DNA from: Gemmatimonas aurantiaca T-27
Lineage (GTDB): Bacteria; Gemmatimonadota; Gemmatimonadetes; Gemmatimonadales; Gemmatimonadaceae
Direction: 5' to 3'
Assembly (NCBI RefSeq): GCF_000010305.1
Contig: NC_012489.1
Location: forward strand, 2,363,646-2,427,645
DNA length: 64,000 bases
A program made the position numbers and the translations under genes. Within the stretch, counting starts at the first letter, position 1; the number at the start of each line of letters is the position of its first letter. The notes beneath the pieces are model-generated. The model ran no database searches and had not been told where the DNA came from. It saw only the letters and a list, made by a program, of their open reading frames with translations. This document shows positions 1-64,000 of this stretch, one piece after another.

Positions 1-1411
1 GGTCGAGTGCAGGCGTTTCCCACGCCACCACATCGGGGCGATCCTGCACGAAGCGCTGATCATCGGCGAGCCACTGCGACCATGTCGATCCCGGGCCGAA
101 CGTCGCCAGGATAGGACGTGCCCGATACGGCACTGGTTTGGCCGGATCGGAAACGTACGAATCGTACGGCTTTGGATCACGGGCCGGTGGCGGTTCGAAG
201 GCCAGCTTCCCTTCGGCATGGAAATAGAGGCGACGCGCTCCAACGTTCTGCTTGGGGGGCCAGGCTTCGTGCCGGCGCCATTCGTTGGTCCCCGACTCGA
301 ACGTGGTGGCTTCAGCCAGCGACAACGAGCCTTTGTCTTTCAGCCAGTACGCGAACCATGGCGCCTCGATCGTGCGCCGGAAGTACGGCGCCGTCTCGCT
401 GCCAAAATCGATATTGCCCAACGTCTGCCCTGAACGCCCACGCCATCCGCCGTGATTCCATGGGCCCACGACGAGATAGTTGATGCCCTTGGTGTCGTGT
501 TTCTCGAGTTCCTGGTAGATGGTGAGTGGTCCGTAAAAATCTTCCTGGTCCCACCAGCCACCGACGTTGAGGGTGGGCACATTGACCCGATCGAGATACT
601 GCGCCAACGCCTCCCGCTTCCAGAAGGCATCAAAGTTTGGATGCGCCACAAAATCATTCCACGTGGGACGTTCACCCTTGAAGTACTTCCGGTCGATGTT
701 CGACAGTGGACCATTCTCGAGGTGCCACGAATAGTTGTCCACCTTGTCGAACGCAAATCGGTTCATGCCCTTGCCGCTCTCCATCATGGCGACGTATTCG
801 AAGCCATAGGCCAGCCGAAACGCGCCGTTGTGATGGAAGTCGTCACCGATGAACATCGAGGCGGGTGATGCCTGCGGCGATACCGCCTTGAGTGCCGGGT
901 GTGGATCGAGCATCGACATCACGGTGAGCCAACCGGGGTAAGACACTCCCAGTTGTCCCACACGCCCGTTGTTGCGCGGCACATTGGCCAGCAGCCAGTC
1001 GATCGTATCCCAGGTATCGGTACTCTCGTCGATGGCCTTGCTGTCCTTTCTGTCGCGCGGTGAGCGCAACATCACGAACTGTCCTTCGGAATCGAATCGT
1101 CCGCGGATGTCCTGAAAGACGAAGATGTAGCGTTCGTCGGCCATCTCCGCGTACGAGGTGATGAAGTTGCCAGCCGCCCCGCCGATACCGTACGGTGTGC
1201 GCGTCAGGATGAATGGCAATGCCCCCTGCTGATCCTTTGGCGTGAAAACGAACGTGTGCAGCTTCACGCCGTCCCGCATGGGGATCATGACTTCCCGACG
1301 CTCGTACGTTGCCAGGCGAGCACTGTCGGCGGGCGTCGGGGCCTGTGCACCGACAGCCGGAGCGGTCACCAAGGTCGTCAATCCGCAGAGCAGTAGCGCC
1401 AAACGTCTCAT
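1..1411 (-). CDS. Secreted CocE/NonD-family alpha/beta hydrolase (3' end off the window)
   Basis: The frame is open from an ATG at 1411 to the left window edge (470 codons, no stop), so the C-terminus is missing. It starts with a clear signal peptide (MRRLALLLCGL, then an Ala-rich cleavage region ending AVGAQA), so the enzyme should be exported. The sequence is that of the X-Pro dipeptidyl-peptidase/cocaine-esterase family. It has the early RDGVKLHT strand and the nucleophile elbow GVSYPGW with Ser near residue 157. A GWWDQED segment and a PWNHGG segment follow, and the latter is typical of the region that carries the catalytic aspartate and histidine. Substrate cannot be told from sequence: peptides, esters or beta-lactam acyl groups are all known in this family. 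It diverges from the GNAT gene at 1686, with a 274-base gap containing a palindrome. Confidence 0.88.
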   Translation of the reverse strand, partial: MRRLALLLCGLTTLVTAPAVGAQAPTPADSARLATYERREVMIPMRDGVKLHTFVFTPKDQQGALPFILTRTPYGIGGAAGNFITSYAEMADERYIFVFQDIRGRFDSEGQFVMLRSPRDRKDSKAIDESTDTWDTIDWLLANVPRNNGRVGQLGVSYPGWLTVMSMLDPHPALKAVSPQASPASMFIGDDFHHNGAFRLAYGFEYVAMMESGKGMNRFAFDKVDNYSWHLENGPLSNIDRKYFKGERPTWNDFVAHPNFDAFWKREALAQYLDRVNVPTLNVGGWWDQEDFYGPLTIYQELEKHDTKGINYLVVGPWNHGGWRGRSGQTLGNIDFGSETAPYFRRTIEAPWFAYWLKDKGSLSLAEATTFESGTNEWRRHEAWPPKQNVGARRLYFHAEGKLAFEPPPARDPKPYDSYVSDPAKPVPYRARPILATFGPGSTWSQWLADDQRFVQDRPDVVAWETPALD

Positions 1412-1567
1412 GACCGATTCACTCGATGATGTTGGGGGTGTTCACACGCTCGCACATCGGGGAGCGGGAAGCAGCTCTGTGTGCCGTGGAGGCCGTGGCG
1501 TAGACGAGGAGGGAGACGTGTCGGCCGGTCAACGGCGGAAGTTACGCACGCTGTTTTGTACACCTAA

Positions 1568-1577
1568 TTGTATACAA
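1568..1577. promoter_or_regulatory. Palindrome TTGTATACAA, candidate operator
   Basis: A perfect 10-base palindrome lies in the divergent region between the hydrolase (start 1411) and the GNAT gene (start 1686). A related half site (TTGTACA) lies just upstream at 1556-1562. Sites of the form TGTATACA are typical of GntR-family repressors, but no regulator gene is adjacent, so the assignment is only a guess from sequence form and position. Confidence 0.3.
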
Positions 1578-1685
1578 GCTCACGAGAAGGTATGTTGCCC
1601 AAACTCGTTCGGCAAGAGTCTTTCGGCCCTCGTTCTTCGCTGCCTCGAGGTCCGCATTGCCGACGCCCGCTTCCCGTCTCTGCGT

Positions 1686-2567
1686 ATGCGGCCTACCAAC
1701 TGGCTACCGACGGCGTCTCAAACGCCTCTCCCTCCTCTCGTCGGCACTGACGGCGTGATCATTCGCCGAGTGGTATCGCTCGAGGAATACCAGGAATGTG
1801 TGCAGGTCCAGGAAGAGATCTGGGGCCCCGGTTTCCGCGAGCTCGTCCCTGTCGCCATCCTGCTCGTCGCACAGAAACTCGGCGGCATCTGCGCGGCCGC
1901 CTTTGCCCCCGACGGACGCATGTTGGGGTTTGTCTTCGGCCTGACCGGCATCAAGGACGGCGAGCTTGCGCATTGGTCAGACCTCCTCGCGGTACGCTCC
2001 GATGCGCGTGGGGCACACATCGGAGAGCGGCTCAAGCACTATCAACGTGCGCTGTGCATCGCCTCTGGTCTGCCCACGATGTATTGGACATTCGATCCTC
2101 TCGTCGCCCGCAACGCCCATCTCAATCTGATGCGACTCGGAGCCACCGCCTCCGAGTATGTCGTCAACATGTATGGCAACAATACCGGAAGCCCGCTGCA
2201 TGGAGCGGTCGACACCGATCGCTGGGTCGCGCGATGGGAGCTGGCGGCAACCACCACACCGCCGTCTCCCGCCGCTCCACATCGTGACGGCGTGTACGTC
2301 GTTCGTCCTTCTCCGACGGATGGCACGCCGATCGAGGAAGCACACCCGAACGCCACGGTGGTGCGAGTCGCCGTACCAGTGGATCTCGAATCACTGGGGG
2401 TGCTGCAACGCACTGCCTGGCGGAACGCCACCCGCCGGGCGTTCATGGACCATCTTGGCGCCGGTTTCGACGTGATTGGTTTTCATCGTGCGCACGAGGG
2501 CGAGCCGCCGTTCTATGAACTCATCGCTCCCGCAGGCTTTTCCCATTCCTCTTCCACATCGTCATGA
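1686..2567 (+). CDS. GNAT-family N-acyltransferase, possible D-amino-acid N-succinyltransferase
   Basis: The reading frame is open upstream, but that part lies over the divergent hydrolase and has no protein character. ATG 1686 is the first sensible start (293 aa), and GTG 1755 is a good alternative because the conserved fold begins there (VIIRRVVSLEEY). Visible features are the GNAT strand and acyl-CoA loop region (LAVRSDARGAHIGERLKHYQ), an IWGP segment and a WTFDPLVARNAHLNL segment, as in the COG3375 group. Its last four bases overlap the start of the racemase gene (ATGA at 2564), so the two are translationally coupled. In Geobacillus a GNAT next to an NSAR gene succinylates D-amino acids before racemisation; the same role is inferred here from context only. 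Confidence 0.72.
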   Translation: MRPTNWLPTASQTPLPPLVGTDGVIIRRVVSLEEYQECVQVQEEIWGPGFRELVPVAILLVAQKLGGICAAAFAPDGRMLGFVFGLTGIKDGELAHWSDLLAVRSDARGAHIGERLKHYQRALCIASGLPTMYWTFDPLVARNAHLNLMRLGATASEYVVNMYGNNTGSPLHGAVDTDRWVARWELAATTTPPSPAAPHRDGVYVVRPSPTDGTPIEEAHPNATVVRVAVPVDLESLGVLQRTAWRNATRRAFMDHLGAGFDVIGFHRAHEGEPPFYELIAPAGFSHSSSTSS

Positions 2568-3682
2568 TCCGACTCGAACAGATCACGCTTCGTGAAATTC
2601 GGCTGCCGCTGCGAGAACCGTTTCGCATCTCCTCCGGTGAAGTCACCGAACGGCGCATCACGTTGCTCGAATTGCGTGATGTGGATGGGGTGACGGTGTG
2701 GAGCGAAGGGGTGGCTGGTGAACTCCCCAATTACAGCCCTGAGGCCATCGACACGGCATGGATCGCGATCACCAACTGGGTGGCGCCGCGGGTATTGGGG
2801 CGCGAGTTCGCACATCCGCGTGACGTCTTCCCCGCCCTTGAAGCCGACTTCCGCGGCAACATGATGGCCAAGGCCGCCGTGGAGATGGGATTGTGGGTAC
2901 TCGAAGCGCAGCGGCGCGGTGTGCCGCTGGCCTCGCTACTCGGCGGCACACGCGATGCCATTGCCACCGGCATTTCTCTTGGTATTCAATCGTCGCCGGA
3001 GCGACTCGTCGCCAAGGCACAGGCAGCCATCGCCGAAGGCTATCGCAAGGTGAAGATCAAGATCGCCCCCGGTCAGGACATCGCCTATGTCCGCGCGGCA
3101 CGGGAAGCCTTGCCGGATGCGCCGCTCATGGCTGATGCCAACAATGCCTACACGCTCGACGATCTCGATCTGCTCGCGGAACTCGATGCCTTCGATCTGA
3201 TGATGATCGAACAGCCATTGGCCTGGGACGATCTCGTACAACACGCCACACTGCAGCAGCGTCTTCGCACGCCGGTGTGCCTGGATGAATCCATCACGTC
3301 TCTCGATCGTGCACGGGACATGGTCACGTTGGGCGCCGGCCGCATTGTGAACATCAAACCCGGACGTGTTGGTGGGTTTGCGAGCTCCTTGGCCATTCAT
3401 GACTACTGCTTCGCGCAGGGCATTCCGGTATGGTGTGGTGGCATGCTCGAAAGTGGCGTCGGCCGCGCCTGCAACGTGGCCCTGGCTTCGCTACCCGGCT
3501 TCACCAAACCAGGTGATCTCTCACCGAGTGCGCGCTATTGGTCACAGGATGTCGTCACACCGGAATGGACCATGACCAATGATGGCATGGTGCCTGTTCC
3601 TCTCCATGCACCAGGACTCGGTGTGTCCGTGGACGTCGATCGTATCGACAATCTGACGGTTCGGCGCGTGGTGCTGCACTGA
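2564..3682 (+). CDS. menC: N-succinylamino-acid racemase / o-succinylbenzoate synthase (enolase superfamily)
   Basis: 372 aa, the normal length for the NSAR/OSBS branch of the muconate-lactonizing subgroup. All active-site residues are visible: the KxK pair K164/K166 (VKIKI), metal ligands D191 (ADANNAY), E216 (IEQPL) and D241 (LDESI), and the second catalytic lysine K265 (NIKPGRVGG). The spacing matches the Amycolatopsis N-acylamino-acid racemase almost exactly. The enzyme either dehydrates SHCHC to o-succinylbenzoate in menaquinone synthesis or racemises N-succinyl-amino acids; many members do both. No other men gene is nearby, while the coupled GNAT gene argues for the racemase role. A stem-loop follows the stop. 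Confidence 0.87.
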   Translation: MIRLEQITLREIRLPLREPFRISSGEVTERRITLLELRDVDGVTVWSEGVAGELPNYSPEAIDTAWIAITNWVAPRVLGREFAHPRDVFPALEADFRGNMMAKAAVEMGLWVLEAQRRGVPLASLLGGTRDAIATGISLGIQSSPERLVAKAQAAIAEGYRKVKIKIAPGQDIAYVRAAREALPDAPLMADANNAYTLDDLDLLAELDAFDLMMIEQPLAWDDLVQHATLQQRLRTPVCLDESITSLDRARDMVTLGAGRIVNIKPGRVGGFASSLAIHDYCFAQGIPVWCGGMLESGVGRACNVALASLPGFTKPGDLSPSARYWSQDVVTPEWTMTNDGMVPVPLHAPGLGVSVDVDRIDNLTVRRVVLH

Positions 3683-3689
3683 CGAAATA

Positions 3690-3737
3690 CAGAGCGGCGG
3701 ACGGAACGTGGTCTATGTGTCGTCCCCGCTCTGCTTT
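3690..3737. terminator. Stem-loop terminator between convergent genes
   Basis: CAGAGCGG (3690-3697) pairs with CCGCTCTG (3726-3733). After a one-base bulge GGACG pairs with CGTCC, leaving a 17-base loop. A pyrimidine run CTTTCCT follows on the plus strand. It sits between the racemase stop (3682) and the end of the permease (3767) and can serve both. Confidence 0.55.
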
Positions 3738-3766
3738 CCTTGCATCGGTCCAGAGCCCCAGGCGAA

Positions 3767-5086
3767 TCAACTGTATCCTGAACGCCTACGCCACAGGTAG
3801 TACACTGGCGCGCCAAGCAGTACGGCGCCGAGACCAACCGCCGCGCGCGACGGCTGCGTGATCATGGTGTTCAGTACGAGTGCCACTGCTGCGAGCACAA
3901 AGAGAATCGGCGTAACCGGATATCCTGGCACACGAAATGGGCGCGGCATATTCGGGGCGCGGCGGCGCAAGGCGAACACCGCCACGCCGCCGAGTGCATA
4001 GAACCCCCAGCCCGTGAACACCACGTAGGTGAGCAATTGTTGGAACGTGCCGGTGAGGGCCAGCACGATCGACCATACGGCGATCGCACCGATGGCGAAT
4101 GCGGGAGTTTCGAATCGCGGATGCACATCCGCCAGGCGGCGAAAGAACACGCCGTCACGCGCCATCGCAAAGAACATGCGCGGTGTCGTGAGAAAGAGCC
4201 CGTTCGCGGCACTGAGAATGGAAATCAGAATCAATGCGCCAACGGCATTGCCGGCTGCCGTGCCGAGTACCCAGGCCACGGACTGCGCTGCCACGCGTTC
4301 ACTGCCTGCCACGCCTTCCGGCCCAAGCGCCGCCACATACCCGATATTGGCGACGAGATAGATCGCGACCAACGCCGCCGTCGCCATGCTGATGGCGCGC
4401 GGAAACTCCCGTTGCGGATCGCGCGCTTCACCGGCTGAGAAGGTGACATACTGCCACCCTTCATATGCCCACAGCACGGCGATCATCGCTCCACCGATGC
4501 CGGTCATCGTGAGCTCAGGGGATGCGATGTCTATCCGCTCTGTACTCGACGCTTTCCCCAAGGTGATCAGCACGCCGGCGAGTGCCAGCAGTCCGACGAC
4601 CTTCGCCACCGTCGTGAAATTCTGCAGATTGGCACTGTTTCGTGTGCCACGCACATTGATGGCGGCCAACAGGAGAATGAGCACCACCGACGTGACGCGA
4701 GCGCCGAGTGGCGACAAGGTCACCAACTGGCCGAGATAGCTGGAGAACGCCACGGCGAGTGTGGCGATGGATCCCGAGGCGATGATGAAGAACATGGTCC
4801 AGCCATACAGGAACGCGGGCAGCGGACCGAAGGCGTCGCGCAGGTAGCTGTACAGTCCTCCGGCGTCCGGCTTGGCGGCGCCGAGCTCCGCGTACGTCAG
4901 CGCGCCGAGCAACGAGAGCACACCACCGACAGTCCATACGGCCAGCGCAACTCCTGGCCGCATGCCGGTTTCTCGCAATACGACACTCGGCACGAGATAG
5001 ATACCGGACCCGATGACCGTACCGATACCGAGCAGCAGAAGGTCGGTGAATCCCAGCGTACGTCGGAGACTGCGGGGCTCATTCAT
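3767..5086 (-). CDS. APC-family amino-acid permease
   Basis: 439 aa integral membrane protein with about 12 hydrophobic segments. The first helix carries the APC signature GIGTVIGSGIYLVPS, the broken helix that binds the substrate amino and carboxyl groups. A conserved AYEGWQYVTFSAGEARDP segment lies in the middle and an RVPGYPVTPILF segment near the end, both typical of the LAT/APA exchangers. The short cytoplasmic tail ends in RRRSGYS. Substrate is probably a neutral or cationic amino acid and cannot be narrowed further. ATG 5086 starts right at the family N-terminus. The gene is alone, with a 160-base leader and then the structured repeat at 5249-5341 upstream. Confidence 0.88.
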   Translation of the reverse strand: MNEPRSLRRTLGFTDLLLLGIGTVIGSGIYLVPSVVLRETGMRPGVALAVWTVGGVLSLLGALTYAELGAAKPDAGGLYSYLRDAFGPLPAFLYGWTMFFIIASGSIATLAVAFSSYLGQLVTLSPLGARVTSVVLILLLAAINVRGTRNSANLQNFTTVAKVVGLLALAGVLITLGKASSTERIDIASPELTMTGIGGAMIAVLWAYEGWQYVTFSAGEARDPQREFPRAISMATAALVAIYLVANIGYVAALGPEGVAGSERVAAQSVAWVLGTAAGNAVGALILISILSAANGLFLTTPRMFFAMARDGVFFRRLADVHPRFETPAFAIGAIAVWSIVLALTGTFQQLLTYVVFTGWGFYALGGVAVFALRRRAPNMPRPFRVPGYPVTPILFVLAAVALVLNTMITQPSRAAVGLGAVLLGAPVYYLWRRRSGYS

Positions 5087-5248
5087 ACACTGGCGTCCTG
5101 GTCGGGGGAACGCGCGGGAGCAGTAGTGGGATGCGAAAATAGCTCGACGATGTTAGGACGTCACGGGATCCTAGGGAAACACGGTACTACGGATCCAAAC
5201 GCGCGTAGGCTATAGAACTGCGTCCTCTCCATCTGCTGCCTGCTTCCT

Positions 5249-5341
5249 CTTGATATCGTGACGCGGTGGCGGCGATGGTGTCCGCGAGCCGCACCATTCC
5301 GCTTACGGAGAGTGCGGGTTCCACGGCGTCACGATATCAAG
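5249..5341. repeat. Structured inverted-repeat element of 93 bases
   Basis: The 16-base arm CTTGATATCGTGACGC (5249-5264) is exactly complementary to 5326-5341. After one mismatch four more pairs form (5266-5269 with 5321-5324). Inside lies a second hairpin: CCGCAC (5289-5294) with GTGCGG (5312-5317), capped by TCCG-ctta-CGGA (5298-5309). The 19 bases at 5270-5288 stay unpaired or could form ATGGTG/CACCAT as an alternative. No coding frame fits. It lies between the act terminator and the permease leader. It could be a short mobile or REP-like palindrome, or a structured RNA upstream of the permease. Confidence 0.75.
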
Positions 5342-5383
5342 ATGAATCAGGGGGAGGGTTGGAAAGGCCGGAGTGAGCAGGAC

Positions 5384-5422
5384 AAAAAAACGCGGGGCGA
5401 ACGATTGCTCGTTCGCCCCGCG
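5384..5422 (-). terminator. Rho-independent terminator of the act operon
   Basis: CGCGGGGCGAACGA (5391-5404) pairs perfectly over 14 bp with TCGTTCGCCCCGCG (5409-5422) around the loop TTGC. On the minus strand a run of seven U follows (plus-strand A at 5384-5390). It lies 25 bases beyond the actF stop. Confidence 0.95.
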
Positions 5423-5446
5423 CCTTCCTTCCTTTCCTACCCGAGC

Positions 5447-6778
5447 TTATTCGTGCGCGGGGAGGGGTTCCATCGTGCGCGGATCAACCGGCACCTGCAC
5501 TTCATCCTTGAACGGCGTGGTCATCATGAACACGCGCATCACGGGGAAGGCATCCATGAACGTGAAGTAGCTGAACGCCCACAGGCCGATGAAGCCGATC
5601 GTCGTGCCGATTTCCTGCAGGCCAAACGGAAGGCTCGTCGCTTCGCCGTAGATGCTCGGATAGATCTCGATGTAGCGATGGAGATACACACCGATCAGGC
5701 TGCACACCGCAAACAGCACGAACGTGGGCAGGTACATCTTGGCGGCCTTGGAGATCAGACCGAAGAACGGCAGCACAAACCCGAAGATCGGGATGAGCGT
5801 GGTCATCGTCTTCCACACACCCGACAGACGCAGGCGGTAGAAGTGCGTTTCTTCCGGCAAGTTGCCGTACCAGATCACCAGGTACTGGCTGAAGCTGATG
5901 TAGCCGATGAACGCCGTGAACGCGAAGCCGAGCTTGCCGAGATCCCAAAGCTGGTCCATGGTGACCACGTCCGGGGCGTTCAGATGCTTGCGCCACCACA
6001 TGGTCAACAGCGAGGTGAGCATGATCATGTTCACCCAGCCGCTCATGAACACGATCCACGCGTACATCGTCTGCTGGAAGTGCAGCGAGATGGTCATGGA
6101 GTAATCCCATGCCATGAAGCACCAGCCGATCGGGAACGCGATGCAGACCGCGACCGCGAGCTTGCCCTGCAGCGAATGCTGCGTGTGCAGTTCGCGACGC
6201 TCGTCACCCGACCATGCCGCGCGCATCTTCGCGCGGAGGCCCGCCGCCCACTTGGCGCCGTACTCGGGCAGCACCGCGACGTCCATCTTCACCGAATGCC
6301 AGACGAACAGCAACTGGAGGACGGTGATGAGGCCGAAGAAGAAGATGCCACGGAGCAGGAAGAACGTCGGATCGAGGTAGGTCGCCTTCTCGATCGTCGG
6401 CACCGCTTCGCGGCCGGCCCACGTGAAGATGTGGTCACCGCTGAAGAACAGGATGCCAAGCAGGATGATGAACGCCACCGGCACGAAGGCGACGAAGCCT
6501 TCGGTGAAGCGGATGATCGGACGCGACCAACGCGCCGTCACGATACGCTGCACTGCCGCGAACGTCGTACCGGCGGTGGAGATCACCGCGAAGTACATCC
6601 AGTTGAAGTGCAACGCCTGCCACGCCCGATCGGGGTTGGTGAACAGACCGAAGGCAAACACCGCCACGCCCACCAGTGCCGCGATAAGACTGAAGGTCTT
6701 CAGGCTCGCCGGCACCGGCTTGGCGGCCAGGCGCTTCGCAAACTCCTGGCGTGCCGGATAGTGATAGTGCTGGCTCAC
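5447..6778 (-). CDS. actF: Alternative complex III subunit ActF (NrfD-like quinol-binding membrane subunit)
   Basis: 443 aa with about ten transmembrane segments and the NrfD/PsrC fold. It is the second of two such subunits in alternative complex III, which oxidises menaquinol in the cytoplasmic membrane and passes electrons to the cytochrome subunits. Recognisable parts are the GDHIFTWAG loop, the LRGIFFFGLITVLQLLF helix and the PIGWCFMAWDYSMTISLHF segment. The start ATG 6778 overlaps the actE stop by four bases (ATGA). It is the last gene of the operon and is followed by a strong terminator. Confidence 0.93.
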   Translation of the reverse strand: MSQHYHYPARQEFAKRLAAKPVPASLKTFSLIAALVGVAVFAFGLFTNPDRAWQALHFNWMYFAVISTAGTTFAAVQRIVTARWSRPIIRFTEGFVAFVPVAFIILLGILFFSGDHIFTWAGREAVPTIEKATYLDPTFFLLRGIFFFGLITVLQLLFVWHSVKMDVAVLPEYGAKWAAGLRAKMRAAWSGDERRELHTQHSLQGKLAVAVCIAFPIGWCFMAWDYSMTISLHFQQTMYAWIVFMSGWVNMIMLTSLLTMWWRKHLNAPDVVTMDQLWDLGKLGFAFTAFIGYISFSQYLVIWYGNLPEETHFYRLRLSGVWKTMTTLIPIFGFVLPFFGLISKAAKMYLPTFVLFAVCSLIGVYLHRYIEIYPSIYGEATSLPFGLQEIGTTIGFIGLWAFSYFTFMDAFPVMRVFMMTTPFKDEVQVPVDPRTMEPLPAHE

Positions 6779-7575
6779 TCGTGCTTCTCCTTGGGCGTGC
6801 CATGCTCAGCCGGCGGACCGACGTGCAGCTTGCGCATGGTGTCGAACTCATTGTTGCCCTTGAAGGTGGCCGAATTGATGTTCGGCGACCCAGGGGTGGG
6901 GGTCTGCGTCGGGCGAACGAACGGCGACGGCCGCGTGGGCGCCGTAGCCGAGGCCCGCGGCACCGTGGTGCCGTTCTGGCCCGGATAGCCGATCAGAGTG
7001 GTATCCGCCTTGATGGCGCCCTGACCCTGCAGTGCACGGAGGTAGTTCACCACGTCCCAGCGGTCCTGATCTTCGATGCGGTTGTAGCTCGGCATCAAAC
7101 CACGACCGTTCCGGATCATGCCGTACAGGTATCCGTCGGTGCGACCCAGTGCCTGCGGCGTGAGCAGGCTCGGGCTGAAGCCGTATGCCGCGTTGACCTT
7201 CTTGAGGCCACCGTTGCCATCGCCCGCCATGCCGTGGCAGACCGCGCAGTTGATCTGGTAATGCTTCCGACCGTTTTCGATCGACGCTTCGGTCACCAGA
7301 TGCGGATTCGGCACGACCGAGAACGAGTCGACCGCCTGCATGGTGGGGGCGTAGCTGATCTGGAAGGCGGCGACCGTCATGCCCTGCACCGGCACCGAGC
7401 CCACCGGCTGACCGCGCGGCGGGGTGGTGGTGTCGGACTCGAGCTGCGAGACCGGCTCCCACGGCTTGATGCTGGGCTGAGTCTTGAAATCCGTGAACCA
7501 GTTGCAGGCGCCAAAGGCCACCGGCAGCATCACCACGGACGACAGACGCAGCACGCGTGTGACGGCAGAAGTCAT
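6775..7575 (-). CDS. actE: Alternative complex III subunit ActE (monohaem cytochrome c lipoprotein)
   Basis: 266 aa from ATG 7575. The frame is open further upstream but there it runs over actD. The lipobox VAFGAC puts the lipidated Cys at residue 24, so the protein is anchored at the outer face of the membrane. One haem-c site CAVCH lies at residues 110-114 and the likely axial Met in the GLMPSY motif about 55 residues later, as in class I cytochromes c. The tail is rich in Pro and Thr. It carries electrons from the ActA/ActB side to the terminal acceptor. It starts 10 bases after actD ends and overlaps actF by four bases. Confidence 0.93.
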   Translation of the reverse strand: MTSAVTRVLRLSSVVMLPVAFGACNWFTDFKTQPSIKPWEPVSQLESDTTTPPRGQPVGSVPVQGMTVAAFQISYAPTMQAVDSFSVVPNPHLVTEASIENGRKHYQINCAVCHGMAGDGNGGLKKVNAAYGFSPSLLTPQALGRTDGYLYGMIRNGRGLMPSYNRIEDQDRWDVVNYLRALQGQGAIKADTTLIGYPGQNGTTVPRASATAPTRPSPFVRPTQTPTPGSPNINSATFKGNNEFDTMRKLHVGPPAEHGTPKEKHE

Positions 7576-7585
7576 GGAGAGGGAA

Positions 7586-8085
7586 TCAGGCTTCACGCCG
7601 CACCTCCGCTGCACCGTGTTCACGCAGCAGGGCTTCTGCCTGGTCGGCCTTGGCAGCGTCGCAAGCGATGAAGATGCCGAAGTAACCACCCGAGAAGCGG
7701 GCGTCATATCCGGTGGTGGTGGTGAGGCGCGGAATACGCGAGTTGATGAACATACCGGCCACCGTGGACAGTGCACCGACCAGCACCATCACTTCGAAGC
7801 CGATGATCGTGTAGGGGATCCACGAGGCGAACGCCTTGCCGCCCACAACGAGCGGCCAGTAGTTCGACGACCAGATCGCGATCCAGTAGCCGAAGCTCAC
7901 CCCGAGCAGGCCGCCGACCAGCGTGAAACGCCGGACGACGGAGACGGGGGCGTCGATCGCATGATCGAGCTCATGCCGAATGGTCGGCGAATACACCGTG
8001 ACATCACCGAGGCGCTTCTTCTTCAGATCCTCGATGGCCGCCACCGTGGTGTCGAGCTCATGAAACGCGCCAGTTACGCCGCGCA

Positions 8086-8086
<1 letters not shown>
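7586..8086 (-). CDS. actD: Alternative complex III subunit ActD (DUF3341)
   Basis: 166 aa. A soluble N-terminal part (ITGAFHELD-like start, then an ERD-type alpha/beta segment with VTVYSPTIRHEL) is followed by two transmembrane helices around residues 53-75 and 90-112 and a soluble tail. This is the DUF3341 plan of ActD, a membrane subunit without cofactors. Its ATG shares one base with the actC stop (TAATG), which indicates coupled translation. Confidence 0.92.
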
Positions 8087-9513
<1,427 letters not shown>

Positions 9514-9524
9514 GCGTGCGCTCC

Positions 9525-12500
9525 TCAGGCCGTCGCCGGTGCAGCCGGCGCCGGATAGTTGACCTTCTTGAGATAGACGATCGCCGTGTACGTGTTCAGT
9601 TCTTCGAACACGTGGTAGGCGCGCCGATCATAGGCGAGCTTCGAAACCGTCCAGTTCTCATCCGCAGCATCGCCGAAGATGATGGCCCGCGAGGCGCAGG
9701 CCTGCGCGCACGCGACCGTGAACTCGTCGGGGTTGAGATCGCGATCCTCGGACCGTGCCCGGTGTTCCGCTTCGCGGATACGCTGCACGCAGAAGGAGCA
9801 CTTCTCCATGACGCCCTTGCCGCGCACGGTGACATCGGGGTTGAGACCCCAGTGCATCGGCTCCGGCCAGGCATACTGACGACGATCCGGTTCGCCGTAG
9901 CCGAACCAGTTGAAGTAGCGGACCTTGTACGGGCAGTTGTTGCTGCAGTAACGCGTACCGACGCAACGATTGTAGACCTGCACGTTCAGGCCGTCCGGCG
10001 AGTGGTACGTCGCGTACACCGGGCAGACCGGTTCACACGGCGCGTTGCCACACTGCTGGCACATCATCATGACGAAACGCGTCTCGAAGTCGGGCGAGAA
10101 CTCGTTTTCCGTGTTCTCGTTGCCTTCGTAGTAGCGTTCGACACGCAACCAGGCCATTTCGCGGCCCTTGATGATGTTCGCACCCGGACGTTCATCCCAC
10201 GTGATCGGGCTGAGGGCACGACCCTGGTAGGGCGCACCCACCGTCGGGATGTTGTTTTCGCTGTAGCAGGCGGTGACGCACGCCGAGCAGCCGGTGCAAC
10301 GCGCGAGATCGATGGTCATCGCCCAACGGCGGCTCTCCATCTTGCTCGAGTGTCCGGCGTCGTACATCCCCTTGTCCTTGGACAGGGGATTGGCGTACTC
10401 ACCCTGCGCATCCGCCGCGACCGGAGCCTTGAGGCCGGTCCGGAAATCCTGCGACGGCAGGCCGGGAATGTTGTGGTGTCCGTGTTCGTCCTCGGCTTCC
10501 TGTCCAAGCAGCGCGGCCAGCGTCATCGCCTGCGCGATGCCACGACCATGCTGACGGGCGGAGCCTTCGGTGGTGACCAGCGGTGAGCTGTCCGCCGACA
10601 CGGTGACCTTGCCCTTCACCGAACCGATTGCCAGACTACCGGCGCTGTCCCAGCCGTGCGACACGAGGTCGTAGGCGTTCACACCGATGTTCTGCGCAAA
10701 CCGACCGTACGCCGTGTGGCCCTGACCCAGGGCGATGGCGACGGTGTCGGTGCGCACGCCCATGTAGATGTAGGCGGGCGCGGTGACCTTACCGGCGGCC
10801 GTTTCGATCGTGAGGTGCGAGCCTTCCTTGATGCCAAGCTTCTTGGCCGTGGACGGGTGCACTTCGATCCACGACTGCCAGGCGATCTTGGTGACGGGAT
10901 CCGGGAGTTCCTGGAGCCACGGCTTGTTCGCACCGGCACCGTCGCCCAGCGTGGACGAGGGGTAGACCTGCACGAAGAATTCGCCCGCGCCTTCCGCGAC
11001 CGGCAAGGCCGTGGTGGCCAGTGTGCGAGTGGACGTCGCCACCAGCGGTGCACCGGACACACTGGCCTTCGTCAGCGCTGTGGCAAACGCCGATGCGCCG
11101 CCCGGGAACTGGCTGATGTACCAGCTACGGAAGTTCGCGACGTTGTAGCGGGCCGCGAGCGTCTGATCCTTCTTGGCCAGGTCGATGAGCACATCGGCCG
11201 TGGCGCGCGTGTCGAACACCGGATCGAGCGTCGGCTGCTGCAGGCTGATCTGCCCGTTCTCACCGACGGCATCACCCCAGCTTTCGAGCCAGTGATTGTC
11301 GGGGAGCACCAGATCGGCCAACTGCGCCGTTTCGTCAGGCATCGACGAGAACGACACCTTGAACGCGACCTTGGCGAAGGCTGCCGCAAACCCGGCCGAC
11401 TTCGGCATGGTGTGCGCCGGGTTCGCGCCACGCACAAAGGCGAGCGGCACGGTGCCGGCGTCCATGTTCTTCACGGCGGCGGCGAGATCCGCGTACGACG
11501 CGAGTCCCGTGTAGGAACCGTGCGCCTTGGCCGTGTTGATCGTGGTGCCCACGGCACCACCCTTCTTGTTGATCTCGGCCACCATCACGCCGCATTCCAC
11601 CGCGTCGTTCCCGGTGACACCGCAGAGCGCCATGATACCGTTGCCGGCATCGGCGACCGCCTTGACGAGCGCTTCGATGGTCGCGACCGGCACGTTCGCG
11701 GCTTCAGCAGCCGCGGCCGCCGAACCCGTACCCGTGAGCGCGGCGCAGATGGCCATCTCACTGCCCGCCTTCGCGGCGATCCACTGATCGGCATTGAGAC
11801 CGGTCAGCGAACGGCGCGCGCCGATATACACGAGGCGCGGCGCGACATCGAGCTTCGAGCGCGCATCCGCCCAGTCGAGCTGCTGCGGAACGCTGTGGCC
11901 CCAGCCATCGAGGAAGTCGGCGCCAAAGCTGATGACCAGCTTCGCGGCGCTGAAGTTGAGCGCGGGCCATGCGGCACCGTACGCCTTCTGATTGGCGGCG
12001 ATCGTCGCAATGGGCGCCGTGCTGTCGACGCTCAGGTGCGCCGGCATGCCCTGCGCCGACAGCCACTGATCGAGGAAACCCGGGAACGTGCCCGTCTCGT
12101 GCTGATTGACGAACACCACGTTGCCAGCCTGCCCCTTCGACTTGACTTCACCGAGCTTCTGCGCGAGCAGCTCGTAGGCCTTGTCCCAGGTGGTGGGCTT
12201 GAGGGCGTTGCCTTCACGCACCATTGGCGAACGGTACCGATCCGGATTGTACACACCCTGAATGCCCGCCAGACCGGTCGCGCAGATGGCGCCTCGGTTG
12301 AGCGGGTGCTCGGGATTGCCTTCCAGCTTGATCGGACGGCCATCGCGCACTTCAGCCAGCACACCGCACGCGGCTGCACACTCGCGGCAGCTCGTGGCGT
12401 AGTACTGCGATACGCCAGGCACGGTGTTGTCAGGCGACGTCACGTACGGGATCAGCTTGCCCACCTTTTCGGAGGAGCAGCCAACCACGGCCGTCGTGGC

Positions 12501-12566
12501 GCCAGTGGCGCCGAGGATCTTGAGGAACTCGCGGCGCTTGACGCCGGTCCCCGCTTCTGTGGTCAT
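9525..12566 (-). CDS. actB: Alternative complex III subunit ActB (molybdopterin-like domain fused to ferredoxin domain, Tat-exported)
   Basis: 1013 aa from ATG 12566; an ATG at 12611 is in frame but would overlap actA. The N-terminus carries a twin-arginine motif KRREFLK and a hydrophobic stretch, so the folded protein is exported. Residues up to about 700 form the molybdopterin-oxidoreductase fold, which in characterised ActB binds no molybdenum. The C-terminal part has four cysteine groups between residues 757 and about 935 (CTGCSACVTAC, CQQCGNAPCEPVC, CVGTRYCSNNC, CSFC). They fit three 4Fe-4S and one 3Fe-4S clusters. It takes electrons from quinol at ActC and hands them to the haem subunits. 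It begins 19 bases after actA. Confidence 0.94.
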   Translation of the reverse strand: MTTEAGTGVKRREFLKILGATGATTAVVGCSSEKVGKLIPYVTSPDNTVPGVSQYYATSCRECAAACGVLAEVRDGRPIKLEGNPEHPLNRGAICATGLAGIQGVYNPDRYRSPMVREGNALKPTTWDKAYELLAQKLGEVKSKGQAGNVVFVNQHETGTFPGFLDQWLSAQGMPAHLSVDSTAPIATIAANQKAYGAAWPALNFSAAKLVISFGADFLDGWGHSVPQQLDWADARSKLDVAPRLVYIGARRSLTGLNADQWIAAKAGSEMAICAALTGTGSAAAAAEAANVPVATIEALVKAVADAGNGIMALCGVTGNDAVECGVMVAEINKKGGAVGTTINTAKAHGSYTGLASYADLAAAVKNMDAGTVPLAFVRGANPAHTMPKSAGFAAAFAKVAFKVSFSSMPDETAQLADLVLPDNHWLESWGDAVGENGQISLQQPTLDPVFDTRATADVLIDLAKKDQTLAARYNVANFRSWYISQFPGGASAFATALTKASVSGAPLVATSTRTLATTALPVAEGAGEFFVQVYPSSTLGDGAGANKPWLQELPDPVTKIAWQSWIEVHPSTAKKLGIKEGSHLTIETAAGKVTAPAYIYMGVRTDTVAIALGQGHTAYGRFAQNIGVNAYDLVSHGWDSAGSLAIGSVKGKVTVSADSSPLVTTEGSARQHGRGIAQAMTLAALLGQEAEDEHGHHNIPGLPSQDFRTGLKAPVAADAQGEYANPLSKDKGMYDAGHSSKMESRRWAMTIDLARCTGCSACVTACYSENNIPTVGAPYQGRALSPITWDERPGANIIKGREMAWLRVERYYEGNENTENEFSPDFETRFVMMMCQQCGNAPCEPVCPVYATYHSPDGLNVQVYNRCVGTRYCSNNCPYKVRYFNWFGYGEPDRRQYAWPEPMHWGLNPDVTVRGKGVMEKCSFCVQRIREAEHRARSEDRDLNPDEFTVACAQACASRAIIFGDAADENWTVSKLAYDRRAYHVFEELNTYTAIVYLKKVNYPAPAAPATA

Positions 12567-12585
12567 CGTTGTGGAGGGTCGATGA

Positions 12586-13203
12586 TCAGTAGTGGCAGAC
12601 GGCGCAATCATACCGCGCCTTCTTCGGGGGCATCGCTTCCAGCTCGGGCGTCACCTTTTCACCAGCCAGGCGCGCACCCTCAGCAGGCTTGTAGCCCTGC
12701 ACGTGGCAGTTGATGCACCAGCCCATGTTGAGCGAGTTCACCTGCTGCACAGCCACATAATTGGTATCCGGTCCCTGCGCGCCCTGGTTCTGAATCTGAC
12801 CATGGCACGATTGGCAGGTGACGCCGGCGTTTACGTGGCGCATGTGCGGAAACTGCACATAGTCCGGCACCTTGTGCACGCGGTTCCAGGGAATCGGCTG
12901 ATTCTTCTGCGCGTACGCGGCGACTTTCTTGATTTCCGCGGACTGCGCCTTCACGAGCGTGTGACAGCCCATGCAGGTCGCAACCGAGGCGTTACCCGGA
13001 TCGGGTGACTTGTTGGCGGCGCTATGACAATACAGGCAGTTCATGCCTGCCTTCTGCACATGCGGCGCGTGGACGAACTTGACCGGTTGCTCGACGCGAA
13101 GCCCCTGCGACGACGATGCGCCGCTGTAGGCCGAGAGCAGCGTGGCTGCTGCAGCCAGCGCGAGGAACCCGGGAATCACCGTCCACTTCTTCTTGACCGT
13201 CAT
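12586..13203 (-). CDS. actA: Alternative complex III subunit ActA (pentahaem cytochrome c)
   Basis: 205 aa from ATG 13203; an in-frame ATG at 13248 and a TTG at 13257 would add 15-18 residues of poor signal-peptide character. The lysine-rich start (MTVKKKW) and hydrophobic helix form a signal anchor. Five haem-c sites can be counted in order: CLYCH, CMGCH, CQSCH, CINCH and the C-terminal CAVCH. Five haems are standard for ActA. The subunit sits on the periplasmic side and accepts electrons from ActB. It is the first gene of the operon, with a 300-base untranslated region upstream. Confidence 0.94.
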   Translation of the reverse strand: MTVKKKWTVIPGFLALAAAATLLSAYSGASSSQGLRVEQPVKFVHAPHVQKAGMNCLYCHSAANKSPDPGNASVATCMGCHTLVKAQSAEIKKVAAYAQKNQPIPWNRVHKVPDYVQFPHMRHVNAGVTCQSCHGQIQNQGAQGPDTNYVAVQQVNSLNMGWCINCHVQGYKPAEGARLAGEKVTPELEAMPPKKARYDCAVCHY

Positions 13204-13378
13204 CGACTTTGGGCCGGGAAGGCGTAGGTGGCGGAAGACGCACGACATGCACGACAACGAACGTCCCTCTGCCGCGGTGCAAAGGCGATGTCCGTGTCAT
13301 GCGTTGTGGCCACGGCCTAAGCCGTGTAAGTCGCTGTCAACTCGTTTCTTGCAAGCGCGAAGTATTACCGGCCCCGTA

Positions 13379-13407
13379 TTTGTACGCAAGTGTAAAGCGT
13401 ACAACAA
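13379..13407 (-). promoter_or_regulatory. Candidate sigma-70 type promoter of the act operon
   Basis: Reading the minus strand, TTGTTG (13407-13402), a 17-base spacer and TACAAA (13384-13379) lie about 175 bases upstream of the actA start. The region 13204-13508 holds no gene; apart from this site it is AT-richer than its surroundings and shows no strong hairpin. The site is a pattern match only. Confidence 0.35.
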
Positions 13408-13508
13408 CGTGGGTAGATACCCGAGTGAAAAATACGGGTTTGCGCAGGCGTTGCCTTGCTTGCTCACGCGATTCGCCGCGCAATCGCATGATGTAGCCAG
13501 ACGATTGC

Positions 13509-14309
13509 TCAGCCGCGAGCATCTTCGGCAATCGAGCGACCATCGGCGAAGTACGGCTCGCACTGCGAGAGGTCGGCTGGCAACAGGTCGACCAGGGCCC
13601 TGGCCTGCTGCGTGAGGCGCAACGGCCACCAACTGCTCCAGGTCAGCCGCTCTGGTCCAAGGGTCCGCACCAGGTGCGCAAAATGATCTTCCGGCGGCCC
13701 CCAGATCCAATGCCAGTCATACCAAACCCGGCGTTGTTCGGTGGGTGTGAGCCCCCAATGCACCTCTTCGACGAGCTCTCGGCTCCCACCAGCCACCACC
13801 ATGCGGCATCTGGACTCCGGCAACCGCGCGAGCGCCCGCACCGAAGCGGCCGATAGATCGCCGGCCGTGTCGAGGTGGTGACGCTGCCGCAGATCTTCGA
13901 AGCGTACCGTCAGATGCAGCGCGAGACCCGCTTCTCCACAGGCATAAGCAAGCTCCGCCATGGCGGGATGTCCGGCGCCCAATCCCCATTGCGGTGGGCA
14001 CGCCCGCACGGCCGGAGCCCCTTCGTCGCGCGCGTGCCGGAGCGCCTCTTCCCAGCGAGGCCAGTCGGGACGAATGAGGGGTACGGGCAACAGGTGCTCG
14101 CGGTGAGGCGCCAGCGTCGCATAGAGCGTGCGATTGCCGGGTTCCGGGTCCCGAAAGAACGTGCTGGGTAGATGTCCCACCCACGCCCCGGAAAACCCCT
14201 CGCGCTCCAACACCCGCACGAGGATCTGTGGCTCTGGATGCGGGATATCACGAAACGGGTACCCGCCAATCCAGGCACTCACATCGATAGGCAATGCGGT
14301 CGTGCTCAT
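13509..14309 (-). CDS. Amidohydrolase-like protein with degenerate metal site
   Basis: 266 aa from ATG 14309, which overlaps the stop of the preceding amidohydrolase by four bases. The layout (start IDVSAWIGGYPF, a strand LLPVPLIRP, AVRACPPQWG, then LALHLTVRFE) follows the TIM-barrel amidohydrolase-2 family, and the gene is clearly paired with its upstream partner. The N-terminal HxH metal motif of the partner is absent (DVSAWIG in the same place), as is the typical late Asp pair. It may therefore be inactive on its own, use one metal differently, or act as a partner subunit. It is the last gene of the operon; the function is unknown. Confidence 0.7.
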   Translation of the reverse strand: MSTTALPIDVSAWIGGYPFRDIPHPEPQILVRVLEREGFSGAWVGHLPSTFFRDPEPGNRTLYATLAPHREHLLPVPLIRPDWPRWEEALRHARDEGAPAVRACPPQWGLGAGHPAMAELAYACGEAGLALHLTVRFEDLRQRHHLDTAGDLSAASVRALARLPESRCRMVVAGGSRELVEEVHWGLTPTEQRRVWYDWHWIWGPPEDHFAHLVRTLGPERLTWSSWWPLRLTQQARALVDLLPADLSQCEPYFADGRSIAEDARG

Positions 14310-15211
14310 AGGCAGGCACCGGCCGAAGGCGCGCCCGGCGCGACGGCGCGGTCGAACGCGCCCGGTGGAAAGATCCGCACCGCATTGCGCCAACGCATGT
14401 CGGCGATCTCGTCGGGTGAAGCGCCGGTGTACGACAGGGCACGCAGTTTGGTGAGGCCGGTGCACAGCGTGAGATCGGCCGCCCACAACAGGCGCTTGGC
14501 CCCCACCCACTGCAGCGCCTGATCGATCATCCCTCGATCGATGCCACTGCCAGAGAGATCCATCACGACATTCGGCACGTCACGTACGGCTGGTGGTGTA
14601 TGCGCCCAGTCGCCACCACCGCCGATGTGTGCGAGCAGAAAGGTCACCGTGGGATGTCGCTGCGCGAGGCGTGCGAGTTCGATCCCATCGGACGCATCCT
14701 GATTGGGCCAGTCACGACGGCGGTGCTGCCACACATGATGCAACACAGGCACACGCGCGGCGGCCGCGGCCTGCGCGATATCGTCGAGCAAGACATCATC
14801 GGCGCGACGGCCGGCGGCGAGCTTGATACCGATCGCGCCACGCTGCAATCCGCGCGTGATTTCGCCGAGTGCGTGTTGGGTGAAGTTCGGGTTCACGGCC
14901 ACGTAGGCTTTCACGCGCGCGCCCTGCGCATCGGCGAAGTCGAACATCCAATCGTTCGCTTGCGTCTGATCGTCCGGCGAGGCGAAGTAGGTGGGTGAGG
15001 TGTGGCCCCACGACCCCAGCACCGAGGCGACGTGACACCGCACGCCGATACGATGTCCTGCCTCGAGTCGCGATTGATTGTACCGTTGCCAATCACCGCG
15101 GTTGGTGTGCGGTGTGTGAAAGTGCGCATGCGGATCGATGAGCGGATCCGATCCGCCGAGCGGCACCGCGGCGGGATGGTGGGATGCGATCGCGTGCGTG
15201 GTCGCGGTCAT
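14306..15211 (-). CDS. Amidohydrolase-2 family metal-dependent hydrolase/decarboxylase
   Basis: 301 aa from ATG 15211. Metal-site motifs of the COG2159 group are all visible: DPHAHFH near the N-terminus, GIKLAAG, HHVWQH, LLAHIGG, and WAADL as the late aspartate. Members hydrolyse lactones or decarboxylate carbocyclic acids; which applies here cannot be read from sequence. The gene follows the aminotransferase by 59 bases and is coupled to the next gene by a 4-base overlap. In the context of a glycan-type operon a sugar lactonase role is possible but is inference. Confidence 0.8.
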   Translation of the reverse strand: MTATTHAIASHHPAAVPLGGSDPLIDPHAHFHTPHTNRGDWQRYNQSRLEAGHRIGVRCHVASVLGSWGHTSPTYFASPDDQTQANDWMFDFADAQGARVKAYVAVNPNFTQHALGEITRGLQRGAIGIKLAAGRRADDVLLDDIAQAAAAARVPVLHHVWQHRRRDWPNQDASDGIELARLAQRHPTVTFLLAHIGGGGDWAHTPPAVRDVPNVVMDLSGSGIDRGMIDQALQWVGAKRLLWAADLTLCTGLTKLRALSYTGASPDEIADMRWRNAVRIFPPGAFDRAVAPGAPSAGACL

Positions 15212-15270
15212 GGCGTTCAACGAGGGTTCTGTTCGTGCAACGTTGTTCGGGTGTCGATTTCGCGCGTCAC

Positions 15271-16506
15271 TCAGGTGGCCATGCGCGGACCGGGAACGAG
15301 GCTCTGCATCACCTCGGGCAGTACACGAGCGACTTCGTCACAGGCTGCATCATCATGGGCCAAGGCACCAAACTGATAGGCGCCGCGCTTGAGCAGCACG
15401 CCACTGCGCGCGGCTGCGGCCACCAACGCATCGAGCTGCTCGGCCACATCGGCCACGAGGCGCCACATCACCGGCGGCCCAGCCACCTGCACACCAACCC
15501 ATGGCGCTTCCGCGAGCGCCGTGCCCAGAATCTGCTGCAACTGCCCACCCGCGGAGGCCATGCGGTCACACACGTCGAGACGATCATGCCATTCGAGCAC
15601 CGCACGTGCCGCCGCGAGTCCTGTCCCCTCTGACGCGGCAGTGGAGGAAATCCACGTGCGTCGCGCCGCATCCATCACATCGGCGCGTCCCACCACGGCG
15701 GCCAAGGGATAACCATTGGCCATCGCCTTGCCGAGTGTGGTGAGATCGGGCGTGACGTCACGCAGAGCCTGCACCCCACCGGTGCGCACACGAAAGGCGG
15801 TCTTCACCTCGTCGAAGATCAACACCGCCCCCACCCGTGTGGCTTCGTCGCGGGCCACCTGCAGCCACTCCAACGAGGCGATGTCATGCACCAGCGGCTC
15901 GATGATGATGGCCGCCGGTGCCGGCCCCAATGCGACGGCAGAACGCAACGCGAGCACGTCGTCGAACGGCACCCAGGTGACCGCATCCCGCACGTCCTGT
16001 GGCACACCGGCCGCATCGCTGCACCAGTCGAGCCAGCCGAAGTATCCGCAGGCAATGATGCGATCCCGATCGGTGGCGGTGCGGGCCAGACGCACGGCCG
16101 CTGCGGTGGCCTCGGCGCCGGTGCGCAGAAAGCGCACCTGCTCCGCGCACGGAATCACTTCGATGAGCCGTTCGGCCACCTCCACTTCCAATCGATGCGG
16201 CAGAATGGAGACGTTGCCCTGCAGCACGGTCTCGTGCACCGCCTGCGTGACAGACGGATCCGCGTATCCGATGCCCACCGCTCCCAGGGCCATGCCAAGA
16301 TCGATGAAACGACGCCCATCGGTACTCCAGAGTGCGCACCCCTGGGCCCGTTCGAAATGCGTGGGCATGGCCGCATCGAACGCCCGCGTGCCATAGAGTG
16401 CCTCTGGGCGCTTGCTTCCTGTAGACGACCCGCCCGGGATGACATCGGCCGCACGAGCGCGCCACCCGTCATCGGGCAGTCCACCGAAAGCAATGCTGCG
16501 TGTCAT
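15271..16506 (-). CDS. Class III PLP-dependent aminotransferase (glutamate-1-semialdehyde aminomutase-like)
   Basis: 411 aa. The family signs are GGSSTGSKRPE near the N-terminus, the phosphate-binding region LRTGAEATAAAVRLAR, the FDEVKTAF aspartate that contacts the pyridine nitrogen, and LGKAMANGYP with the Schiff-base Lys260. It resembles glutamate-1-semialdehyde 2,1-aminomutase more than omega-amino-acid aminotransferases. No other haem-pathway gene is here, so a sugar or amino-acid substrate tied to the neighbouring catabolic genes is more likely than haem synthesis. Its ATG overlaps the RNA methyltransferase stop by four bases. Confidence 0.83.
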   Translation of the reverse strand: MTRSIAFGGLPDDGWRARAADVIPGGSSTGSKRPEALYGTRAFDAAMPTHFERAQGCALWSTDGRRFIDLGMALGAVGIGYADPSVTQAVHETVLQGNVSILPHRLEVEVAERLIEVIPCAEQVRFLRTGAEATAAAVRLARTATDRDRIIACGYFGWLDWCSDAAGVPQDVRDAVTWVPFDDVLALRSAVALGPAPAAIIIEPLVHDIASLEWLQVARDEATRVGAVLIFDEVKTAFRVRTGGVQALRDVTPDLTTLGKAMANGYPLAAVVGRADVMDAARRTWISSTAASEGTGLAAARAVLEWHDRLDVCDRMASAGGQLQQILGTALAEAPWVGVQVAGPPVMWRLVADVAEQLDALVAAAARSGVLLKRGAYQFGALAHDDAACDEVARVLPEVMQSLVPGPRMAT

Positions 16507-17354
16507 GCGGCCGGTCCGTCGTCGGCCTGGCTGACCGTGACAGGATCAGCATCGATGTCCACGGCCGTGGTATCACCGTGCCCCACGGCTGCCAGTGCGC
16601 GTTGCACCGCCTGGCGTGTTTCCCGTTCGATGGTGCGCAACACTTCGATGCTGGCCGTGCGAATGAGCAGCAATTCCCGCTGATCGGGATTGGCACGGAA
16701 GACCAGCGACCGGAAGGTGCGCATCATCAGTTCTTCGTTGCGTGTCCCGAAGTACCGAATAGCGGTCAGCGCGTTGCGCATATCCGCAAAGGTGCGCTCG
16801 ACATCGTCCTTGCTGGGCGAGCCGGCGGCGTGACGCGGCGGTGGCAGACGCTTGGTGGCATCGCCGGCCAGCATGTGGAGTTCGTACAGCGCCAGCAAGC
16901 AGGCCTGCGCGACGTTCAGCGAGAAGTGCTCGGTGGTCGGGATGGTGCAGATGGCGTTGGACCGATCGAGCGCCTCGTTGGGCAAGCCATGATCTTCGCG
17001 GCCGAACATGATGGCAACGCGACCCTGCTGGGCAAACTCGAGCAGGTCGACGGCCGCCGTGCGCGGCGTATGACGCTGCCACCGCGCCGCCTGGCGACGG
17101 CCGGAGAAGCCCACCACGTACACACAATCGGCGAGGGCTTCGTCGATGGTTTCGAAGTGCTGAATGCGCTCGACGATGTCCCGCGTGTCATGCGCAACCT
17201 GCTCGACGCGGTTGGGATCGTAGGGACAGGGGCGAATCAGGCGCAGATCGCGGACGCCCATGTTTTTCATGGCCCGCACCACACCGCCGATATTGATCGA
17301 ATCCTGGGATTCGTACAGCACGACGGTGACGGCATTGAGGATCGAGTCGGTCAT
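16503..17354 (-). CDS. SpoU/TrmJ-family tRNA or rRNA 2'-O-methyltransferase
   Basis: 283 aa from ATG 17354. Knotted SPOUT motifs are clear: an N-terminal SQDSINIGGVVRAMKNMG (motif 1), FGREDHGLPNE (motif 2) and IPTTEHFSLNVAQACLLALYE (motif 3), which form the S-adenosylmethionine-binding trefoil. A C-terminal helical extension of about 100 residues follows, as in TrmJ, which methylates position 32 of tRNA. The exact RNA target is not certain. It is embedded between a heparinase-like gene (22-base gap) and an aminotransferase (4-base overlap), which looks like shared transcription rather than a shared pathway. Confidence 0.82.
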   Translation of the reverse strand: MTDSILNAVTVVLYESQDSINIGGVVRAMKNMGVRDLRLIRPCPYDPNRVEQVAHDTRDIVERIQHFETIDEALADCVYVVGFSGRRQAARWQRHTPRTAAVDLLEFAQQGRVAIMFGREDHGLPNEALDRSNAICTIPTTEHFSLNVAQACLLALYELHMLAGDATKRLPPPRHAAGSPSKDDVERTFADMRNALTAIRYFGTRNEELMMRTFRSLVFRANPDQRELLLIRTASIEVLRTIERETRQAVQRALAAVGHGDTTAVDIDADPVTVSQADDGPAA

Positions 17355-17376
17355 CTGCCCAAGATAGCACGTCCCG

Positions 17377-20300
17377 TCATCCGGGCGTCGTCCGTTCGGG
17401 CCCAGCCGACATTTCAAGGGCCGACTCGAACCGCAGTGTCACGGTGTCGCCGACCTGTTCCCGGTCTCCCCGCAGGTAGGCAAATCCACCGCCACCGGCC
17501 AGCGCGAGCTGACCGAGTCGGCGGGTGCGTCCAACGGCGGCCTCGTTGATGACCACCTGAAAACCGACTTCCGCGAGCGCATGCGACTCGGCCTGAAAGA
17601 CGCGGGGCAATTCCCAGGCGATCTGCAACTGCCAGCCCTGCTCCAGACGACACCAACTGGTGGTGGGCGACGCACCCAACACCCCGGCGCGGCTGGCGGG
17701 GACCAGCGGCGTCACCCGGCAACGTCCGTCGGGGGTGGACAATGGCACCACCAGGCCCGCGTCCTGCCAGGTCCCGCCATCCGCGGTGACGTACCACTGC
17801 ACACCGCTGACATTCACATCGGCGCGTTCGTTGTCGAGCGGATTGTCGGGTATCTCATCTTCCGCACCCGTGCCAAACAGCGCCGCTGTGTCACCCATGT
17901 GCATGCGCACTCGCACCACAAAGTGCGTCTGCGTGGTGGCCAGCAGGATCTGCGCGCGTGGCGCATGCGCATCGTGCCAGGGCTGCTCCGTCTGCCGATA
18001 GGCCGATTCACCCAACTCCAGCAGCCGTGCACCAAGCATCGGATCGGTAAGCCGCGGTATGCCCACCGTGGGTGAAGAGACCCGCGGCACGGCGAGCGCA
18101 CCACGTGCCGCGATCGCGCCCGGCGTGAGGGCAGATCCGAAGCCCTCCTCGAGATCCGGCCCCTGGCCCGCCCTTCCCTGAGCGGGAGGCAATACATCGA
18201 GATCGATGCTGCTTCGGGCATGGCGAGCGGTCAGTCCGATCTGCCAACCGGTGTCGGTGGCGCGGTGCGCACTGATGGTGCCATCGGCCGTATGCACGTG
18301 CGCAACATCAGCACGATCCGGACCGATATGGGCGGGGTCGAAGCGAGGAAAACGCACGGCCGTCACGTGGGCCGGAGAGGCCGCCACAGGCCCATCAGCG
18401 GCCCAGGCCCAGACACCGACAATACAGCCCCGCGCGGCTTCAACCTCGAGCCAGTGGCGGGCCAGCGCCCGTGGCGTATCGGCGGGCTGCTCGGGCGAAC
18501 GGTGCGAGGGCGCCAGCGGTGGAGCGGGTGCTTCCGCCCGCAGCACGCGCGCCGGCACGCTGGTGGCATACCAGGCTCGCGCGGCGGCCGTTGAGAGTGC
18601 GAACGGTGTGCCATCCCGACGCCAGGCATCGCCGTCCACATCACCGGCCTTGGACACCTGTTCGAGAAAATCGAATCCGTCTTCGAGTCCTCCGGCGCCG
18701 GCACGATCCACGGGTCGCCACGTGTGGACATCATGCACCTGTGCCTGCGCGGCAATGGGCAGCGAAAGGGTCACCACCCGATCGGCGTCCCATTCCAGCA
18801 CATCCACCAGGTGACCATCACACACCACCACGGTGCGCGTAGCGGTTACGCCCGGAGCGAGTCCGTCGACGGTCTTGCGTATCCAACCTGCGCCACCACG
18901 ATCTTCGAACGCCAGCAACGTGGCGGGTTGGCGTTGTTGTGATTGACCGTCGATCAGCGGTGCGTGATGGGCCAGCGTGCTGCGATACCAATGCAACCGG
19001 CGCTCCACATAGCTCCCGGTGCCGGGATCGTCCAGCAACCGATGCCCACCCGACTGCAACGTGAGCGCCAGCCGATCGGGATGCCCGTGGCCACCACCGG
19101 TTGCGCCGCCTTCGAGTGCGACGTACACACGCCCCGCGTCGCGCCGGATCACCGCGAGCCCCTGTGATGGCAGACACGCGCTGGTAGGCGGCATCGCGCC
19201 CGCAGCCACCTCCGTGTTGCTGGCCATGAGCAATGCGCGCCAGGAGAGGTCGGCGCGTGACAGGGAACCCGGCGGATCATGCCGTTCCGCATCAGCGGTG
19301 GAAAGCCGGCGCCCCGCTCGTGGCACGTCGTGCCCACCAAGCATCGGCGCGTAGAGGCGCGCGAGCCAGGCCGACAGTTCGCGCTGTGGGCGATGGGCCA
19401 GGCCGAGTTCGAGATACTCGGCCACCCGCCACTGCCTGATCGAGACCGCGTACTGCGAGTCCCGACGAGCCGGCAACGTTTCGTCGGGCAATACGCCCAC
19501 GAAGGGCGCAGCAAACCCTCGATGAAAACGCGCGTCGAGATCGGCATGCAGGTCACGGCCCGTCGCCCGCATCCACTGCACACCGTACCAGAGACCCCGA
19601 TGCGCAAACAGATGGTAGTTCTCGCCTTCGTACCAGCTTCCGTCGTCGAGCAGGCCGTGTTCGAGCAGCCATGGCAACGAACCGGACTTGTTCAGACGCG
19701 ACGCGATATCGGATTCTCGGCCAAGCAGCGTCCAGGCACTCAGGATCGCGATCTCGTTCCACACCTGACGGTTGGAGCGGCCTTCGAAAAATCCCGCAAT
19801 GAGTGCACTCGACGGATCGAGCAACCGGTCGCGTACCGTTCCGCCGATGTGCGTGCGTCCCGACGCCTCGAGCAAAGCCAGCGCATGCGCCACATTCAGC
19901 AACCAGATGGACTCGAGATAGGTGCTGAAAAACGGGCGCGAAGGGCCCAACACGTTGTCGCGATTCGGCCAACTGGTGTACTGCTCGGCCAACCGGCAAA
20001 GAATGGACTCCGCCAGATGGGCATGTGACGGTGCGCCGCGCAGCAGATGCAGCGCCGCGGCATGTACGGCCCGCTCCACCGTCCACAACTGCGCGTTCAT
20101 GGCCCACCAGTCGTCATGCTCCTGCCCGACATAGGCCTGCCCACATCGGGAGCAGTGATGGTGATGCGGTTGCCACGGATCGAAGTCGAGCAGCACGCCA
20201 TGCACCGGACACCGGCCACCACGGCGTGTGAGGCGCGCCTTCTGTGCGGGCACAGGCAGTTGCTCCCGCGCCAGCGCCTGTTCGAGCGGCTGCAACTCCG

Positions 20301-20391
20301 CAGCCAAACCATCGGCCAGAGCGGCCAGCGACTGTCCTGGGGTGACGGCGGCCCGTCGTTCATGCACGTCGAGCGGGAGCAATACACTCAC
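17377..20391 (-). CDS. Heparinase II/III-like polysaccharide-degrading protein
   Basis: 1004 aa from GTG 20391, which overlaps the TGA of the upstream lipoprotein by four bases; further in-frame sequence upstream lies over that gene. Residues 1-90 include a small Cys/His-rich part (CPVHGVLLD, then CSRCGQAY) that may bind zinc. The middle is an all-helical toroid (YTSWPNRDNVLG, EIAILSAWTLLGRES, DDGSWYEGENYHLFAHRG). The heparinase II/III beta-domain follows, with GGATGGGHGHPDRLAL, the conserved His region of lyases of acidic glycans. The last 300 residues resemble a carbohydrate-binding or beta-sandwich tail. I see no signal peptide, so the protein may act in the cytoplasm on imported oligosaccharides. 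Confidence 0.8.
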   Translation of the reverse strand: MSVLLPLDVHERRAAVTPGQSLAALADGLAAELQPLEQALAREQLPVPAQKARLTRRGGRCPVHGVLLDFDPWQPHHHHCSRCGQAYVGQEHDDWWAMNAQLWTVERAVHAAALHLLRGAPSHAHLAESILCRLAEQYTSWPNRDNVLGPSRPFFSTYLESIWLLNVAHALALLEASGRTHIGGTVRDRLLDPSSALIAGFFEGRSNRQVWNEIAILSAWTLLGRESDIASRLNKSGSLPWLLEHGLLDDGSWYEGENYHLFAHRGLWYGVQWMRATGRDLHADLDARFHRGFAAPFVGVLPDETLPARRDSQYAVSIRQWRVAEYLELGLAHRPQRELSAWLARLYAPMLGGHDVPRAGRRLSTADAERHDPPGSLSRADLSWRALLMASNTEVAAGAMPPTSACLPSQGLAVIRRDAGRVYVALEGGATGGGHGHPDRLALTLQSGGHRLLDDPGTGSYVERRLHWYRSTLAHHAPLIDGQSQQRQPATLLAFEDRGGAGWIRKTVDGLAPGVTATRTVVVCDGHLVDVLEWDADRVVTLSLPIAAQAQVHDVHTWRPVDRAGAGGLEDGFDFLEQVSKAGDVDGDAWRRDGTPFALSTAAARAWYATSVPARVLRAEAPAPPLAPSHRSPEQPADTPRALARHWLEVEAARGCIVGVWAWAADGPVAASPAHVTAVRFPRFDPAHIGPDRADVAHVHTADGTISAHRATDTGWQIGLTARHARSSIDLDVLPPAQGRAGQGPDLEEGFGSALTPGAIAARGALAVPRVSSPTVGIPRLTDPMLGARLLELGESAYRQTEQPWHDAHAPRAQILLATTQTHFVVRVRMHMGDTAALFGTGAEDEIPDNPLDNERADVNVSGVQWYVTADGGTWQDAGLVVPLSTPDGRCRVTPLVPASRAGVLGASPTTSWCRLEQGWQLQIAWELPRVFQAESHALAEVGFQVVINEAAVGRTRRLGQLALAGGGGFAYLRGDREQVGDTVTLRFESALEMSAGPERTTPG

Positions 20392-21980
20392 TCGCGTGTC
20401 CACCGCGTCACCGACGTGAGCTCGCCGCGCAAATCCATCACCACGTGGTGCAGACGCCGCGAGCGCCCCTGAACGCCCCGGGCGTGATACAGCCACGCCA
20501 CCGGCATGGAGGCTTGCAACGTGGAATCCACGACGCGCCATGCCACAGCAGCATCGACGGCTGAGGCGGTGCGCGCAGATGCCAGCGCCCGATCGAGCCC
20601 ATCGTCGTGAAAGCCGGTGTAGTCGAGCGCACCGCCGCGCTGTGCCGAGGCAAACATCGCAGAAAGATGTCCGAGTGCGATATCTCCGGGAACGCCGGTC
20701 ACGGCCATGTCGTAGGCCGCCTGCCCGGCCTTGTCCGCGGCACGGACCGTGGCAAGAAACGTGGCGAGTTCCATGACACGGATGTTCACGGTGATGCCCC
20801 GCTCGGCCAGATCCGCTTGCACTAGTTGCTCGACGGCCATGTCCCCGCTGCCAACGGTCAGCAACGTGATGGTGAATGGTGATCCCTGGCGTTGTCGCGT
20901 GCCGCCGGTACCGACGCGACGCCACCCGCTGGCGTCGAGCAGCGCGTCGGCACGTGTGAGCTGCTGCCGACGCGCGGCGGTGTCGGTGGCCGCGGCGGCG
21001 TTGCTCGAGAACGGCAAACCGGGAGGAATAGCGCCCGCTGCCGGAACTCCGTATCCGGCGACCGCTGCTTGCACCAGGCGCACACGATCGATGGACAGCG
21101 AAAGGGCCTCACGCACGCGCGCATCGTCGAACGGCGCGCGCGTGGTGTTGAACGCTAGCACTTGTGAGAACAACACCGGCGGTGTCATCAGGGTGAGCAA
21201 GGAGTCGCGCGCAACCAGATGCGCCATGGCCGGTGACACGCCCGCCAGATCGATTTCACCGCTCACGAGCCCCGCAAATTTGGTGGCTGCTTCGTCGACC
21301 ACGGCCACGACCAGTCGCTGCAATTGTGGCGGCCCGCCCAGTGCGGTGGGGAATTCCGTGTTGCGCGCAAACTCCCACCGACGTCCCGGAGTGCGACTCA
21401 CAAAACGGAACGGGCCGTTCCCCACCGGCGCCGTGGCAAAGGCATGCCCACGCCATCGCGCCCGGGGCACGGAATCGAGCAGATGCCGGGGAACAAGAGG
21501 CAGTTCGGCGAAGACCACCGGCAACACCGACTGCGGTGCGGTGAACTCCACGCGCACGGTCAGGCTGTCCAGCACGGCCACATGACGCACGATGCCGACA
21601 TCGCCACGGCGCGGTGAGCCCAGCGCCGAATCCGCAGCGGCGTCCAAGGTGAAGGCCACATCCGCCGCTGTGGTGGGCACGCCATCGTGCCAGCGCAGTC
21701 CGGGCGCCAGCGAAAACTCCACGGCCTGCTGATCCGTATCCCAGCGCCAACGCTGGGCAGCGTACGGCACGGGTTGCAACGCACTGTCCAGACGCACCAG
21801 CGTGACAAACAGCGCGTGGCGCTGCAGTTGCCTGGACAACGGATGGATGGTGACCAGCGGATTGCCCGACTCGAGATCACTGCCCGATGCCATCACCACC
21901 GTGCCCGGAGCGCGTGTCGGGGCACCGCAGGCCGCAAGTAGACACACGACCAGCGTCAGGGCATACCGGCCTGCCCGCAT
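20388..21980 (-). CDS. ABC-transporter substrate-binding lipoprotein (family 5, oligopeptide/DppA type)
   Basis: 530 aa from ATG 21980, chosen because it gives a compact lipoprotein signal (MRAGRYALTLVVCLLAAC, lipid-modified Cys18); ATG 22037 is in frame but almost reaches the divergent gene. The SBP_bac_5 pattern is visible: ESGNPLVTIHPLSRQL near the start, LRWHDGVPTTAADVAFTLD, ATAPVGNGPFRFV, and VLAFNTTRAPFDDARVREALSLSIDR. This family binds peptides, but also oligosaccharides and other solutes. It diverges by 63 bases from the two permease genes. It is coupled to the heparinase-like gene, which hints at a glycan ligand. Confidence 0.86.
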   Translation of the reverse strand: MRAGRYALTLVVCLLAACGAPTRAPGTVVMASGSDLESGNPLVTIHPLSRQLQRHALFVTLVRLDSALQPVPYAAQRWRWDTDQQAVEFSLAPGLRWHDGVPTTAADVAFTLDAAADSALGSPRRGDVGIVRHVAVLDSLTVRVEFTAPQSVLPVVFAELPLVPRHLLDSVPRARWRGHAFATAPVGNGPFRFVSRTPGRRWEFARNTEFPTALGGPPQLQRLVVAVVDEAATKFAGLVSGEIDLAGVSPAMAHLVARDSLLTLMTPPVLFSQVLAFNTTRAPFDDARVREALSLSIDRVRLVQAAVAGYGVPAAGAIPPGLPFSSNAAAATDTAARRQQLTRADALLDASGWRRVGTGGTRQRQGSPFTITLLTVGSGDMAVEQLVQADLAERGITVNIRVMELATFLATVRAADKAGQAAYDMAVTGVPGDIALGHLSAMFASAQRGGALDYTGFHDDGLDRALASARTASAVDAAVAWRVVDSTLQASMPVAWLYHARGVQGRSRRLHHVVMDLRGELTSVTRWTRE

Positions 21981-22043
21981 GCCATGGCCGAACAATCCCG
22001 CCCCACGGGTTGACGTACCGGTGCCCGGTGCGATCATCCTGCC

Positions 22044-23024
22044 GTGCGCCGATTCTCGCTGCGCGTCTTCGATGCGCTCGTGCTGCTCTGGCTCGTCATC
22101 ACGTTCACCTTCGCGCTGATCCACCTCGCGCCGGGTGATCCGGCGACGTTGCTTGTGGCGCCCACAGCATCGGCCGAAGAAACGGCGCGATTGCGAGCAC
22201 AGTTCGGGCTGGATGCCCCGCTGCCGATCCAATATGCGCGCTGGGTGGGCGGTGTGCTGACCGGTGACCTTGGCGAGAGTCTCACGCGCGCGATCCCGGT
22301 CACCACCGTCATCGCCGAAGCGCTGCCGGTGTCATTGTTTCTGGGCGGCGTTTCTGTGCTGCTCACGTTCCTCGTAGGCACGATGTTTGGGGTCTGGCAG
22401 GCCCTGCGTGCTCGTGCGCTCGCCGATCGGCTGCTTTCCGTGGTGGGGACGGTGCTGTATTCCGCGCCGAGTTTCTGGCTGGCGCTGGCGCTGGTCACCC
22501 TGTTCACGTCGGGGGCCGTATGGCTGGAAGCCCCGGCCTGGCTCCGTTTGCCGGCGTTTGGCATGCAGGACCCGGGAGCGGTGGAATCGACCTGGTCCGA
22601 TCGATGGCGCCACGCGGTGTTGCCGCTGATCGTGCTCAGCGTTCCCGGCATTGCGGGTGTGACCCGATATGCCAGGCAGAGCTTTCGCGACGCCGCACTC
22701 GCTCCTCATGTGACAAGTGCCGTGGCGCGCGGTCTGTCCGCGCCGCGCGTGGAGTGGCACCACATCGTGCGCAATGCGCTCACACCGCTGGTGGTGCTGT
22801 TCGGGCTCACCTTGCCGGGCGTGATCGCCGGTTCGGTTTTTGTGGAGCAGGTCTTTGCGTGGCCCGGTCTCGGGCGCACGATGCTCACCGCCATCGCGGG
22901 TCGCGACTACCCGGTCGTTCTGGGCCTCACAGTGGTGTATGCGGCGGCAGTGATTCTTTCGAATCTGCTCGCCGACACGCTGCTGTGGTGGCTGGATCCG
23001 CGGCAGCGGGAGTCGGCCCGATGA
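22044..23024 (+). CDS. ABC-transporter permease, DppB/OppB type
   Basis: 326 aa from GTG 22044. A six-helix permease with the FTFALIHLAPGDPATLL first helix and the QFGLDAPLPIQYARWVGGVLTGDLGESL loop that marks DppB proteins. The EAA-like cytoplasmic loop is ARGLSAPRVEWHHIVRNAL, the contact for an ATPase subunit. The stop overlaps the next permease start by four bases (ATGA). No ATPase gene is present within the window, so the transporter must borrow one encoded elsewhere. Confidence 0.88.
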   Translation: MRRFSLRVFDALVLLWLVITFTFALIHLAPGDPATLLVAPTASAEETARLRAQFGLDAPLPIQYARWVGGVLTGDLGESLTRAIPVTTVIAEALPVSLFLGGVSVLLTFLVGTMFGVWQALRARALADRLLSVVGTVLYSAPSFWLALALVTLFTSGAVWLEAPAWLRLPAFGMQDPGAVESTWSDRWRHAVLPLIVLSVPGIAGVTRYARQSFRDAALAPHVTSAVARGLSAPRVEWHHIVRNALTPLVVLFGLTLPGVIAGSVFVEQVFAWPGLGRTMLTAIAGRDYPVVLGLTVVYAAAVILSNLLADTLLWWLDPRQRESAR

Positions 23025-23950
23025 CGAGATCGCGCAACGCCAGACACATGCTCGCGGCCCTGCGCACTGCGGATCGCCGCGTATTGTTTGGCGGCATCAC
23101 GCTGACCGCGATGGTCGTGTTGGCCATCATCGTGCCGTTGTTTGCCCCGGCATCGACCGGCAGCATCGGTGATGTCATTGCCACACGACTGGTGCCACCA
23201 CTCGGCCGTGATGCCTTGGGGCACTGGCATCTGTTGGGCACCGATGCCTTCGGTCGTGATCTGTTCGTGCGCCTGTGGGTGGGCGCACGCATCTCGCTCG
23301 CGGTCGCGGTGGCGGGATCGGCGCTGTCCGGTGTCATCGGCATCGCCCTCGGCGCAGTGGCCGGTTGGCGTGCGGGCTGGTTCGATCGCGTGATCTCGGC
23401 GGCGGGCGATGCACTGCTGGCCATCCCGCGTCTCGTGTTGCTGCTGGTGATCGCCGCGCTGTGGGGCCCTGGCCTCTGGGTGGTGATCGTGGTGCTGGGG
23501 CTCACCGGATGGATGGCGGTGATGCGCCTGGGCCGTGCCGAGGTGCAGCAGGTCCGTCAACAATCGTACGTGGAAGGTGCCGACGCGCTGGGGGTGCCGT
23601 CGTGGCGGGTACTCGCCCGGCATGTGTTGCCCAATGCCGTGGGGAGCGCCACGGTGGCGATCACGCTGGGTGTGGGCAATGCCATCGTGCTCGAGAGTGG
23701 TCTGTCGTTCCTCGGTCTGGGTGTGCAGCCACCCACAGCCAGTTGGGGCAACATGATCGCCGGCGGCCGGGAATGGCTGCTGACGGCACCATGGATTGCA
23801 TTGACACCGGGCCTGCTGCTCATCGCCACAGTGGTGGCTTGCACGATGCTTGGCGAAGGGCTCAGCGAGTCACGCACCACGAGTGTGCGTGACGATGACA
23901 CCCGCACCATCAATCTCAGTGATCGAGGTCGTCTGCGCGCCGCACCCTGA
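23021..23950 (+). CDS. ABC-transporter permease, DppC/OppC type
   Basis: 309 aa from ATG 23021. It has the DppC hallmarks HLLGTDAFGRDLFVRLWVGAR and the EAA loop EGADALGVPSWRVLARHVLPN, and the conserved ESGLSFLGLGVQPPTASWG near the end. The C-terminal tail of about 25 polar residues is longer than usual and overlaps the 3' end of the convergent GH38 gene by 35 bases. It forms the heteromeric channel with the preceding gene. Confidence 0.87.
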   Translation: MTRSRNARHMLAALRTADRRVLFGGITLTAMVVLAIIVPLFAPASTGSIGDVIATRLVPPLGRDALGHWHLLGTDAFGRDLFVRLWVGARISLAVAVAGSALSGVIGIALGAVAGWRAGWFDRVISAAGDALLAIPRLVLLLVIAALWGPGLWVVIVVLGLTGWMAVMRLGRAEVQQVRQQSYVEGADALGVPSWRVLARHVLPNAVGSATVAITLGVGNAIVLESGLSFLGLGVQPPTASWGNMIAGGREWLLTAPWIALTPGLLLIATVVACTMLGEGLSESRTTSVRDDDTRTINLSDRGRLRAAP

Positions 23951-26768
23951 GCGTCATCACGTCACGGGGCGCCACCTGCAATGCGATGTGTCGGCTGACC
24001 AGCATGCCCTCGGTGGCACTGCCACGCACGGCATCTTCGGGCCCCAAAAGCGATTCGTCGAGACGGCAGCGCGACACCTGCCATGGTCCGGAGTCGGGCA
24101 GTTCCCATGCCCCCTCCGCGTGGTGGTCCGACAGATTCACCACGCGCAACACGATGGCCTGTTCGTCGACCGACGAGACGGTGACGGCCGACGCTTCGAG
24201 CGATGCACCGTGCAACCGAGGACCGGCCTGACAGACCGTGCCAGCATCCGACTCGTAGTCGGGCCACGACTCGCCGGTGAGCGGCAGCAACACATCGTCG
24301 GCGGCATCACGAATGCCGGCAATGGTATGCTCATCCCACCCGCCAGACAGGAGCAGCGCGACTTGTGCCCGAAAGGCTCCCGCGGCCTGTGCTGCCGGAA
24401 CAGGAGCCGGCCACCCCGCATGACCGGGCCGCTCCGGCAAGTCGGCGCGCGACAATGCGCCCACCGCGCGCAGCAGTGTCAGGGCCATGCGCGAAGCCCC
24501 GACCTCATACTCGGCCAGGCCATCGGCAATCATCACCGCACTGGCCGCAGGCGCAACATGCGCCACCCAGCGATGCATCGGTTCACCAGCGGGTACGGTC
24601 TCCACCAATGTGTCCGTGCGTGATTCGGCGGGCGGTGGTGTTTGGGTCGGCACACGAGGCGCCATCCCTCGATGAACCGGCCCGAAGGCGGCGTCGGCCA
24701 TCACGGCACCCGACGCGATGTCGGTATGCCACACGAATTGCAGACGGTGATCACGGCGCGTATTGCGGCCGCGCACCTGACAGCGCAGCAATGCCTCACC
24801 GGCCTGCAATGACACCGTGGTATCGGCGCGGATATCACCAGCGGCCGATCGCCATGCGATGCGCACACTCCCACGCAGTGGACCCTCTTCGACGAGGTCA
24901 CAGCGCGTGGGAATCAGGACCTCTGTCACGCCGCGGAGTGCGGGGGTGTAGCTGTCGCCAACATCCTGACGCGATTCGAGTGTGAGTAGCTGTTCGAGGT
25001 GCCGTGCACCGTGACGCAACGACAACCGCAGTCGGGAGCCGCGCAGCCCCCTCTGGTCCGCATCATCGAACACGGCCTGCAGCGAGACGATGGAATTGTC
25101 GATCAGGATGGTGGTCGTTGCGCCATCCGTGTGTGACCGAGTGTGTACCAGGGATGGCATCGAGGTGTGCTCGTTGCCATTGGGCGGTGCCGACAGATCC
25201 TGCAGCGCCACCCCCCATGCGGGCATCGGTGGCACCCACACCAACGTGCGCTGGCGCCGTACGAGGTCGTTGTCCGGATAGTGCTGGGGTGACTCCCGTC
25301 GACGGTACTCGGCAGCCACCGACACGGGCTGCATCAGCCAGCCTGCCGCGGTGAGTGCCGGCGTCCCCGGGAGCACCACAGGCATGGAGGCATTTCCACT
25401 GCCCGGCCCTACGGGTACGTCACCCACGACCTCGATGAGATCGACCACCGCCACACCACCACGCGGGCGGGCGCTTCGATTGCGCAATACCAGCCGCCGC
25501 CAGTCGAATGTGGCCACGCGACGTCGCGCACTCACGGCATCGTGTCCCATCACCAGATGCAACGCGGCCTCACGCAGACCGCGACCGGCGCTCGCCACCT
25601 GCTCCTGCCGATGGTCCATCGCACGGGCCACTTCATCGATCGAACACCCGCACAATGTGTCGTGCGGATGGGTCTCCAACAACGTTTCCCATGCGTGGTG
25701 CAGCAGGTCGGGAAGCTGCACCATGGTGATACGTCCATCGGACGCCGCCGTCGACCGGTCGGGCCGTTCGTGCGCCTGAAGCCGAGCCAGCGCCAACCAC
25801 GGTTCCACATCGCGCAACAGTCCACGCTCGAGACGTGCGTTCTGTCGTTTCTGATGCGCACGCGTTGCCAACGTGCCGCCCAAGGTCCACGTGTAGCCGT
25901 ACGAGTCGCGCAGCTCTCCCTGCGCCGTGGGGATCGGCTCTCTCCGCGCGGCGACGGCGTCGCGGAAATGCGCTGCCCACGACGACAACGAGACCGCGTC
26001 CACATGAACGCCAGAACCGGCAGCCTCCTGCAAGACTGCAAGTGCCTGGTCCAGATCGGGCTGTCGAGCGTGATGGTCCGCGCCATTGAGCAGCAGCGTC
26101 ACCCCGATACGATTCCGCACGGCATACAGTGATGCCAATCGCGCCCATCGGGCCCGCGCCGCCTCGGCATCGACCGGGAGCGCACTGCCGTATTCGTAGC
26201 CGTCGGGCGGGAGATGGCAGGTGGCAACATGGTCTCCATTGGGAGCCGCCCACGAGAAGGCGTCTTCCTGCGGCCCATCTTTGCTACCGGCTCCGCGCCA
26301 CACGACGGCGACCGACAACCCGAAACCGCGGGCAATGAGTGGCATCGCGGCCGGGTGGCCAAAGGTGTCCGGGCAATAGGCCACGGCCGGCGCCGACGTC
26401 CCCAGCGCCGTCAGCACCCGCCGCCCGGCTTCCAGGTTGCGAACGATGGCCTCTCCCGAGGGGATGAGGTTGTCCCCCAACACAAACCAGGGGCCGGCCT
26501 CGATGCGCCCCGCGCTGAGGGCCTGCCGCAGCGCCTCTCGTTGACCCGTCCGCCGAACGAGATAGTCACGCAGGGTGATGGCCTGCCCATCGAGCAGGAA
26601 CGGTGCTCGGTCGACCGTCGTAGCGGGCGGCAGGAGCAAGGCGTCGATCAACGCGGTCAGCCGCTGAGCAAACCGGTCGACGCCATGATACCACTCACGA
26701 TCCCAGTGTGTGTGGGACACCACACACACCCGCAGGACGCAGCCCGGAGAGTCGGCAGCAACAGTCAC
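23916..26768 (-). CDS. Glycoside hydrolase family 38 (alpha-mannosidase-like)
   Basis: 950 aa from GTG 26768. The zinc-site motif HTHWDREW lies at residues 19-26 (ligands His21 and Asp23). The likely nucleophile Asp134 lies in CPDTFGHPAAMP, and a third motif HPHDTLCGCSIDEVARAM supplies another zinc ligand and the acid/base neighbourhood. This pattern is closest to bacterial alpha-mannosidases and mannosylglycerate hydrolases. No signal peptide is seen, so it should be cytosolic and act on imported oligosaccharides. The beta-sandwich C-terminal half is present, so it is full length. It converges on the DppC-type permease with a 35-base overlap. Confidence 0.87.
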   Translation of the reverse strand: MTVAADSPGCVLRVCVVSHTHWDREWYHGVDRFAQRLTALIDALLLPPATTVDRAPFLLDGQAITLRDYLVRRTGQREALRQALSAGRIEAGPWFVLGDNLIPSGEAIVRNLEAGRRVLTALGTSAPAVAYCPDTFGHPAAMPLIARGFGLSVAVVWRGAGSKDGPQEDAFSWAAPNGDHVATCHLPPDGYEYGSALPVDAEAARARWARLASLYAVRNRIGVTLLLNGADHHARQPDLDQALAVLQEAAGSGVHVDAVSLSSWAAHFRDAVAARREPIPTAQGELRDSYGYTWTLGGTLATRAHQKRQNARLERGLLRDVEPWLALARLQAHERPDRSTAASDGRITMVQLPDLLHHAWETLLETHPHDTLCGCSIDEVARAMDHRQEQVASAGRGLREAALHLVMGHDAVSARRRVATFDWRRLVLRNRSARPRGGVAVVDLIEVVGDVPVGPGSGNASMPVVLPGTPALTAAGWLMQPVSVAAEYRRRESPQHYPDNDLVRRQRTLVWVPPMPAWGVALQDLSAPPNGNEHTSMPSLVHTRSHTDGATTTILIDNSIVSLQAVFDDADQRGLRGSRLRLSLRHGARHLEQLLTLESRQDVGDSYTPALRGVTEVLIPTRCDLVEEGPLRGSVRIAWRSAAGDIRADTTVSLQAGEALLRCQVRGRNTRRDHRLQFVWHTDIASGAVMADAAFGPVHRGMAPRVPTQTPPPAESRTDTLVETVPAGEPMHRWVAHVAPAASAVMIADGLAEYEVGASRMALTLLRAVGALSRADLPERPGHAGWPAPVPAAQAAGAFRAQVALLLSGGWDEHTIAGIRDAADDVLLPLTGESWPDYESDAGTVCQAGPRLHGASLEASAVTVSSVDEQAIVLRVVNLSDHHAEGAWELPDSGPWQVSRCRLDESLLGPEDAVRGSATEGMLVSRHIALQVAPRDVMTLRVRRADDLDH

Positions 26769-26840
26769 CCGGGCAAGCTACCTTGACGCGTCGCCCATGG
26801 GCCAGCCGTCTCCTGCCCCCAAGGTGTTCGGGCCCCGGCC

Positions 26841-27554
26841 ATGGTTGACCACGACATGGCGTCCGTCGAGCTTTCACCCGGCAACGATCATTTCCCGCCC
26901 CACACGGATCCGCGATTGGAATTTCTCACCGACTTCTATCATCGACTGCGTGACCTGCCTGCCCTGGTGCAATGGGCGGGCTATGTCGGTCTCACACTGA
27001 TCATCTTCGCCGAAACGGGGCTGCTGATCGGCTTTTTCCTGCCCGGTGATTCCCTGTTGGTGACCGCAGGATTGCTGGCGGCTGACCCCGCTTTTGGACT
27101 CAATGTCTGGCTGCTGGGCGCCATCCTCACCGTGGCCGCCATCGTGGGCGACACTGTGGGGTACAACGTCGGCAAGACAGCGGGTCCCCACATCTTCAAT
27201 CGCGAGAACTCGCTGTTTTTTCACAAGGACCACCTGCTGCGCGCGCAGGCGTTCTACGAGAAACATGGCGGGAAGACCATCATCATCGCGCGCTTCATGC
27301 CCATCGTGCGCACCTTTGCGCCGGTGGTCGCGGGCGTTGGTCGCATGGAGTATCGTGCATTTCTGATCTACAACATCGTCGGTGGCGTGCTCTGGATCTG
27401 GAGCATGCTGCTGACGGGATGGATCCTGGCTCGCACTGTGCCCGCCGTGGCGCAGCATGTCGAGAAGGTGATTCTGGTCGTGGTGTTTCTTTCCATCCTG
27501 CCGGGCATCATTGCCTGGATGCGGGAACGTGCCAAGTCCAAGGCGGCGGCCTGA
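26841..27554 (+). CDS. DedA-family membrane protein
   Basis: 237 aa. ATG 26841; a second ATG at 26856 is possible. The DedA/SNARE-associated domain is clear: FAETGLLIGFFLPGDSLLVTAG with the acidic and Pro residues of the re-entrant loop, GDTVGYNVGKTAG, then ARFMPIVRTFAPVVAG with the essential Arg residues. Relatives move phospholipid carriers such as undecaprenyl phosphate or phosphatidylethanolamine across the membrane and depend on the proton gradient. It diverges by 72 bases from the GH38 gene and lies 57 bases before the superoxide dismutase gene. Confidence 0.87.
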   Translation: MVDHDMASVELSPGNDHFPPHTDPRLEFLTDFYHRLRDLPALVQWAGYVGLTLIIFAETGLLIGFFLPGDSLLVTAGLLAADPAFGLNVWLLGAILTVAAIVGDTVGYNVGKTAGPHIFNRENSLFFHKDHLLRAQAFYEKHGGKTIIIARFMPIVRTFAPVVAGVGRMEYRAFLIYNIVGGVLWIWSMLLTGWILARTVPAVAQHVEKVILVVVFLSILPGIIAWMRERAKSKAAA

Positions 27555-27611
27555 GGTCGTCGTTGCGTCGTCGCAGTCCAACTTCGTTTATACCACTCTG
27601 GAGATTCTGAG

Positions 27612-28217
<606 letters not shown>

Positions 28218-28234
28218 GGCACTCACGTCGTTGC

Positions 28235-28275
28235 GAAGGCCCCCGTCTCCTGTGCGAGACGGGGGCCTTCGTTTT
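28235..28275 (+). terminator. Rho-independent terminator after the superoxide dismutase gene
   Basis: GAAGGCCCCCGTCTC (28235-28249) pairs perfectly over 15 bp with 28256-28270 around a six-base loop. GTTTTGT follows. It lies 18 bases after the sodA stop. Confidence 0.92.
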
Positions 28276-28295
28276 GTACTCGTGTCAGGTGGTGC

Positions 28296-29177
28296 TCAGG
28301 CCGCGGCGGGCGTGTCCTCGGCCGGACGACGGGAACTCTGCAACAGCGTGAAGGCGGTGTACGCCACGACAATCACCACCAGCCACCGCAGCGCCGTGAG
28401 CGGCAGTGATTTCACAATGAACGCGGCCACCAGCACGGCGGGCACACCACCGATGATGATGCTGACCACGGCGCGCAGATCCACCTTGCCGAGGCGCAGG
28501 AAACGCGCCGATGCCATGGGCATGAGGAAAGCGCAGGATCCCATCATGACCGGGAACGCCGCCGCGGGATTCATGCCGAGCAGGGAGACGAGCATCATGC
28601 ACGGCCCATAGAGGCCGATGCCGATGGTCATCAAGGCGCCGAGCAGGAAGTTGCCGACCAGCGCGATCGCGAGCTTGCCACCACTCACGCCGATGGCGGT
28701 GCCGCCACCGGGCAACACATCCAGCGCCTGTGCCGCGGTGAGGGCCGCCGCGGCGGCCAGGCACAGTCCCATCCCGAACTGAATGCGGCGGGTGGGCCAC
28801 CGCGCCACGATCCCGGCGCCCAACCATGCCCCGGCCACCGCGGCCACGATCATGGCGATCAGCGTGACGGGCTCCACTTCCACCAACTGCGTGTAGATGA
28901 ACGCCTGCGCCAGGGTGGGCAGCGTGTGTGCCGCGTTGAGCGTGCCGGGAATGAGCGCGTCCTTCACCGTCTTCGTCGCCCGGAACAGCGCCGTTGTGGT
29001 CGCGAACGACCCGATGCCCAGTGTGTCAAAAAAAGCCGTCACCACCCCGATGCCGATGCCGACTGGCGTGGGCCGCACCGTCGGCGCCGGCTTCATGGCC
29101 CGTACCAGCGTGACGATGTGATACAGTGCGGCGATAGCGAGGCCGGCGAGCAGGAGGCGCGTGGCGTCGAGCGGCAT
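28296..29177 (-). CDS. TauE/SafE-family membrane permease
   Basis: 293 aa with about eight transmembrane segments in two related halves. Each half has the TauE/SafE hairpin: VTAFFDTLGIGSFATTTAL with a downstream PGTLNAAHTLP, and LLGALMTIGIGLYGPCMMLVSLLG with PVMMGSCAFLMP. Relatives export sulfite, sulfoacetate or other organic sulfonates. No sulfur-metabolism gene is nearby, so the substrate stays open. It is transcribed toward the superoxide dismutase terminator, with 25 bases between them. Confidence 0.82.
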   Translation of the reverse strand: MPLDATRLLLAGLAIAALYHIVTLVRAMKPAPTVRPTPVGIGIGVVTAFFDTLGIGSFATTTALFRATKTVKDALIPGTLNAAHTLPTLAQAFIYTQLVEVEPVTLIAMIVAAVAGAWLGAGIVARWPTRRIQFGMGLCLAAAAALTAAQALDVLPGGGTAIGVSGGKLAIALVGNFLLGALMTIGIGLYGPCMMLVSLLGMNPAAAFPVMMGSCAFLMPMASARFLRLGKVDLRAVVSIIIGGVPAVLVAAFIVKSLPLTALRWLVVIVVAYTAFTLLQSSRRPAEDTPAAA

Positions 29178-29204
29178 GCGGTGGGAGGGGTGAGGGAAAT
29201 ACGA

Positions 29205-29234
29205 AGGCGACCGCAGATGCCTCCGCGGTCGCCT
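29205..29234 (-). terminator. Stem-loop terminator after the speA-YIP1 pair
   Basis: AGGCGACCGC (29205-29214) pairs with GCGGTCGCCT (29225-29234) around a 10-base loop. On the minus strand TCGTATTT follows. It lies 21 bases beyond the YIP1 gene stop and before the TauE gene start. Confidence 0.65.
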
Positions 29235-29255
29235 CCAACAATCGCGCAGAAACGC

Positions 29256-29981
29256 TCAGGACGCCAGCAGTCCGGGGATCAACGTCAGCGCCGCACCCAA
29301 CGCCCAGGCAATGAGCGCCACAAGCGCGCCGGTCGTGCGTTCCACCCGTGCCACGACGCTCACCGCGATCGCGATCAGCACACACTGCCACACGCTGAAC
29401 ACATCGATCGTCATGAGGAAGGTGTGGAGCACGGTGGACGCCGCGTAGGGATCGACAAAACGCGCCGGTCCGAGTGACGCATCGGCCAACGAACGCACAT
29501 TTGTCGTATCCAGCACAGCGCCCTGTACCGCCGTGGTCAGATAGCCAAACAAACGGGGCGACGAAGAAACCGCCGCGATCGTGAGCGCCTGACCGTACCG
29601 CAATGGGGCAGACATGGTCTTGCCGCCCCACTTGATGAACAGGGCGGAAAGCAGAGCCCCGATGGGGATGAACAGCAACGGCGACGCATAGTATGCATAC
29701 GTCGAGATGTTGCGCGTCATGTTCGCCGCGCCTTCGGGGATGGGCCTGCCCGACTTCGCGGCCAGGGCCATCTGCAGGTCGGCGCCCGCGTCGATGTACG
29801 GCTGCACCAGACTGCCGGTTGCCACCACGATCACCAGGCCAACAATCGCCAGCACGAGCAGGTACATGCCGGCCTTACGATCGCGCGTACGGTCGAACAC
29901 GGCCGCCGGCGACCACAGGACTTCCAGCAGATCCTCGATCACACCGGACTGTTTTGGGGCTGTCGTGGTGAATTCACTCAT
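29256..29981 (-). CDS. YIP1-family membrane protein
   Basis: 241 aa with a short soluble N-terminus (IEDLLEVLWSPAAVFDRTRDRKAG) and five to six transmembrane helices, the plan of bacterial Yip1-domain proteins. The function in bacteria is unknown. Its ATG overlaps the arginine decarboxylase stop by four bases, so it is translated together with speA. A hairpin terminator follows. A role in polyamine-linked membrane physiology or transport would be speculation. Confidence 0.75.
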   Translation of the reverse strand: MSEFTTTAPKQSGVIEDLLEVLWSPAAVFDRTRDRKAGMYLLVLAIVGLVIVVATGSLVQPYIDAGADLQMALAAKSGRPIPEGAANMTRNISTYAYYASPLLFIPIGALLSALFIKWGGKTMSAPLRYGQALTIAAVSSSPRLFGYLTTAVQGAVLDTTNVRSLADASLGPARFVDPYAASTVLHTFLMTIDVFSVWQCVLIAIAVSVVARVERTTGALVALIAWALGAALTLIPGLLAS

Positions 29982-31936
29982 CGAGCCGCTTCTCCCTCGA
30001 GATAGGTGTATCCCTCAAGCCCCGCCACGTAGTCGGCAATGAAGGCGTTGGCCTCATCCCGCGTGAGCAGTGAGGAGCCATTCACCTTGCGACGGAACGT
30101 GGCGAGGAGCTGCGATGCGCCGAACTGCACGTAGTTGAGCACCTCGGTCACCGTGTCCCCCTCTACGAGATCGGTGATCTCGTAGTTTCCCTGATCGTTC
30201 AGTCGCACATGTACGGCATTTGTATCCCCGAACAGATTGTGCAGATCGCCGAGGATTTCCTGGTACGCGCCAGTCAGGAAGATGCCGAGGATGTAGTCCT
30301 CTCCGTCGCGGAACTCATGCAGTTCGAGACTGGACCGGCCGTTCTTCCCCCCCACGAACCGATCGATCTTGCCATCGGAGTCGCAGGTGACGTCCTGCAG
30401 GGTACCGCGACGCGCCGGCTCTTCGAGCAGGCGGTGGATGGGCATGATGGGAAAGAGCTGATCGATGGCCCAGCTATCCGGCAGTGACTGGAAGAGCGAG
30501 AAATTGCAGAAGTACCGGTCCACCAACGCCGACTCGAGTTCGGGCAGAATATCCTGATAGGTATCAGGATCGGCCTTGGCGATACGATAGGTCGCGTTCA
30601 TCGTGGCCAGCCACAGCACCTCGGCCTTGGCCAGCCCGCGCAGGTTCAACACACCCGAGTTGAAGTACTGGCGCGCACGATCCTTGTCGAACGATGCGTC
30701 GTGGAACACTTCGAGCACCTTGCGCGGACGCGCCGCACGTTCGGTCAGCGTACGCCAGTCCTCGTACATCTCGTGCAGCAACGAATGGTCGTCGTCGTCG
30801 AGCGCCGGAATCGGCTGCTCGGCCTGCGACTCCACATCGATCACCTTGATCAGCAGCAGGGCGTGGTGCGCCGTCAGCGCACGCCCCGACTCACTGATGA
30901 TGTGTGGCATCGACAGCTCGGCTTCACGGCACGCTTCGGCGATGGTGTACACGACGTCGTTGGCGTACTCCTGCAACGTGTAGTTCACGCTGGCGTTGTT
31001 CGTGGAGTTGGTGCCGTCGTAGTCGATGCCCAGTCCACCACCCACGTCCACGTGCGTGATATCCACACCCACGGCGCGCAGCTCGAGATAGAACCGCGCC
31101 ACTTCCTGCAGCCCCGACTTGATGAAGCGGATATCGGTGATCTGGCTGCCCAAGTGGAAGTGAATGAGCTTGAGAATGTCGAGCCGATTGGCTGCCTGCA
31201 GCTTGTCGATGAGCTTGATGAGCTCCGCCGAGCTGAGACCGAACTTGCTCTTCTCACCACCACTCTGCGCCCAACGTCCGGCGCCTTCACTGGCCAGCTT
31301 GATACGCACGCCACAGGTGGGCGTCACGCCCAGCTCATCGGCCACTTCGAGCAGCACATCGAGTTCACTCACCTGCTCGAGCACGATGAACACCGTGTGC
31401 CCGAGCTTCTGCCCCATGAGGGCCAGACGCATGAACTCGTGGTCCTTGTAGCCGTTGCAGACGATGAGATGCTCGGTGCTGTGTGACAGCCCCAGCACGG
31501 CCTGCAACTCCGGCTTGGAACCACACTCGAGTCCCACGCCGTGTGTCTTGCCGAAGCGCACGATCTCTTCGACCACATGACGTTGCTGATTCACCTTGAT
31601 CGGATACACCGTGGTATACCCACCGGTGTATTCGAATTCCCGGATCGCCGCCCCGAATCGTTCACTCAGCGTTTCGATGCGCGAGCGCAGAATGTCGGAG
31701 AAGCGCAGCAGGATGGGCAACTGCACGCCCTGCCCTTCCAGGTCGGCCGCGAGATCGCGCAGATCCAGCGTGCGATTGGGGTGCCCCGGATCGGGGCGCA
31801 CGATCACATGACCGCGATCGTTGACGTCGAAATAACCGGCGCCCCACCCTTCCACGTTGTAGAGGGTGCGCGCGGATTCAAGCGACCACGGCTTCGGTGG
31901 CGCGGGTTCGACGATGGGCTGAGTGCGAGTTGCCAT
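29978..31936 (-). CDS. speA: Biosynthetic arginine decarboxylase
   Basis: 652 aa, matching the long SpeA type (PLP fold III). The Schiff-base lysine is Lys114 in VYPIKVNQQRHVVEE. ECGSKPELQAVL and GLGIDYDGTNS, with the PLP phosphate-binding glycines, follow, and the DGKIDRFV-to-TGAYQEILGDLHNLFGD block near the C-terminus completes the active site. It converts arginine to agmatine, the first step to putrescine. The agmatine-processing genes are not in the window. The ATG at 31936 starts at the usual N-terminus; the YIP1 gene follows with a 4-base overlap. Confidence 0.95.
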   Translation of the reverse strand: MATRTQPIVEPAPPKPWSLESARTLYNVEGWGAGYFDVNDRGHVIVRPDPGHPNRTLDLRDLAADLEGQGVQLPILLRFSDILRSRIETLSERFGAAIREFEYTGGYTTVYPIKVNQQRHVVEEIVRFGKTHGVGLECGSKPELQAVLGLSHSTEHLIVCNGYKDHEFMRLALMGQKLGHTVFIVLEQVSELDVLLEVADELGVTPTCGVRIKLASEGAGRWAQSGGEKSKFGLSSAELIKLIDKLQAANRLDILKLIHFHLGSQITDIRFIKSGLQEVARFYLELRAVGVDITHVDVGGGLGIDYDGTNSTNNASVNYTLQEYANDVVYTIAEACREAELSMPHIISESGRALTAHHALLLIKVIDVESQAEQPIPALDDDDHSLLHEMYEDWRTLTERAARPRKVLEVFHDASFDKDRARQYFNSGVLNLRGLAKAEVLWLATMNATYRIAKADPDTYQDILPELESALVDRYFCNFSLFQSLPDSWAIDQLFPIMPIHRLLEEPARRGTLQDVTCDSDGKIDRFVGGKNGRSSLELHEFRDGEDYILGIFLTGAYQEILGDLHNLFGDTNAVHVRLNDQGNYEITDLVEGDTVTEVLNYVQFGASQLLATFRRKVNGSSLLTRDEANAFIADYVAGLEGYTYLEGEAAR

Positions 31937-32012
31937 AGGGGCGGAAAGCTAGACGGTTCGCATCGGCGGGGGGAGCCGCCGGGGCGAACCGTCAGAGAGA
32001 CCGTCAGAATTG

Positions 32013-32035
32013 TGACACCGCGAGCAGCGGTGTCA
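32013..32035 (-). terminator. Stem-loop between the AIM24-like gene and speA
   Basis: TGACACCGC (32013-32021) pairs with GCGGTGTCA (32027-32035) around the loop GAGCA. On the minus strand AATTCTG follows, a weak U-tract. It lies 26 bases after the AIM24-like stop. Confidence 0.5.
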
Positions 32036-32061
32036 GAGGCCGACTGCGCCTCCGCTGCGCC

Positions 32062-32853
32062 TCAGTTGTCACCATCCAGCAACCGGCCAAGCCCGCCGAG
32101 CGCCGAGCCTTCTTCCCGCCCGCGCCCGCCGGCCCGCGGTGACGCCGCGATGATGCGATCGGCCAGCCGTGAGAACGGCAACGTCTGCAGGATCACACGC
32201 CCCGGTCCGGTCAGGCTGACGAAGAACAATCCTTCGCCACCGAACAATGCCGTCTTGATGCCTGGCACACGCTGGATGTCGTAGTTCACCGTCGGCTGGA
32301 AGGCCACCAGGCAACCCGTGTCCACGCGCAGTTGCTCGCCCGGCGCCAGATCGATGGCGTGCAGTGTGCCAGAGGCGTGCAGGAAGGCGAGCCCATCGCC
32401 CTGCAGCTTCTGCAGGATGAAGCCTTCCCCACCGAAGAAGCCCGCGCCAATGCGCCGCGTGAACGCCACCGAGATGTCGATCCCACGTGCCGCACAGAGG
32501 AACGAGTCTTTCTGCGCCAGCACCGTGCCGCCCCAATCGCGAAGATTGAGCGGCACGATCTTGCCCGGGTACGGCGCCGCGAAGGCCACGTCGGATCGAC
32601 GGGCCCCCGCATTGCCAAACAGCGTGACAAAAAACGAGTCGCCGGCCAGCACCCGTTTTCCGGCGCCCACGAGTTTGTCGAACAACGAACCACTGCGCGC
32701 ATTGGGATCGAGGGTCGTGGCCATCGTGATCCCTTCGCGCATGAACATCATCGCACCGGCCTCCGCGAACACCGACTCACCCGGATCCAGCGTGACGATG
32801 ACTGCCTGCAAGTCATCGCCGATGATCTGGTAGTCGATCTCGTCTGCCGCCAT
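32062..32853 (-). CDS. AIM24 / TIGR00266-family protein
   Basis: 263 aa from ATG 32853, with a purine-rich stretch GGAGGCAGGTA in front. The family pattern is visible: LDPGESVFAEAGAMMFM near the N-terminus, GFFGGEGFILQKLQGDGLAFL in the middle, and LFGGEGLFFVSLTGPGRVILQTLP near the end. The fold is a three-fold beta-prism related to the TRAP protein. Its molecular role in bacteria is not established. The start shares one base with the S9 peptidase stop (TAATG), so the two are coupled. Confidence 0.85.
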   Translation of the reverse strand: MAADEIDYQIIGDDLQAVIVTLDPGESVFAEAGAMMFMREGITMATTLDPNARSGSLFDKLVGAGKRVLAGDSFFVTLFGNAGARRSDVAFAAPYPGKIVPLNLRDWGGTVLAQKDSFLCAARGIDISVAFTRRIGAGFFGGEGFILQKLQGDGLAFLHASGTLHAIDLAPGEQLRVDTGCLVAFQPTVNYDIQRVPGIKTALFGGEGLFFVSLTGPGRVILQTLPFSRLADRIIAASPRAGGRGREEGSALGGLGRLLDGDN

Positions 32854-35800
32854 TACCTGCCTCCGTTGCTCCCGTTGGGTTCCCCGGTGGGCGTAATCGT
32901 CCGCACCGGCTGTGGCGCCATCTTCACCTGATCGCGGCCTTTCTCCAGATAGGGAATGCCACGCACCATCCATGACGGGGCATCGGCCCCCTGAAGTTTC
33001 ACCGCGAAGAAATCCTGCATCTTCTGGTCGATGTCCTTCTGGTTGGCGCGCTTGGTCGGATTGTGCTCATCGCCGTTGTACACGAGCATGTACGCTTCCT
33101 TCTGCAGGCGGCGCATGGCCACATAGAACTCGATGCCCTGGTACCAGGGTACGGCGCCGTCGTTGTCGTTGGCCATGAACAGCACCGGCGTGGTCACCCG
33201 ATCGAGGCGGAACAGCGGTGAGTTCTCGATGAACCGCTCGGGGTACTGCCAGAGCGACCCGCCGATGCGGCTCTGCGTGTGCTCGTACTGGAACGCGCGC
33301 GCGAGCCCCGACGCCCAGCGGATGCCACCGTACGCGCTGGTCATGTTCACCACGGTGGCGTTGGGCACCGCGGCGGCGAACATGTTGGTCACCGTGACCA
33401 GATACGCCGACTGGTAGCCACCCCACGACTGACCGGTGATGCCGATACGCTTGGGATCGACAAACCCCTTCTGGATCAGCGACTGCACACCGGGGATGAT
33501 CGACTTGGCCGCGCTCGGCCCGGGCTGACCATCCGTGTACACGATGTCCGGCATGAACACCACATACCCCAGCGAGTTGTACACCAGCGGATTCACCGTA
33601 TTGCGGCCACTCGGCGCCTGATACCCGTGCAGCCCGTCGGTGAGTTTCTCGTAGTAGTACACCACCATCGGGTATTGCTTCGACGCGTCGAAGTTCTCCG
33701 GCTTGTACAGCAGACCGCGCAACGGGATACCGTCACCATTGAACCACGACACCAATTCCACCGTACCACGCGGATACTGGCTGTCCTGTGGATTGGCGTT
33801 GGAGATCTTGGTGGTCTGCGCGATATCCGAACCGGTCCACAGATCGGGGAACTCACGATACGTGCTCTGCGTGAGCAGATACTGCTCGGCATCGCGGGCC
33901 TTCTGCAGGCCGGCATAGTTGCGATCGCCCATCACGATGCGCTCGGGGCGGCTGTCCACGCCGAGCTTCTCGCGCCAGAAGCCGCTGGCCTTGGTGAGCG
34001 AATCCACCGCACGCAGCAGGAGCGGCGTGTTCACGTCGATGAAGGGATCGTCACGATCGAGGTTGACCACGCGGAACGTCATGCCCCCACGACGCCCTTC
34101 GCCTTCAGTCAGGTTGCGCGGCGCGGCCACACCACTCGGATCGACTTCCCAGATGTCGAAGCGATCGTAGATGAGGACGCGCTTGTCGCCCGTGGTCCAG
34201 CCGCCGATGCCGTACGGAGGCGGCACATCGGGCGAATCGAACTCCTCATCCTGGAACTTGACCGGCAGCTTGTCCGTGAGGTTCACCCGCTTGCCCGTGG
34301 CCGTGGCGTACGCCTGCCACTGCCCGTTTTCGAACCAGATCGCATAACCGGCGCCCGGTGAGAGCTGCACGTTGCCATCGAGCTTGCGGCCGATGAGCGT
34401 GCGAGCACCGGTGGTCGGGTCGATCATGTACGCATCGCTGGCGCCTTCACCCCAGAACTGGGGGATGGCGTATTCGAGCGCATTGATGCCGAGGACCCGC
34501 TTGCCGTCGTTGCTCACCGTGACGCGGATGCTGTCGTTGGCGAGCTGCGCCCACTTGTTGGTGGCCAACGTGTAGAGCGCCGTGAACGTGCGGTTCCGGT
34601 CGCGGGTCGCGTTGAGCTTCTGCTGCGGCTGCGTCTGTGCGTCCTGCCAGTGCCACAGATCGTAGACGGCCTTTTCGGCGAGGGAATCGGCCGGAATGGA
34701 GTCGAACGGCACGACGCCGATGGAGAACGTCAGTGCACTGCCATCGCGCGTGAACTCCACCGGACCACGGTCCGCGATCAGCAGCCCGGCCTGCACATCG
34801 GCCGACGTGACCAGCTTGCGCGTGGCAATCGTCTTGCCCTTGGCCGGTGCCAACGACGCGTGGTACAGCGCGAAGCGCGGCTGCGCGGTGCTGTCACCAA
34901 GATCGGAAACGAGCGCGAGCTGCGTGCCGGCGCGATCGAAGGCGAGGCTGCGGTAGGTGGCCGCACCGGTGAGCAGCGAGGTGACAGCGCCCGTCGGCAG
35001 CGCGCGCACAAACGCGCCGTTGTTGGCGCCATCGCGCGTGGTGACGGAATAGGCCAGCCACTTCTCCCCTTCATCGAACGTGAAGTTCGTCACGCCTTCA
35101 ATGCGGGTGTCGGTGCCGTTGGACAGATCGCGCAACACCAGCGTCGTACCGTACTCACGCCGCGGACGGCCAGTCGAGTCGGTGCGGGCCGCACCGCCGG
35201 CATTGGCCCCCGCGCCCGCACCCGCGGCCCCACCACGCGCGGCGGTGGTGTCTTCGAGCAGGTAAGCGAGAAAGCGACCGCCCCGTCGTGCGAGTTGGAA
35301 GGAGCGCACGTTGCTCACCCGGGTCACGGCCCCATCGGCCGTGTTCAGGATGCCGAGCGCCGTGCGTGGTGGCGTGCTACCACGACGACGGCGCGCGCCA
35401 TCCACGTCGGCACGGGTCGGATAAATGAGGAACGCCACCACACGGGAATCGGCGCTCACCTGCGCTGCCTGCGCCGTGAAGTTGGCCGGACCGGAGGCAC
35501 CCGCCTGCAACTGCGGACGTCCGGTGAAGCCTCGTGGCGCGCGATACTCGGTGGTGCCACTCGTGGCCCGCACCACCAGCTCGCCTTCACCCACCACGGG
35601 GCTCAGGGTGTACACGGCCCACTTGCCGTCGTTGGACAGCGTGGACCCACCGATGGTGCGCCACTCGTCGTAGGTGTCCTGCGTGATTGGCTTCTTGCCA
35701 GCCGGCAAGGGTGGCGGCGTCCATCGGCTCACCGCCGTGTATGGATTGGCCGGCTGGGCGGCCAGCGCGAGCGGTGAGGCCACCAGCGACAGCGTGCTGC

Positions 35801-35864
35801 CGATGGTGAGCGCGGCAAACGCGGAACGGACACGCGTGCCTGCAGGAGAGGTCGAGGGGTGCAT
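32853..35864 (-). CDS. Secreted S9-family prolyl oligopeptidase-like peptidase
   Basis: 1003 aa from ATG 35864; ATG 35879 is equally possible. A signal peptide (RVRSAFAALTIGSTLSLV, then ALAAQP) sends it out of the cytoplasm. The first two thirds are a beta-propeller, and the last third an alpha/beta hydrolase domain with nucleophile Ser813 in GQSWGGYQS, the Asp in ANDNDGAVPW and the His in NGDEHNP. It should cleave oligopeptides. A Gly/Ala-rich low-complexity insert (GGAAGAGAGANAGGA) lies near residue 215 of the propeller. It is coupled to the AIM24-like gene downstream and diverges from the DUF502 gene. Confidence 0.9.
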   Translation of the reverse strand: MHPSTSPAGTRVRSAFAALTIGSTLSLVASPLALAAQPANPYTAVSRWTPPPLPAGKKPITQDTYDEWRTIGGSTLSNDGKWAVYTLSPVVGEGELVVRATSGTTEYRAPRGFTGRPQLQAGASGPANFTAQAAQVSADSRVVAFLIYPTRADVDGARRRRGSTPPRTALGILNTADGAVTRVSNVRSFQLARRGGRFLAYLLEDTTAARGGAAGAGAGANAGGAARTDSTGRPRREYGTTLVLRDLSNGTDTRIEGVTNFTFDEGEKWLAYSVTTRDGANNGAFVRALPTGAVTSLLTGAATYRSLAFDRAGTQLALVSDLGDSTAQPRFALYHASLAPAKGKTIATRKLVTSADVQAGLLIADRGPVEFTRDGSALTFSIGVVPFDSIPADSLAEKAVYDLWHWQDAQTQPQQKLNATRDRNRTFTALYTLATNKWAQLANDSIRVTVSNDGKRVLGINALEYAIPQFWGEGASDAYMIDPTTGARTLIGRKLDGNVQLSPGAGYAIWFENGQWQAYATATGKRVNLTDKLPVKFQDEEFDSPDVPPPYGIGGWTTGDKRVLIYDRFDIWEVDPSGVAAPRNLTEGEGRRGGMTFRVVNLDRDDPFIDVNTPLLLRAVDSLTKASGFWREKLGVDSRPERIVMGDRNYAGLQKARDAEQYLLTQSTYREFPDLWTGSDIAQTTKISNANPQDSQYPRGTVELVSWFNGDGIPLRGLLYKPENFDASKQYPMVVYYYEKLTDGLHGYQAPSGRNTVNPLVYNSLGYVVFMPDIVYTDGQPGPSAAKSIIPGVQSLIQKGFVDPKRIGITGQSWGGYQSAYLVTVTNMFAAAVPNATVVNMTSAYGGIRWASGLARAFQYEHTQSRIGGSLWQYPERFIENSPLFRLDRVTTPVLFMANDNDGAVPWYQGIEFYVAMRRLQKEAYMLVYNGDEHNPTKRANQKDIDQKMQDFFAVKLQGADAPSWMVRGIPYLEKGRDQVKMAPQPVRTITPTGEPNGSNGGR

Positions 35865-36001
35865 CGCTGTCGATCGCATCGGAGCGGGTGCAGACGTGAG
35901 AGGGGCGGACTGGTCGCGCGCGGGCCCGGTGCCCAACTTGGAACCGGAACATCTACAACTCTCTAGACTAACGGCGCGGCCCCCGCCGCGTGAGGAGCAT
36001 G

Positions 36002-36613
36002 ATGCGGCGGTTGCTTGGCTATTTCGTGCGTGGACTGGTGTTGCTGACCCCCCTGGCCGTCACGATCTGGGTGTGCTGGATCGTGTTCACCAGAGTGGAT
36101 GGCTGGCTGGGTCTGCCCGTCCAGGGCGCTGGCTTCGTGGCCACGATCGTACTGATCACCGCCGTCGGTTTCCTGGGTTCGAACCTGCTCACCCGCACCC
36201 TCGTCTCGGGGTTGGAGAGCATCATGACGCGGCTCCCCTTCGTGCGGCTGCTGTACGGGTCGACGAAGGATCTGCTCAATGCGTTCGTGGGCGAGAAGCG
36301 GCGCTTCGACAAGCCAGTCATCGTGAGCATCACCCCGGATGACCGGGTGCACCTCATGGGATTCGTGACCCAGGAATCGCTGGCTCACCTCGACCTCGAG
36401 GACCAGGTGGCGGTCTACTGCCCGCACTCGTACAACTTCTCGGGCCAACTGTATGTGGTGCATGCCAGCAAGATCCGACCGCTGGATGTCGCCAGTGCCG
36501 ATGCGATGGCCTTCGTGGTGTCCGGCGGCGTATCGGGGCTGGTGACAGGTGGTGCGGTGCCGGCAGCACCGGCGGAATCGCGGCGCGTGGGAGCTGGACC
36601 ACACGAGGCCTGA
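36002..36613 (+). CDS. DUF502-family membrane protein
   Basis: 203 aa from ATG 36002, which has GTGAGGAG four bases in front; an ATG at 35999 is also in frame. Two N-terminal transmembrane helices (FVRGLVLLTPLAVTIWVCWIV and FVATIVLITAVGFLGSNLL) precede the conserved IPFVRLLYGSTKDLL-like segment and a soluble beta-rich tail with GFVTQESL and VYCPHSYNFSGQLYVV. This is the DUF502 layout. The family's function is unknown, and a plant member is involved in membrane trafficking. It converges on the BTAD regulator with a 6-base gap. Confidence 0.85.
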   Translation: MRRLLGYFVRGLVLLTPLAVTIWVCWIVFTRVDGWLGLPVQGAGFVATIVLITAVGFLGSNLLTRTLVSGLESIMTRLPFVRLLYGSTKDLLNAFVGEKRRFDKPVIVSITPDDRVHLMGFVTQESLAHLDLEDQVAVYCPHSYNFSGQLYVVHASKIRPLDVASADAMAFVVSGGVSGLVTGGAVPAAPAESRRVGAGPHEA

Positions 36614-36619
36614 ACCGCT

Positions 36620-38110
36620 TCAGGTGAACCAATGCGCCAGTGCTGGACGGGCCGCCTTGGCCTGGAGGGTCCAACTATGCGCACGCCGGGCATCGCCAAT
36701 CCGTCCAAATAGCTGGACCAGCCTCACGATCGGAGGGGCGAATCGTTCCTCCACGGTTGGCGCCTCCGAAGACCGCACCCGTTGTTCGATTCTGTCGATT
36801 TCCTCAGCGAGCAGCGCCCGGACCAGTGCGCGGTACGACGCGTCCCCCTCGCTGAGGGCCGCGCGAAAGCGTTCCGCGTTGGGTAGGTCGGGCGCCTGTT
36901 CCCGAACGCCGACCGCGTCGGCGAGACGGCCCTCATCCTCGAGCAGGTGCACGAGCCGTTCCCGCGCCGCCCGGTGCCGGGGTTCGAGCAGCAAGGTGCG
37001 ACGCAACGCGTCCTCCGCGCCTCGACTGTCACCGGCCGCCAGCCGCGCCGCGCCGAGTGAGCTCAGGAACAGGGCAATGTCCGGCTCCAACGCCACGGCG
37101 CGCTCCATCGCTTCAACGGCTTGCCCCCGACGACCGGCCATGCCGAGCCAGATACCGTGGAACCGATGTCCCTCCGCATACGACGGGTCGTTGCGGACGG
37201 CTCTCGCAAATTCATGACCGGCACGGGTAAAGTCGTCGTCCAGGTAGAGAGCCTGCACCCCGAAGTGCACATGTGGTACGGCCAGTGTCGGGTCGAGCGC
37301 CAACGCTTCATGACTCAACGTGATCGCCCGTCCGAACTGTTCGTCGAATGGCGTCAGCAGACCACGCCGCGCGGCGACCGCATGAAAATTGGCCAGACCG
37401 GCGACCGCCGGAGCAAAGGTCGGATCGAGTGCACGGGCTTGTTCGAAATACTCTCGACATTGCAACAGATCCTGCGCGGTACCACCATGCGCGGCGCGAA
37501 GAAACAGGTAGTGGACTCGTGCTTGCAGACTCCAGGTATCGGGAGCGTAGGGGCGGCTCACGTGAGCCACCCGCTCTATCGCCCGTACGGCGCCGCGCGT
37601 GTTGGCCTCACGTTGATCCGTCGCCGCCTGTTGCCATAGGGCGCGAAGGCGAGCACGCTCATTGGCCAACCATCGGTCGAACGCCGCCGCGCCGCGCACA
37701 TGCAGGCCATGGAGCGGCTGCACGCTCTCCCCCGACAAGGGGCCGTTGTCGAGACCCAGCAGTCCATCGCGCTCGAGATCGTGGACGTCGCAACTGAGCA
37801 ACGCCGGATTCACGCCGATCAACTGATCGCCGACCGAGAGGATGGCCGCTTCCCCGAGGCGCGAGCGCACGCCGTGCAGCGCGTTGCGCAAGCCGCGGCG
37901 CGCAGTGGCCGCGTCCACGTTGGGCCAGAGCAAGGCCATGAGGACCTCACGCGCCTGTAGCCCACGTGGGCGGGCCAGCGTCAGATAGCAGACCAGCGCG
38001 AGCTGCCGTGGCTGCGTGACGAGTGACGACCACACCGTCTCACCGTGTGCCCGAACGGCGACCGTGCCAAGTGCGGCGAGACGAAATGGAGGAGCCGGGA
38101 TCGCGGACAC
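36620..38110 (-). CDS. BTAD/TPR-domain transcriptional regulator (SARP-like)
   Basis: 496 aa from GTG 38110. The N-terminal 95 residues resemble the winged-helix domain of SARP/BTAD activators (RLAALGTVAVRAHGETV, QPRQLALVCYLTLARPRG, EVLMALLWPNVDAATARRGLRNALHGVRSRLG). The bacterial transcriptional activator helical region follows, then at least four tetratricopeptide-like repeats (for example DPTLAVPHVHFGVQALYL and DPSYAEGHRFHGIWLGMAG). No phosphoacceptor domain is seen. It follows a lipoprotein gene by 53 bases on the same strand and may sense or control something linked to it. Confidence 0.82.
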   Translation of the reverse strand: MSAIPAPPFRLAALGTVAVRAHGETVWSSLVTQPRQLALVCYLTLARPRGLQAREVLMALLWPNVDAATARRGLRNALHGVRSRLGEAAILSVGDQLIGVNPALLSCDVHDLERDGLLGLDNGPLSGESVQPLHGLHVRGAAAFDRWLANERARLRALWQQAATDQREANTRGAVRAIERVAHVSRPYAPDTWSLQARVHYLFLRAAHGGTAQDLLQCREYFEQARALDPTFAPAVAGLANFHAVAARRGLLTPFDEQFGRAITLSHEALALDPTLAVPHVHFGVQALYLDDDFTRAGHEFARAVRNDPSYAEGHRFHGIWLGMAGRRGQAVEAMERAVALEPDIALFLSSLGAARLAAGDSRGAEDALRRTLLLEPRHRAARERLVHLLEDEGRLADAVGVREQAPDLPNAERFRAALSEGDASYRALVRALLAEEIDRIEQRVRSSEAPTVEERFAPPIVRLVQLFGRIGDARRAHSWTLQAKAARPALAHWFT

Positions 38111-38163
38111 CGTCTGATCGTGCGGGCAACCCGACTAGTCGTCAAGCCACCGCTGGACGCGCG

Positions 38164-39132
38164 TCAGAGCCCTGACAGGTGACGGACACAGGACCACCAC
38201 TGTCCCGGCTGCGTCAGAGGAGGCAACTCGGGTTGTGCCGGTAGGTACTCGATGGTGGTGGTGGTATCGATCAATCCCAAGGCTCCGGCGGAATCCCGGA
38301 CGAGCACCCGAAGCCGTGCGAGGCCCGCGGGTACCTGCACGCCGTCCACCTTCACCAGCAAAAACTCGTTGGCCCATGGATACGGATCGAATCCGTTGAC
38401 ACGCTCCGTCATGCCCGGTCGGAAGCGCATGTTGCCACTGCACCAGCCAGTGCTCAGCGTTGGAATCGAAAACTCCATGGCCTCGACCATACCGCCGCTG
38501 CCTCCGACGGGTGAGCGCAGATGCACCAACGGGGCATACGCCAGATAGGGGCAGGCCCATGCACATCGCACCGGGTAGCCAAACACCTGCAAACGCTCCA
38601 CGGCCAACACCGCATGGCGGTTCGGCACTGGCAAAACCTGCAAGTCGATATAGGCCGACGCGCCTGCGGTCCGCAGTGCGATCTGCGCGGAACCCGGCGC
38701 CCGGTCCTGCAGCGACAACTGAAGACCGCGCCACCGGCGACCGATTCCATCTCGCAGCGAAACGGTATCACGTGAAAGCACCGAGACGATGGAGGCATCG
38801 GATGTCGTCACCACCACACCATCGGCATCCATCGGTACGCCGTCGCTGGCGTAGGCCTGCACCAGGATCGCCCGCACCTGGCCCACCACGCCCTCGCCCG
38901 TGTTCCCGGTGAACTGCAACCGCGCTGGCGCGAAGGGCGGGATCGGTGTGGGGATGCTGGTCGGCGGGGTGTGCGTGTCCGGCGTTGTTGCCTGGCGTTC
39001 GCCGCAGGACACCAGGATCAGCGGCGAGACCAGGACCGACAGGAGGGCACCACACCACATGGGTGCACGCTGCGCGCGGAGGCGCTGCACGTCCACACCG
39101 GCTTCACGACTGCAGTGACAGATCGTCGACAT
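38164..39132 (-). CDS. Putative exported lipoprotein of unknown function
   Basis: 322 aa from ATG 39132, which supplies the basic n-region (VQRLRAQRAP) of the signal; ATG 39060 is the alternative. The hydrophobic stretch and lipobox LILVSC put the modified Cys at about residue 43. The mature part is Pro/Thr-rich and then beta-rich, beginning with a segment like bacterial Ig-like domains (QFTGNTGEGVVGQVRAILVQAYASDGVPM). Four further cysteines (VRCAWACPYL, STGWCSGNM, WWSCVRHL) suggest disulfides. I do not recognise a catalytic motif. It lies upstream of the BTAD regulator and diverges from the amidohydrolase gene. Confidence 0.72.
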   Translation of the reverse strand: MSTICHCSREAGVDVQRLRAQRAPMWCGALLSVLVSPLILVSCGERQATTPDTHTPPTSIPTPIPPFAPARLQFTGNTGEGVVGQVRAILVQAYASDGVPMDADGVVVTTSDASIVSVLSRDTVSLRDGIGRRWRGLQLSLQDRAPGSAQIALRTAGASAYIDLQVLPVPNRHAVLAVERLQVFGYPVRCAWACPYLAYAPLVHLRSPVGGSGGMVEAMEFSIPTLSTGWCSGNMRFRPGMTERVNGFDPYPWANEFLLVKVDGVQVPAGLARLRVLVRDSAGALGLIDTTTTIEYLPAQPELPPLTQPGQWWSCVRHLSGL

Positions 39133-39276
39133 GATGGCCTCGGAGGGAGATTCGCCTCCAATGTGGAAATGGGTGTCTACGAATTGTCTGCTCGAGCCGC
39201 TGGTTGCGGGCCACGCTGCTGCGGAACCAACATTGGCTTCCTGTCGGCGCCTGTCCGATCCCTCATCAATCGTTCG

Positions 39277-40614
39277 ATGCCTCCTATGCCCAATCGCCGC
39301 CTGTCCGCGCTCGGGTTCGCCGCCGTGTCCGTCGTGTGTGTCTCCGCGACCGTGATGCCGTCGCCGCTCATGGCGCAGACCGCGCCGGCCGCAGCAGCCG
39401 CTTCCGCCCCCTCGCTGCTCCTGGTGCCGGACGGTGTCTTCGACGGCACCTCCGATCAGGTGCACCGCGGGTGGGCCGTGCTGGTACAGGGCCAGCGTAT
39501 TGCGGCGGCAGGTCCGCTGAGCGCCCTCAGCGTCCCGCGGGGCACCCAACGCATGGACCTGCCGGGCACCACGTTGCTGCCGGGCCTCAGCGACCTGCAC
39601 AGCCATGTGCTGCTGCACCCCTACGACGAAACACCGTGGAACGATCAGGTGCTTCGTGAGTCGCTGGCCCTGCGCACCGCGCGGGCCGTGAATCACCTCA
39701 AGTCCACGCTCGATGCCGGGTTCACGGTGCTGCGCGATTTGGGCACCGAGGGGGCGGACTATGCCGACGTGGGCCTCAAGGAGGCGGTGGACCAGGGCAT
39801 CATCCCGGGCCCGCGGCTCTTTGTGACCACCAAGGCGATCGTGGCCACAGGTTCGTATGGCCCCAAGGGTTTTGGCACCGAGATCGGCGTGCCGCAGGGC
39901 GCCGAGGAGGCCGACGGCGTGCAGGGGCTGACGAAGGTGGTGCGCGACCAGATCGGGCATGGTGCCGACTGGATCAAGATCTACGCCGACTATCGCTGGG
40001 GACCACGCGGTGAAGCGCGTCCCACCTTCGACCAGGCCGAATGGAACACGATCGTGTCGGTGGCCGGCTCGAGTGGCCGGTCGGTGGTGGCACACGCCAG
40101 CACCGCCGAAGGCATGCGCCGCGCCATCATGGCCGGCGTGGAAACCATCGAACACGGCGATGCGGCCACGGCCGAAGTCTTCGACCTCATGAAGCAGCGT
40201 GGTACGGCGTTCTGCCCGACGCTGTCGGCCACCGAAAGCACGACGCGCTATCGCGGCTGGAAGAAGGGGGTCGATCCGGACCCGGCCAACATCACGCAGA
40301 AGAAGGCGATGTTCAAACTGGCGTTGGCGTCAGGCGTGACGATCTGCAACGGCAGTGACGTGGGCGTGTTCTCGCATGGTAGCAATGCACTGGAGCTCGA
40401 ATTGATGGTCGAGTACGGCATGACGCCGCTCGCAGCCCTCAAGGCGGCCACGAGTGTGAATGCGCGGATCATGCACCGGGAAGGCGAGTTCGGCCGTATC
40501 GCGTCAGGCCTGCTGGCCGACCTGGTGGCGGTGCAAGGCGATCCGACGCAAAACATTTCCGCATTGCGCTCCGTACGACTCGTGGTCAAAGGAGGAACCG
40601 TCGTCCGGCGGTAA
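39277..40614 (+). CDS. Secreted amidohydrolase (imidazolonepropionase/prolidase-like, COG1228)
   Basis: 445 aa from ATG 39277; the frame is open upstream but lies over the divergent lipoprotein. The signal peptide ends near PLMAQTAP. Binuclear metal-site residues follow the amidohydrolase pattern: DLHSH (His108, His110), the likely carboxylated lysine in DWIKIYADY, His in VVAHAS and TIEHGD, and Asp in NGSDVG. Characterised relatives include Xaa-Pro and Xaa-Arg dipeptidases. Many secreted copies of this family in Gemmatimonadota-like genomes have no known substrate. A cytochrome c gene follows by 24 bases. Confidence 0.87.
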   Translation: MPPMPNRRLSALGFAAVSVVCVSATVMPSPLMAQTAPAAAAASAPSLLLVPDGVFDGTSDQVHRGWAVLVQGQRIAAAGPLSALSVPRGTQRMDLPGTTLLPGLSDLHSHVLLHPYDETPWNDQVLRESLALRTARAVNHLKSTLDAGFTVLRDLGTEGADYADVGLKEAVDQGIIPGPRLFVTTKAIVATGSYGPKGFGTEIGVPQGAEEADGVQGLTKVVRDQIGHGADWIKIYADYRWGPRGEARPTFDQAEWNTIVSVAGSSGRSVVAHASTAEGMRRAIMAGVETIEHGDAATAEVFDLMKQRGTAFCPTLSATESTTRYRGWKKGVDPDPANITQKKAMFKLALASGVTICNGSDVGVFSHGSNALELELMVEYGMTPLAALKAATSVNARIMHREGEFGRIASGLLADLVAVQGDPTQNISALRSVRLVVKGGTVVRR

Positions 40615-40638
40615 ACCGGGCATTACCATGGAGAACCA

Positions 40639-41538
40639 ATGAAACGCGTCATGCGTTGGATCGCATATGCTGCAGGAATCTTGGTCGTACTACTCGGCGG
40701 CGTCGCCGGGTACGTGTATGCCGCAAGCAACAGCAAAAGCAATCAGCAGTACGATGTCCCATTGCAACATGTCACTATCACGAGCGACTCCATCACGCTC
40801 GCTCGTGGCCGGCATCTGACCACGGCGATCGGCAAGTGCGTGGACTGCCACAGCGATGACCTGGGGGGCCAGATCATGATCGATGACCCCGCGCTGGGTG
40901 TGGCCATCGGTCCGAACATCACCAGCGGTGGTAAACTGGCCACGTATTCCGACGAGGAGCTGGTGCGCGTGATCCGTCACGGCGTGAAGCGCGATGGACG
41001 TGGTGCGTTCGTCATGCCGTCCGACGACTATCAGCATTTCTCGGATGCGGATGTGGGCGCGATCGTGGCGTACCTGCGCTCGGTGCCATCGGTGGATCGT
41101 GACCTGGGCACGTCGATGCTGCGCCCGGTTGGACGCGCGCTGGTGGCCACGAATCAGTTACCGGCCTACCCTGCCGCGCGCATCGACCACTCGCGCACAC
41201 CGCCCGCCAGCATGCAGGAAGACAGCACGCTGGCCTACGGCGAATACCTCGCCAACGTGGGTGGATGCACCGGGTGCCATGGCGCCGGGCTCAGTGGCGG
41301 TCCCATTCCCGGTATGCCGCCACAAGCACCACCCGCAGCCAACATCACGCCAACGGGTATCGGGCAGTTCTCCGATGCCCAGGTGGAGGCGATGCTGCGT
41401 ACCGGCAAACGCCCGGACGGCTCGGCGATCAAACAGACAATGCCGTGGCGCTACACGGCGATGATGACGCCGGTGGAGATGCGGGCGACGATCATGTATC
41501 TGCGTTCGGTGCCGGGCAAGGCATTCGGCAATCGGTGA
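40639..41538 (+). CDS. Membrane-anchored dihaem cytochrome c
   Basis: 299 aa. An N-terminal uncleaved helix (MRWIAYAAGILVVLLGGVAGYVYA) anchors the protein with its bulk in the periplasm. There are two cytochrome c domains with haem sites CVDCH (residues 67-71) and CTGCH (210-214), and likely axial methionines in FVMPSDD and QTMPWR. The layout resembles cytochrome subunits of alcohol or sugar dehydrogenases, but no dehydrogenase gene is adjacent. It lies 24 bases after the amidohydrolase gene, possibly one transcript. A symmetric hairpin follows. Confidence 0.9.
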   Translation: MKRVMRWIAYAAGILVVLLGGVAGYVYAASNSKSNQQYDVPLQHVTITSDSITLARGRHLTTAIGKCVDCHSDDLGGQIMIDDPALGVAIGPNITSGGKLATYSDEELVRVIRHGVKRDGRGAFVMPSDDYQHFSDADVGAIVAYLRSVPSVDRDLGTSMLRPVGRALVATNQLPAYPAARIDHSRTPPASMQEDSTLAYGEYLANVGGCTGCHGAGLSGGPIPGMPPQAPPAANITPTGIGQFSDAQVEAMLRTGKRPDGSAIKQTMPWRYTAMMTPVEMRATIMYLRSVPGKAFGNR

Positions 41539-41544
41539 GTTGTG

Positions 41545-41574
41545 GCGTAGCGAGGGCACAGCCCCTCGCTACGC
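41545..41574. terminator. Bidirectional stem-loop between convergent genes
   Basis: GCGTAGCGAGGG (41545-41556) pairs perfectly over 12 bp with CCCTCGCTACGC (41563-41574) around a six-base loop. There is no strong T-run on either side. It lies seven bases after the cytochrome c stop and ten before the end of the convergent gene. Confidence 0.6.
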
Positions 41575-41583
41575 GCCGTCGCC

Positions 41584-42309
41584 TTACTTGAGATCCACCG
41601 GTGCCCTGAAGACCGCCGCATCCGGCGCACCGAATGTCACCGAGGCGATGTTGATGATCACATCACCCTGTGCTGTGTTCTGCACCACCTTGGTGGACAG
41701 CTTCTTGCCTTCGAAGTCCTTGTAGTCGCGATAGGTCACGCGCTGCGGACCGGCAGGCGTCGTGGCGACGGTCCCGATACGAAGACCCGTGGCGACATCG
41801 AAGAACTCGACCTGTTCGATGCCCCCTTTGGTGGTGATGGCCACCTTGTAGGCTTCCACCCCATCGAAGGTTTCTTTGCCCTGCACTTCGGCCTTGCTGA
41901 ATCGGCTCGGGTCGAGAAACGCCGATCCCGTCTGCATGTTGTCGGCCATGCTCTTTTCCTGATCGGCGGGCATGCGCTGCGCCCCCTGCCCCTGCTGCGC
42001 CCAACCCTTCTCACCGTCATACCCCTGATCGATCTGGACCACGCCCAGGTCGATCGTCATGCGCATGCGATTCGGGGCGCCGATGTACCGCAGATAGCTG
42101 CCCGACAAGCCGGCAAAGGTGATATCCGCGGTGCCCTTCTCGGTGCGACCGGCAACCTTGGCCCAGGCATCCCGTCCGCCGACCGCGGTGGCGTACTTGT
42201 CATAGATCTGCTGCACCGTCGGCAACTGCGCTTCGGCCCGGGTCGCACTACCGACCATGGCACTTCCCAGCATCGCGGCGGCCATGGCCACCTGCACCAC
42301 GCGTTGCAT
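41584..42309 (-). CDS. Exported LolA/lipoprotein-sorting-like protein
   Basis: 241 aa from ATG 42309, five bases after an AGGAG ribosome site; a GTG at 42312 is also in frame. The cleavable signal peptide ends in ATRAEAQ. The mature part begins QQIYDKYATAVGGRDAWAKV, then RTEKGTADITFAGLSGSYLRYIGAPNRMRMTI and a curved beta-sheet pattern (GVEAYKVAITTKGG, VEFFDVATGLRIG, YRDYKDFEGKKLSTKVV). This resembles the LolA/LolB-like fold of outer-membrane lipoprotein carriers, but many proteins of this type bind other lipids. The role is unknown. Confidence 0.72.
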   Translation of the reverse strand: MQRVVQVAMAAAMLGSAMVGSATRAEAQLPTVQQIYDKYATAVGGRDAWAKVAGRTEKGTADITFAGLSGSYLRYIGAPNRMRMTIDLGVVQIDQGYDGEKGWAQQGQGAQRMPADQEKSMADNMQTGSAFLDPSRFSKAEVQGKETFDGVEAYKVAITTKGGIEQVEFFDVATGLRIGTVATTPAGPQRVTYRDYKDFEGKKLSTKVVQNTAQGDVIINIASVTFGAPDAAVFRAPVDLK

Positions 42310-42432
42310 CACAACTCCTGAATGAGGGAGACCTGTTGGACCTGCACACTACCATACGACACGAGGCGGCGTCGCGTTTCTGACACCGCCCCGCGTGAGA
42401 TGTTCAATCACCGCTCGATGACGGGGCCGCCC

Positions 42433-44166
42433 TCAGGCGGGCACGACGCCCTGAAAAGGCGCATCGGCACCGGCCCGCAGCGCCTCGATGCGCTCTTCCG
42501 TGAACTCCACCAGCTCAGCCATCGTGGCCGCGTCGAACACCAGCTTCACGCCGGCCGCACGGTACAGTTCGGGAAGCGAGCGGGTGCCGCCGAGTGCGAG
42601 GAATCGCTTGTAGGACGCCACGGCGTCACTGGCGTTGTGGACCGCATTGCGGAACACCTGCAACGCGCCCAACTGCGCCAATCCGTATTCGATGTAGTAG
42701 AACGGCAACTCGAAGATGTGCAACTGCCGATACCAGCGCGCAATGCGCAGAGACTCGAGGCCGGACCAATCGACCCCGCGTTCAAACTGCGCACGGATGT
42801 CGAGCCACCGGCGATCGCGAGCGTCACGATCGGCACCGGCGGGGTCGGTATAGATCCAAGCCTGGAAGGCATCGACGCTGGCAATGTGAATGAGCGCACT
42901 CAGCACTTCTTCGAGATGTTCGAGCCAGGCCACACGTGCTTCTTCCGGCGAGTAATAGCCGTCAGGCTTCACGAGATACGGCATGGCCAGCAACTCCATG
43001 CTCATGGATGCCAACTCGGCGGCTTCGTGCCCCGTACGCCGCTGCCAGGTGAATGGCAGACCGTGCGTGGCAAAATCATGGAAGCAGTGACCGGCTTCGT
43101 GCACCAGCGTGTTCACATCATCCGGCACGCCCACGGCGTTCATGAAAATGAACGGACGTCCGCGGAAGGACAGGTCGGTGCAGTAGCCACCCGGCGCCTT
43201 GCCTGGACGGCTTTCAAGATCGAGCAACTGCTCATCGGCCATCAGTCGGAACTGCGCACCCAGTTCCGGATCGACCCGCTGAAAGATGCGCGAGGCCTGC
43301 GAGACAAACGTGCCGATGTCATCGAACGGCTTGAGCGGCACCTTGGCATCGAGATCGACCCCAACATCCCATGGGCGCAGCACATCCACCCCGAGCTTGG
43401 CCTTGCGATGCTTCATCAGACGCTCGACCGCCGGCGCGACGGTTTGCTGCACGGCGTCGTGGAAACGCACCGTGTCGCTGGGCGTGTAGTCGAAGCGGTG
43501 CTTGGCGGTGAAGCAGAACTGCTGGAAGTCGGCGAAACCGGCCTCCTTGGCCACCGCCACGCGCAGCCCATACATACGATCGAACAGGTCGGCAAACTCT
43601 TCACGCCGATCGAGGTACGCCGTGGCCCCCAGACGGAACGCGCGCTCACGCACGTCCCGATCCCGTGATTTCAGCAACGGCTGCAACTGGGGAATCGTTT
43701 TGGCTTCACCATCCCAATCGACACTGAGTCCGCCGGTCAGCTTCTGATAGCCAGCCGACAATTCCTCTATCTGCGCAAAGCGCTCCACATTGGCTTCACG
43801 AAAGATCTCGATATCACTGCGAAACCGATTGAGCGTGATTTCGAGATCCGGGCGACTCCAGCCCATGTCGAGCAGTCGGCGCGCTAGACGCACCTGCTGT
43901 TCTTCGAGACGCGGGAAAATCTCCATGGAGAACCGCAGATACGCCTGCTCCGCTGCGGTATCAGCCGTATTGGCTGTATACGCGATCATGGACAACGTGC
44001 CCGCTTCACCCACCAACGTGTCGAGCCGCGACCACGTGGCCAGCCACGGCTCGATAGACGCTGCCGTGGCCTCGAGAGGCACGTCAGCCAATGCATCATA
44101 GTACGACACCACATTGTCCCATGCGGCATCGCGAAACGCCTCCGGAGAGGCAGGAAGCTTGATCAT
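42433..44166 (-). CDS. M3-family oligoendopeptidase (PepF-like)
   Basis: 577 aa from ATG 44166; the frame also opens at a TTG 13 codons earlier. The zinc-metallopeptidase motif HEAGH lies at residues 356-360, and the third zinc ligand Glu is in the HEAAELASMSMELL segment about 27 residues on. A tyrosine-rich ELPFYYIEYGLAQLGA segment near the end forms the substrate side of the M3 barrel. No signal peptide is present, so it is a cytosolic enzyme that trims peptides of roughly 5-20 residues. It lies between the LolA-like gene and the aldehyde dehydrogenase gene on the same strand. Confidence 0.92.
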   Translation of the reverse strand: MIKLPASPEAFRDAAWDNVVSYYDALADVPLEATAASIEPWLATWSRLDTLVGEAGTLSMIAYTANTADTAAEQAYLRFSMEIFPRLEEQQVRLARRLLDMGWSRPDLEITLNRFRSDIEIFREANVERFAQIEELSAGYQKLTGGLSVDWDGEAKTIPQLQPLLKSRDRDVRERAFRLGATAYLDRREEFADLFDRMYGLRVAVAKEAGFADFQQFCFTAKHRFDYTPSDTVRFHDAVQQTVAPAVERLMKHRKAKLGVDVLRPWDVGVDLDAKVPLKPFDDIGTFVSQASRIFQRVDPELGAQFRLMADEQLLDLESRPGKAPGGYCTDLSFRGRPFIFMNAVGVPDDVNTLVHEAGHCFHDFATHGLPFTWQRRTGHEAAELASMSMELLAMPYLVKPDGYYSPEEARVAWLEHLEEVLSALIHIASVDAFQAWIYTDPAGADRDARDRRWLDIRAQFERGVDWSGLESLRIARWYRQLHIFELPFYYIEYGLAQLGALQVFRNAVHNASDAVASYKRFLALGGTRSLPELYRAAGVKLVFDAATMAELVEFTEERIEALRAGADAPFQGVVPA

Positions 44167-44243
44167 CGAAGAGTCGGAAGCTGAGAGAGCGACAATCTGG
44201 TGCAAAGGCGTCGCCGAAGCGTCATTCGTTTCGTCACCAACGG

Positions 44244-46673
44244 TTATTCACCGTACGGAATCCAGATATTCTTCACCTGCACGGCGCGACGCAGGAACTC
44301 CCGTCCCTCGCCTGAACGGGGATCGAGCCACTCGCGGCCTGTCCACTCGGTCCAGGTGCGCTTGAGATTGGCCGCCGACGCGCGCTCGATGTCCGCGGCG
44401 CCCGCGTGTGCGCCGAAATACCACAGCGCCCCCACATCATCATGATCGGCCAGGGTGCGTGCCAACGCATCCCGCTCGCCGGTGACCAGATTCACCACGC
44501 CGCCCGGTACATCAGAGGTTTCCAGTACACTGTAGAAATCCGTGGCCGCCAGCGGGAAACGGACCGATGGAATGGCCACCACTCGATTGCCAGTGGCCAT
44601 GAGTGGCGCGATCAACGAGACGAGACCGAGCAACGGGTACGGGTCGGGACACGCTACGCCCACCACACCGATCGGTTCATGCATCGCGAGGGCGACGCCA
44701 CGCAGCGGCACATCGTGCACCGCCCCGTCGTGTTTGTCGGCCCAGGCCGCATACGTGAACAATCGCGAAATGGATGCCGCCACTTCGGCATCACCGGCCG
44801 CGCGATCATCGCCCGTCATCGCCGTGATGCGTGTGGCAAATTCGTCAGCGCGTGCCGAAAGATTTTCGGCGATGTAGTACAGAATCTGCGCGCGCTGATG
44901 TCCCGTGAGCTTCGCCCAGCCTGACGCCGCGTGCGCGGCTTCCACGGCATTGCGAATGTCCTTGCGATTGCCCTCACCGACTTCACCAACGGCCCGTCCA
45001 TCGAGCGCTCGTACGGTACGGGTGTAGCCCGAATCGGGACGCGCCTGCTTGCCGCCAATGAACAACTTCGGCGTGCGATCGATACCGGGAAGTCCGGTGG
45101 ACGAAGCCGGCGCGCTGTCGTCGTGTTGTTCCGGAATGACGACATCGATGACCGGTACGGGAGCACCGTGATGTGCGCGCTCGGGCTTGAGATACTCCCA
45201 CATGCCCTCCCGTCCACCTTCCCGTCCAAAGCCCGACTCGCGATAACCGCCGAAGCCGGCCGCCGCATCGAACAGATTGGTGCTGTTGATCCACACCACG
45301 CCGGCCTTGATCTTGGGCGCGATGTCGAGCGCGAGGTTGATGTTCTCGCTCCACACGCTCGCGGCCAACCCAAACGGGGTGTTGTTGGCCAGCGCCACCG
45401 CTTCTTCAGGGGTGCGGAACGTCATGCTCACCAGCACCGGCCCAAAGATCTCCACCTGCGCGATCGTCGCCGAGGGGGAGACGTTGGTGAACAGCGTAGG
45501 CGGATGGAACGTGCCCTCCGCCGGTACGCCCCACGATGGCTGCCAGCAGGTCGCGCCTTCTTCCACACCCTGTGCGCACAGACTGCGGATGCGGTCGAGC
45601 TGCACCGGCGCGACGATCGCCCCCATGTCGATCGACTTGTCGAGTGGGGACCCGACCCGCAGCCGCTCCATACGGTCGCGCAGCTTGCCATACAATCGGT
45701 CAGCCACACCTTCCTGCACGAGCAATCGTGATCCCGCGCAGCACACCTGCCCCTGATTGAACCAGATCGCGTCGACAACGCCTTCCACCACGCTATCGAG
45801 ATCGGCGTCTTCGAAGACAATGAACGGGCTCTTGCCGCCCAGTTCGAGCGACAGCCCCTTGCCACTACCGGCTGTGGCTTTGCGAATGGCGCGCCCGACA
45901 TCGGTGCTGCCGGTGAACGCGATCTTGTCCACGTCCGGATGGTCGACCAGCGCCGCACCGGTGCGCCCATCACCGGTAACCAGATTGAACACGCCCGGCG
46001 GCAGCCCGATCTCGTGCATCAGCTCCGCAAACCGCAGTGCGGTGAGCGGCGTGAACTCCGCCGGCTTGAGCACCACCGTATTTCCAGCCGCCAGTGCCGG
46101 AGCCACCTTCCACGCCAGCATCAGCAGTGGGAAGTTCCACGGAATCACCTGGCCGACCACACCATAGGCGTGTGTGCCGGGAAACTCACTGGCCAGTAGT
46201 TGCGCCCAGCCGGCGTGATGATAGAAGTGCCGCGCGACCAGCGGGATATCGATATCGCGAGTTTCACGAATCGGCTTGCCGTTGTCGAGCGACTCGAGCA
46301 CCGCAAAGTGGCGCGCATGTTTCTGGATACCACGCGCGATAGCGTACAACCACCGCGCCCGGGCATGATCATCGAGCGCCTGCCACGCCGGCAACGCGGC
46401 GCGCGCGGCTGCCACCGCCGCGTTCACGTCATCACCGCTGCCCTGCGCGACCTGCGCCAACGGCTTGCCGGTGGCCGGCTCCTGTACCTCGAACTGCTCG
46501 GTGGCCTTCACCCACCGCCCGCCGATGTAGTGGCCAAATGCGCCATCGGTGGCGGCGGTGCGGATCCACTCCCGCACGGAACCATCGGCCTCGGGCGCGG
46601 GACCATAGCTCATGCTGTCGTACAGGGCGCGGACGGAACGCGCATCCACAGTGGTACCGGTCGGAGTTGTCAT
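44244..46673 (-). CDS. Two-domain aldehyde dehydrogenase (ALDH16-like)
   Basis: 809 aa from ATG 46673. Residues 1 to about 500 form a complete aldehyde dehydrogenase with VIPWNFPLLM, the NAD loop FTGSTDVGRAI, the catalytic base region LELGGKSP and the nucleophile Cys311 in NQGQVCCAGS. A second aldehyde-dehydrogenase fold follows from about residue 515 (KLFIGGKQARPDSGYTR). It keeps the Rossmann parts (VACPDPYPLLGLVSLI) but has no catalytic cysteine. One fused active plus one inactive copy is the ALDH16 plan. The gene follows deoC by 11 bases; deoC releases acetaldehyde, so acetaldehyde oxidation is the likely job. Confidence 0.88.
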   Translation of the reverse strand: MTTPTGTTVDARSVRALYDSMSYGPAPEADGSVREWIRTAATDGAFGHYIGGRWVKATEQFEVQEPATGKPLAQVAQGSGDDVNAAVAAARAALPAWQALDDHARARWLYAIARGIQKHARHFAVLESLDNGKPIRETRDIDIPLVARHFYHHAGWAQLLASEFPGTHAYGVVGQVIPWNFPLLMLAWKVAPALAAGNTVVLKPAEFTPLTALRFAELMHEIGLPPGVFNLVTGDGRTGAALVDHPDVDKIAFTGSTDVGRAIRKATAGSGKGLSLELGGKSPFIVFEDADLDSVVEGVVDAIWFNQGQVCCAGSRLLVQEGVADRLYGKLRDRMERLRVGSPLDKSIDMGAIVAPVQLDRIRSLCAQGVEEGATCWQPSWGVPAEGTFHPPTLFTNVSPSATIAQVEIFGPVLVSMTFRTPEEAVALANNTPFGLAASVWSENINLALDIAPKIKAGVVWINSTNLFDAAAGFGGYRESGFGREGGREGMWEYLKPERAHHGAPVPVIDVVIPEQHDDSAPASSTGLPGIDRTPKLFIGGKQARPDSGYTRTVRALDGRAVGEVGEGNRKDIRNAVEAAHAASGWAKLTGHQRAQILYYIAENLSARADEFATRITAMTGDDRAAGDAEVAASISRLFTYAAWADKHDGAVHDVPLRGVALAMHEPIGVVGVACPDPYPLLGLVSLIAPLMATGNRVVAIPSVRFPLAATDFYSVLETSDVPGGVVNLVTGERDALARTLADHDDVGALWYFGAHAGAADIERASAANLKRTWTEWTGREWLDPRSGEGREFLRRAVQVKNIWIPYGE

Positions 46674-46684
46674 GAGGGCACGTC

Positions 46685-47734
46685 TCAGACCATGGGTTGG
46701 CGATAGGCCGCAGCGTAGCGACCTGTCACGTAGTGCTCGAGCTGACGCTCCACATCGGTGAGCAGACCGCTCGCACCAAAGCGGAACAGGTGCGGACGCA
46801 GCCAACGATCACCGAGCTCTTCCTTCATGAGAATGAGCCAATCGAGCGCCTGTTTGGCCGTGCGAATGCCACCGGCCGGCTTGAAGCCCACCTCGTGGCC
46901 TGTGCGTGCGCCGTATTCACGGATCATGCGCGTCATGACCAATCCCACCGGCAGCGTCGCATTCGACGATTCTTTGCCGGTGCTCGTCTTGATGAAATCC
47001 GATCCGGCCATCATCGCCACGAGGCTTGCCCGCGCGATGTTGGTCAGGGTCGCCAGTTCACCCACGCCGAGAATGGTCTTGAGGTGCGCGTCGCCGCAGG
47101 CTTCGCGGAAGGCCCGCACTTCGTCGTACAACGCCTGCCAGTTGCCGGTCAGCACATGGCCGCGCGTGATGACGATATCGATCTCGGCGGCGCCGGCTGC
47201 CACACTGGCACGCACTTCCGCCAGCCGCTGCTCGAACGGCGACAGGCCGGCGGGAAATCCCGTGCTCACGGCCGCGACCGGAATGCCGGTGCCACGCAGC
47301 GCGTCGACCGCAGTCGCGACGTACTGGTGATAGACGCAGACGGCGCCCGTTGTGAGACGCAGATCACCAATTCCGAGTGCGTCGACAATGTCCTGCCGCA
47401 GTGGACGATGTGCTTTAGCGCACAAACGCAGGACATTGCCGGCCGTGTCGTCGCCCGACAGTGTGGTGAGATCCATGCAAGCGATCGCACGCAACAGCCA
47501 CGCCGCCTGCCACTCCTTCTTGACGGTGCGACGAGCAGGCAATGATGCGACGCGACGTTCCACTGCGCTGCGATTGACGCGCGTATGGCGGACCAACGCC
47601 ATATCCAGCGCACCGATCGGCACGCGGACAGGGGGCACATCCGGTTCGAGCCCCGATGGCCAACGTGGGGCCGCCGATTCCGCCGGGTCGTTTGGACGGC
47701 CGGGCCGGGGAGCGTGGAGGGGGGTGACAGTCAT
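46685..47734 (-). CDS. deoC: Deoxyribose-phosphate aldolase
   Basis: 349 aa from ATG 47734, longer than the E. coli enzyme because of about 90 residues of N-terminal extension, as in the eukaryote-like DERA group. The Schiff-base lysine is Lys249 in DFIKTSTGKESS, and the proton-relay lysine is Lys285 in GFKPAGGIRT. It splits deoxyribose-5-phosphate to glyceraldehyde-3-phosphate and acetaldehyde in nucleoside salvage. The adjacent aldehyde dehydrogenase would remove the acetaldehyde. It diverges from the Ig-like lipoprotein gene by 99 bases. Confidence 0.93.
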   Translation of the reverse strand: MTVTPLHAPRPGRPNDPAESAAPRWPSGLEPDVPPVRVPIGALDMALVRHTRVNRSAVERRVASLPARRTVKKEWQAAWLLRAIACMDLTTLSGDDTAGNVLRLCAKAHRPLRQDIVDALGIGDLRLTTGAVCVYHQYVATAVDALRGTGIPVAAVSTGFPAGLSPFEQRLAEVRASVAAGAAEIDIVITRGHVLTGNWQALYDEVRAFREACGDAHLKTILGVGELATLTNIARASLVAMMAGSDFIKTSTGKESSNATLPVGLVMTRMIREYGARTGHEVGFKPAGGIRTAKQALDWLILMKEELGDRWLRPHLFRFGASGLLTDVERQLEHYVTGRYAAAYRQPMV

Positions 47735-47833
47735 GGCCCCGAAATCTATGGGACAGCTCACCGGGACGCTCAACTCCTGCCAGGAGCGACCGATACTGGT
47801 CAGATGGAGAGGAGTACCCTGACTGATCGACCC

Positions 47834-48523
47834 ATGCGTTCCGCACGACCCACAACTCTGCTTGCCGTCCTGCTCACCACGATCCCGGTGCTGCTGGCGT
47901 TCCCCGGTTGCACCAAGACGACCGAGGCGCCGACCGCCGTGCGGTTGAGTGTTGTCCAGGGCTCTACCCAGACCGCGGCGGCTGGGACCATCCTGCCGAC
48001 CCCCCTCGTGCTCCGTGTCATGGGCAGCGACGGGAACCCGATGGCCAAGGTGCCGATCAGCTTCAACATCCTGGCGGGTGGTGGTGCGGTCGACCCGGCC
48101 ACGGCCATCAGCGATGCCAATGGGGAAGTGAAGGCCCGGTGGACCTTGGGCCCCGGCTCCCAGGTGCAGACCCTGGTGGGCAGCGCCCCAGGCGTTGATC
48201 CGGTCACCCTGACGGCGTTTGGTGTCCTGCCCAGTGACATCATCATCGCCCAGGGCAATGGCCAGTCGGCCAAGGCCAGCACGGCGCTTCCCGTGCAGTT
48301 GGTGCTGCGTGTGGTCGGTGCCAACAATGTGCCGATTCCCGGCCAGACCGTGGCCCTGGCCATCTCCGCCGGGGGTGGCAGCCTCTCGCCGCAATCGGCC
48401 GTGACCAACGCCGTCGGTGAAGTCACCATCCGCTGGACGCTCGGCCCGCAGGCAGGCCTGCAGATGGCCACCGCAACGTCCGGTGCCGTGGGACCGATCA
48501 CGATTTCTGCTGTGGCCAACTGA
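47834..48523 (+). CDS. Ig-like domain lipoprotein
   Basis: 229 aa from ATG 47834. The signal ends in the lipobox LLAFPGC (modified Cys26). The mature protein is two Big-1-like immunoglobulin repeats of about 95 residues with the same order: LPTPLVLRVMGSDGNPM then GGGAVDPATAISDANGEVKARWTLGP, and LPVQLVLRVVGANNVPI then GGGSLSPQSAVTNAVGEVTIRWTLGP. Such repeats are found in surface proteins and adhesins. There is no catalytic motif. Two hairpins follow the stop. Confidence 0.82.
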   Translation: MRSARPTTLLAVLLTTIPVLLAFPGCTKTTEAPTAVRLSVVQGSTQTAAAGTILPTPLVLRVMGSDGNPMAKVPISFNILAGGGAVDPATAISDANGEVKARWTLGPGSQVQTLVGSAPGVDPVTLTAFGVLPSDIIIAQGNGQSAKASTALPVQLVLRVVGANNVPIPGQTVALAISAGGGSLSPQSAVTNAVGEVTIRWTLGPQAGLQMATATSGAVGPITISAVAN

Positions 48524-48556
48524 GGAGGAGGCCGCTGCGCTGATCCGGCGCCTTGG

Positions 48557-48574
48557 TCCAGTGTCCGCACTGGA
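48557..48574. terminator. Short stem-loop after the Ig-like lipoprotein gene
   Basis: TCCAGTG (48557-48563) pairs with CACTGGA (48568-48574) around the loop TCCG. It lies 34 bases after the stop at 48523. No T-run follows directly. Confidence 0.4.
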
Positions 48575-48598
48575 TCTCGTTGACTGGGATCGGCGTAT

Positions 48599-48654
48599 GG
48601 GGAGATGGCTGGCGAACGCGACGGGTCTCCCGCGCGTCCGCGAGTCATCTCCCC
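48599..48654. other. Second inverted repeat before the SDR gene
   Basis: GGGGAGATG (48599-48607) is exactly complementary to CATCTCCCC (48646-48654), with a GC-rich inner arm (CGACGGG/CCCGCGC region) in the 38-base interval. TTCTCC follows. It may be a terminator or a leader structure for the SDR gene at 48722. Confidence 0.4.
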
Positions 48655-48721
48655 TTCTCCGTTACGCCCCACGCGGCTAGTTGTCATTCATGGTTTCTTC
48701 CGCCCCTGCCCCTGGCCCCAT

Positions 48722-49677
<956 letters not shown>

Positions 49678-49681
<4 letters not shown>

Positions 49682-51141
49682 GCACCGAACGTCCCAGGAC
49701 ACCACTGCAATGGCGTGACGTCCCGCGTCTCTTCGTCATCGTCTGGCGCATAGCCCCGATTGTGTGTTCGTTCCTGCGCGACCGCCGACGCTGGATCCGG
49801 TGGGGCGATCCGGTCCCCCGTTCGGCCGCGTTCCATGAGCGTCGTGCGCGGGCGATGGTGCATCATCTCGCCGCACTCGGGCCGGCCTTCGTCAAACTGG
49901 CGCAGGTCTTTTCGGCACGCACCGACCTGGTGCCCGAACCGTATCTCACGCAGCTCGCCCGTCTCACCGATCAGGTGCCGCCGGTTCCCTGGCCAATCCT
50001 CCGCGCCGCGCTCGAGCGGTCGTGGGGGGCGGCGCCCGAGTCCATCGTGGATGCCCTCGATCCGGTACCGCTGGCGGCAGGATCCATCGGCCAGGTGCAC
50101 CGCGCGCGATACCAGGGGCGCGATGTGGTGGTGAAAGTGCTGCGCCCGGGCGTGGACGTGATCGTGTTGCGGGACGCCCGATTGGCCCGGGCCATTGTGG
50201 CGTGGCTGTACCGACAGTGGCCGCACCACCACGTGCGCGGCTTCGCCATCGTGCTGGAAGAATTCGACCGGCACATTCCGGAAGAGATGGACTTCGTGCG
50301 CGAGGGCATGCAGTGCATGCGCATGCGGGAACGGTTTGCCAACGAGCCGCGACTGCGCATCCCGGCGGTGGAGGCGGCGCTCACCCGCCCCGACGTCATC
50401 GTCATGGAGTTTCTTGAAGGCACGCGCATCGATCGGCTCGATGCCGAAATTGCGGCCGGTCGGGTGTCGGCGCGCATGCTCACCGAAACGCTGATCGAGA
50501 CGTATGCCCGGATGATGCTGCGCGACGGGGTCTTTCACGCGGACCCTCACCCCGGCAACCTGCTGGTGGACCGCCAGAATCGCCTCGTGTTGCTCGACTT
50601 TGGCATGGTTATCGATGTCTCGGTCACGACCCGCAAGGCGCTGTTCGATACCATTCTGGCAGCGATCAATCGGGATCCCGATGCCACGGCCGCCGGGTTC
50701 TACGCGCTGGGTATGATCGCTACCGATTCCACGCCACCGGAGGCGATGCGGGATCTGGTGGCCACATTGCTCGATATCGCCTACCGCGACACCTCCATGG
50801 CCGATCGGGCCAAGGTGCTCGCCGAACGGGTGATGCGGGAGCTGCTCAACTGGCCCATCGTGCTGCCGGGAGAACTGGTGTATTTCGCCCGCACCGCCGC
50901 GCTGATCGAAGGCGTGGGCGTGCGGTACGACAGTCACTTCAACAGCCTGCGCGTGGCATCACCGGTGGTGCTTCGACTGCGTGGCGAGTTGCTCTCGGCG
51001 CTCCTTGGCGATGATGGGCATCGGGAGCCGATTGTAACATTTGCCGCGACACTTGGAGCACTGGCCGGCACGGCGATGAGTTGGGTCACCGGATGGAGCA
51101 AGCGTCTGCAGTCGGCGTCAGGGGAACGACACATTTCGTGA
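49678..51141 (+). CDS. ABC1/UbiB-family atypical kinase-like protein
   Basis: 487 aa from TTG 49678, which overlaps the SDR stop (TTGA). The family signs are present: KLAQ at residues 73-76 in place of the usual KxGQ, the nucleotide loop LAAGSIGQVHRA with Gly135, the VVKVLRPGV lysine, HADPHPGN and the metal-binding LLDFGMV. Two hydrophobic stretches at the C-terminus (VTFAATLGALAGTAMSWV) can anchor it in the membrane. Relatives support quinone synthesis or lipid export with ATPase activity. The Ala-to-Gly changes in the motifs are noted as a finding. Confidence 0.86.
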
Positions 51142-51268
51142 CTTGTCGTTACTCGCAACGTTGCGCCACATCACAGCGTGCGTTGCCGCACACTGCTGGA
51201 TGTCCGGATGCAGACGGTCGCGATACCGTGGGGAGGTAGCACCTCATTCACTTCTCTCCCCCAAAACA

Positions 51269-51967
51269 ATGATCCGGCTCCGAACACTCGCAGCAGCGTT
51301 GACACTCGTGGCGTCCAGCGCCTCGGCACAGGCACCGGTGGTGGGCAATGTCACCTACAAGGGTGATCAGGCCGCCAACGGGGTGCTCTCCGGCCATCTG
51401 GCCGGCCCGTATCTCGCTGACCTTGAAGGGTTCAACCTGCAATTCGGTCTCACGGGCACGTCCGTCCTCACGAACAGCATCGTGTGGTGCATCGATCTGC
51501 CCAATCCTGCCAACCCCAGCCTGGACAGCTACTACTCCACGGCGTTTGTCTCGAACCCCACCGGTATCGCCGGCGACGGTGACTTCAGCAAGACGCGCAC
51601 GAACGACCCGGGTCTGTACCGTCAGGCCGCATGGCTCATCGAGCAGTACGATCCCTCGCTGGATGGTGTGGGCGGCGCCGTCTTCAATGCCGTGAACATC
51701 CAGGGCACACTGTGGAACATGTTCGGTGCCAGCGTCACCGGTTTCTCGTCACTCGCCGGATTCCTGCCGGCGGCGGACGCCGTAACGCTCACGAACAACT
51801 GGTACGTGCTCAGTGATGACAACGTCCAGGGCGAAGTGTCGAGCCAGGAGTATCTCACGAGTGTGCCCAGCAGCTCTGTTCCGGAGCCTTCCACCTGGGC
51901 CCTCTTGGGCAGTGGCTTGGTGCTCATCGGCGTTGCGCGTCGTCGGCGCCGTGTGATCGGCGCCTGA
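51269..51967 (+). CDS. PEP-CTERM sorted exported protein
   Basis: 232 aa from ATG 51269. A signal peptide (MIRLRTLAAALTLVASSASAQ) is followed by a beta-rich mature region with a single Cys (IVWCIDLPNP). The C-terminus is a complete PEP-CTERM tripartite signal: VPEPSTW, the hydrophobic helix ALLGSGLVLIGVA and the basic RRRRR cluster. Exosortase/EpsH cuts at such sites and the product goes to the cell surface or the exopolysaccharide matrix. No exosortase gene is in the window. It has no recognisable enzyme motif. Confidence 0.88.
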   Translation: MIRLRTLAAALTLVASSASAQAPVVGNVTYKGDQAANGVLSGHLAGPYLADLEGFNLQFGLTGTSVLTNSIVWCIDLPNPANPSLDSYYSTAFVSNPTGIAGDGDFSKTRTNDPGLYRQAAWLIEQYDPSLDGVGGAVFNAVNIQGTLWNMFGASVTGFSSLAGFLPAADAVTLTNNWYVLSDDNVQGEVSSQEYLTSVPSSSVPEPSTWALLGSGLVLIGVARRRRRVIGA

Positions 51968-51991
51968 GTCGATGTTCGATCTGTTCCGCGA

Positions 51992-54900
51992 CTAAAAAAC
52001 CCAGTTGCGGAACAGGTCGAAGCCGAGCTGCATTTGCGGCCTGTCTGCGATATTGAACTGGGTGCAGGGAGCCGAACCGGGATCCACACCCACCTGCGCC
52101 AACCAGCCGCGTGCAATGCGGTATTCGGCGGCAATGCCGGCCCAGAATTGTGAGGCGCGCGCGGCATTCTGCGCCGATCCCCGACACACACCGGTATTCA
52201 ATCGCAGATAGGTGCGATCACCAAGTTGCTTACCGGCCGAAATGCTCAGGTTGAGATTGAGCAAGGTCTGAGCACTGAGCAGATCCTTCGTATCGGTCTC
52301 ACCACTGCCCGAAGTACTGACTTGCACCGTGTTGAAGTTTCCGGGCAAGATGCGTTGCAACTGGCCTTCAAAGGCCCCACCCACCGATTGCAGCAATACG
52401 TCCGTGACGACCTTCTGGCTCTGCCCATCGAGTGCAAAGGTGGGCGCACCAAAAATCAGCAGCGAAATGATCTCCGACTCCGGCGCTGAGGAGTACAGCG
52501 GATCGCTACTGGAAAGGGTCAGCACAGGTTGGTCGTAGCCACCGCTGATGCGCAGATGAATCGGGACTTCCTCTCCTCCTGTCACGCGCAACGTGTTGGA
52601 GGCATTGATATTCAGCGTGGGCGCCAGTTCCGCATTCGGATAGAACCGAACGCTTCCCGAGTCGATGGAGAAGCCGCGCACCACCGGGCCAACCTTGAGA
52701 CGGTACTGCCCGCGATTGGCAGTGATCTCGCCATCGAGCACGAGTCGGTCATCGCTCATGGCCACCGTCAGATTGCCGCCCAGTTTCACGCGGGCTTCGG
52801 GTGTCTGCACCCACACTTCCTGGCCCAGTTCCACGCGCGCGTTTTCCACGGCAATGAGAGTGCCCAACGCCGACAGTGATTGCGCGGCCGACTCCGCCAC
52901 CGGCACCTCGTCGACACCGAGCAACTCACGTGCCGCCTGCGACGAGAGATCGAGTGCCACGCGCTCGCCCAGGGGATCCACGACAATATTGGCCCGAGGT
53001 ACCGCCAGGCTGCCGCTCACGGTGGGCCGCTTGAGCGCACCATTGATGCGCACATTGCCGCTGACATCGAGATCGGTGCCGTCGCGCTGACGGGACGCTT
53101 CGAAGTTGTTCGCGGTCAGGCGCACATCCACCTGCATCGGATCGTTGGCCGGCATGAGCAACACGCCCCGCGCGGCGAGAGTATCGGCCGCCGAACGCCC
53201 GCTACGCAGGCGCAGCGACTCCAGTACCACGGAATCGGCATTGGCGCGCACGACGATGCGCCCTTCTGAAGGGGCGATACCCAGATCATCGAGGCTCGCG
53301 CCGGCGCCGTCGAGGATCATCGTGCCGGTGGCGCTGGGCCGTTCGAACGTGCCGCCGAGTGAAAGCCGACCCGAGAGCACACCACGTTGATTGCTCACCC
53401 CATCGATGCGTACCGGCAGAGCCTGAATACGCAACGAATCGGCAATGAGGGCCCCTTCCACCGCATCACTGAGCAGACGCTTCTCCACCGACGCAATACG
53501 CAAGTCGATCGGAATGCGCCCCGTCACGCGCAACGCACCGCCCAGCGAATCGGCCAATGACGCTTCGGCGACCAGGCGCTGCTCGGCATAACTGCCCTTC
53601 GAATTCACCGCGGGAAGCTGGTAGCCGTTCACGCCGAGTGAGTCGCCGGTCAACTGCCAGGAGATCAGCGGTGCCTGGCGATTGCCACGCAACTCCGCCG
53701 TACCCGTGAGCGTGCCATTGAACGGCTGCACACCGGCCAACAAGGTGGCCACCTCACCCACTGGGAATCGCTCGAGACGCAGGTTCCCGCGCACGTCACC
53801 GGTGGAAGGCACATCGGCATCCACCGCCAGCACACCACCAACCGTGGAGCGCAGTTCCGCAGCCTGCAAACGCAGGCCCGCAGAATCCGAAGCCACCACG
53901 ATCGGCTGCTGCGAACGCCAGGTGATGTCGTCGTAGGACAACCGCAGCGTATCCAACGTGATGGTGCTGGTGCCCGCCTTGATGGCATAGGCTCCATGCG
54001 CCACCAACTGCGCATCGGTTTCCGTACCCACATCGAACACGAGCTGACCGCTGTCCGGACTCGCTTCCGTCACACGCGCCGTGGCACTCTGAATGCGCAC
54101 GGCACCAATGCCCGTGACTTCATCGAATGTGGCCGTGCCTTCGAAGGTGGGTCGGCGGAAAACATCTTCGGCGTGCAACGATCCAAAGATGCGCCCCACC
54201 TTGATGGCACCCACCTGCAACGCACGCCCACCGAGTGCCACGTTGGCATCGGCGGCCGTGAAGCTGCCCACGACGTAGCCGGACAACGACAGATCGCCCT
54301 GCAGCGTGTCCGCGGCGATATCGCGCAACGTGACGGCCGAAGCGGAATCGAGCGGCATCATCATGCCTGCTAGTCGTGTCAGTTCGGGGCGCGCCGAATC
54401 GAGCGAATCGCTGCGCGCCGATACCTGGAGCGTGTCCGACTGCAGGGAATCACGCGAGAGTCCGCCGCGCGCTTCGAACGTGACACCACCCAAGTGCGCC
54501 AGCGCGGAATCCACCACCAGGCGCCGCGGATCCAGGAGCGCACTGGCCACGAGATCGAACGAGGGTTGACCATCACTCTGCGTCTGCTGCAACTGCACCA
54601 CGGCCCGTCCGGTGAGCACACGCACATCGCCGGAATCCGCCGCCGCCGGCGCAGCCAGGGTATCGAGCGGACCCTGTCCCGCCACGTGCAGCTCCCCGCG
54701 CAGTGACGTGGACGGAATATCCGTCCGTCCGAACCACTGACGCGCATCCACCCCATGCAGCGATCCATCCGCCGTGGCGCGCCAGGTGCGCTGGCCAATC
54801 GAAGCCGTGCCGGACAGGGCCACGGTGCGTGCCCAGGCCGCAGCCGTGTCGCGGGGACTGACGTCCGCCACGGTGTTGGCGATGGCCTTGGTCGAATCCG

Positions 54901-56716
54901 CCGGAGACGGCGCAACGGGCGCCGCGGTCGCGAATTCACTCACCGTCGGCACGGCCTGCTCTTCGCCCAACGCCGCCAGCTCGGCGCGCCATGTCAGCGC
55001 GGACAGCGTGCCTTCCACCGCCACGCGCCCGGCCAGTCGCGACTGCAACGGGATCGTGGTGTCGATCCGGGCAATCGCACGCATCGACAGCGGCTCAAAC
55101 GCGAGATTCGTGTTCACCTCGATATCATCGCGATCATATCGCGCGGTGAGCCGTCCTCGCACCGACGACACATTGCTGGCCGCGTCGGTCCACACCAACG
55201 CGAGCTGCGGCACGTCGGCCCGTGCCAGATCGGCCGACCGTAACTGCAAGGCACCCGTGAGTACGCCGTCCAATGCCAGCGTATCGGGAAGGAACGGCTT
55301 GATCGACCGCAGATCCACCCGCAGACTGCTCACGTTCATGTCACGCGCACTGGGCTCGGCGCCAATGCCTACGGTGCCTCGCAGCGTCACGCTGGACACC
55401 GCGGTACCCTGCGTGCCGGCCACCACGGCTTCATCGGTGAAGCGCGCATCGAGCAGATCGATCTTGAGCGCCGAAAGCGGCCCGCCTTCGGCTGCCACAA
55501 AACGGCCAGTGAGGCTGCCCTTCACACTCTCCGGCACAGCATCGTAGCTGATACGCCGCAACAGGTCGGCGCGCAGCGGCGCAAAGGCCAGATCCACCCG
55601 ATGCAGCAGCAGGTCGGCCGGCCGCACGGTGATCGCAATGCCACCACGCACGCGAGACCCACCCGTCTCGACATCGAGATTGCTGAGTGCGTACTCCGCG
55701 TCGTCCGGATTTTCGAGCGTGCGCATGCGAACCGTGGCCTGCCCACGACCCTCGGTGGGCAACACATCCCACACCCAGGTCAAATCGGACAACCCCGCGT
55801 CGGCCTTCACCAGCACGTCGTAGCGCACGGCCCCCGGCTGATTCCAGGCCACGGTACCTACCGCACTGCCCACCGATGCGGGCAGCTCCACACGCGGCAA
55901 GTCGAGCATCAGCGAATCCGACGTCCAGGTCACACGTCCCGCTGCCTGCTTGATCGACACCGGCGGCGCGGAGATCGCCCCACTCAGCGAATCGATCTCC
56001 AGCGACGATGGCCGCTTGAGCAGATCGACGACCACGATGTCATGCGCCTTCACCCGGTTGAGCGCAATCGTGCGCCGCTCGAACCAGCGCCCACCACTGG
56101 CCGCCGTGAGGTCGGACGTGCTGTCGCGGAGCGCGATGATGCTGTCTCGCGCCGCGCCCGTGAAGATCGGGTGGGGTTCCCATGGCGCAAAGGTGGTGAT
56201 GTGCGCCCCCGTGATCGCCACCGAGGAAATGCGTACGTCGTCACCGAATCCGGGCGTGATCGACGGGACTTTTGTGGTGGTGTCGCCGGCAATGATATGC
56301 GCGATGTTCCACGGGGTGCCGGGCGCATCCTGCCGCAGATCCATGACCAGACTGTCCACCACGACGTCGTTCACGCGGATGGCTTTCCGCAGCAAGGCGC
56401 TCCACGAGATCGAAGCCTGCACCCGCTCGGCCGTGACCACCGGTACGCCCGCCGTATCGACCAATGCCACCTGTTCGGCTACGATGCGCCCGCGGCTCAC
56501 TTCACGCAGTGCACCGATGCGTAGCGCGCCACGTCCGTCGAAGGTGCCATTGGCGCTTTCGATCACCTTGGCCAGCAGCCACGACCGACCGCCTTCGGTG
56601 CCGGTGAGCCACCAATAGGTGGTGACCACCCCCGCTCCCAGTGACAGCAACAAGGCCGCCGCCCACCAGAAGCGACGCTGTTTTGCGGAGCTGAACTTCG
56701 ATCGCAGGGACGTCAT
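51992..56716 (-). CDS. tamB: TamB-like translocation/assembly module protein (inner-membrane to outer-membrane bridge)
   Basis: 1574 aa. A single N-terminal anchor helix (WWAAALLLSLGAGVVTTYWW) is followed by a very long repetitive beta-sheet region and the C-terminal TamB (DUF490) domain. That domain includes GNLTVAMSDDRLVLDGEI, VRFYPNAELAPTLNI and the closing ISAGKQLGDRTYLRLNTGV and GFDLFRNWVF. The last residue is Phe after Val, as in outer-membrane partners. AsmA/TamB proteins form a hydrophobic groove that carries phospholipids or helps outer-membrane protein assembly. The ATG at 56716 shares one base with the tamA-like stop (TGATG). It converges on the PEP-CTERM gene with 24 bases between. 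Confidence 0.9.
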   Translation of the reverse strand: MTSLRSKFSSAKQRRFWWAAALLLSLGAGVVTTYWWLTGTEGGRSWLLAKVIESANGTFDGRGALRIGALREVSRGRIVAEQVALVDTAGVPVVTAERVQASISWSALLRKAIRVNDVVVDSLVMDLRQDAPGTPWNIAHIIAGDTTTKVPSITPGFGDDVRISSVAITGAHITTFAPWEPHPIFTGAARDSIIALRDSTSDLTAASGGRWFERRTIALNRVKAHDIVVVDLLKRPSSLEIDSLSGAISAPPVSIKQAAGRVTWTSDSLMLDLPRVELPASVGSAVGTVAWNQPGAVRYDVLVKADAGLSDLTWVWDVLPTEGRGQATVRMRTLENPDDAEYALSNLDVETGGSRVRGGIAITVRPADLLLHRVDLAFAPLRADLLRRISYDAVPESVKGSLTGRFVAAEGGPLSALKIDLLDARFTDEAVVAGTQGTAVSSVTLRGTVGIGAEPSARDMNVSSLRVDLRSIKPFLPDTLALDGVLTGALQLRSADLARADVPQLALVWTDAASNVSSVRGRLTARYDRDDIEVNTNLAFEPLSMRAIARIDTTIPLQSRLAGRVAVEGTLSALTWRAELAALGEEQAVPTVSEFATAAPVAPSPADSTKAIANTVADVSPRDTAAAWARTVALSGTASIGQRTWRATADGSLHGVDARQWFGRTDIPSTSLRGELHVAGQGPLDTLAAPAAADSGDVRVLTGRAVVQLQQTQSDGQPSFDLVASALLDPRRLVVDSALAHLGGVTFEARGGLSRDSLQSDTLQVSARSDSLDSARPELTRLAGMMMPLDSASAVTLRDIAADTLQGDLSLSGYVVGSFTAADANVALGGRALQVGAIKVGRIFGSLHAEDVFRRPTFEGTATFDEVTGIGAVRIQSATARVTEASPDSGQLVFDVGTETDAQLVAHGAYAIKAGTSTITLDTLRLSYDDITWRSQQPIVVASDSAGLRLQAAELRSTVGGVLAVDADVPSTGDVRGNLRLERFPVGEVATLLAGVQPFNGTLTGTAELRGNRQAPLISWQLTGDSLGVNGYQLPAVNSKGSYAEQRLVAEASLADSLGGALRVTGRIPIDLRIASVEKRLLSDAVEGALIADSLRIQALPVRIDGVSNQRGVLSGRLSLGGTFERPSATGTMILDGAGASLDDLGIAPSEGRIVVRANADSVVLESLRLRSGRSAADTLAARGVLLMPANDPMQVDVRLTANNFEASRQRDGTDLDVSGNVRINGALKRPTVSGSLAVPRANIVVDPLGERVALDLSSQAARELLGVDEVPVAESAAQSLSALGTLIAVENARVELGQEVWVQTPEARVKLGGNLTVAMSDDRLVLDGEITANRGQYRLKVGPVVRGFSIDSGSVRFYPNAELAPTLNINASNTLRVTGGEEVPIHLRISGGYDQPVLTLSSSDPLYSSAPESEIISLLIFGAPTFALDGQSQKVVTDVLLQSVGGAFEGQLQRILPGNFNTVQVSTSGSGETDTKDLLSAQTLLNLNLSISAGKQLGDRTYLRLNTGVCRGSAQNAARASQFWAGIAAEYRIARGWLAQVGVDPGSAPCTQFNIADRPQMQLGFDLFRNWVF

Positions 56717-58965
56717 CAGAAGGCGTGCCCGAGGCCGAAGTGAAAGACCAGCTTGGACAGGAAACCGCGACCGCTGGGCGGACGGAATGTTGCCGGACAG
56801 GAGAGCACATCACTGTAGTCGGCGTCCGGGTCCGTACGGGGACTCGCGCAATAAAACATGTCCCCCTCCGTGGTACTGGGATTGATGTACAGCGCGCGTC
56901 CTGCGGTCGCGGAATACGGTCGATACCCCACGTCCATGCGGAAGGGGCCAAGTGGGGTGACGACGCGTATCCCCACCCCAGGGGTGTAGCGCACATCCTT
57001 CCAACTGAAGCGATGTGAACTCGTTTCCCACAGCGAGCCACCATCGACAAACGTCACCAGTTGCAACTCTTCGGCGAGAAAACGAAAGCCTCGGCGATAC
57101 TCGATGTTGCCAACGACCATGGCGGTACCACCGCGTGGCACCGCACGGTCGGCCACCGCGCCAGCTTTCGCCTCCACACCAAAGTCGCCGTTGGGCAGCG
57201 GCATGGTGTCCACGTTCTGTACTACGTACACCACCGGTCCGAGCAGATTCTGCTGGAAGCCACGCACCGAGTTCTGACCGCCCGCGAACAATCGCTCCTG
57301 CTGCGGCAGCAGCGGCGTACCATCCACCAGATCTGCCCCCGGCGCAAACACACCCGACGCCTGGACCCGGAGGGCCAGTACCCCCTTGAAGGCGCGCAGG
57401 AACGTGGCGCCTTCGATGGTGCTGCGGTAGAAGCGCAGGGTGGACACCAGCTCCGAGTAGGTGATACCCGCTCGCTGCTCACCCCGCACGCGCCAGCCCC
57501 TCGCGGGATTCAGTACATCGTTGGTGCGGTCGTACGACACCGACGTGCTGGCAATGCCGATACCACGCCCGAAAGCCGAGAGAATGATCTCCTCCGGCTG
57601 ACACTGTCCAAAGCGTGTGCAGGATGTGATGGGGTCGGTAGTGGTCTTGCCATTCTCGTACTGCACACCGGCCGAACCAACCAGACGCGGCGAGAACTGG
57701 CGGCTCACTTCCGTCATGGCGCCGATCGTGGTTTCCCGCAGGTAGGCAAAGGGCTCGCTGCGCCGCTCGCTGTACACCGATGCCGTTGGCGCAACGGGCA
57801 ATCCGAACAGTCGCGAGTTGGAGATGCTGGTCCCGAGGTAGTAGTTCAGCTTTTCACTGAACGGGTCCTTTCGGGTGGCCGGCGCACACAGCGACGGCGC
57901 AAATCCCGCCGGATCACCGACGCCGATCTTCGACGCCCGCGCCGTCAATTCCACACGGCGTCCCACGCCGAGGAAACCACGGTCCACCAGACGGCCCTGT
58001 ACGCGCATGCAATCGAGTGTGGCCCAACCCACGCCTGCACGCGCACTCCGTGTCTGGGCTTCGGCGACCGACACCTTGAGTCCGATCAGCGTATCGGCGC
58101 CCGGCCCCTGCATCGGCAAGGTGTCCAGCAGCACCAGACGAAACGCTTCTGAGCGATAGAGCGCCCGCTGGGCATCCACGATTTCCGACGTGCTGTACCG
58201 ATCACCCGGATCGATGGCGACCAGGCGCGCCACCTCGCTCGAATCGATGCGCTGCCGGTCGCCTTCCTTGCGTGGCTGCACATTGACCTTCACTTCACCG
58301 ATGCGCAGCCGTGATCCCGTTTCGAAGACGAACCCGAGCGAGACCTTGGCCGTCGCGGAATCGATCGTGACTTTCGTCACTGGCGTTTGGGCCCGCGCAA
58401 ACCCAACCTCGCGCAGTCGACCGAGCACCGCGATCACGGTGGCATCCACCGCGGTCCGGTCGAACCGATTTCCCTGCAACGCGAGCAAAGATTGCCCATA
58501 TGGCCGACGACCCGGAGGCGCTTCCGGCAGCCCTGACACATCCACCGTATCGATCTTCGCTTCCGGGCCAGGTATCACGATGAAGCGCACCCGCACGCCG
58601 TCCTTGCGCTGCTGCAGATCGGGCGTGACGGACGCACGAAACCACCCCGCCTGGCGATGCAGCACCGCAATACGCAGCGCATCGCGGCGCATTTCCAGCG
58701 AATCCAGACAGGGCGCGGTTCCGATACCGAGCAAGCGCTTGAGGATGCCCGGTTCGTGCGTCAGGATGCTGGCGGCCAGCGTCATGTCGTCGAACGCCGG
58801 GCTGCCACTGAACGAGACCGCCCGCACCCGTTCATCGTCGTCGCAACGGGTCGTGCCCTGTGCCATCGCGACACCCGGCAACACCGACAGTAGCAGCAGC
58901 AGTGGCAGCGCCACCGGTACCCAGGCCCGCAGAAAGTCACGCAGGTGCGTCCGAAACCGCATCAT
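56716..58965 (-). CDS. tamA: TamA/BamA-family outer-membrane protein (Omp85)
   Basis: 749 aa from ATG 58965; an ATG directly follows at 58962. A signal peptide (AWVPVALPLLLLLSV, then GVAMAQG) precedes about three POTRA repeats between residues 45 and 300. A 16-strand Omp85 barrel follows, with ARLFAGGQNSVRGF-like motif (RLFAGGQNSVRGFQ), VNTVDGGSLW-like strand (VTFVDGGSLW) and PGVGIRVVTPLGPFRMDVG, the lid-strand pattern. The terminal Phe of FHFGLGHAF is the barrel-assembly signal. With the coupled TamB downstream, it is assigned as TamA rather than BamA. Confidence 0.9.
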   Translation of the reverse strand: MMRFRTHLRDFLRAWVPVALPLLLLLSVLPGVAMAQGTTRCDDDERVRAVSFSGSPAFDDMTLAASILTHEPGILKRLLGIGTAPCLDSLEMRRDALRIAVLHRQAGWFRASVTPDLQQRKDGVRVRFIVIPGPEAKIDTVDVSGLPEAPPGRRPYGQSLLALQGNRFDRTAVDATVIAVLGRLREVGFARAQTPVTKVTIDSATAKVSLGFVFETGSRLRIGEVKVNVQPRKEGDRQRIDSSEVARLVAIDPGDRYSTSEIVDAQRALYRSEAFRLVLLDTLPMQGPGADTLIGLKVSVAEAQTRSARAGVGWATLDCMRVQGRLVDRGFLGVGRRVELTARASKIGVGDPAGFAPSLCAPATRKDPFSEKLNYYLGTSISNSRLFGLPVAPTASVYSERRSEPFAYLRETTIGAMTEVSRQFSPRLVGSAGVQYENGKTTTDPITSCTRFGQCQPEEIILSAFGRGIGIASTSVSYDRTNDVLNPARGWRVRGEQRAGITYSELVSTLRFYRSTIEGATFLRAFKGVLALRVQASGVFAPGADLVDGTPLLPQQERLFAGGQNSVRGFQQNLLGPVVYVVQNVDTMPLPNGDFGVEAKAGAVADRAVPRGGTAMVVGNIEYRRGFRFLAEELQLVTFVDGGSLWETSSHRFSWKDVRYTPGVGIRVVTPLGPFRMDVGYRPYSATAGRALYINPSTTEGDMFYCASPRTDPDADYSDVLSCPATFRPPSGRGFLSKLVFHFGLGHAF

Positions 58966-59069
58966 CAAGTCGAAGGGGCGTGGCGGAGTGTCATGTGGTC
59001 ACGAATCTAAGTGCCGGGGCCGCGAGACGGCGTAGATTGCAGAGTCACCTCAACGTTCAGGAGCCCTAC

Positions 59070-59789
59070 ATGTATTTGCGACTCCGCCTGCTCATCCTGG
59101 TGCTTGGGGTGATCACCACACCCACGGTGATGGCGGCGCAGGACCGAGATACCCTCAGGGCCCCCGTCGGGGATCCCTCGATGGTCCGGGATTCGGCGCT
59201 GGTCGTGGATGCTGGCGTGACGGTGGACACAATCGTTGGGCTCGCCGACCCGCACCCCACCCCGTCGTCCGGAGTGGTCCTGAGTCCCGTGGCGTTGCGC
59301 CGGTCCTTCGCACGGTTGGACACCACGCCCCAGGATACGGTGCGCCGCCGCCCGCGCGCCGTGCAGTACTCCGACGGTTATGGCACCCGCCTGATGATTC
59401 ACCGCACGCTGAGCTGGGCCATGTTGCCGCTCTTCGCGGCGTCGTATTTCTCCGGCGACCAGATCCTCAAGGACGGCAGTGATGCGCCGTCGTGGGCTCG
59501 CAATGTGCACCCTGCTGCGGCGACGTCCACGGCGGTCCTGTTCGGCGCCAACACCGTGACCGGTGTCTGGAATCTGTGGGAAGGCCGTCACGACCCCATC
59601 CGGCGCAAGCGGCGATTCCTGCATGCGGCGCTGTTCATGGCGGCCAGTGGCGGGTTCACGTATGCCGGTACGAAGCTGGCCGATGACGCGGAGCAGTCTG
59701 ATACCAAACGTCGACAGCACCGCAACGTGAACCTGGCCTCGATGGGTGTCTCTACGGCGAGTTGGCTGATCATGCTGGTAGGCAACTGA
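59070..59789 (+). CDS. Exported four-helix membrane protein with one histidine per helix
   Basis: 239 aa from ATG 59070, with CAGGAGCC as ribosome site. A signal peptide (MYLRLRLLILVLGVITTP, then TVMAAQD) and a polar region of about 80 residues precede four predicted transmembrane helices. Each helix opens with a histidine: His111 (MIHRTLSWAMLPLFAAS), His147 (NVHPAAATSTAVLFGA), His185 (RFLHAALFMAASGGF) and His218 (QHRNVNLASMGVSTASW). Four histidines on one side of a four-helix bundle is the plan of b-type dihaem cytochromes such as cytochrome b561; haem binding is inferred. A second small membrane gene follows by 16 bases and a Rieske gene after that. Confidence 0.7.
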   Translation: MYLRLRLLILVLGVITTPTVMAAQDRDTLRAPVGDPSMVRDSALVVDAGVTVDTIVGLADPHPTPSSGVVLSPVALRRSFARLDTTPQDTVRRRPRAVQYSDGYGTRLMIHRTLSWAMLPLFAASYFSGDQILKDGSDAPSWARNVHPAAATSTAVLFGANTVTGVWNLWEGRHDPIRRKRRFLHAALFMAASGGFTYAGTKLADDAEQSDTKRRQHRNVNLASMGVSTASWLIMLVGN

Positions 59790-59805
59790 CCGTCAGACCC
59801 CCACG

Positions 59806-60327
59806 ATGCTCGATGCACTCATCACGCTCACCCAACCGTGGGCGGACCTCTACATCTCCAGCACCCCACTTTCCACGTCGGTGTTGGTGATGCACATCCT
59901 CAGCCTGTTTGTGGGGGGCGGCATTGCGCTGGGCACCGATCGGCGCGTGCTGCGTGCGCAGCCCGGCACCGGCGAGGCCTATCTGGCGGCCGGCGAGGAT
60001 CTCAAGGCCACCCATGGGGTCGTACTGATCGCCCTCTGCCTGACCGTGGTGAGTGGCCTCGCACTGGCGACCGCGGATCTCGGTACGTTCGCGATTTCAC
60101 CCCTGTTCTGGTCCAAGATGGCACTCTTTGCCATGCTGCTGATCAACGGGGCATTGATGCGACGCACCGAAACACAGGTCATCACCGCGGCGCGTTCCAC
60201 CATGGAGCGGGCCATCGACGGCTCCGATCCGGCCCTGCCGTGGGGCGCGTTGCGTCGGTTCGCCTGGATCAGTCTCGGATGCTGGATGGGTCTCGTCGTG
60301 TTGGGTGTGATTCTCGGGAACACCTGA
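59806..60327 (+). CDS. Small four-helix membrane protein of unknown function
   Basis: 173 aa from ATG 59806. Four transmembrane segments: LVMHILSLFVGGGIALGTD, THGVVLIALCLTVVSGLALAT, FWSKMALFAMLLINGALMRR, and FAWISLGCWMGLVVLGVILG. His30 and His70 sit inside the first and at the start of the second helix and could pair on one haem. It resembles short DUF-type proteins found near respiratory or copper genes. It lies 16 bases after the tetra-His protein and 65 bases before the Rieske gene, all on one strand. Confidence 0.65.
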   Translation: MLDALITLTQPWADLYISSTPLSTSVLVMHILSLFVGGGIALGTDRRVLRAQPGTGEAYLAAGEDLKATHGVVLIALCLTVVSGLALATADLGTFAISPLFWSKMALFAMLLINGALMRRTETQVITAARSTMERAIDGSDPALPWGALRRFAWISLGCWMGLVVLGVILGNT

Positions 60328-60392
60328 TCGACAGGTTGAGGCATCGTCCGTCGACATTCTCGTTTCCGCCTTTTTGCACGCCGACACCACAC

Positions 60393-60902
60393 ATGTCCAC
60401 GCCATCTCCTGATGCGTCGCACGACGCCTGCGTGAGTTGCACCACGCGGCGTGATTTCCTCCGCGCGGGCGCTGGCTCACTGGCCTTGGGCGCGCTGGGG
60501 AGCACACTGCTTGCCGGCCCGTGGCGCACCCTCGACGCACTCGAGCCGCGTGTCGTGGGCGGTGCGGTGCGCTACCCCATTCCCGCGGCCGATGGGGTGT
60601 CCATCGACAAAAAGAACGAGATCATCCTGTGCCGAGTGGGCGTGGAGGTGTATGCCTTCGCGCTGTCGTGTCCGCACGAGAACACCGCGCTGCGCACGCT
60701 GCCCAGGAATGGCGGCTTTCAGTGCCCCAAGCACAAGTCCAAGTACCAGCCCAACGGCACCTTCATCAGCGGCCGCGCCACGCGCAACATGGACCGCCTG
60801 CCGATCACCCGTGAGGGAGACGCGCTCGTGGTCGATCCCGACCGCTATTTCGAAAGCGACAAGGATCCCGCCCGCTGGGCTGCTGCCCTCGTGAAGCTCT
60901 AG
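60393..60902 (+). CDS. Tat-exported Rieske 2Fe-2S protein
   Basis: 169 aa from ATG 60393; the frame is open upstream but there it lies over the preceding gene. The twin-arginine signal TTRRDFLRAGAG with a hydrophobic stretch sends the folded protein to the periplasm. The Rieske ligands are Cys93 and His95 (LSCPHENT) and Cys111 and His114 (QCPKHKSKY). The region around the second ligand pair has no disulfide cysteines, as in soluble low-potential Rieske proteins. Two cysteines (CVSC) precede the RR pair, which is unusual for a Tat n-region. It is not part of a bc1 operon, and the two upstream membrane proteins are its natural partners. Confidence 0.85.
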   Translation: MSTPSPDASHDACVSCTTRRDFLRAGAGSLALGALGSTLLAGPWRTLDALEPRVVGGAVRYPIPAADGVSIDKKNEIILCRVGVEVYAFALSCPHENTALRTLPRNGGFQCPKHKSKYQPNGTFISGRATRNMDRLPITREGDALVVDPDRYFESDKDPARWAAALVKL

Positions 60903-61035
60903 GCTTTCGAAGACAGCACGATCGGCCACGGATCGCCCGGCCGGGCTTCCGTTGACCGTCACCACGCGCGACGTTCCCTGTCGAGTGGCGCTCCGCCTGA
61001 CGGACGCCTGCACCATCCGACCTCGTTCCGACGTC

Positions 61036-62376
61036 ATGCGATCCTTCCGACTCGCCACCCGCGCCGGGAGCCTGCTTCCGGCGCTTCGTGCCTCTGCACT
61101 GTTGCTGGGGCTCCCCGCCGCAGCCGTGGCGCAGAACAGCGCCCAGCCGGCCCAGGCCAAGAAGACCACGGCCACGCCGCTCGAAGCCTCCATCGACAAA
61201 CTGGCCACGCATCCCACCGTGGTCGCGGCGCTGGGCAAGATCCAGTCGGACAATGCCTGGACGCTCGAGCAGCAGGTGTCGCTGTGCCAGATCCCTGCGC
61301 CGCCGTTCAAGGAAGCTGCCCGCGCGGCGGCCTATCGGGATCGCATGAAAGCGCTGGGTATCCAGAACGTGCGTCTCGACAGCGAAGGCAACGTGATCGG
61401 TGAGATCAAGGGCACACGCCCGGGCCCGACCCTGTTGCTGGCCGGACACCTCGATACGGTGTTCCCCGAAGGCACGGACGTGACGGTGAAGCGCGAGGGC
61501 ACCAAGTTCACCGGCCCCGGAATCGGCGATGATTGCCGCGGTCTGGCAGTGGTGCTTTCGGTCGCCCGTCAGATCATCACGCAGAAGGTGCCGTTTGGTG
61601 GCCGCCTGCTGGTGGTGGGCAACGTGGGTGAAGAAGGTCCGGGCAATCTGCGTGGCACGCGGGCGCTGTTCAGCGGTCCGCTCAAGGACTCCATCGATCT
61701 CTTCATTTCGGTGGACGGCACCGGCTTTGGTATCACCAACGGTGGCGTCGGCAGCAACCGCTATCGTGTGCACTACAAGGGCCCGGGCGGTCACAGCTAC
61801 GGCGCCTTCGGCATGCCCAACCCGATTCATGCCATGGGTCGTGCCATCGCCAAGATCGCCGACCTGGAAGCGACCACGAAGCCCAAGGTCACGTTCAACG
61901 TCGGCATCATTTCCGGTGGCACGTCGGTGAACTCCATTCCCTTCGAAGGGATCATGGAAATCGATCTGCGCAGCGAATCAGCCACGGCACTGGCCGAGAT
62001 CGACGCCCGCTTGCAGAAGGCGCTGCGTCAGGCGATCACCGAAGAGAAGGCACGCTGGCCGCAGAGCAAGGCGGCGCTCGATCTGGTGATCGACACCATC
62101 GGCATCCGGCCAGCCGGCTCCACGCCGGACACATCGCTGATCGTGCGCACCTCACTCGCCGCAGCGCGTACGATGAACGTGTACACGCCGCTCACCACGT
62201 CCAGCACCGACGCCAACGTGCCGATGAATCTTGGCCGACCGGCAGTCACGCTCGATGGGGGTGGCGTGGGTCGTGGTGCACACTCGCTTGATGAGAGCTA
62301 CGACGACCGCACCGATGGTTACAAGGGTCCGCAGTGGGTCATGCTGGTCGTGCTCGGCCTGCTGGGTGTGAAGTAA
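61036..62376 (+). CDS. Secreted M20-family peptidase
   Basis: 446 aa from ATG 61036. A signal peptide (FRLATRAGSLLPALRASALL, then AAAVAQ) precedes the mature enzyme. The zinc ligands are visible: LAGHLDTVF, GIGDDCRG with the bridging Asp, GEEG with the general base Glu, and near the end RGAHSLDE. The dimerisation domain starts at YKGPGGHSYGAFG. Sequence resembles the tripeptidase/PepT and succinyl-diaminopimelate group. It should cut small peptides or deacylate acyl-amino acids outside the cytoplasm. A 133-base gap separates it from the Rieske gene; a long inverted repeat follows its stop. Confidence 0.88.
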   Translation: MRSFRLATRAGSLLPALRASALLLGLPAAAVAQNSAQPAQAKKTTATPLEASIDKLATHPTVVAALGKIQSDNAWTLEQQVSLCQIPAPPFKEAARAAAYRDRMKALGIQNVRLDSEGNVIGEIKGTRPGPTLLLAGHLDTVFPEGTDVTVKREGTKFTGPGIGDDCRGLAVVLSVARQIITQKVPFGGRLLVVGNVGEEGPGNLRGTRALFSGPLKDSIDLFISVDGTGFGITNGGVGSNRYRVHYKGPGGHSYGAFGMPNPIHAMGRAIAKIADLEATTKPKVTFNVGIISGGTSVNSIPFEGIMEIDLRSESATALAEIDARLQKALRQAITEEKARWPQSKAALDLVIDTIGIRPAGSTPDTSLIVRTSLAAARTMNVYTPLTTSSTDANVPMNLGRPAVTLDGGGVGRGAHSLDESYDDRTDGYKGPQWVMLVVLGLLGVK

Positions 62377-62384
62377 CAGCATTT

Positions 62385-62484
62385 TTTGCCGCGGATAACA
62401 CGGAAACGCGCGGAAACAACACGGATCAAAATACTTGTTGGCATCCGTGTCGTTTCCGCGCGTTTCCGTGTCATCCGCGGCAAA
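62385..62484. repeat. 42-bp near-perfect inverted repeat with 16-base loop
   Basis: The arm 62385-62426 (TTTGCCGCGGATAACACGG and onward) is complementary to 62443-62484 at 40 of 42 positions; both exceptions are A-C. The loop is 16 bases (62427-62442), AT-rich. Each arm has internal repetition of an ACGGAAAC/GCGGAAAC unit. There is no coding frame. It lies between the convergent M20 and gluQ genes, nine bases after the M20 stop, and a T-run (62382-62387) directly precedes the left arm, so it can also act as a terminator for gluQ. Similar dispersed palindromes exist in many bacteria; copy number here is unknown. Confidence 0.9.
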
Positions 62485-62511
62485 GCCGTTCAGTGATCCG
62501 CTCAGTCAGGC

Positions 62512-63471
62512 CTAGACGAACAAAGCTGGCACATCGAGCGCCGTCAGGGATCGGTGCGCCGACAGGAGTCCGGCACGCACGGCCGCTTCACCAAGGAGTG
62601 CGGCAGCCGTAGCACCATCGGCCCGCAAATCACGCAGCGCCGTGTCACGATTGGCCTTGCTCAATTTGCTGCCATCGGCGTGCACGAGCAGCGTGTGATG
62701 CAGGAAGAGTGGCGCGGTCTCTCTGCCCAGCAGCGACGCCAGTTGCAACTGACGCCCCGTGCTGGTGAGCAGATCCTCACCGCGGATGATCACATCCACA
62801 TCATGTATCAGGTCGTCGACGACCACGGCAAACTGATACGTCCATTGACCGTGCCGATCGCGGACCAGCACATCGCCGCACTGCCGCCAAGGTGACTGGC
62901 TCTGTGGTCCCAATCGCAGGTCATCAAAGCTGAATGTGGCGGGATCGAGCCGCACACGCCGCGCCCAACTCTCCGCGTCCGCCACACGGAGATCGCGGCA
63001 GATGCCCGGATAGCGCGGTTCTTCGCCGGGGGCGTGTGGCACCAATTGCGCGATGTCGCGCCTCGTGCAACGGCATGCGTACACACATCCGTCAGCGTCC
63101 AATCGGTGCAATGCGGATGCATAGCGGCCCCCTTGCTGCGATTGTCGCGCTGGGTGACTCAGCCCCTGCGGTGCGCCACGAAACGACGACACCGGATGGA
63201 TGTCCGCCTCGAAGCCCAGCCACTCGAGATCCTCCAGCAGGGCCGCCTCGTACTCCGGACGGCAGCGGGTACGGTCATGGTCTTCCACGCGCAACAACAC
63301 TTCGCCACCGTGCGCGCGCGCAATGCCCCACACGTGCATCGCGTTGACCAGATGTCCGAGATGCATGTAGCCCGTGGGGGCCGGCGCGAACCGGGTACGC
63401 CATGGACGCCCACCCTCGGCCTGGCCAAGACGAGCCGCCAACGATTCACACCAGACAGGTCGCAGGGACAT
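62512..63471 (-). CDS. gluQ: Glutamyl-Q tRNA(Asp) synthetase
   Basis: 319 aa, the short form of glutamyl-tRNA synthetase without the anticodon-binding domain. The class I signatures are YMHLGHLVNA (HIGH-type) and KLSKAN (KMSKS-type), preceded by FAPAPTG. A Cys-Cys-Tyr-Cys zinc-type set lies at YACRCTRRD and YPGICRD, typical of GluQRS. It charges glutamate onto queuosine at position 34 of tRNA-Asp. ATG 63471. It has 64 bases to the Rrf2 gene upstream on the same strand. Confidence 0.92.
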   Translation of the reverse strand: MSLRPVWCESLAARLGQAEGGRPWRTRFAPAPTGYMHLGHLVNAMHVWGIARAHGGEVLLRVEDHDRTRCRPEYEAALLEDLEWLGFEADIHPVSSFRGAPQGLSHPARQSQQGGRYASALHRLDADGCVYACRCTRRDIAQLVPHAPGEEPRYPGICRDLRVADAESWARRVRLDPATFSFDDLRLGPQSQSPWRQCGDVLVRDRHGQWTYQFAVVVDDLIHDVDVIIRGEDLLTSTGRQLQLASLLGRETAPLFLHHTLLVHADGSKLSKANRDTALRDLRADGATAAALLGEAAVRAGLLSAHRSLTALDVPALFV

Positions 63472-63535
63472 CCCCCACGCTACGCGCAGGGGGCTTCAAC
63501 TTCAACGCATGTCGGCGGACGGCTCGCAGCGGGCG

Positions 63536-63976
63536 TTAGAGCGTTCCCGCCAACTCCGGCTGCCCCGCACGTGCCGGGATATCGGACAGCAGATCTGCCA
63601 CCGTGGTCACGGCGAACTGCCGCCCGGCGTAACCCACGATGGCGTTCCAACGATCATGCAGCGCGCATGGATTGAGCGAATCACAGGCGTGATTGCGCAG
63701 CAGGCACGCAGGAACCCGGGAGTGATCATCAAACGGCGCGATGATCCGCTGTACCGTGAGCACATCGGGAGGCACGGCCAGTGTAAAACCACCCGCCGCT
63801 CCGCGTGCGCTGTGCACCACACCGGCCTTGGCCAGCGCGTTCAGCGTCTTCGCGAGATAGTTGCGGGGGGCGCCGAGCTGGTCGGCCATGGCATCGGCCG
63901 AGAGCGCCGTGGCGTTGCCGTGACGCGCGAGCAGCAACACGGCGCGCATGGCATGTTCAGCAGTCGCCGAAAGCAT
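63536..63976 (-). CDS. Rrf2-family transcriptional regulator with a probable Fe-S site
   Basis: 146 aa from ATG 63976, close to the right window edge. The N-terminal winged helix contains AEHAMRAVLLLARHG and the recognition region APRNYLAKTLNALAKAGVVHSARGAAGGF. Three cysteines follow at 91, 98 and 104 (ACLLRNHACDSLNPC), the spacing of the NsrR/IscR cluster, so it probably senses nitric oxide, oxygen or Fe-S status. The HDRW segment beside Cys104 fits NsrR-like members. It may autoregulate; the promoter region is cut by the window end. Confidence 0.9.
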   Translation of the reverse strand: MLSATAEHAMRAVLLLARHGNATALSADAMADQLGAPRNYLAKTLNALAKAGVVHSARGAAGGFTLAVPPDVLTVQRIIAPFDDHSRVPACLLRNHACDSLNPCALHDRWNAIVGYAGRQFAVTTVADLLSDIPARAGQPELAGTL

Positions 63977-64000
63977 GGAGTTGATCGGGTGAAGGTCGAC

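Follow-up and report, generated by a model that had tools for sequence, protein, structure and literature searches.

The pairing of a Rieske iron-sulphur protein with a membrane haem b protein is best known from the bc1 and b6f complexes, whose cytochrome b carries its histidine pairs on two helices. Cytochrome b561 (CYB561, transmembrane ascorbate ferrireductase, PDB 4O6Y), a six-helix and ascorbate-linked protein, has one haem-ligating histidine in each of four successive helices; to our knowledge, it is not encoded together with Rieske proteins. The designed di-haem protein 4D2 (PDB 7AH0) goes back to a peptide whose parameters were taken from bc1 cytochrome b; each of its two haems is ligated across opposite helices (PMC10400981). 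Solved Rieske structures further include those of anammox Rieske/cytochrome b complexes and of arsenite oxidase (AioB). Here we describe a locus of Gemmatimonas aurantiaca T-27 that probably codes for a small and hitherto undescribed unit of electron transfer, made of other components than the usual cytochrome bc1. No papers on a Rieske module of this kind were found in the literature searched.

The window, i.e. the whole stretch of 64,000 nucleotides that was analysed, covers positions 2,363,646-2,427,645 of a single 4,636,964-base contig. Three co-directional genes, designated M1, M2 and R, are located near its end on the plus strand. M1 (59070..59789) encodes a protein of 239 aa with hydrophobic N-terminus and four predicted membrane helices. 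It is followed after 16 bases by M2 (59806..60327), coding for 173 aa with four predicted membrane helices, and after further 65 bases by R (60393..60902), whose 169-aa product is a predicted Tat-exported Rieske [2Fe-2S] protein matching Pfam family PF00355 (30.0 bits, cut-off 20.3). The CxxCH motif is absent from the translations of all three genes. No promoter-like sites were found at the locus, and terminator-like sites were found within M1 only. The initial annotation had described gene order, helices, Rieske ligands and histidines in agreement with these data, except for the fourth histidine of M1, which is residue 217; residue 218 is arginine. The gene upstream of M1 is a divergently transcribed outer-membrane assembly gene. 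As judged by sequence only, the region directly upstream of the module (51992-58968, minus strand) holds a pair of large genes, coding for TamB-like (1574 aa) and BamA/TamA-like (750 aa) proteins.

Sources of homologues were 249 Gemmatimonadota genomes, 80 loci taken from a species-level collection of genomes, and Acidobacteriota genomes; distinct sequences were counted. The 80 loci were gathered by pattern search for R, the M1 alignment being too variable, and were thus chosen for having R. Nine residues of M1 are kept in 110 of 110 distinct homologues: Arg107, His111 (codon at 59400), Pro120, Gly129, His147 (59508), Thr164, Gly165, His185 (59622) and His217 (59718). The same is true for His30 (codon at 59893), Asp45, His70 (60013), Lys104, Asn114 and Trp160 of M2, again in 110/110. 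In R, both arginines of the Tat motif and the four cluster ligands C93, H95, C111 and H114 (cluster-binding segment 60669..60734) are present in all 124 distinct homologues. Since identities to the window proteins fall to 34% for M1 and 33% for M2, invariance of the M1 and M2 residues is not a mere lack of divergence, and conservation of their histidines, as read from the alignments, is far from chance. All histidines on whose conservation the initial annotation had made its proposal depend are therefore among the invariant positions.

To which known proteins M1 may be related was estimated from fold and sequence. The AlphaFold2 model of M1 (70-sequence alignment, mean pLDDT 92.4) consists of four long helices (model residues 25-59, 62-92, 100-128 and 132-157) that carry histidines at model residues 32, 68, 106 and 138, each 6-7 residues into its own helix. 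From the up-down topology, His111 and His185 would lie near one end of the bundle, His147 and His217 near the other. It had been expected that the histidines face each other in a predicted model; their equal depth in the helices is seen in the model, while we only infer the mutual facing. The top Foldseek match of the model is 4D2, with weak E value (0.07) and probability of 0.97. The second aligner, VIA, superposed M1 on 4D2 with Z 12.5 and rmsd of 2.1 Å over 103 residues, on cytochrome b6 with Z 12.2 and on cytochrome b561 with Z 10.5. However, unrelated designed bundles without haem function reach Z 15 against the same model, so the fold alone is no proof of haem.

The sequence profile appears more telling. 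When the M1 profile was compared with all PDB chains, the only matches were variants of 4D2 (E 0.0003-0.003 as sums over repeats) and cytochrome b561 (E 0.8). In the weakly scoring alignment with b561, His111/His147 fall onto residues 118/157 of the construct and His185/His217 onto residues 51/84, which we take for the four haem-ligating residues (numbered 117/156 and 50/83 in the native protein, 4O6Y structure); a Gly and a Thr-Gly are paired as well. In spite of the weak scores, the columns that coincide are the functional ones. In this alignment, M1 helices 1-2 correspond to b561 helices 4-5, and M1 helices 3-4 to b561 helices 2-3. The spacing of the histidines is similar in both proteins; on the contrary, M1 has four helices after a signal-like segment instead of six and is without known ascorbate link. 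Resemblance to 4D2 concerns the single-chain four-helix bundle, a histidine near the start of each helix and, for M1 as predicted, pairing across opposite helices, whereas 4D2 is water-soluble with closely spaced haems and M1 is a natural membrane protein. This resemblance is a matter of design, not of ancestry. The closest Pfam families of M1 are DUF4079 and then DUF420, both below cut-off (window M1 reaches 23.4 bits against the gathering score of 31.4 for DUF4079, PF13301). Six-helix b561 family PF03188 is matched by only one of 39 M1 homologues (E 0.089), and neither M1 nor M2 matches the cytochrome b/b6 family PF00033 at E up to 1. M1 is likely a b561-like two-haem protein, its haem binding being predicted. 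The earlier description as four-helix bis-haem membrane protein is well supported for M1.

Orientation of M1 in the membrane can be read in two ways. The N-terminus is hydrophobic in 63 of 71 M1 homologues, which would place the beginning of helix 1, together with the linker, outside. In conflict with the signal-like N-terminus, the segment ahead of helix 1 and loop 2 both carry net positive charge, which favours the inside. In one M1 among 114, that of genome G029, the N-terminal linker contains CxxCH; this would agree with an external position. The predicted di-haem arrangement is independent of the orientation.

M2 is modelled by AlphaFold2 (pLDDT 96.4) as a short N-terminal helix followed by four long helices. 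Fold searches returned generic helical bundles only and were uninformative. Profile searches gave weak matches to DUF2214, DUF6644, UPF0093 (HemJ) and CopD; the HemJ match was found in 11 of 37 M2 homologues (best E 0.0012), and the window M2 stays below the curated cut-offs of its families (for DUF2214, PF09980, 23.5 bits vs a gathering score of 34.1). Helix boundaries place His30 and His70 about 9 Å apart in depth, and a haem shared by the two is possible. No papers on function of DUF4079, DUF2214 or DUF6644 were found in the literature searched.

These family matches bear on another explanation, namely that M1 and M2 act in assembly or maturation (of haem, copper or the Rieske cluster), serve R or a respiratory enzyme in this way, and bind haem or metal by their histidines transiently. 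DUF420 is the CtaM family of oxidase maturation (PMC4958251), and the weak matches of M1 to this family and of M2 to UPF0093/HemJ and CopD point in the same direction. However, M1 scores better with DUF4079 and displays the ligand pattern of b561 and 4D2, and genes for an oxidase or for cofactors do not constantly accompany the module. Moreover, most Rieske proteins, as far as we know, need no such dedicated maturation genes. A role in maturation thus seems unlikely to us, and a role in electron transfer is the preferred one.

R possesses a Tat-type RR-DFL sequence and the ligand motifs C93-x-H95 and C111-xx-H114. Directly before the twin arginines, in the cytoplasm-facing part of the Tat signal, there is a near-invariant C13-x-x-C16 motif (60429..60440); Cys13 is present in 100 of 100 covering rows and Cys16 in 110 of 115. 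Because many R members show AxA-like cleavage sites ahead of the Rieske domain, R is probably a free periplasmic protein and not an anchored one. The disulfide pair of the bc1/b6f type is absent: positions 98 and 113 are occupied by Thr and Lys, and no Cys is found among the common residues of 124 homologues. By sequence, the closest solved relatives of R are two Kuenenia Rieske proteins (PDB 9RK3 and 9RK4) and AioB; in contrast to the anammox complexes and AioB, the R locus lacks their partner genes and R lacks their disulfide cysteines.

A second Rieske protein, R', is encoded in 55 of the 80 R loci; in the window genome, no R' adjoins the module. R' contains a twin-arginine motif, and the Cys that follows its hydrophobic stretch is invariant (26 of 26 sequences), so R' is probably a Tat-exported lipoprotein (simple lipobox pattern fits 19/26). 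Like R, most R' are without the disulfide cysteines. Ser116 and Tyr118 of R are kept in its homologues, whereas R' usually has Ala and Phe at these positions. Since Ser and Tyr at these Rieske positions raise redox potential (PMC12954380), the potential of R is predicted to be above that of R'. Elsewhere in the window genome (L219 8448-9935, C1 ~1,766,447-1,767,934), a lipoprotein-like protein of 495 aa is encoded, in which a long linker joins two Rieske domains of the R' type. Similarly long matches occur in congeners, one of them without M1.

Further, we examined how constantly the three genes occur together. Among the 80 R loci, M1 is present in 73 and M2 in 74. Both are located on the strand of R in 70 loci, belonging to two phyla, which answers the concern that the Rieske gene might never be found with the two membrane genes elsewhere. 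The exact order M1-M2-R is kept in 64 loci; several loci stop at contig edges. Across 249 genomes, co-occurrence of M1 and M2 has an odds ratio of 197 (Fisher p 2e-41, uncorrected for kinship). Gene order, predicted folds and co-occurrence are results of calculation, and the M1-M2-R unit with its invariant residues is established in this way; the claim of a conserved unit is strongly supported. Eight of the 80 R loci bear an Acidobacteriota label, and a sample of 297 Acidobacteriota genomes yielded 7 matches, most of them again adjoining M2 and R. In phylogenetic trees, R of Acidobacteriota falls into a single group (moderate support), while two changes are needed for M1. Exchange and shared descent both appear compatible with the R and M1 trees. 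The module from a record labelled Candidatus Kuenenia stuttgartiensis (L150, CALQGY020000066.1) groups with Gemmatimonas, and the label is probably wrong.

Incomplete sets exist as well. M1 is found with R' only in L126, L234, L239, L241 and L245, M2 with R only in L095, L154, L165 and L189, and some genomes contain R alone. The neighbours of lone R genes are uninformative, and no viral version of the module was found. The partial sets M1-R' and M2-R suggest two working pairs. They could also be taken as a sign that the genes are neighbours by chance or by hitch-hiking, without joint function. This explanation is very improbable, as the same order is kept in two phyla at identities down to ~35%. 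Besides R', no recurring extra neighbour was detected: because any other flanking family is shared by at most 3 of 11 R lineages, the module looks self-contained, which likewise speaks against hitch-hiking.

The module resembles the bc1 and b6f complexes in combining a Rieske protein with a membrane di-haem b protein, the haems of M1 being predicted. It differs from them by lack of any PF00033 match, of a c1/f subunit and of disulfide cysteines in R. On the features tested, it is thus placed outside the bc1/b6f family, although it would work like a Rieske/haem-b system. The initial annotation stated that there is no bc1-type cytochrome b or c1 gene; this is correct for the locus, but the same genome encodes cytochrome b elsewhere (PF00033, E 1.2e-38). 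That cytochrome b is fused to a c-type tail with two CxxCH motifs (L218 6887-9393, C1 ~825,886-828,392), and the adjoining Rieske gene is of the canonical disulfide type (CPHLGC/CPCHKS).

It has been reported that few bc1 or alternative complex III genes are recognised in Gemmatimonadota (the latter in under 10%), and unknown modules were suggested (PMC9426454). The module might accordingly be imagined to take the place of bc1, as an alternative complex III performing the main quinol:cytochrome c step. This reading is highly doubtful, since the genome has the bc complex and presence of M1 is independent of PF00033 in the 249 genomes. NrfD-type proteins occur in 248 of these genomes and a full alternative complex III cluster in one relative, which also counts against it. 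According to the latter data, alternative complex III may be more widespread among Gemmatimonadota than the published figure of under 10% (PMC9426454), though not every NrfD need belong to it. As a replacement for a missing bc1, the module was rejected, M1 not being complementary to PF00033. With a bc complex elsewhere in the genome, NrfD near-universal and M1 independent of PF00033, the module is an addition rather than a substitute.

One locus connects the module with genes of nitrous oxide reduction. In G029 (L101, C11:170000-186000, positions 859-8613), a complete clade II nos cluster (nosZ-nosB-nosD-nosF-nosY and a cupredoxin gene) directly precedes M1-M2-R on the same strand. This organization would fit a pathway that provides clade II nitrous oxide reductase with electrons, running from quinol via M1/M2 and R to the cupredoxin and NosZ. 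It is in line with the CxxCH motif peculiar to this M1, with the phylum-wide association of M1 and nosZ (odds ratio 3.5, p 2e-5), and with the b- and c-type cytochrome and iron-sulphur genes that often lie alongside clade II nos clusters (PMC9697520). However, the linkage is restricted to this single locus: it is absent in congeners, and in the other 40 genomes with both genes no nosZ was seen near M1 when coordinates were compared by eye. For Gemmatimonadaceae alone, an odds ratio of 1.0 was obtained, and nosZ is absent from 30 of 71 M1 genomes. Because of these two results, N2O reduction is at most one of several uses. A role as dedicated donor of N2O reductase was rejected on account of the single linkage, the missing association within the family and the unlinked congeners, and we consider supply of this enzyme an improbable explanation of the module as a whole.

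We thus regard it as fairly probable, from models and sequences combined, that electrons are transferred between membrane and periplasm by way of M1, M2 and the Rieske proteins. M1 would be a small membrane cytochrome, a four-helix bundle with two b haems and a core like that of cytochrome b561. Haem 1 would be held between His111 and His185 near one membrane face, haem 2 between His147 and His217 near the other. M2 would be a four-helix subunit of DUF2214/HemJ/CopD type, whose invariant histidine pair probably binds a further haem or quinone. Electrons might run via the haems of M1 and M2 between the quinone pool or the inner membrane face and the periplasm. There, R, and in most relatives also R', which is probably membrane-tethered, would relay them to or from a periplasmic partner. 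Haem binding, electron flow and quinone as donor are what we infer from these data. More tentatively, the system may represent a third pairing of Rieske and membrane haem b proteins: quinol-linked, independent of bc1/b6f cytochrome b, with a b561-like four-helix di-haem core and DUF2214-type subunit, with one soluble and one lipid-anchored Rieske protein, and with periplasmic acceptors in Gemmatimonadota and Acidobacteriota.

If this is true, phyla of soil and freshwater have arrived at a separate evolutionary solution, in which a Rieske protein works with an unrelated-looking four-helix, four-histidine membrane protein. M1 would then correspond, as a natural protein, to designed di-haem bundles like 4D2. 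Should the single nos linkage be meaningful, the module would also be a candidate for electron supply of clade II N2O reductase. To the respiratory chains of Gemmatimonadota, which are poorly charted and may include unknown modules resembling complex III, as suggested earlier (PMC9426454), it would add a new candidate component.
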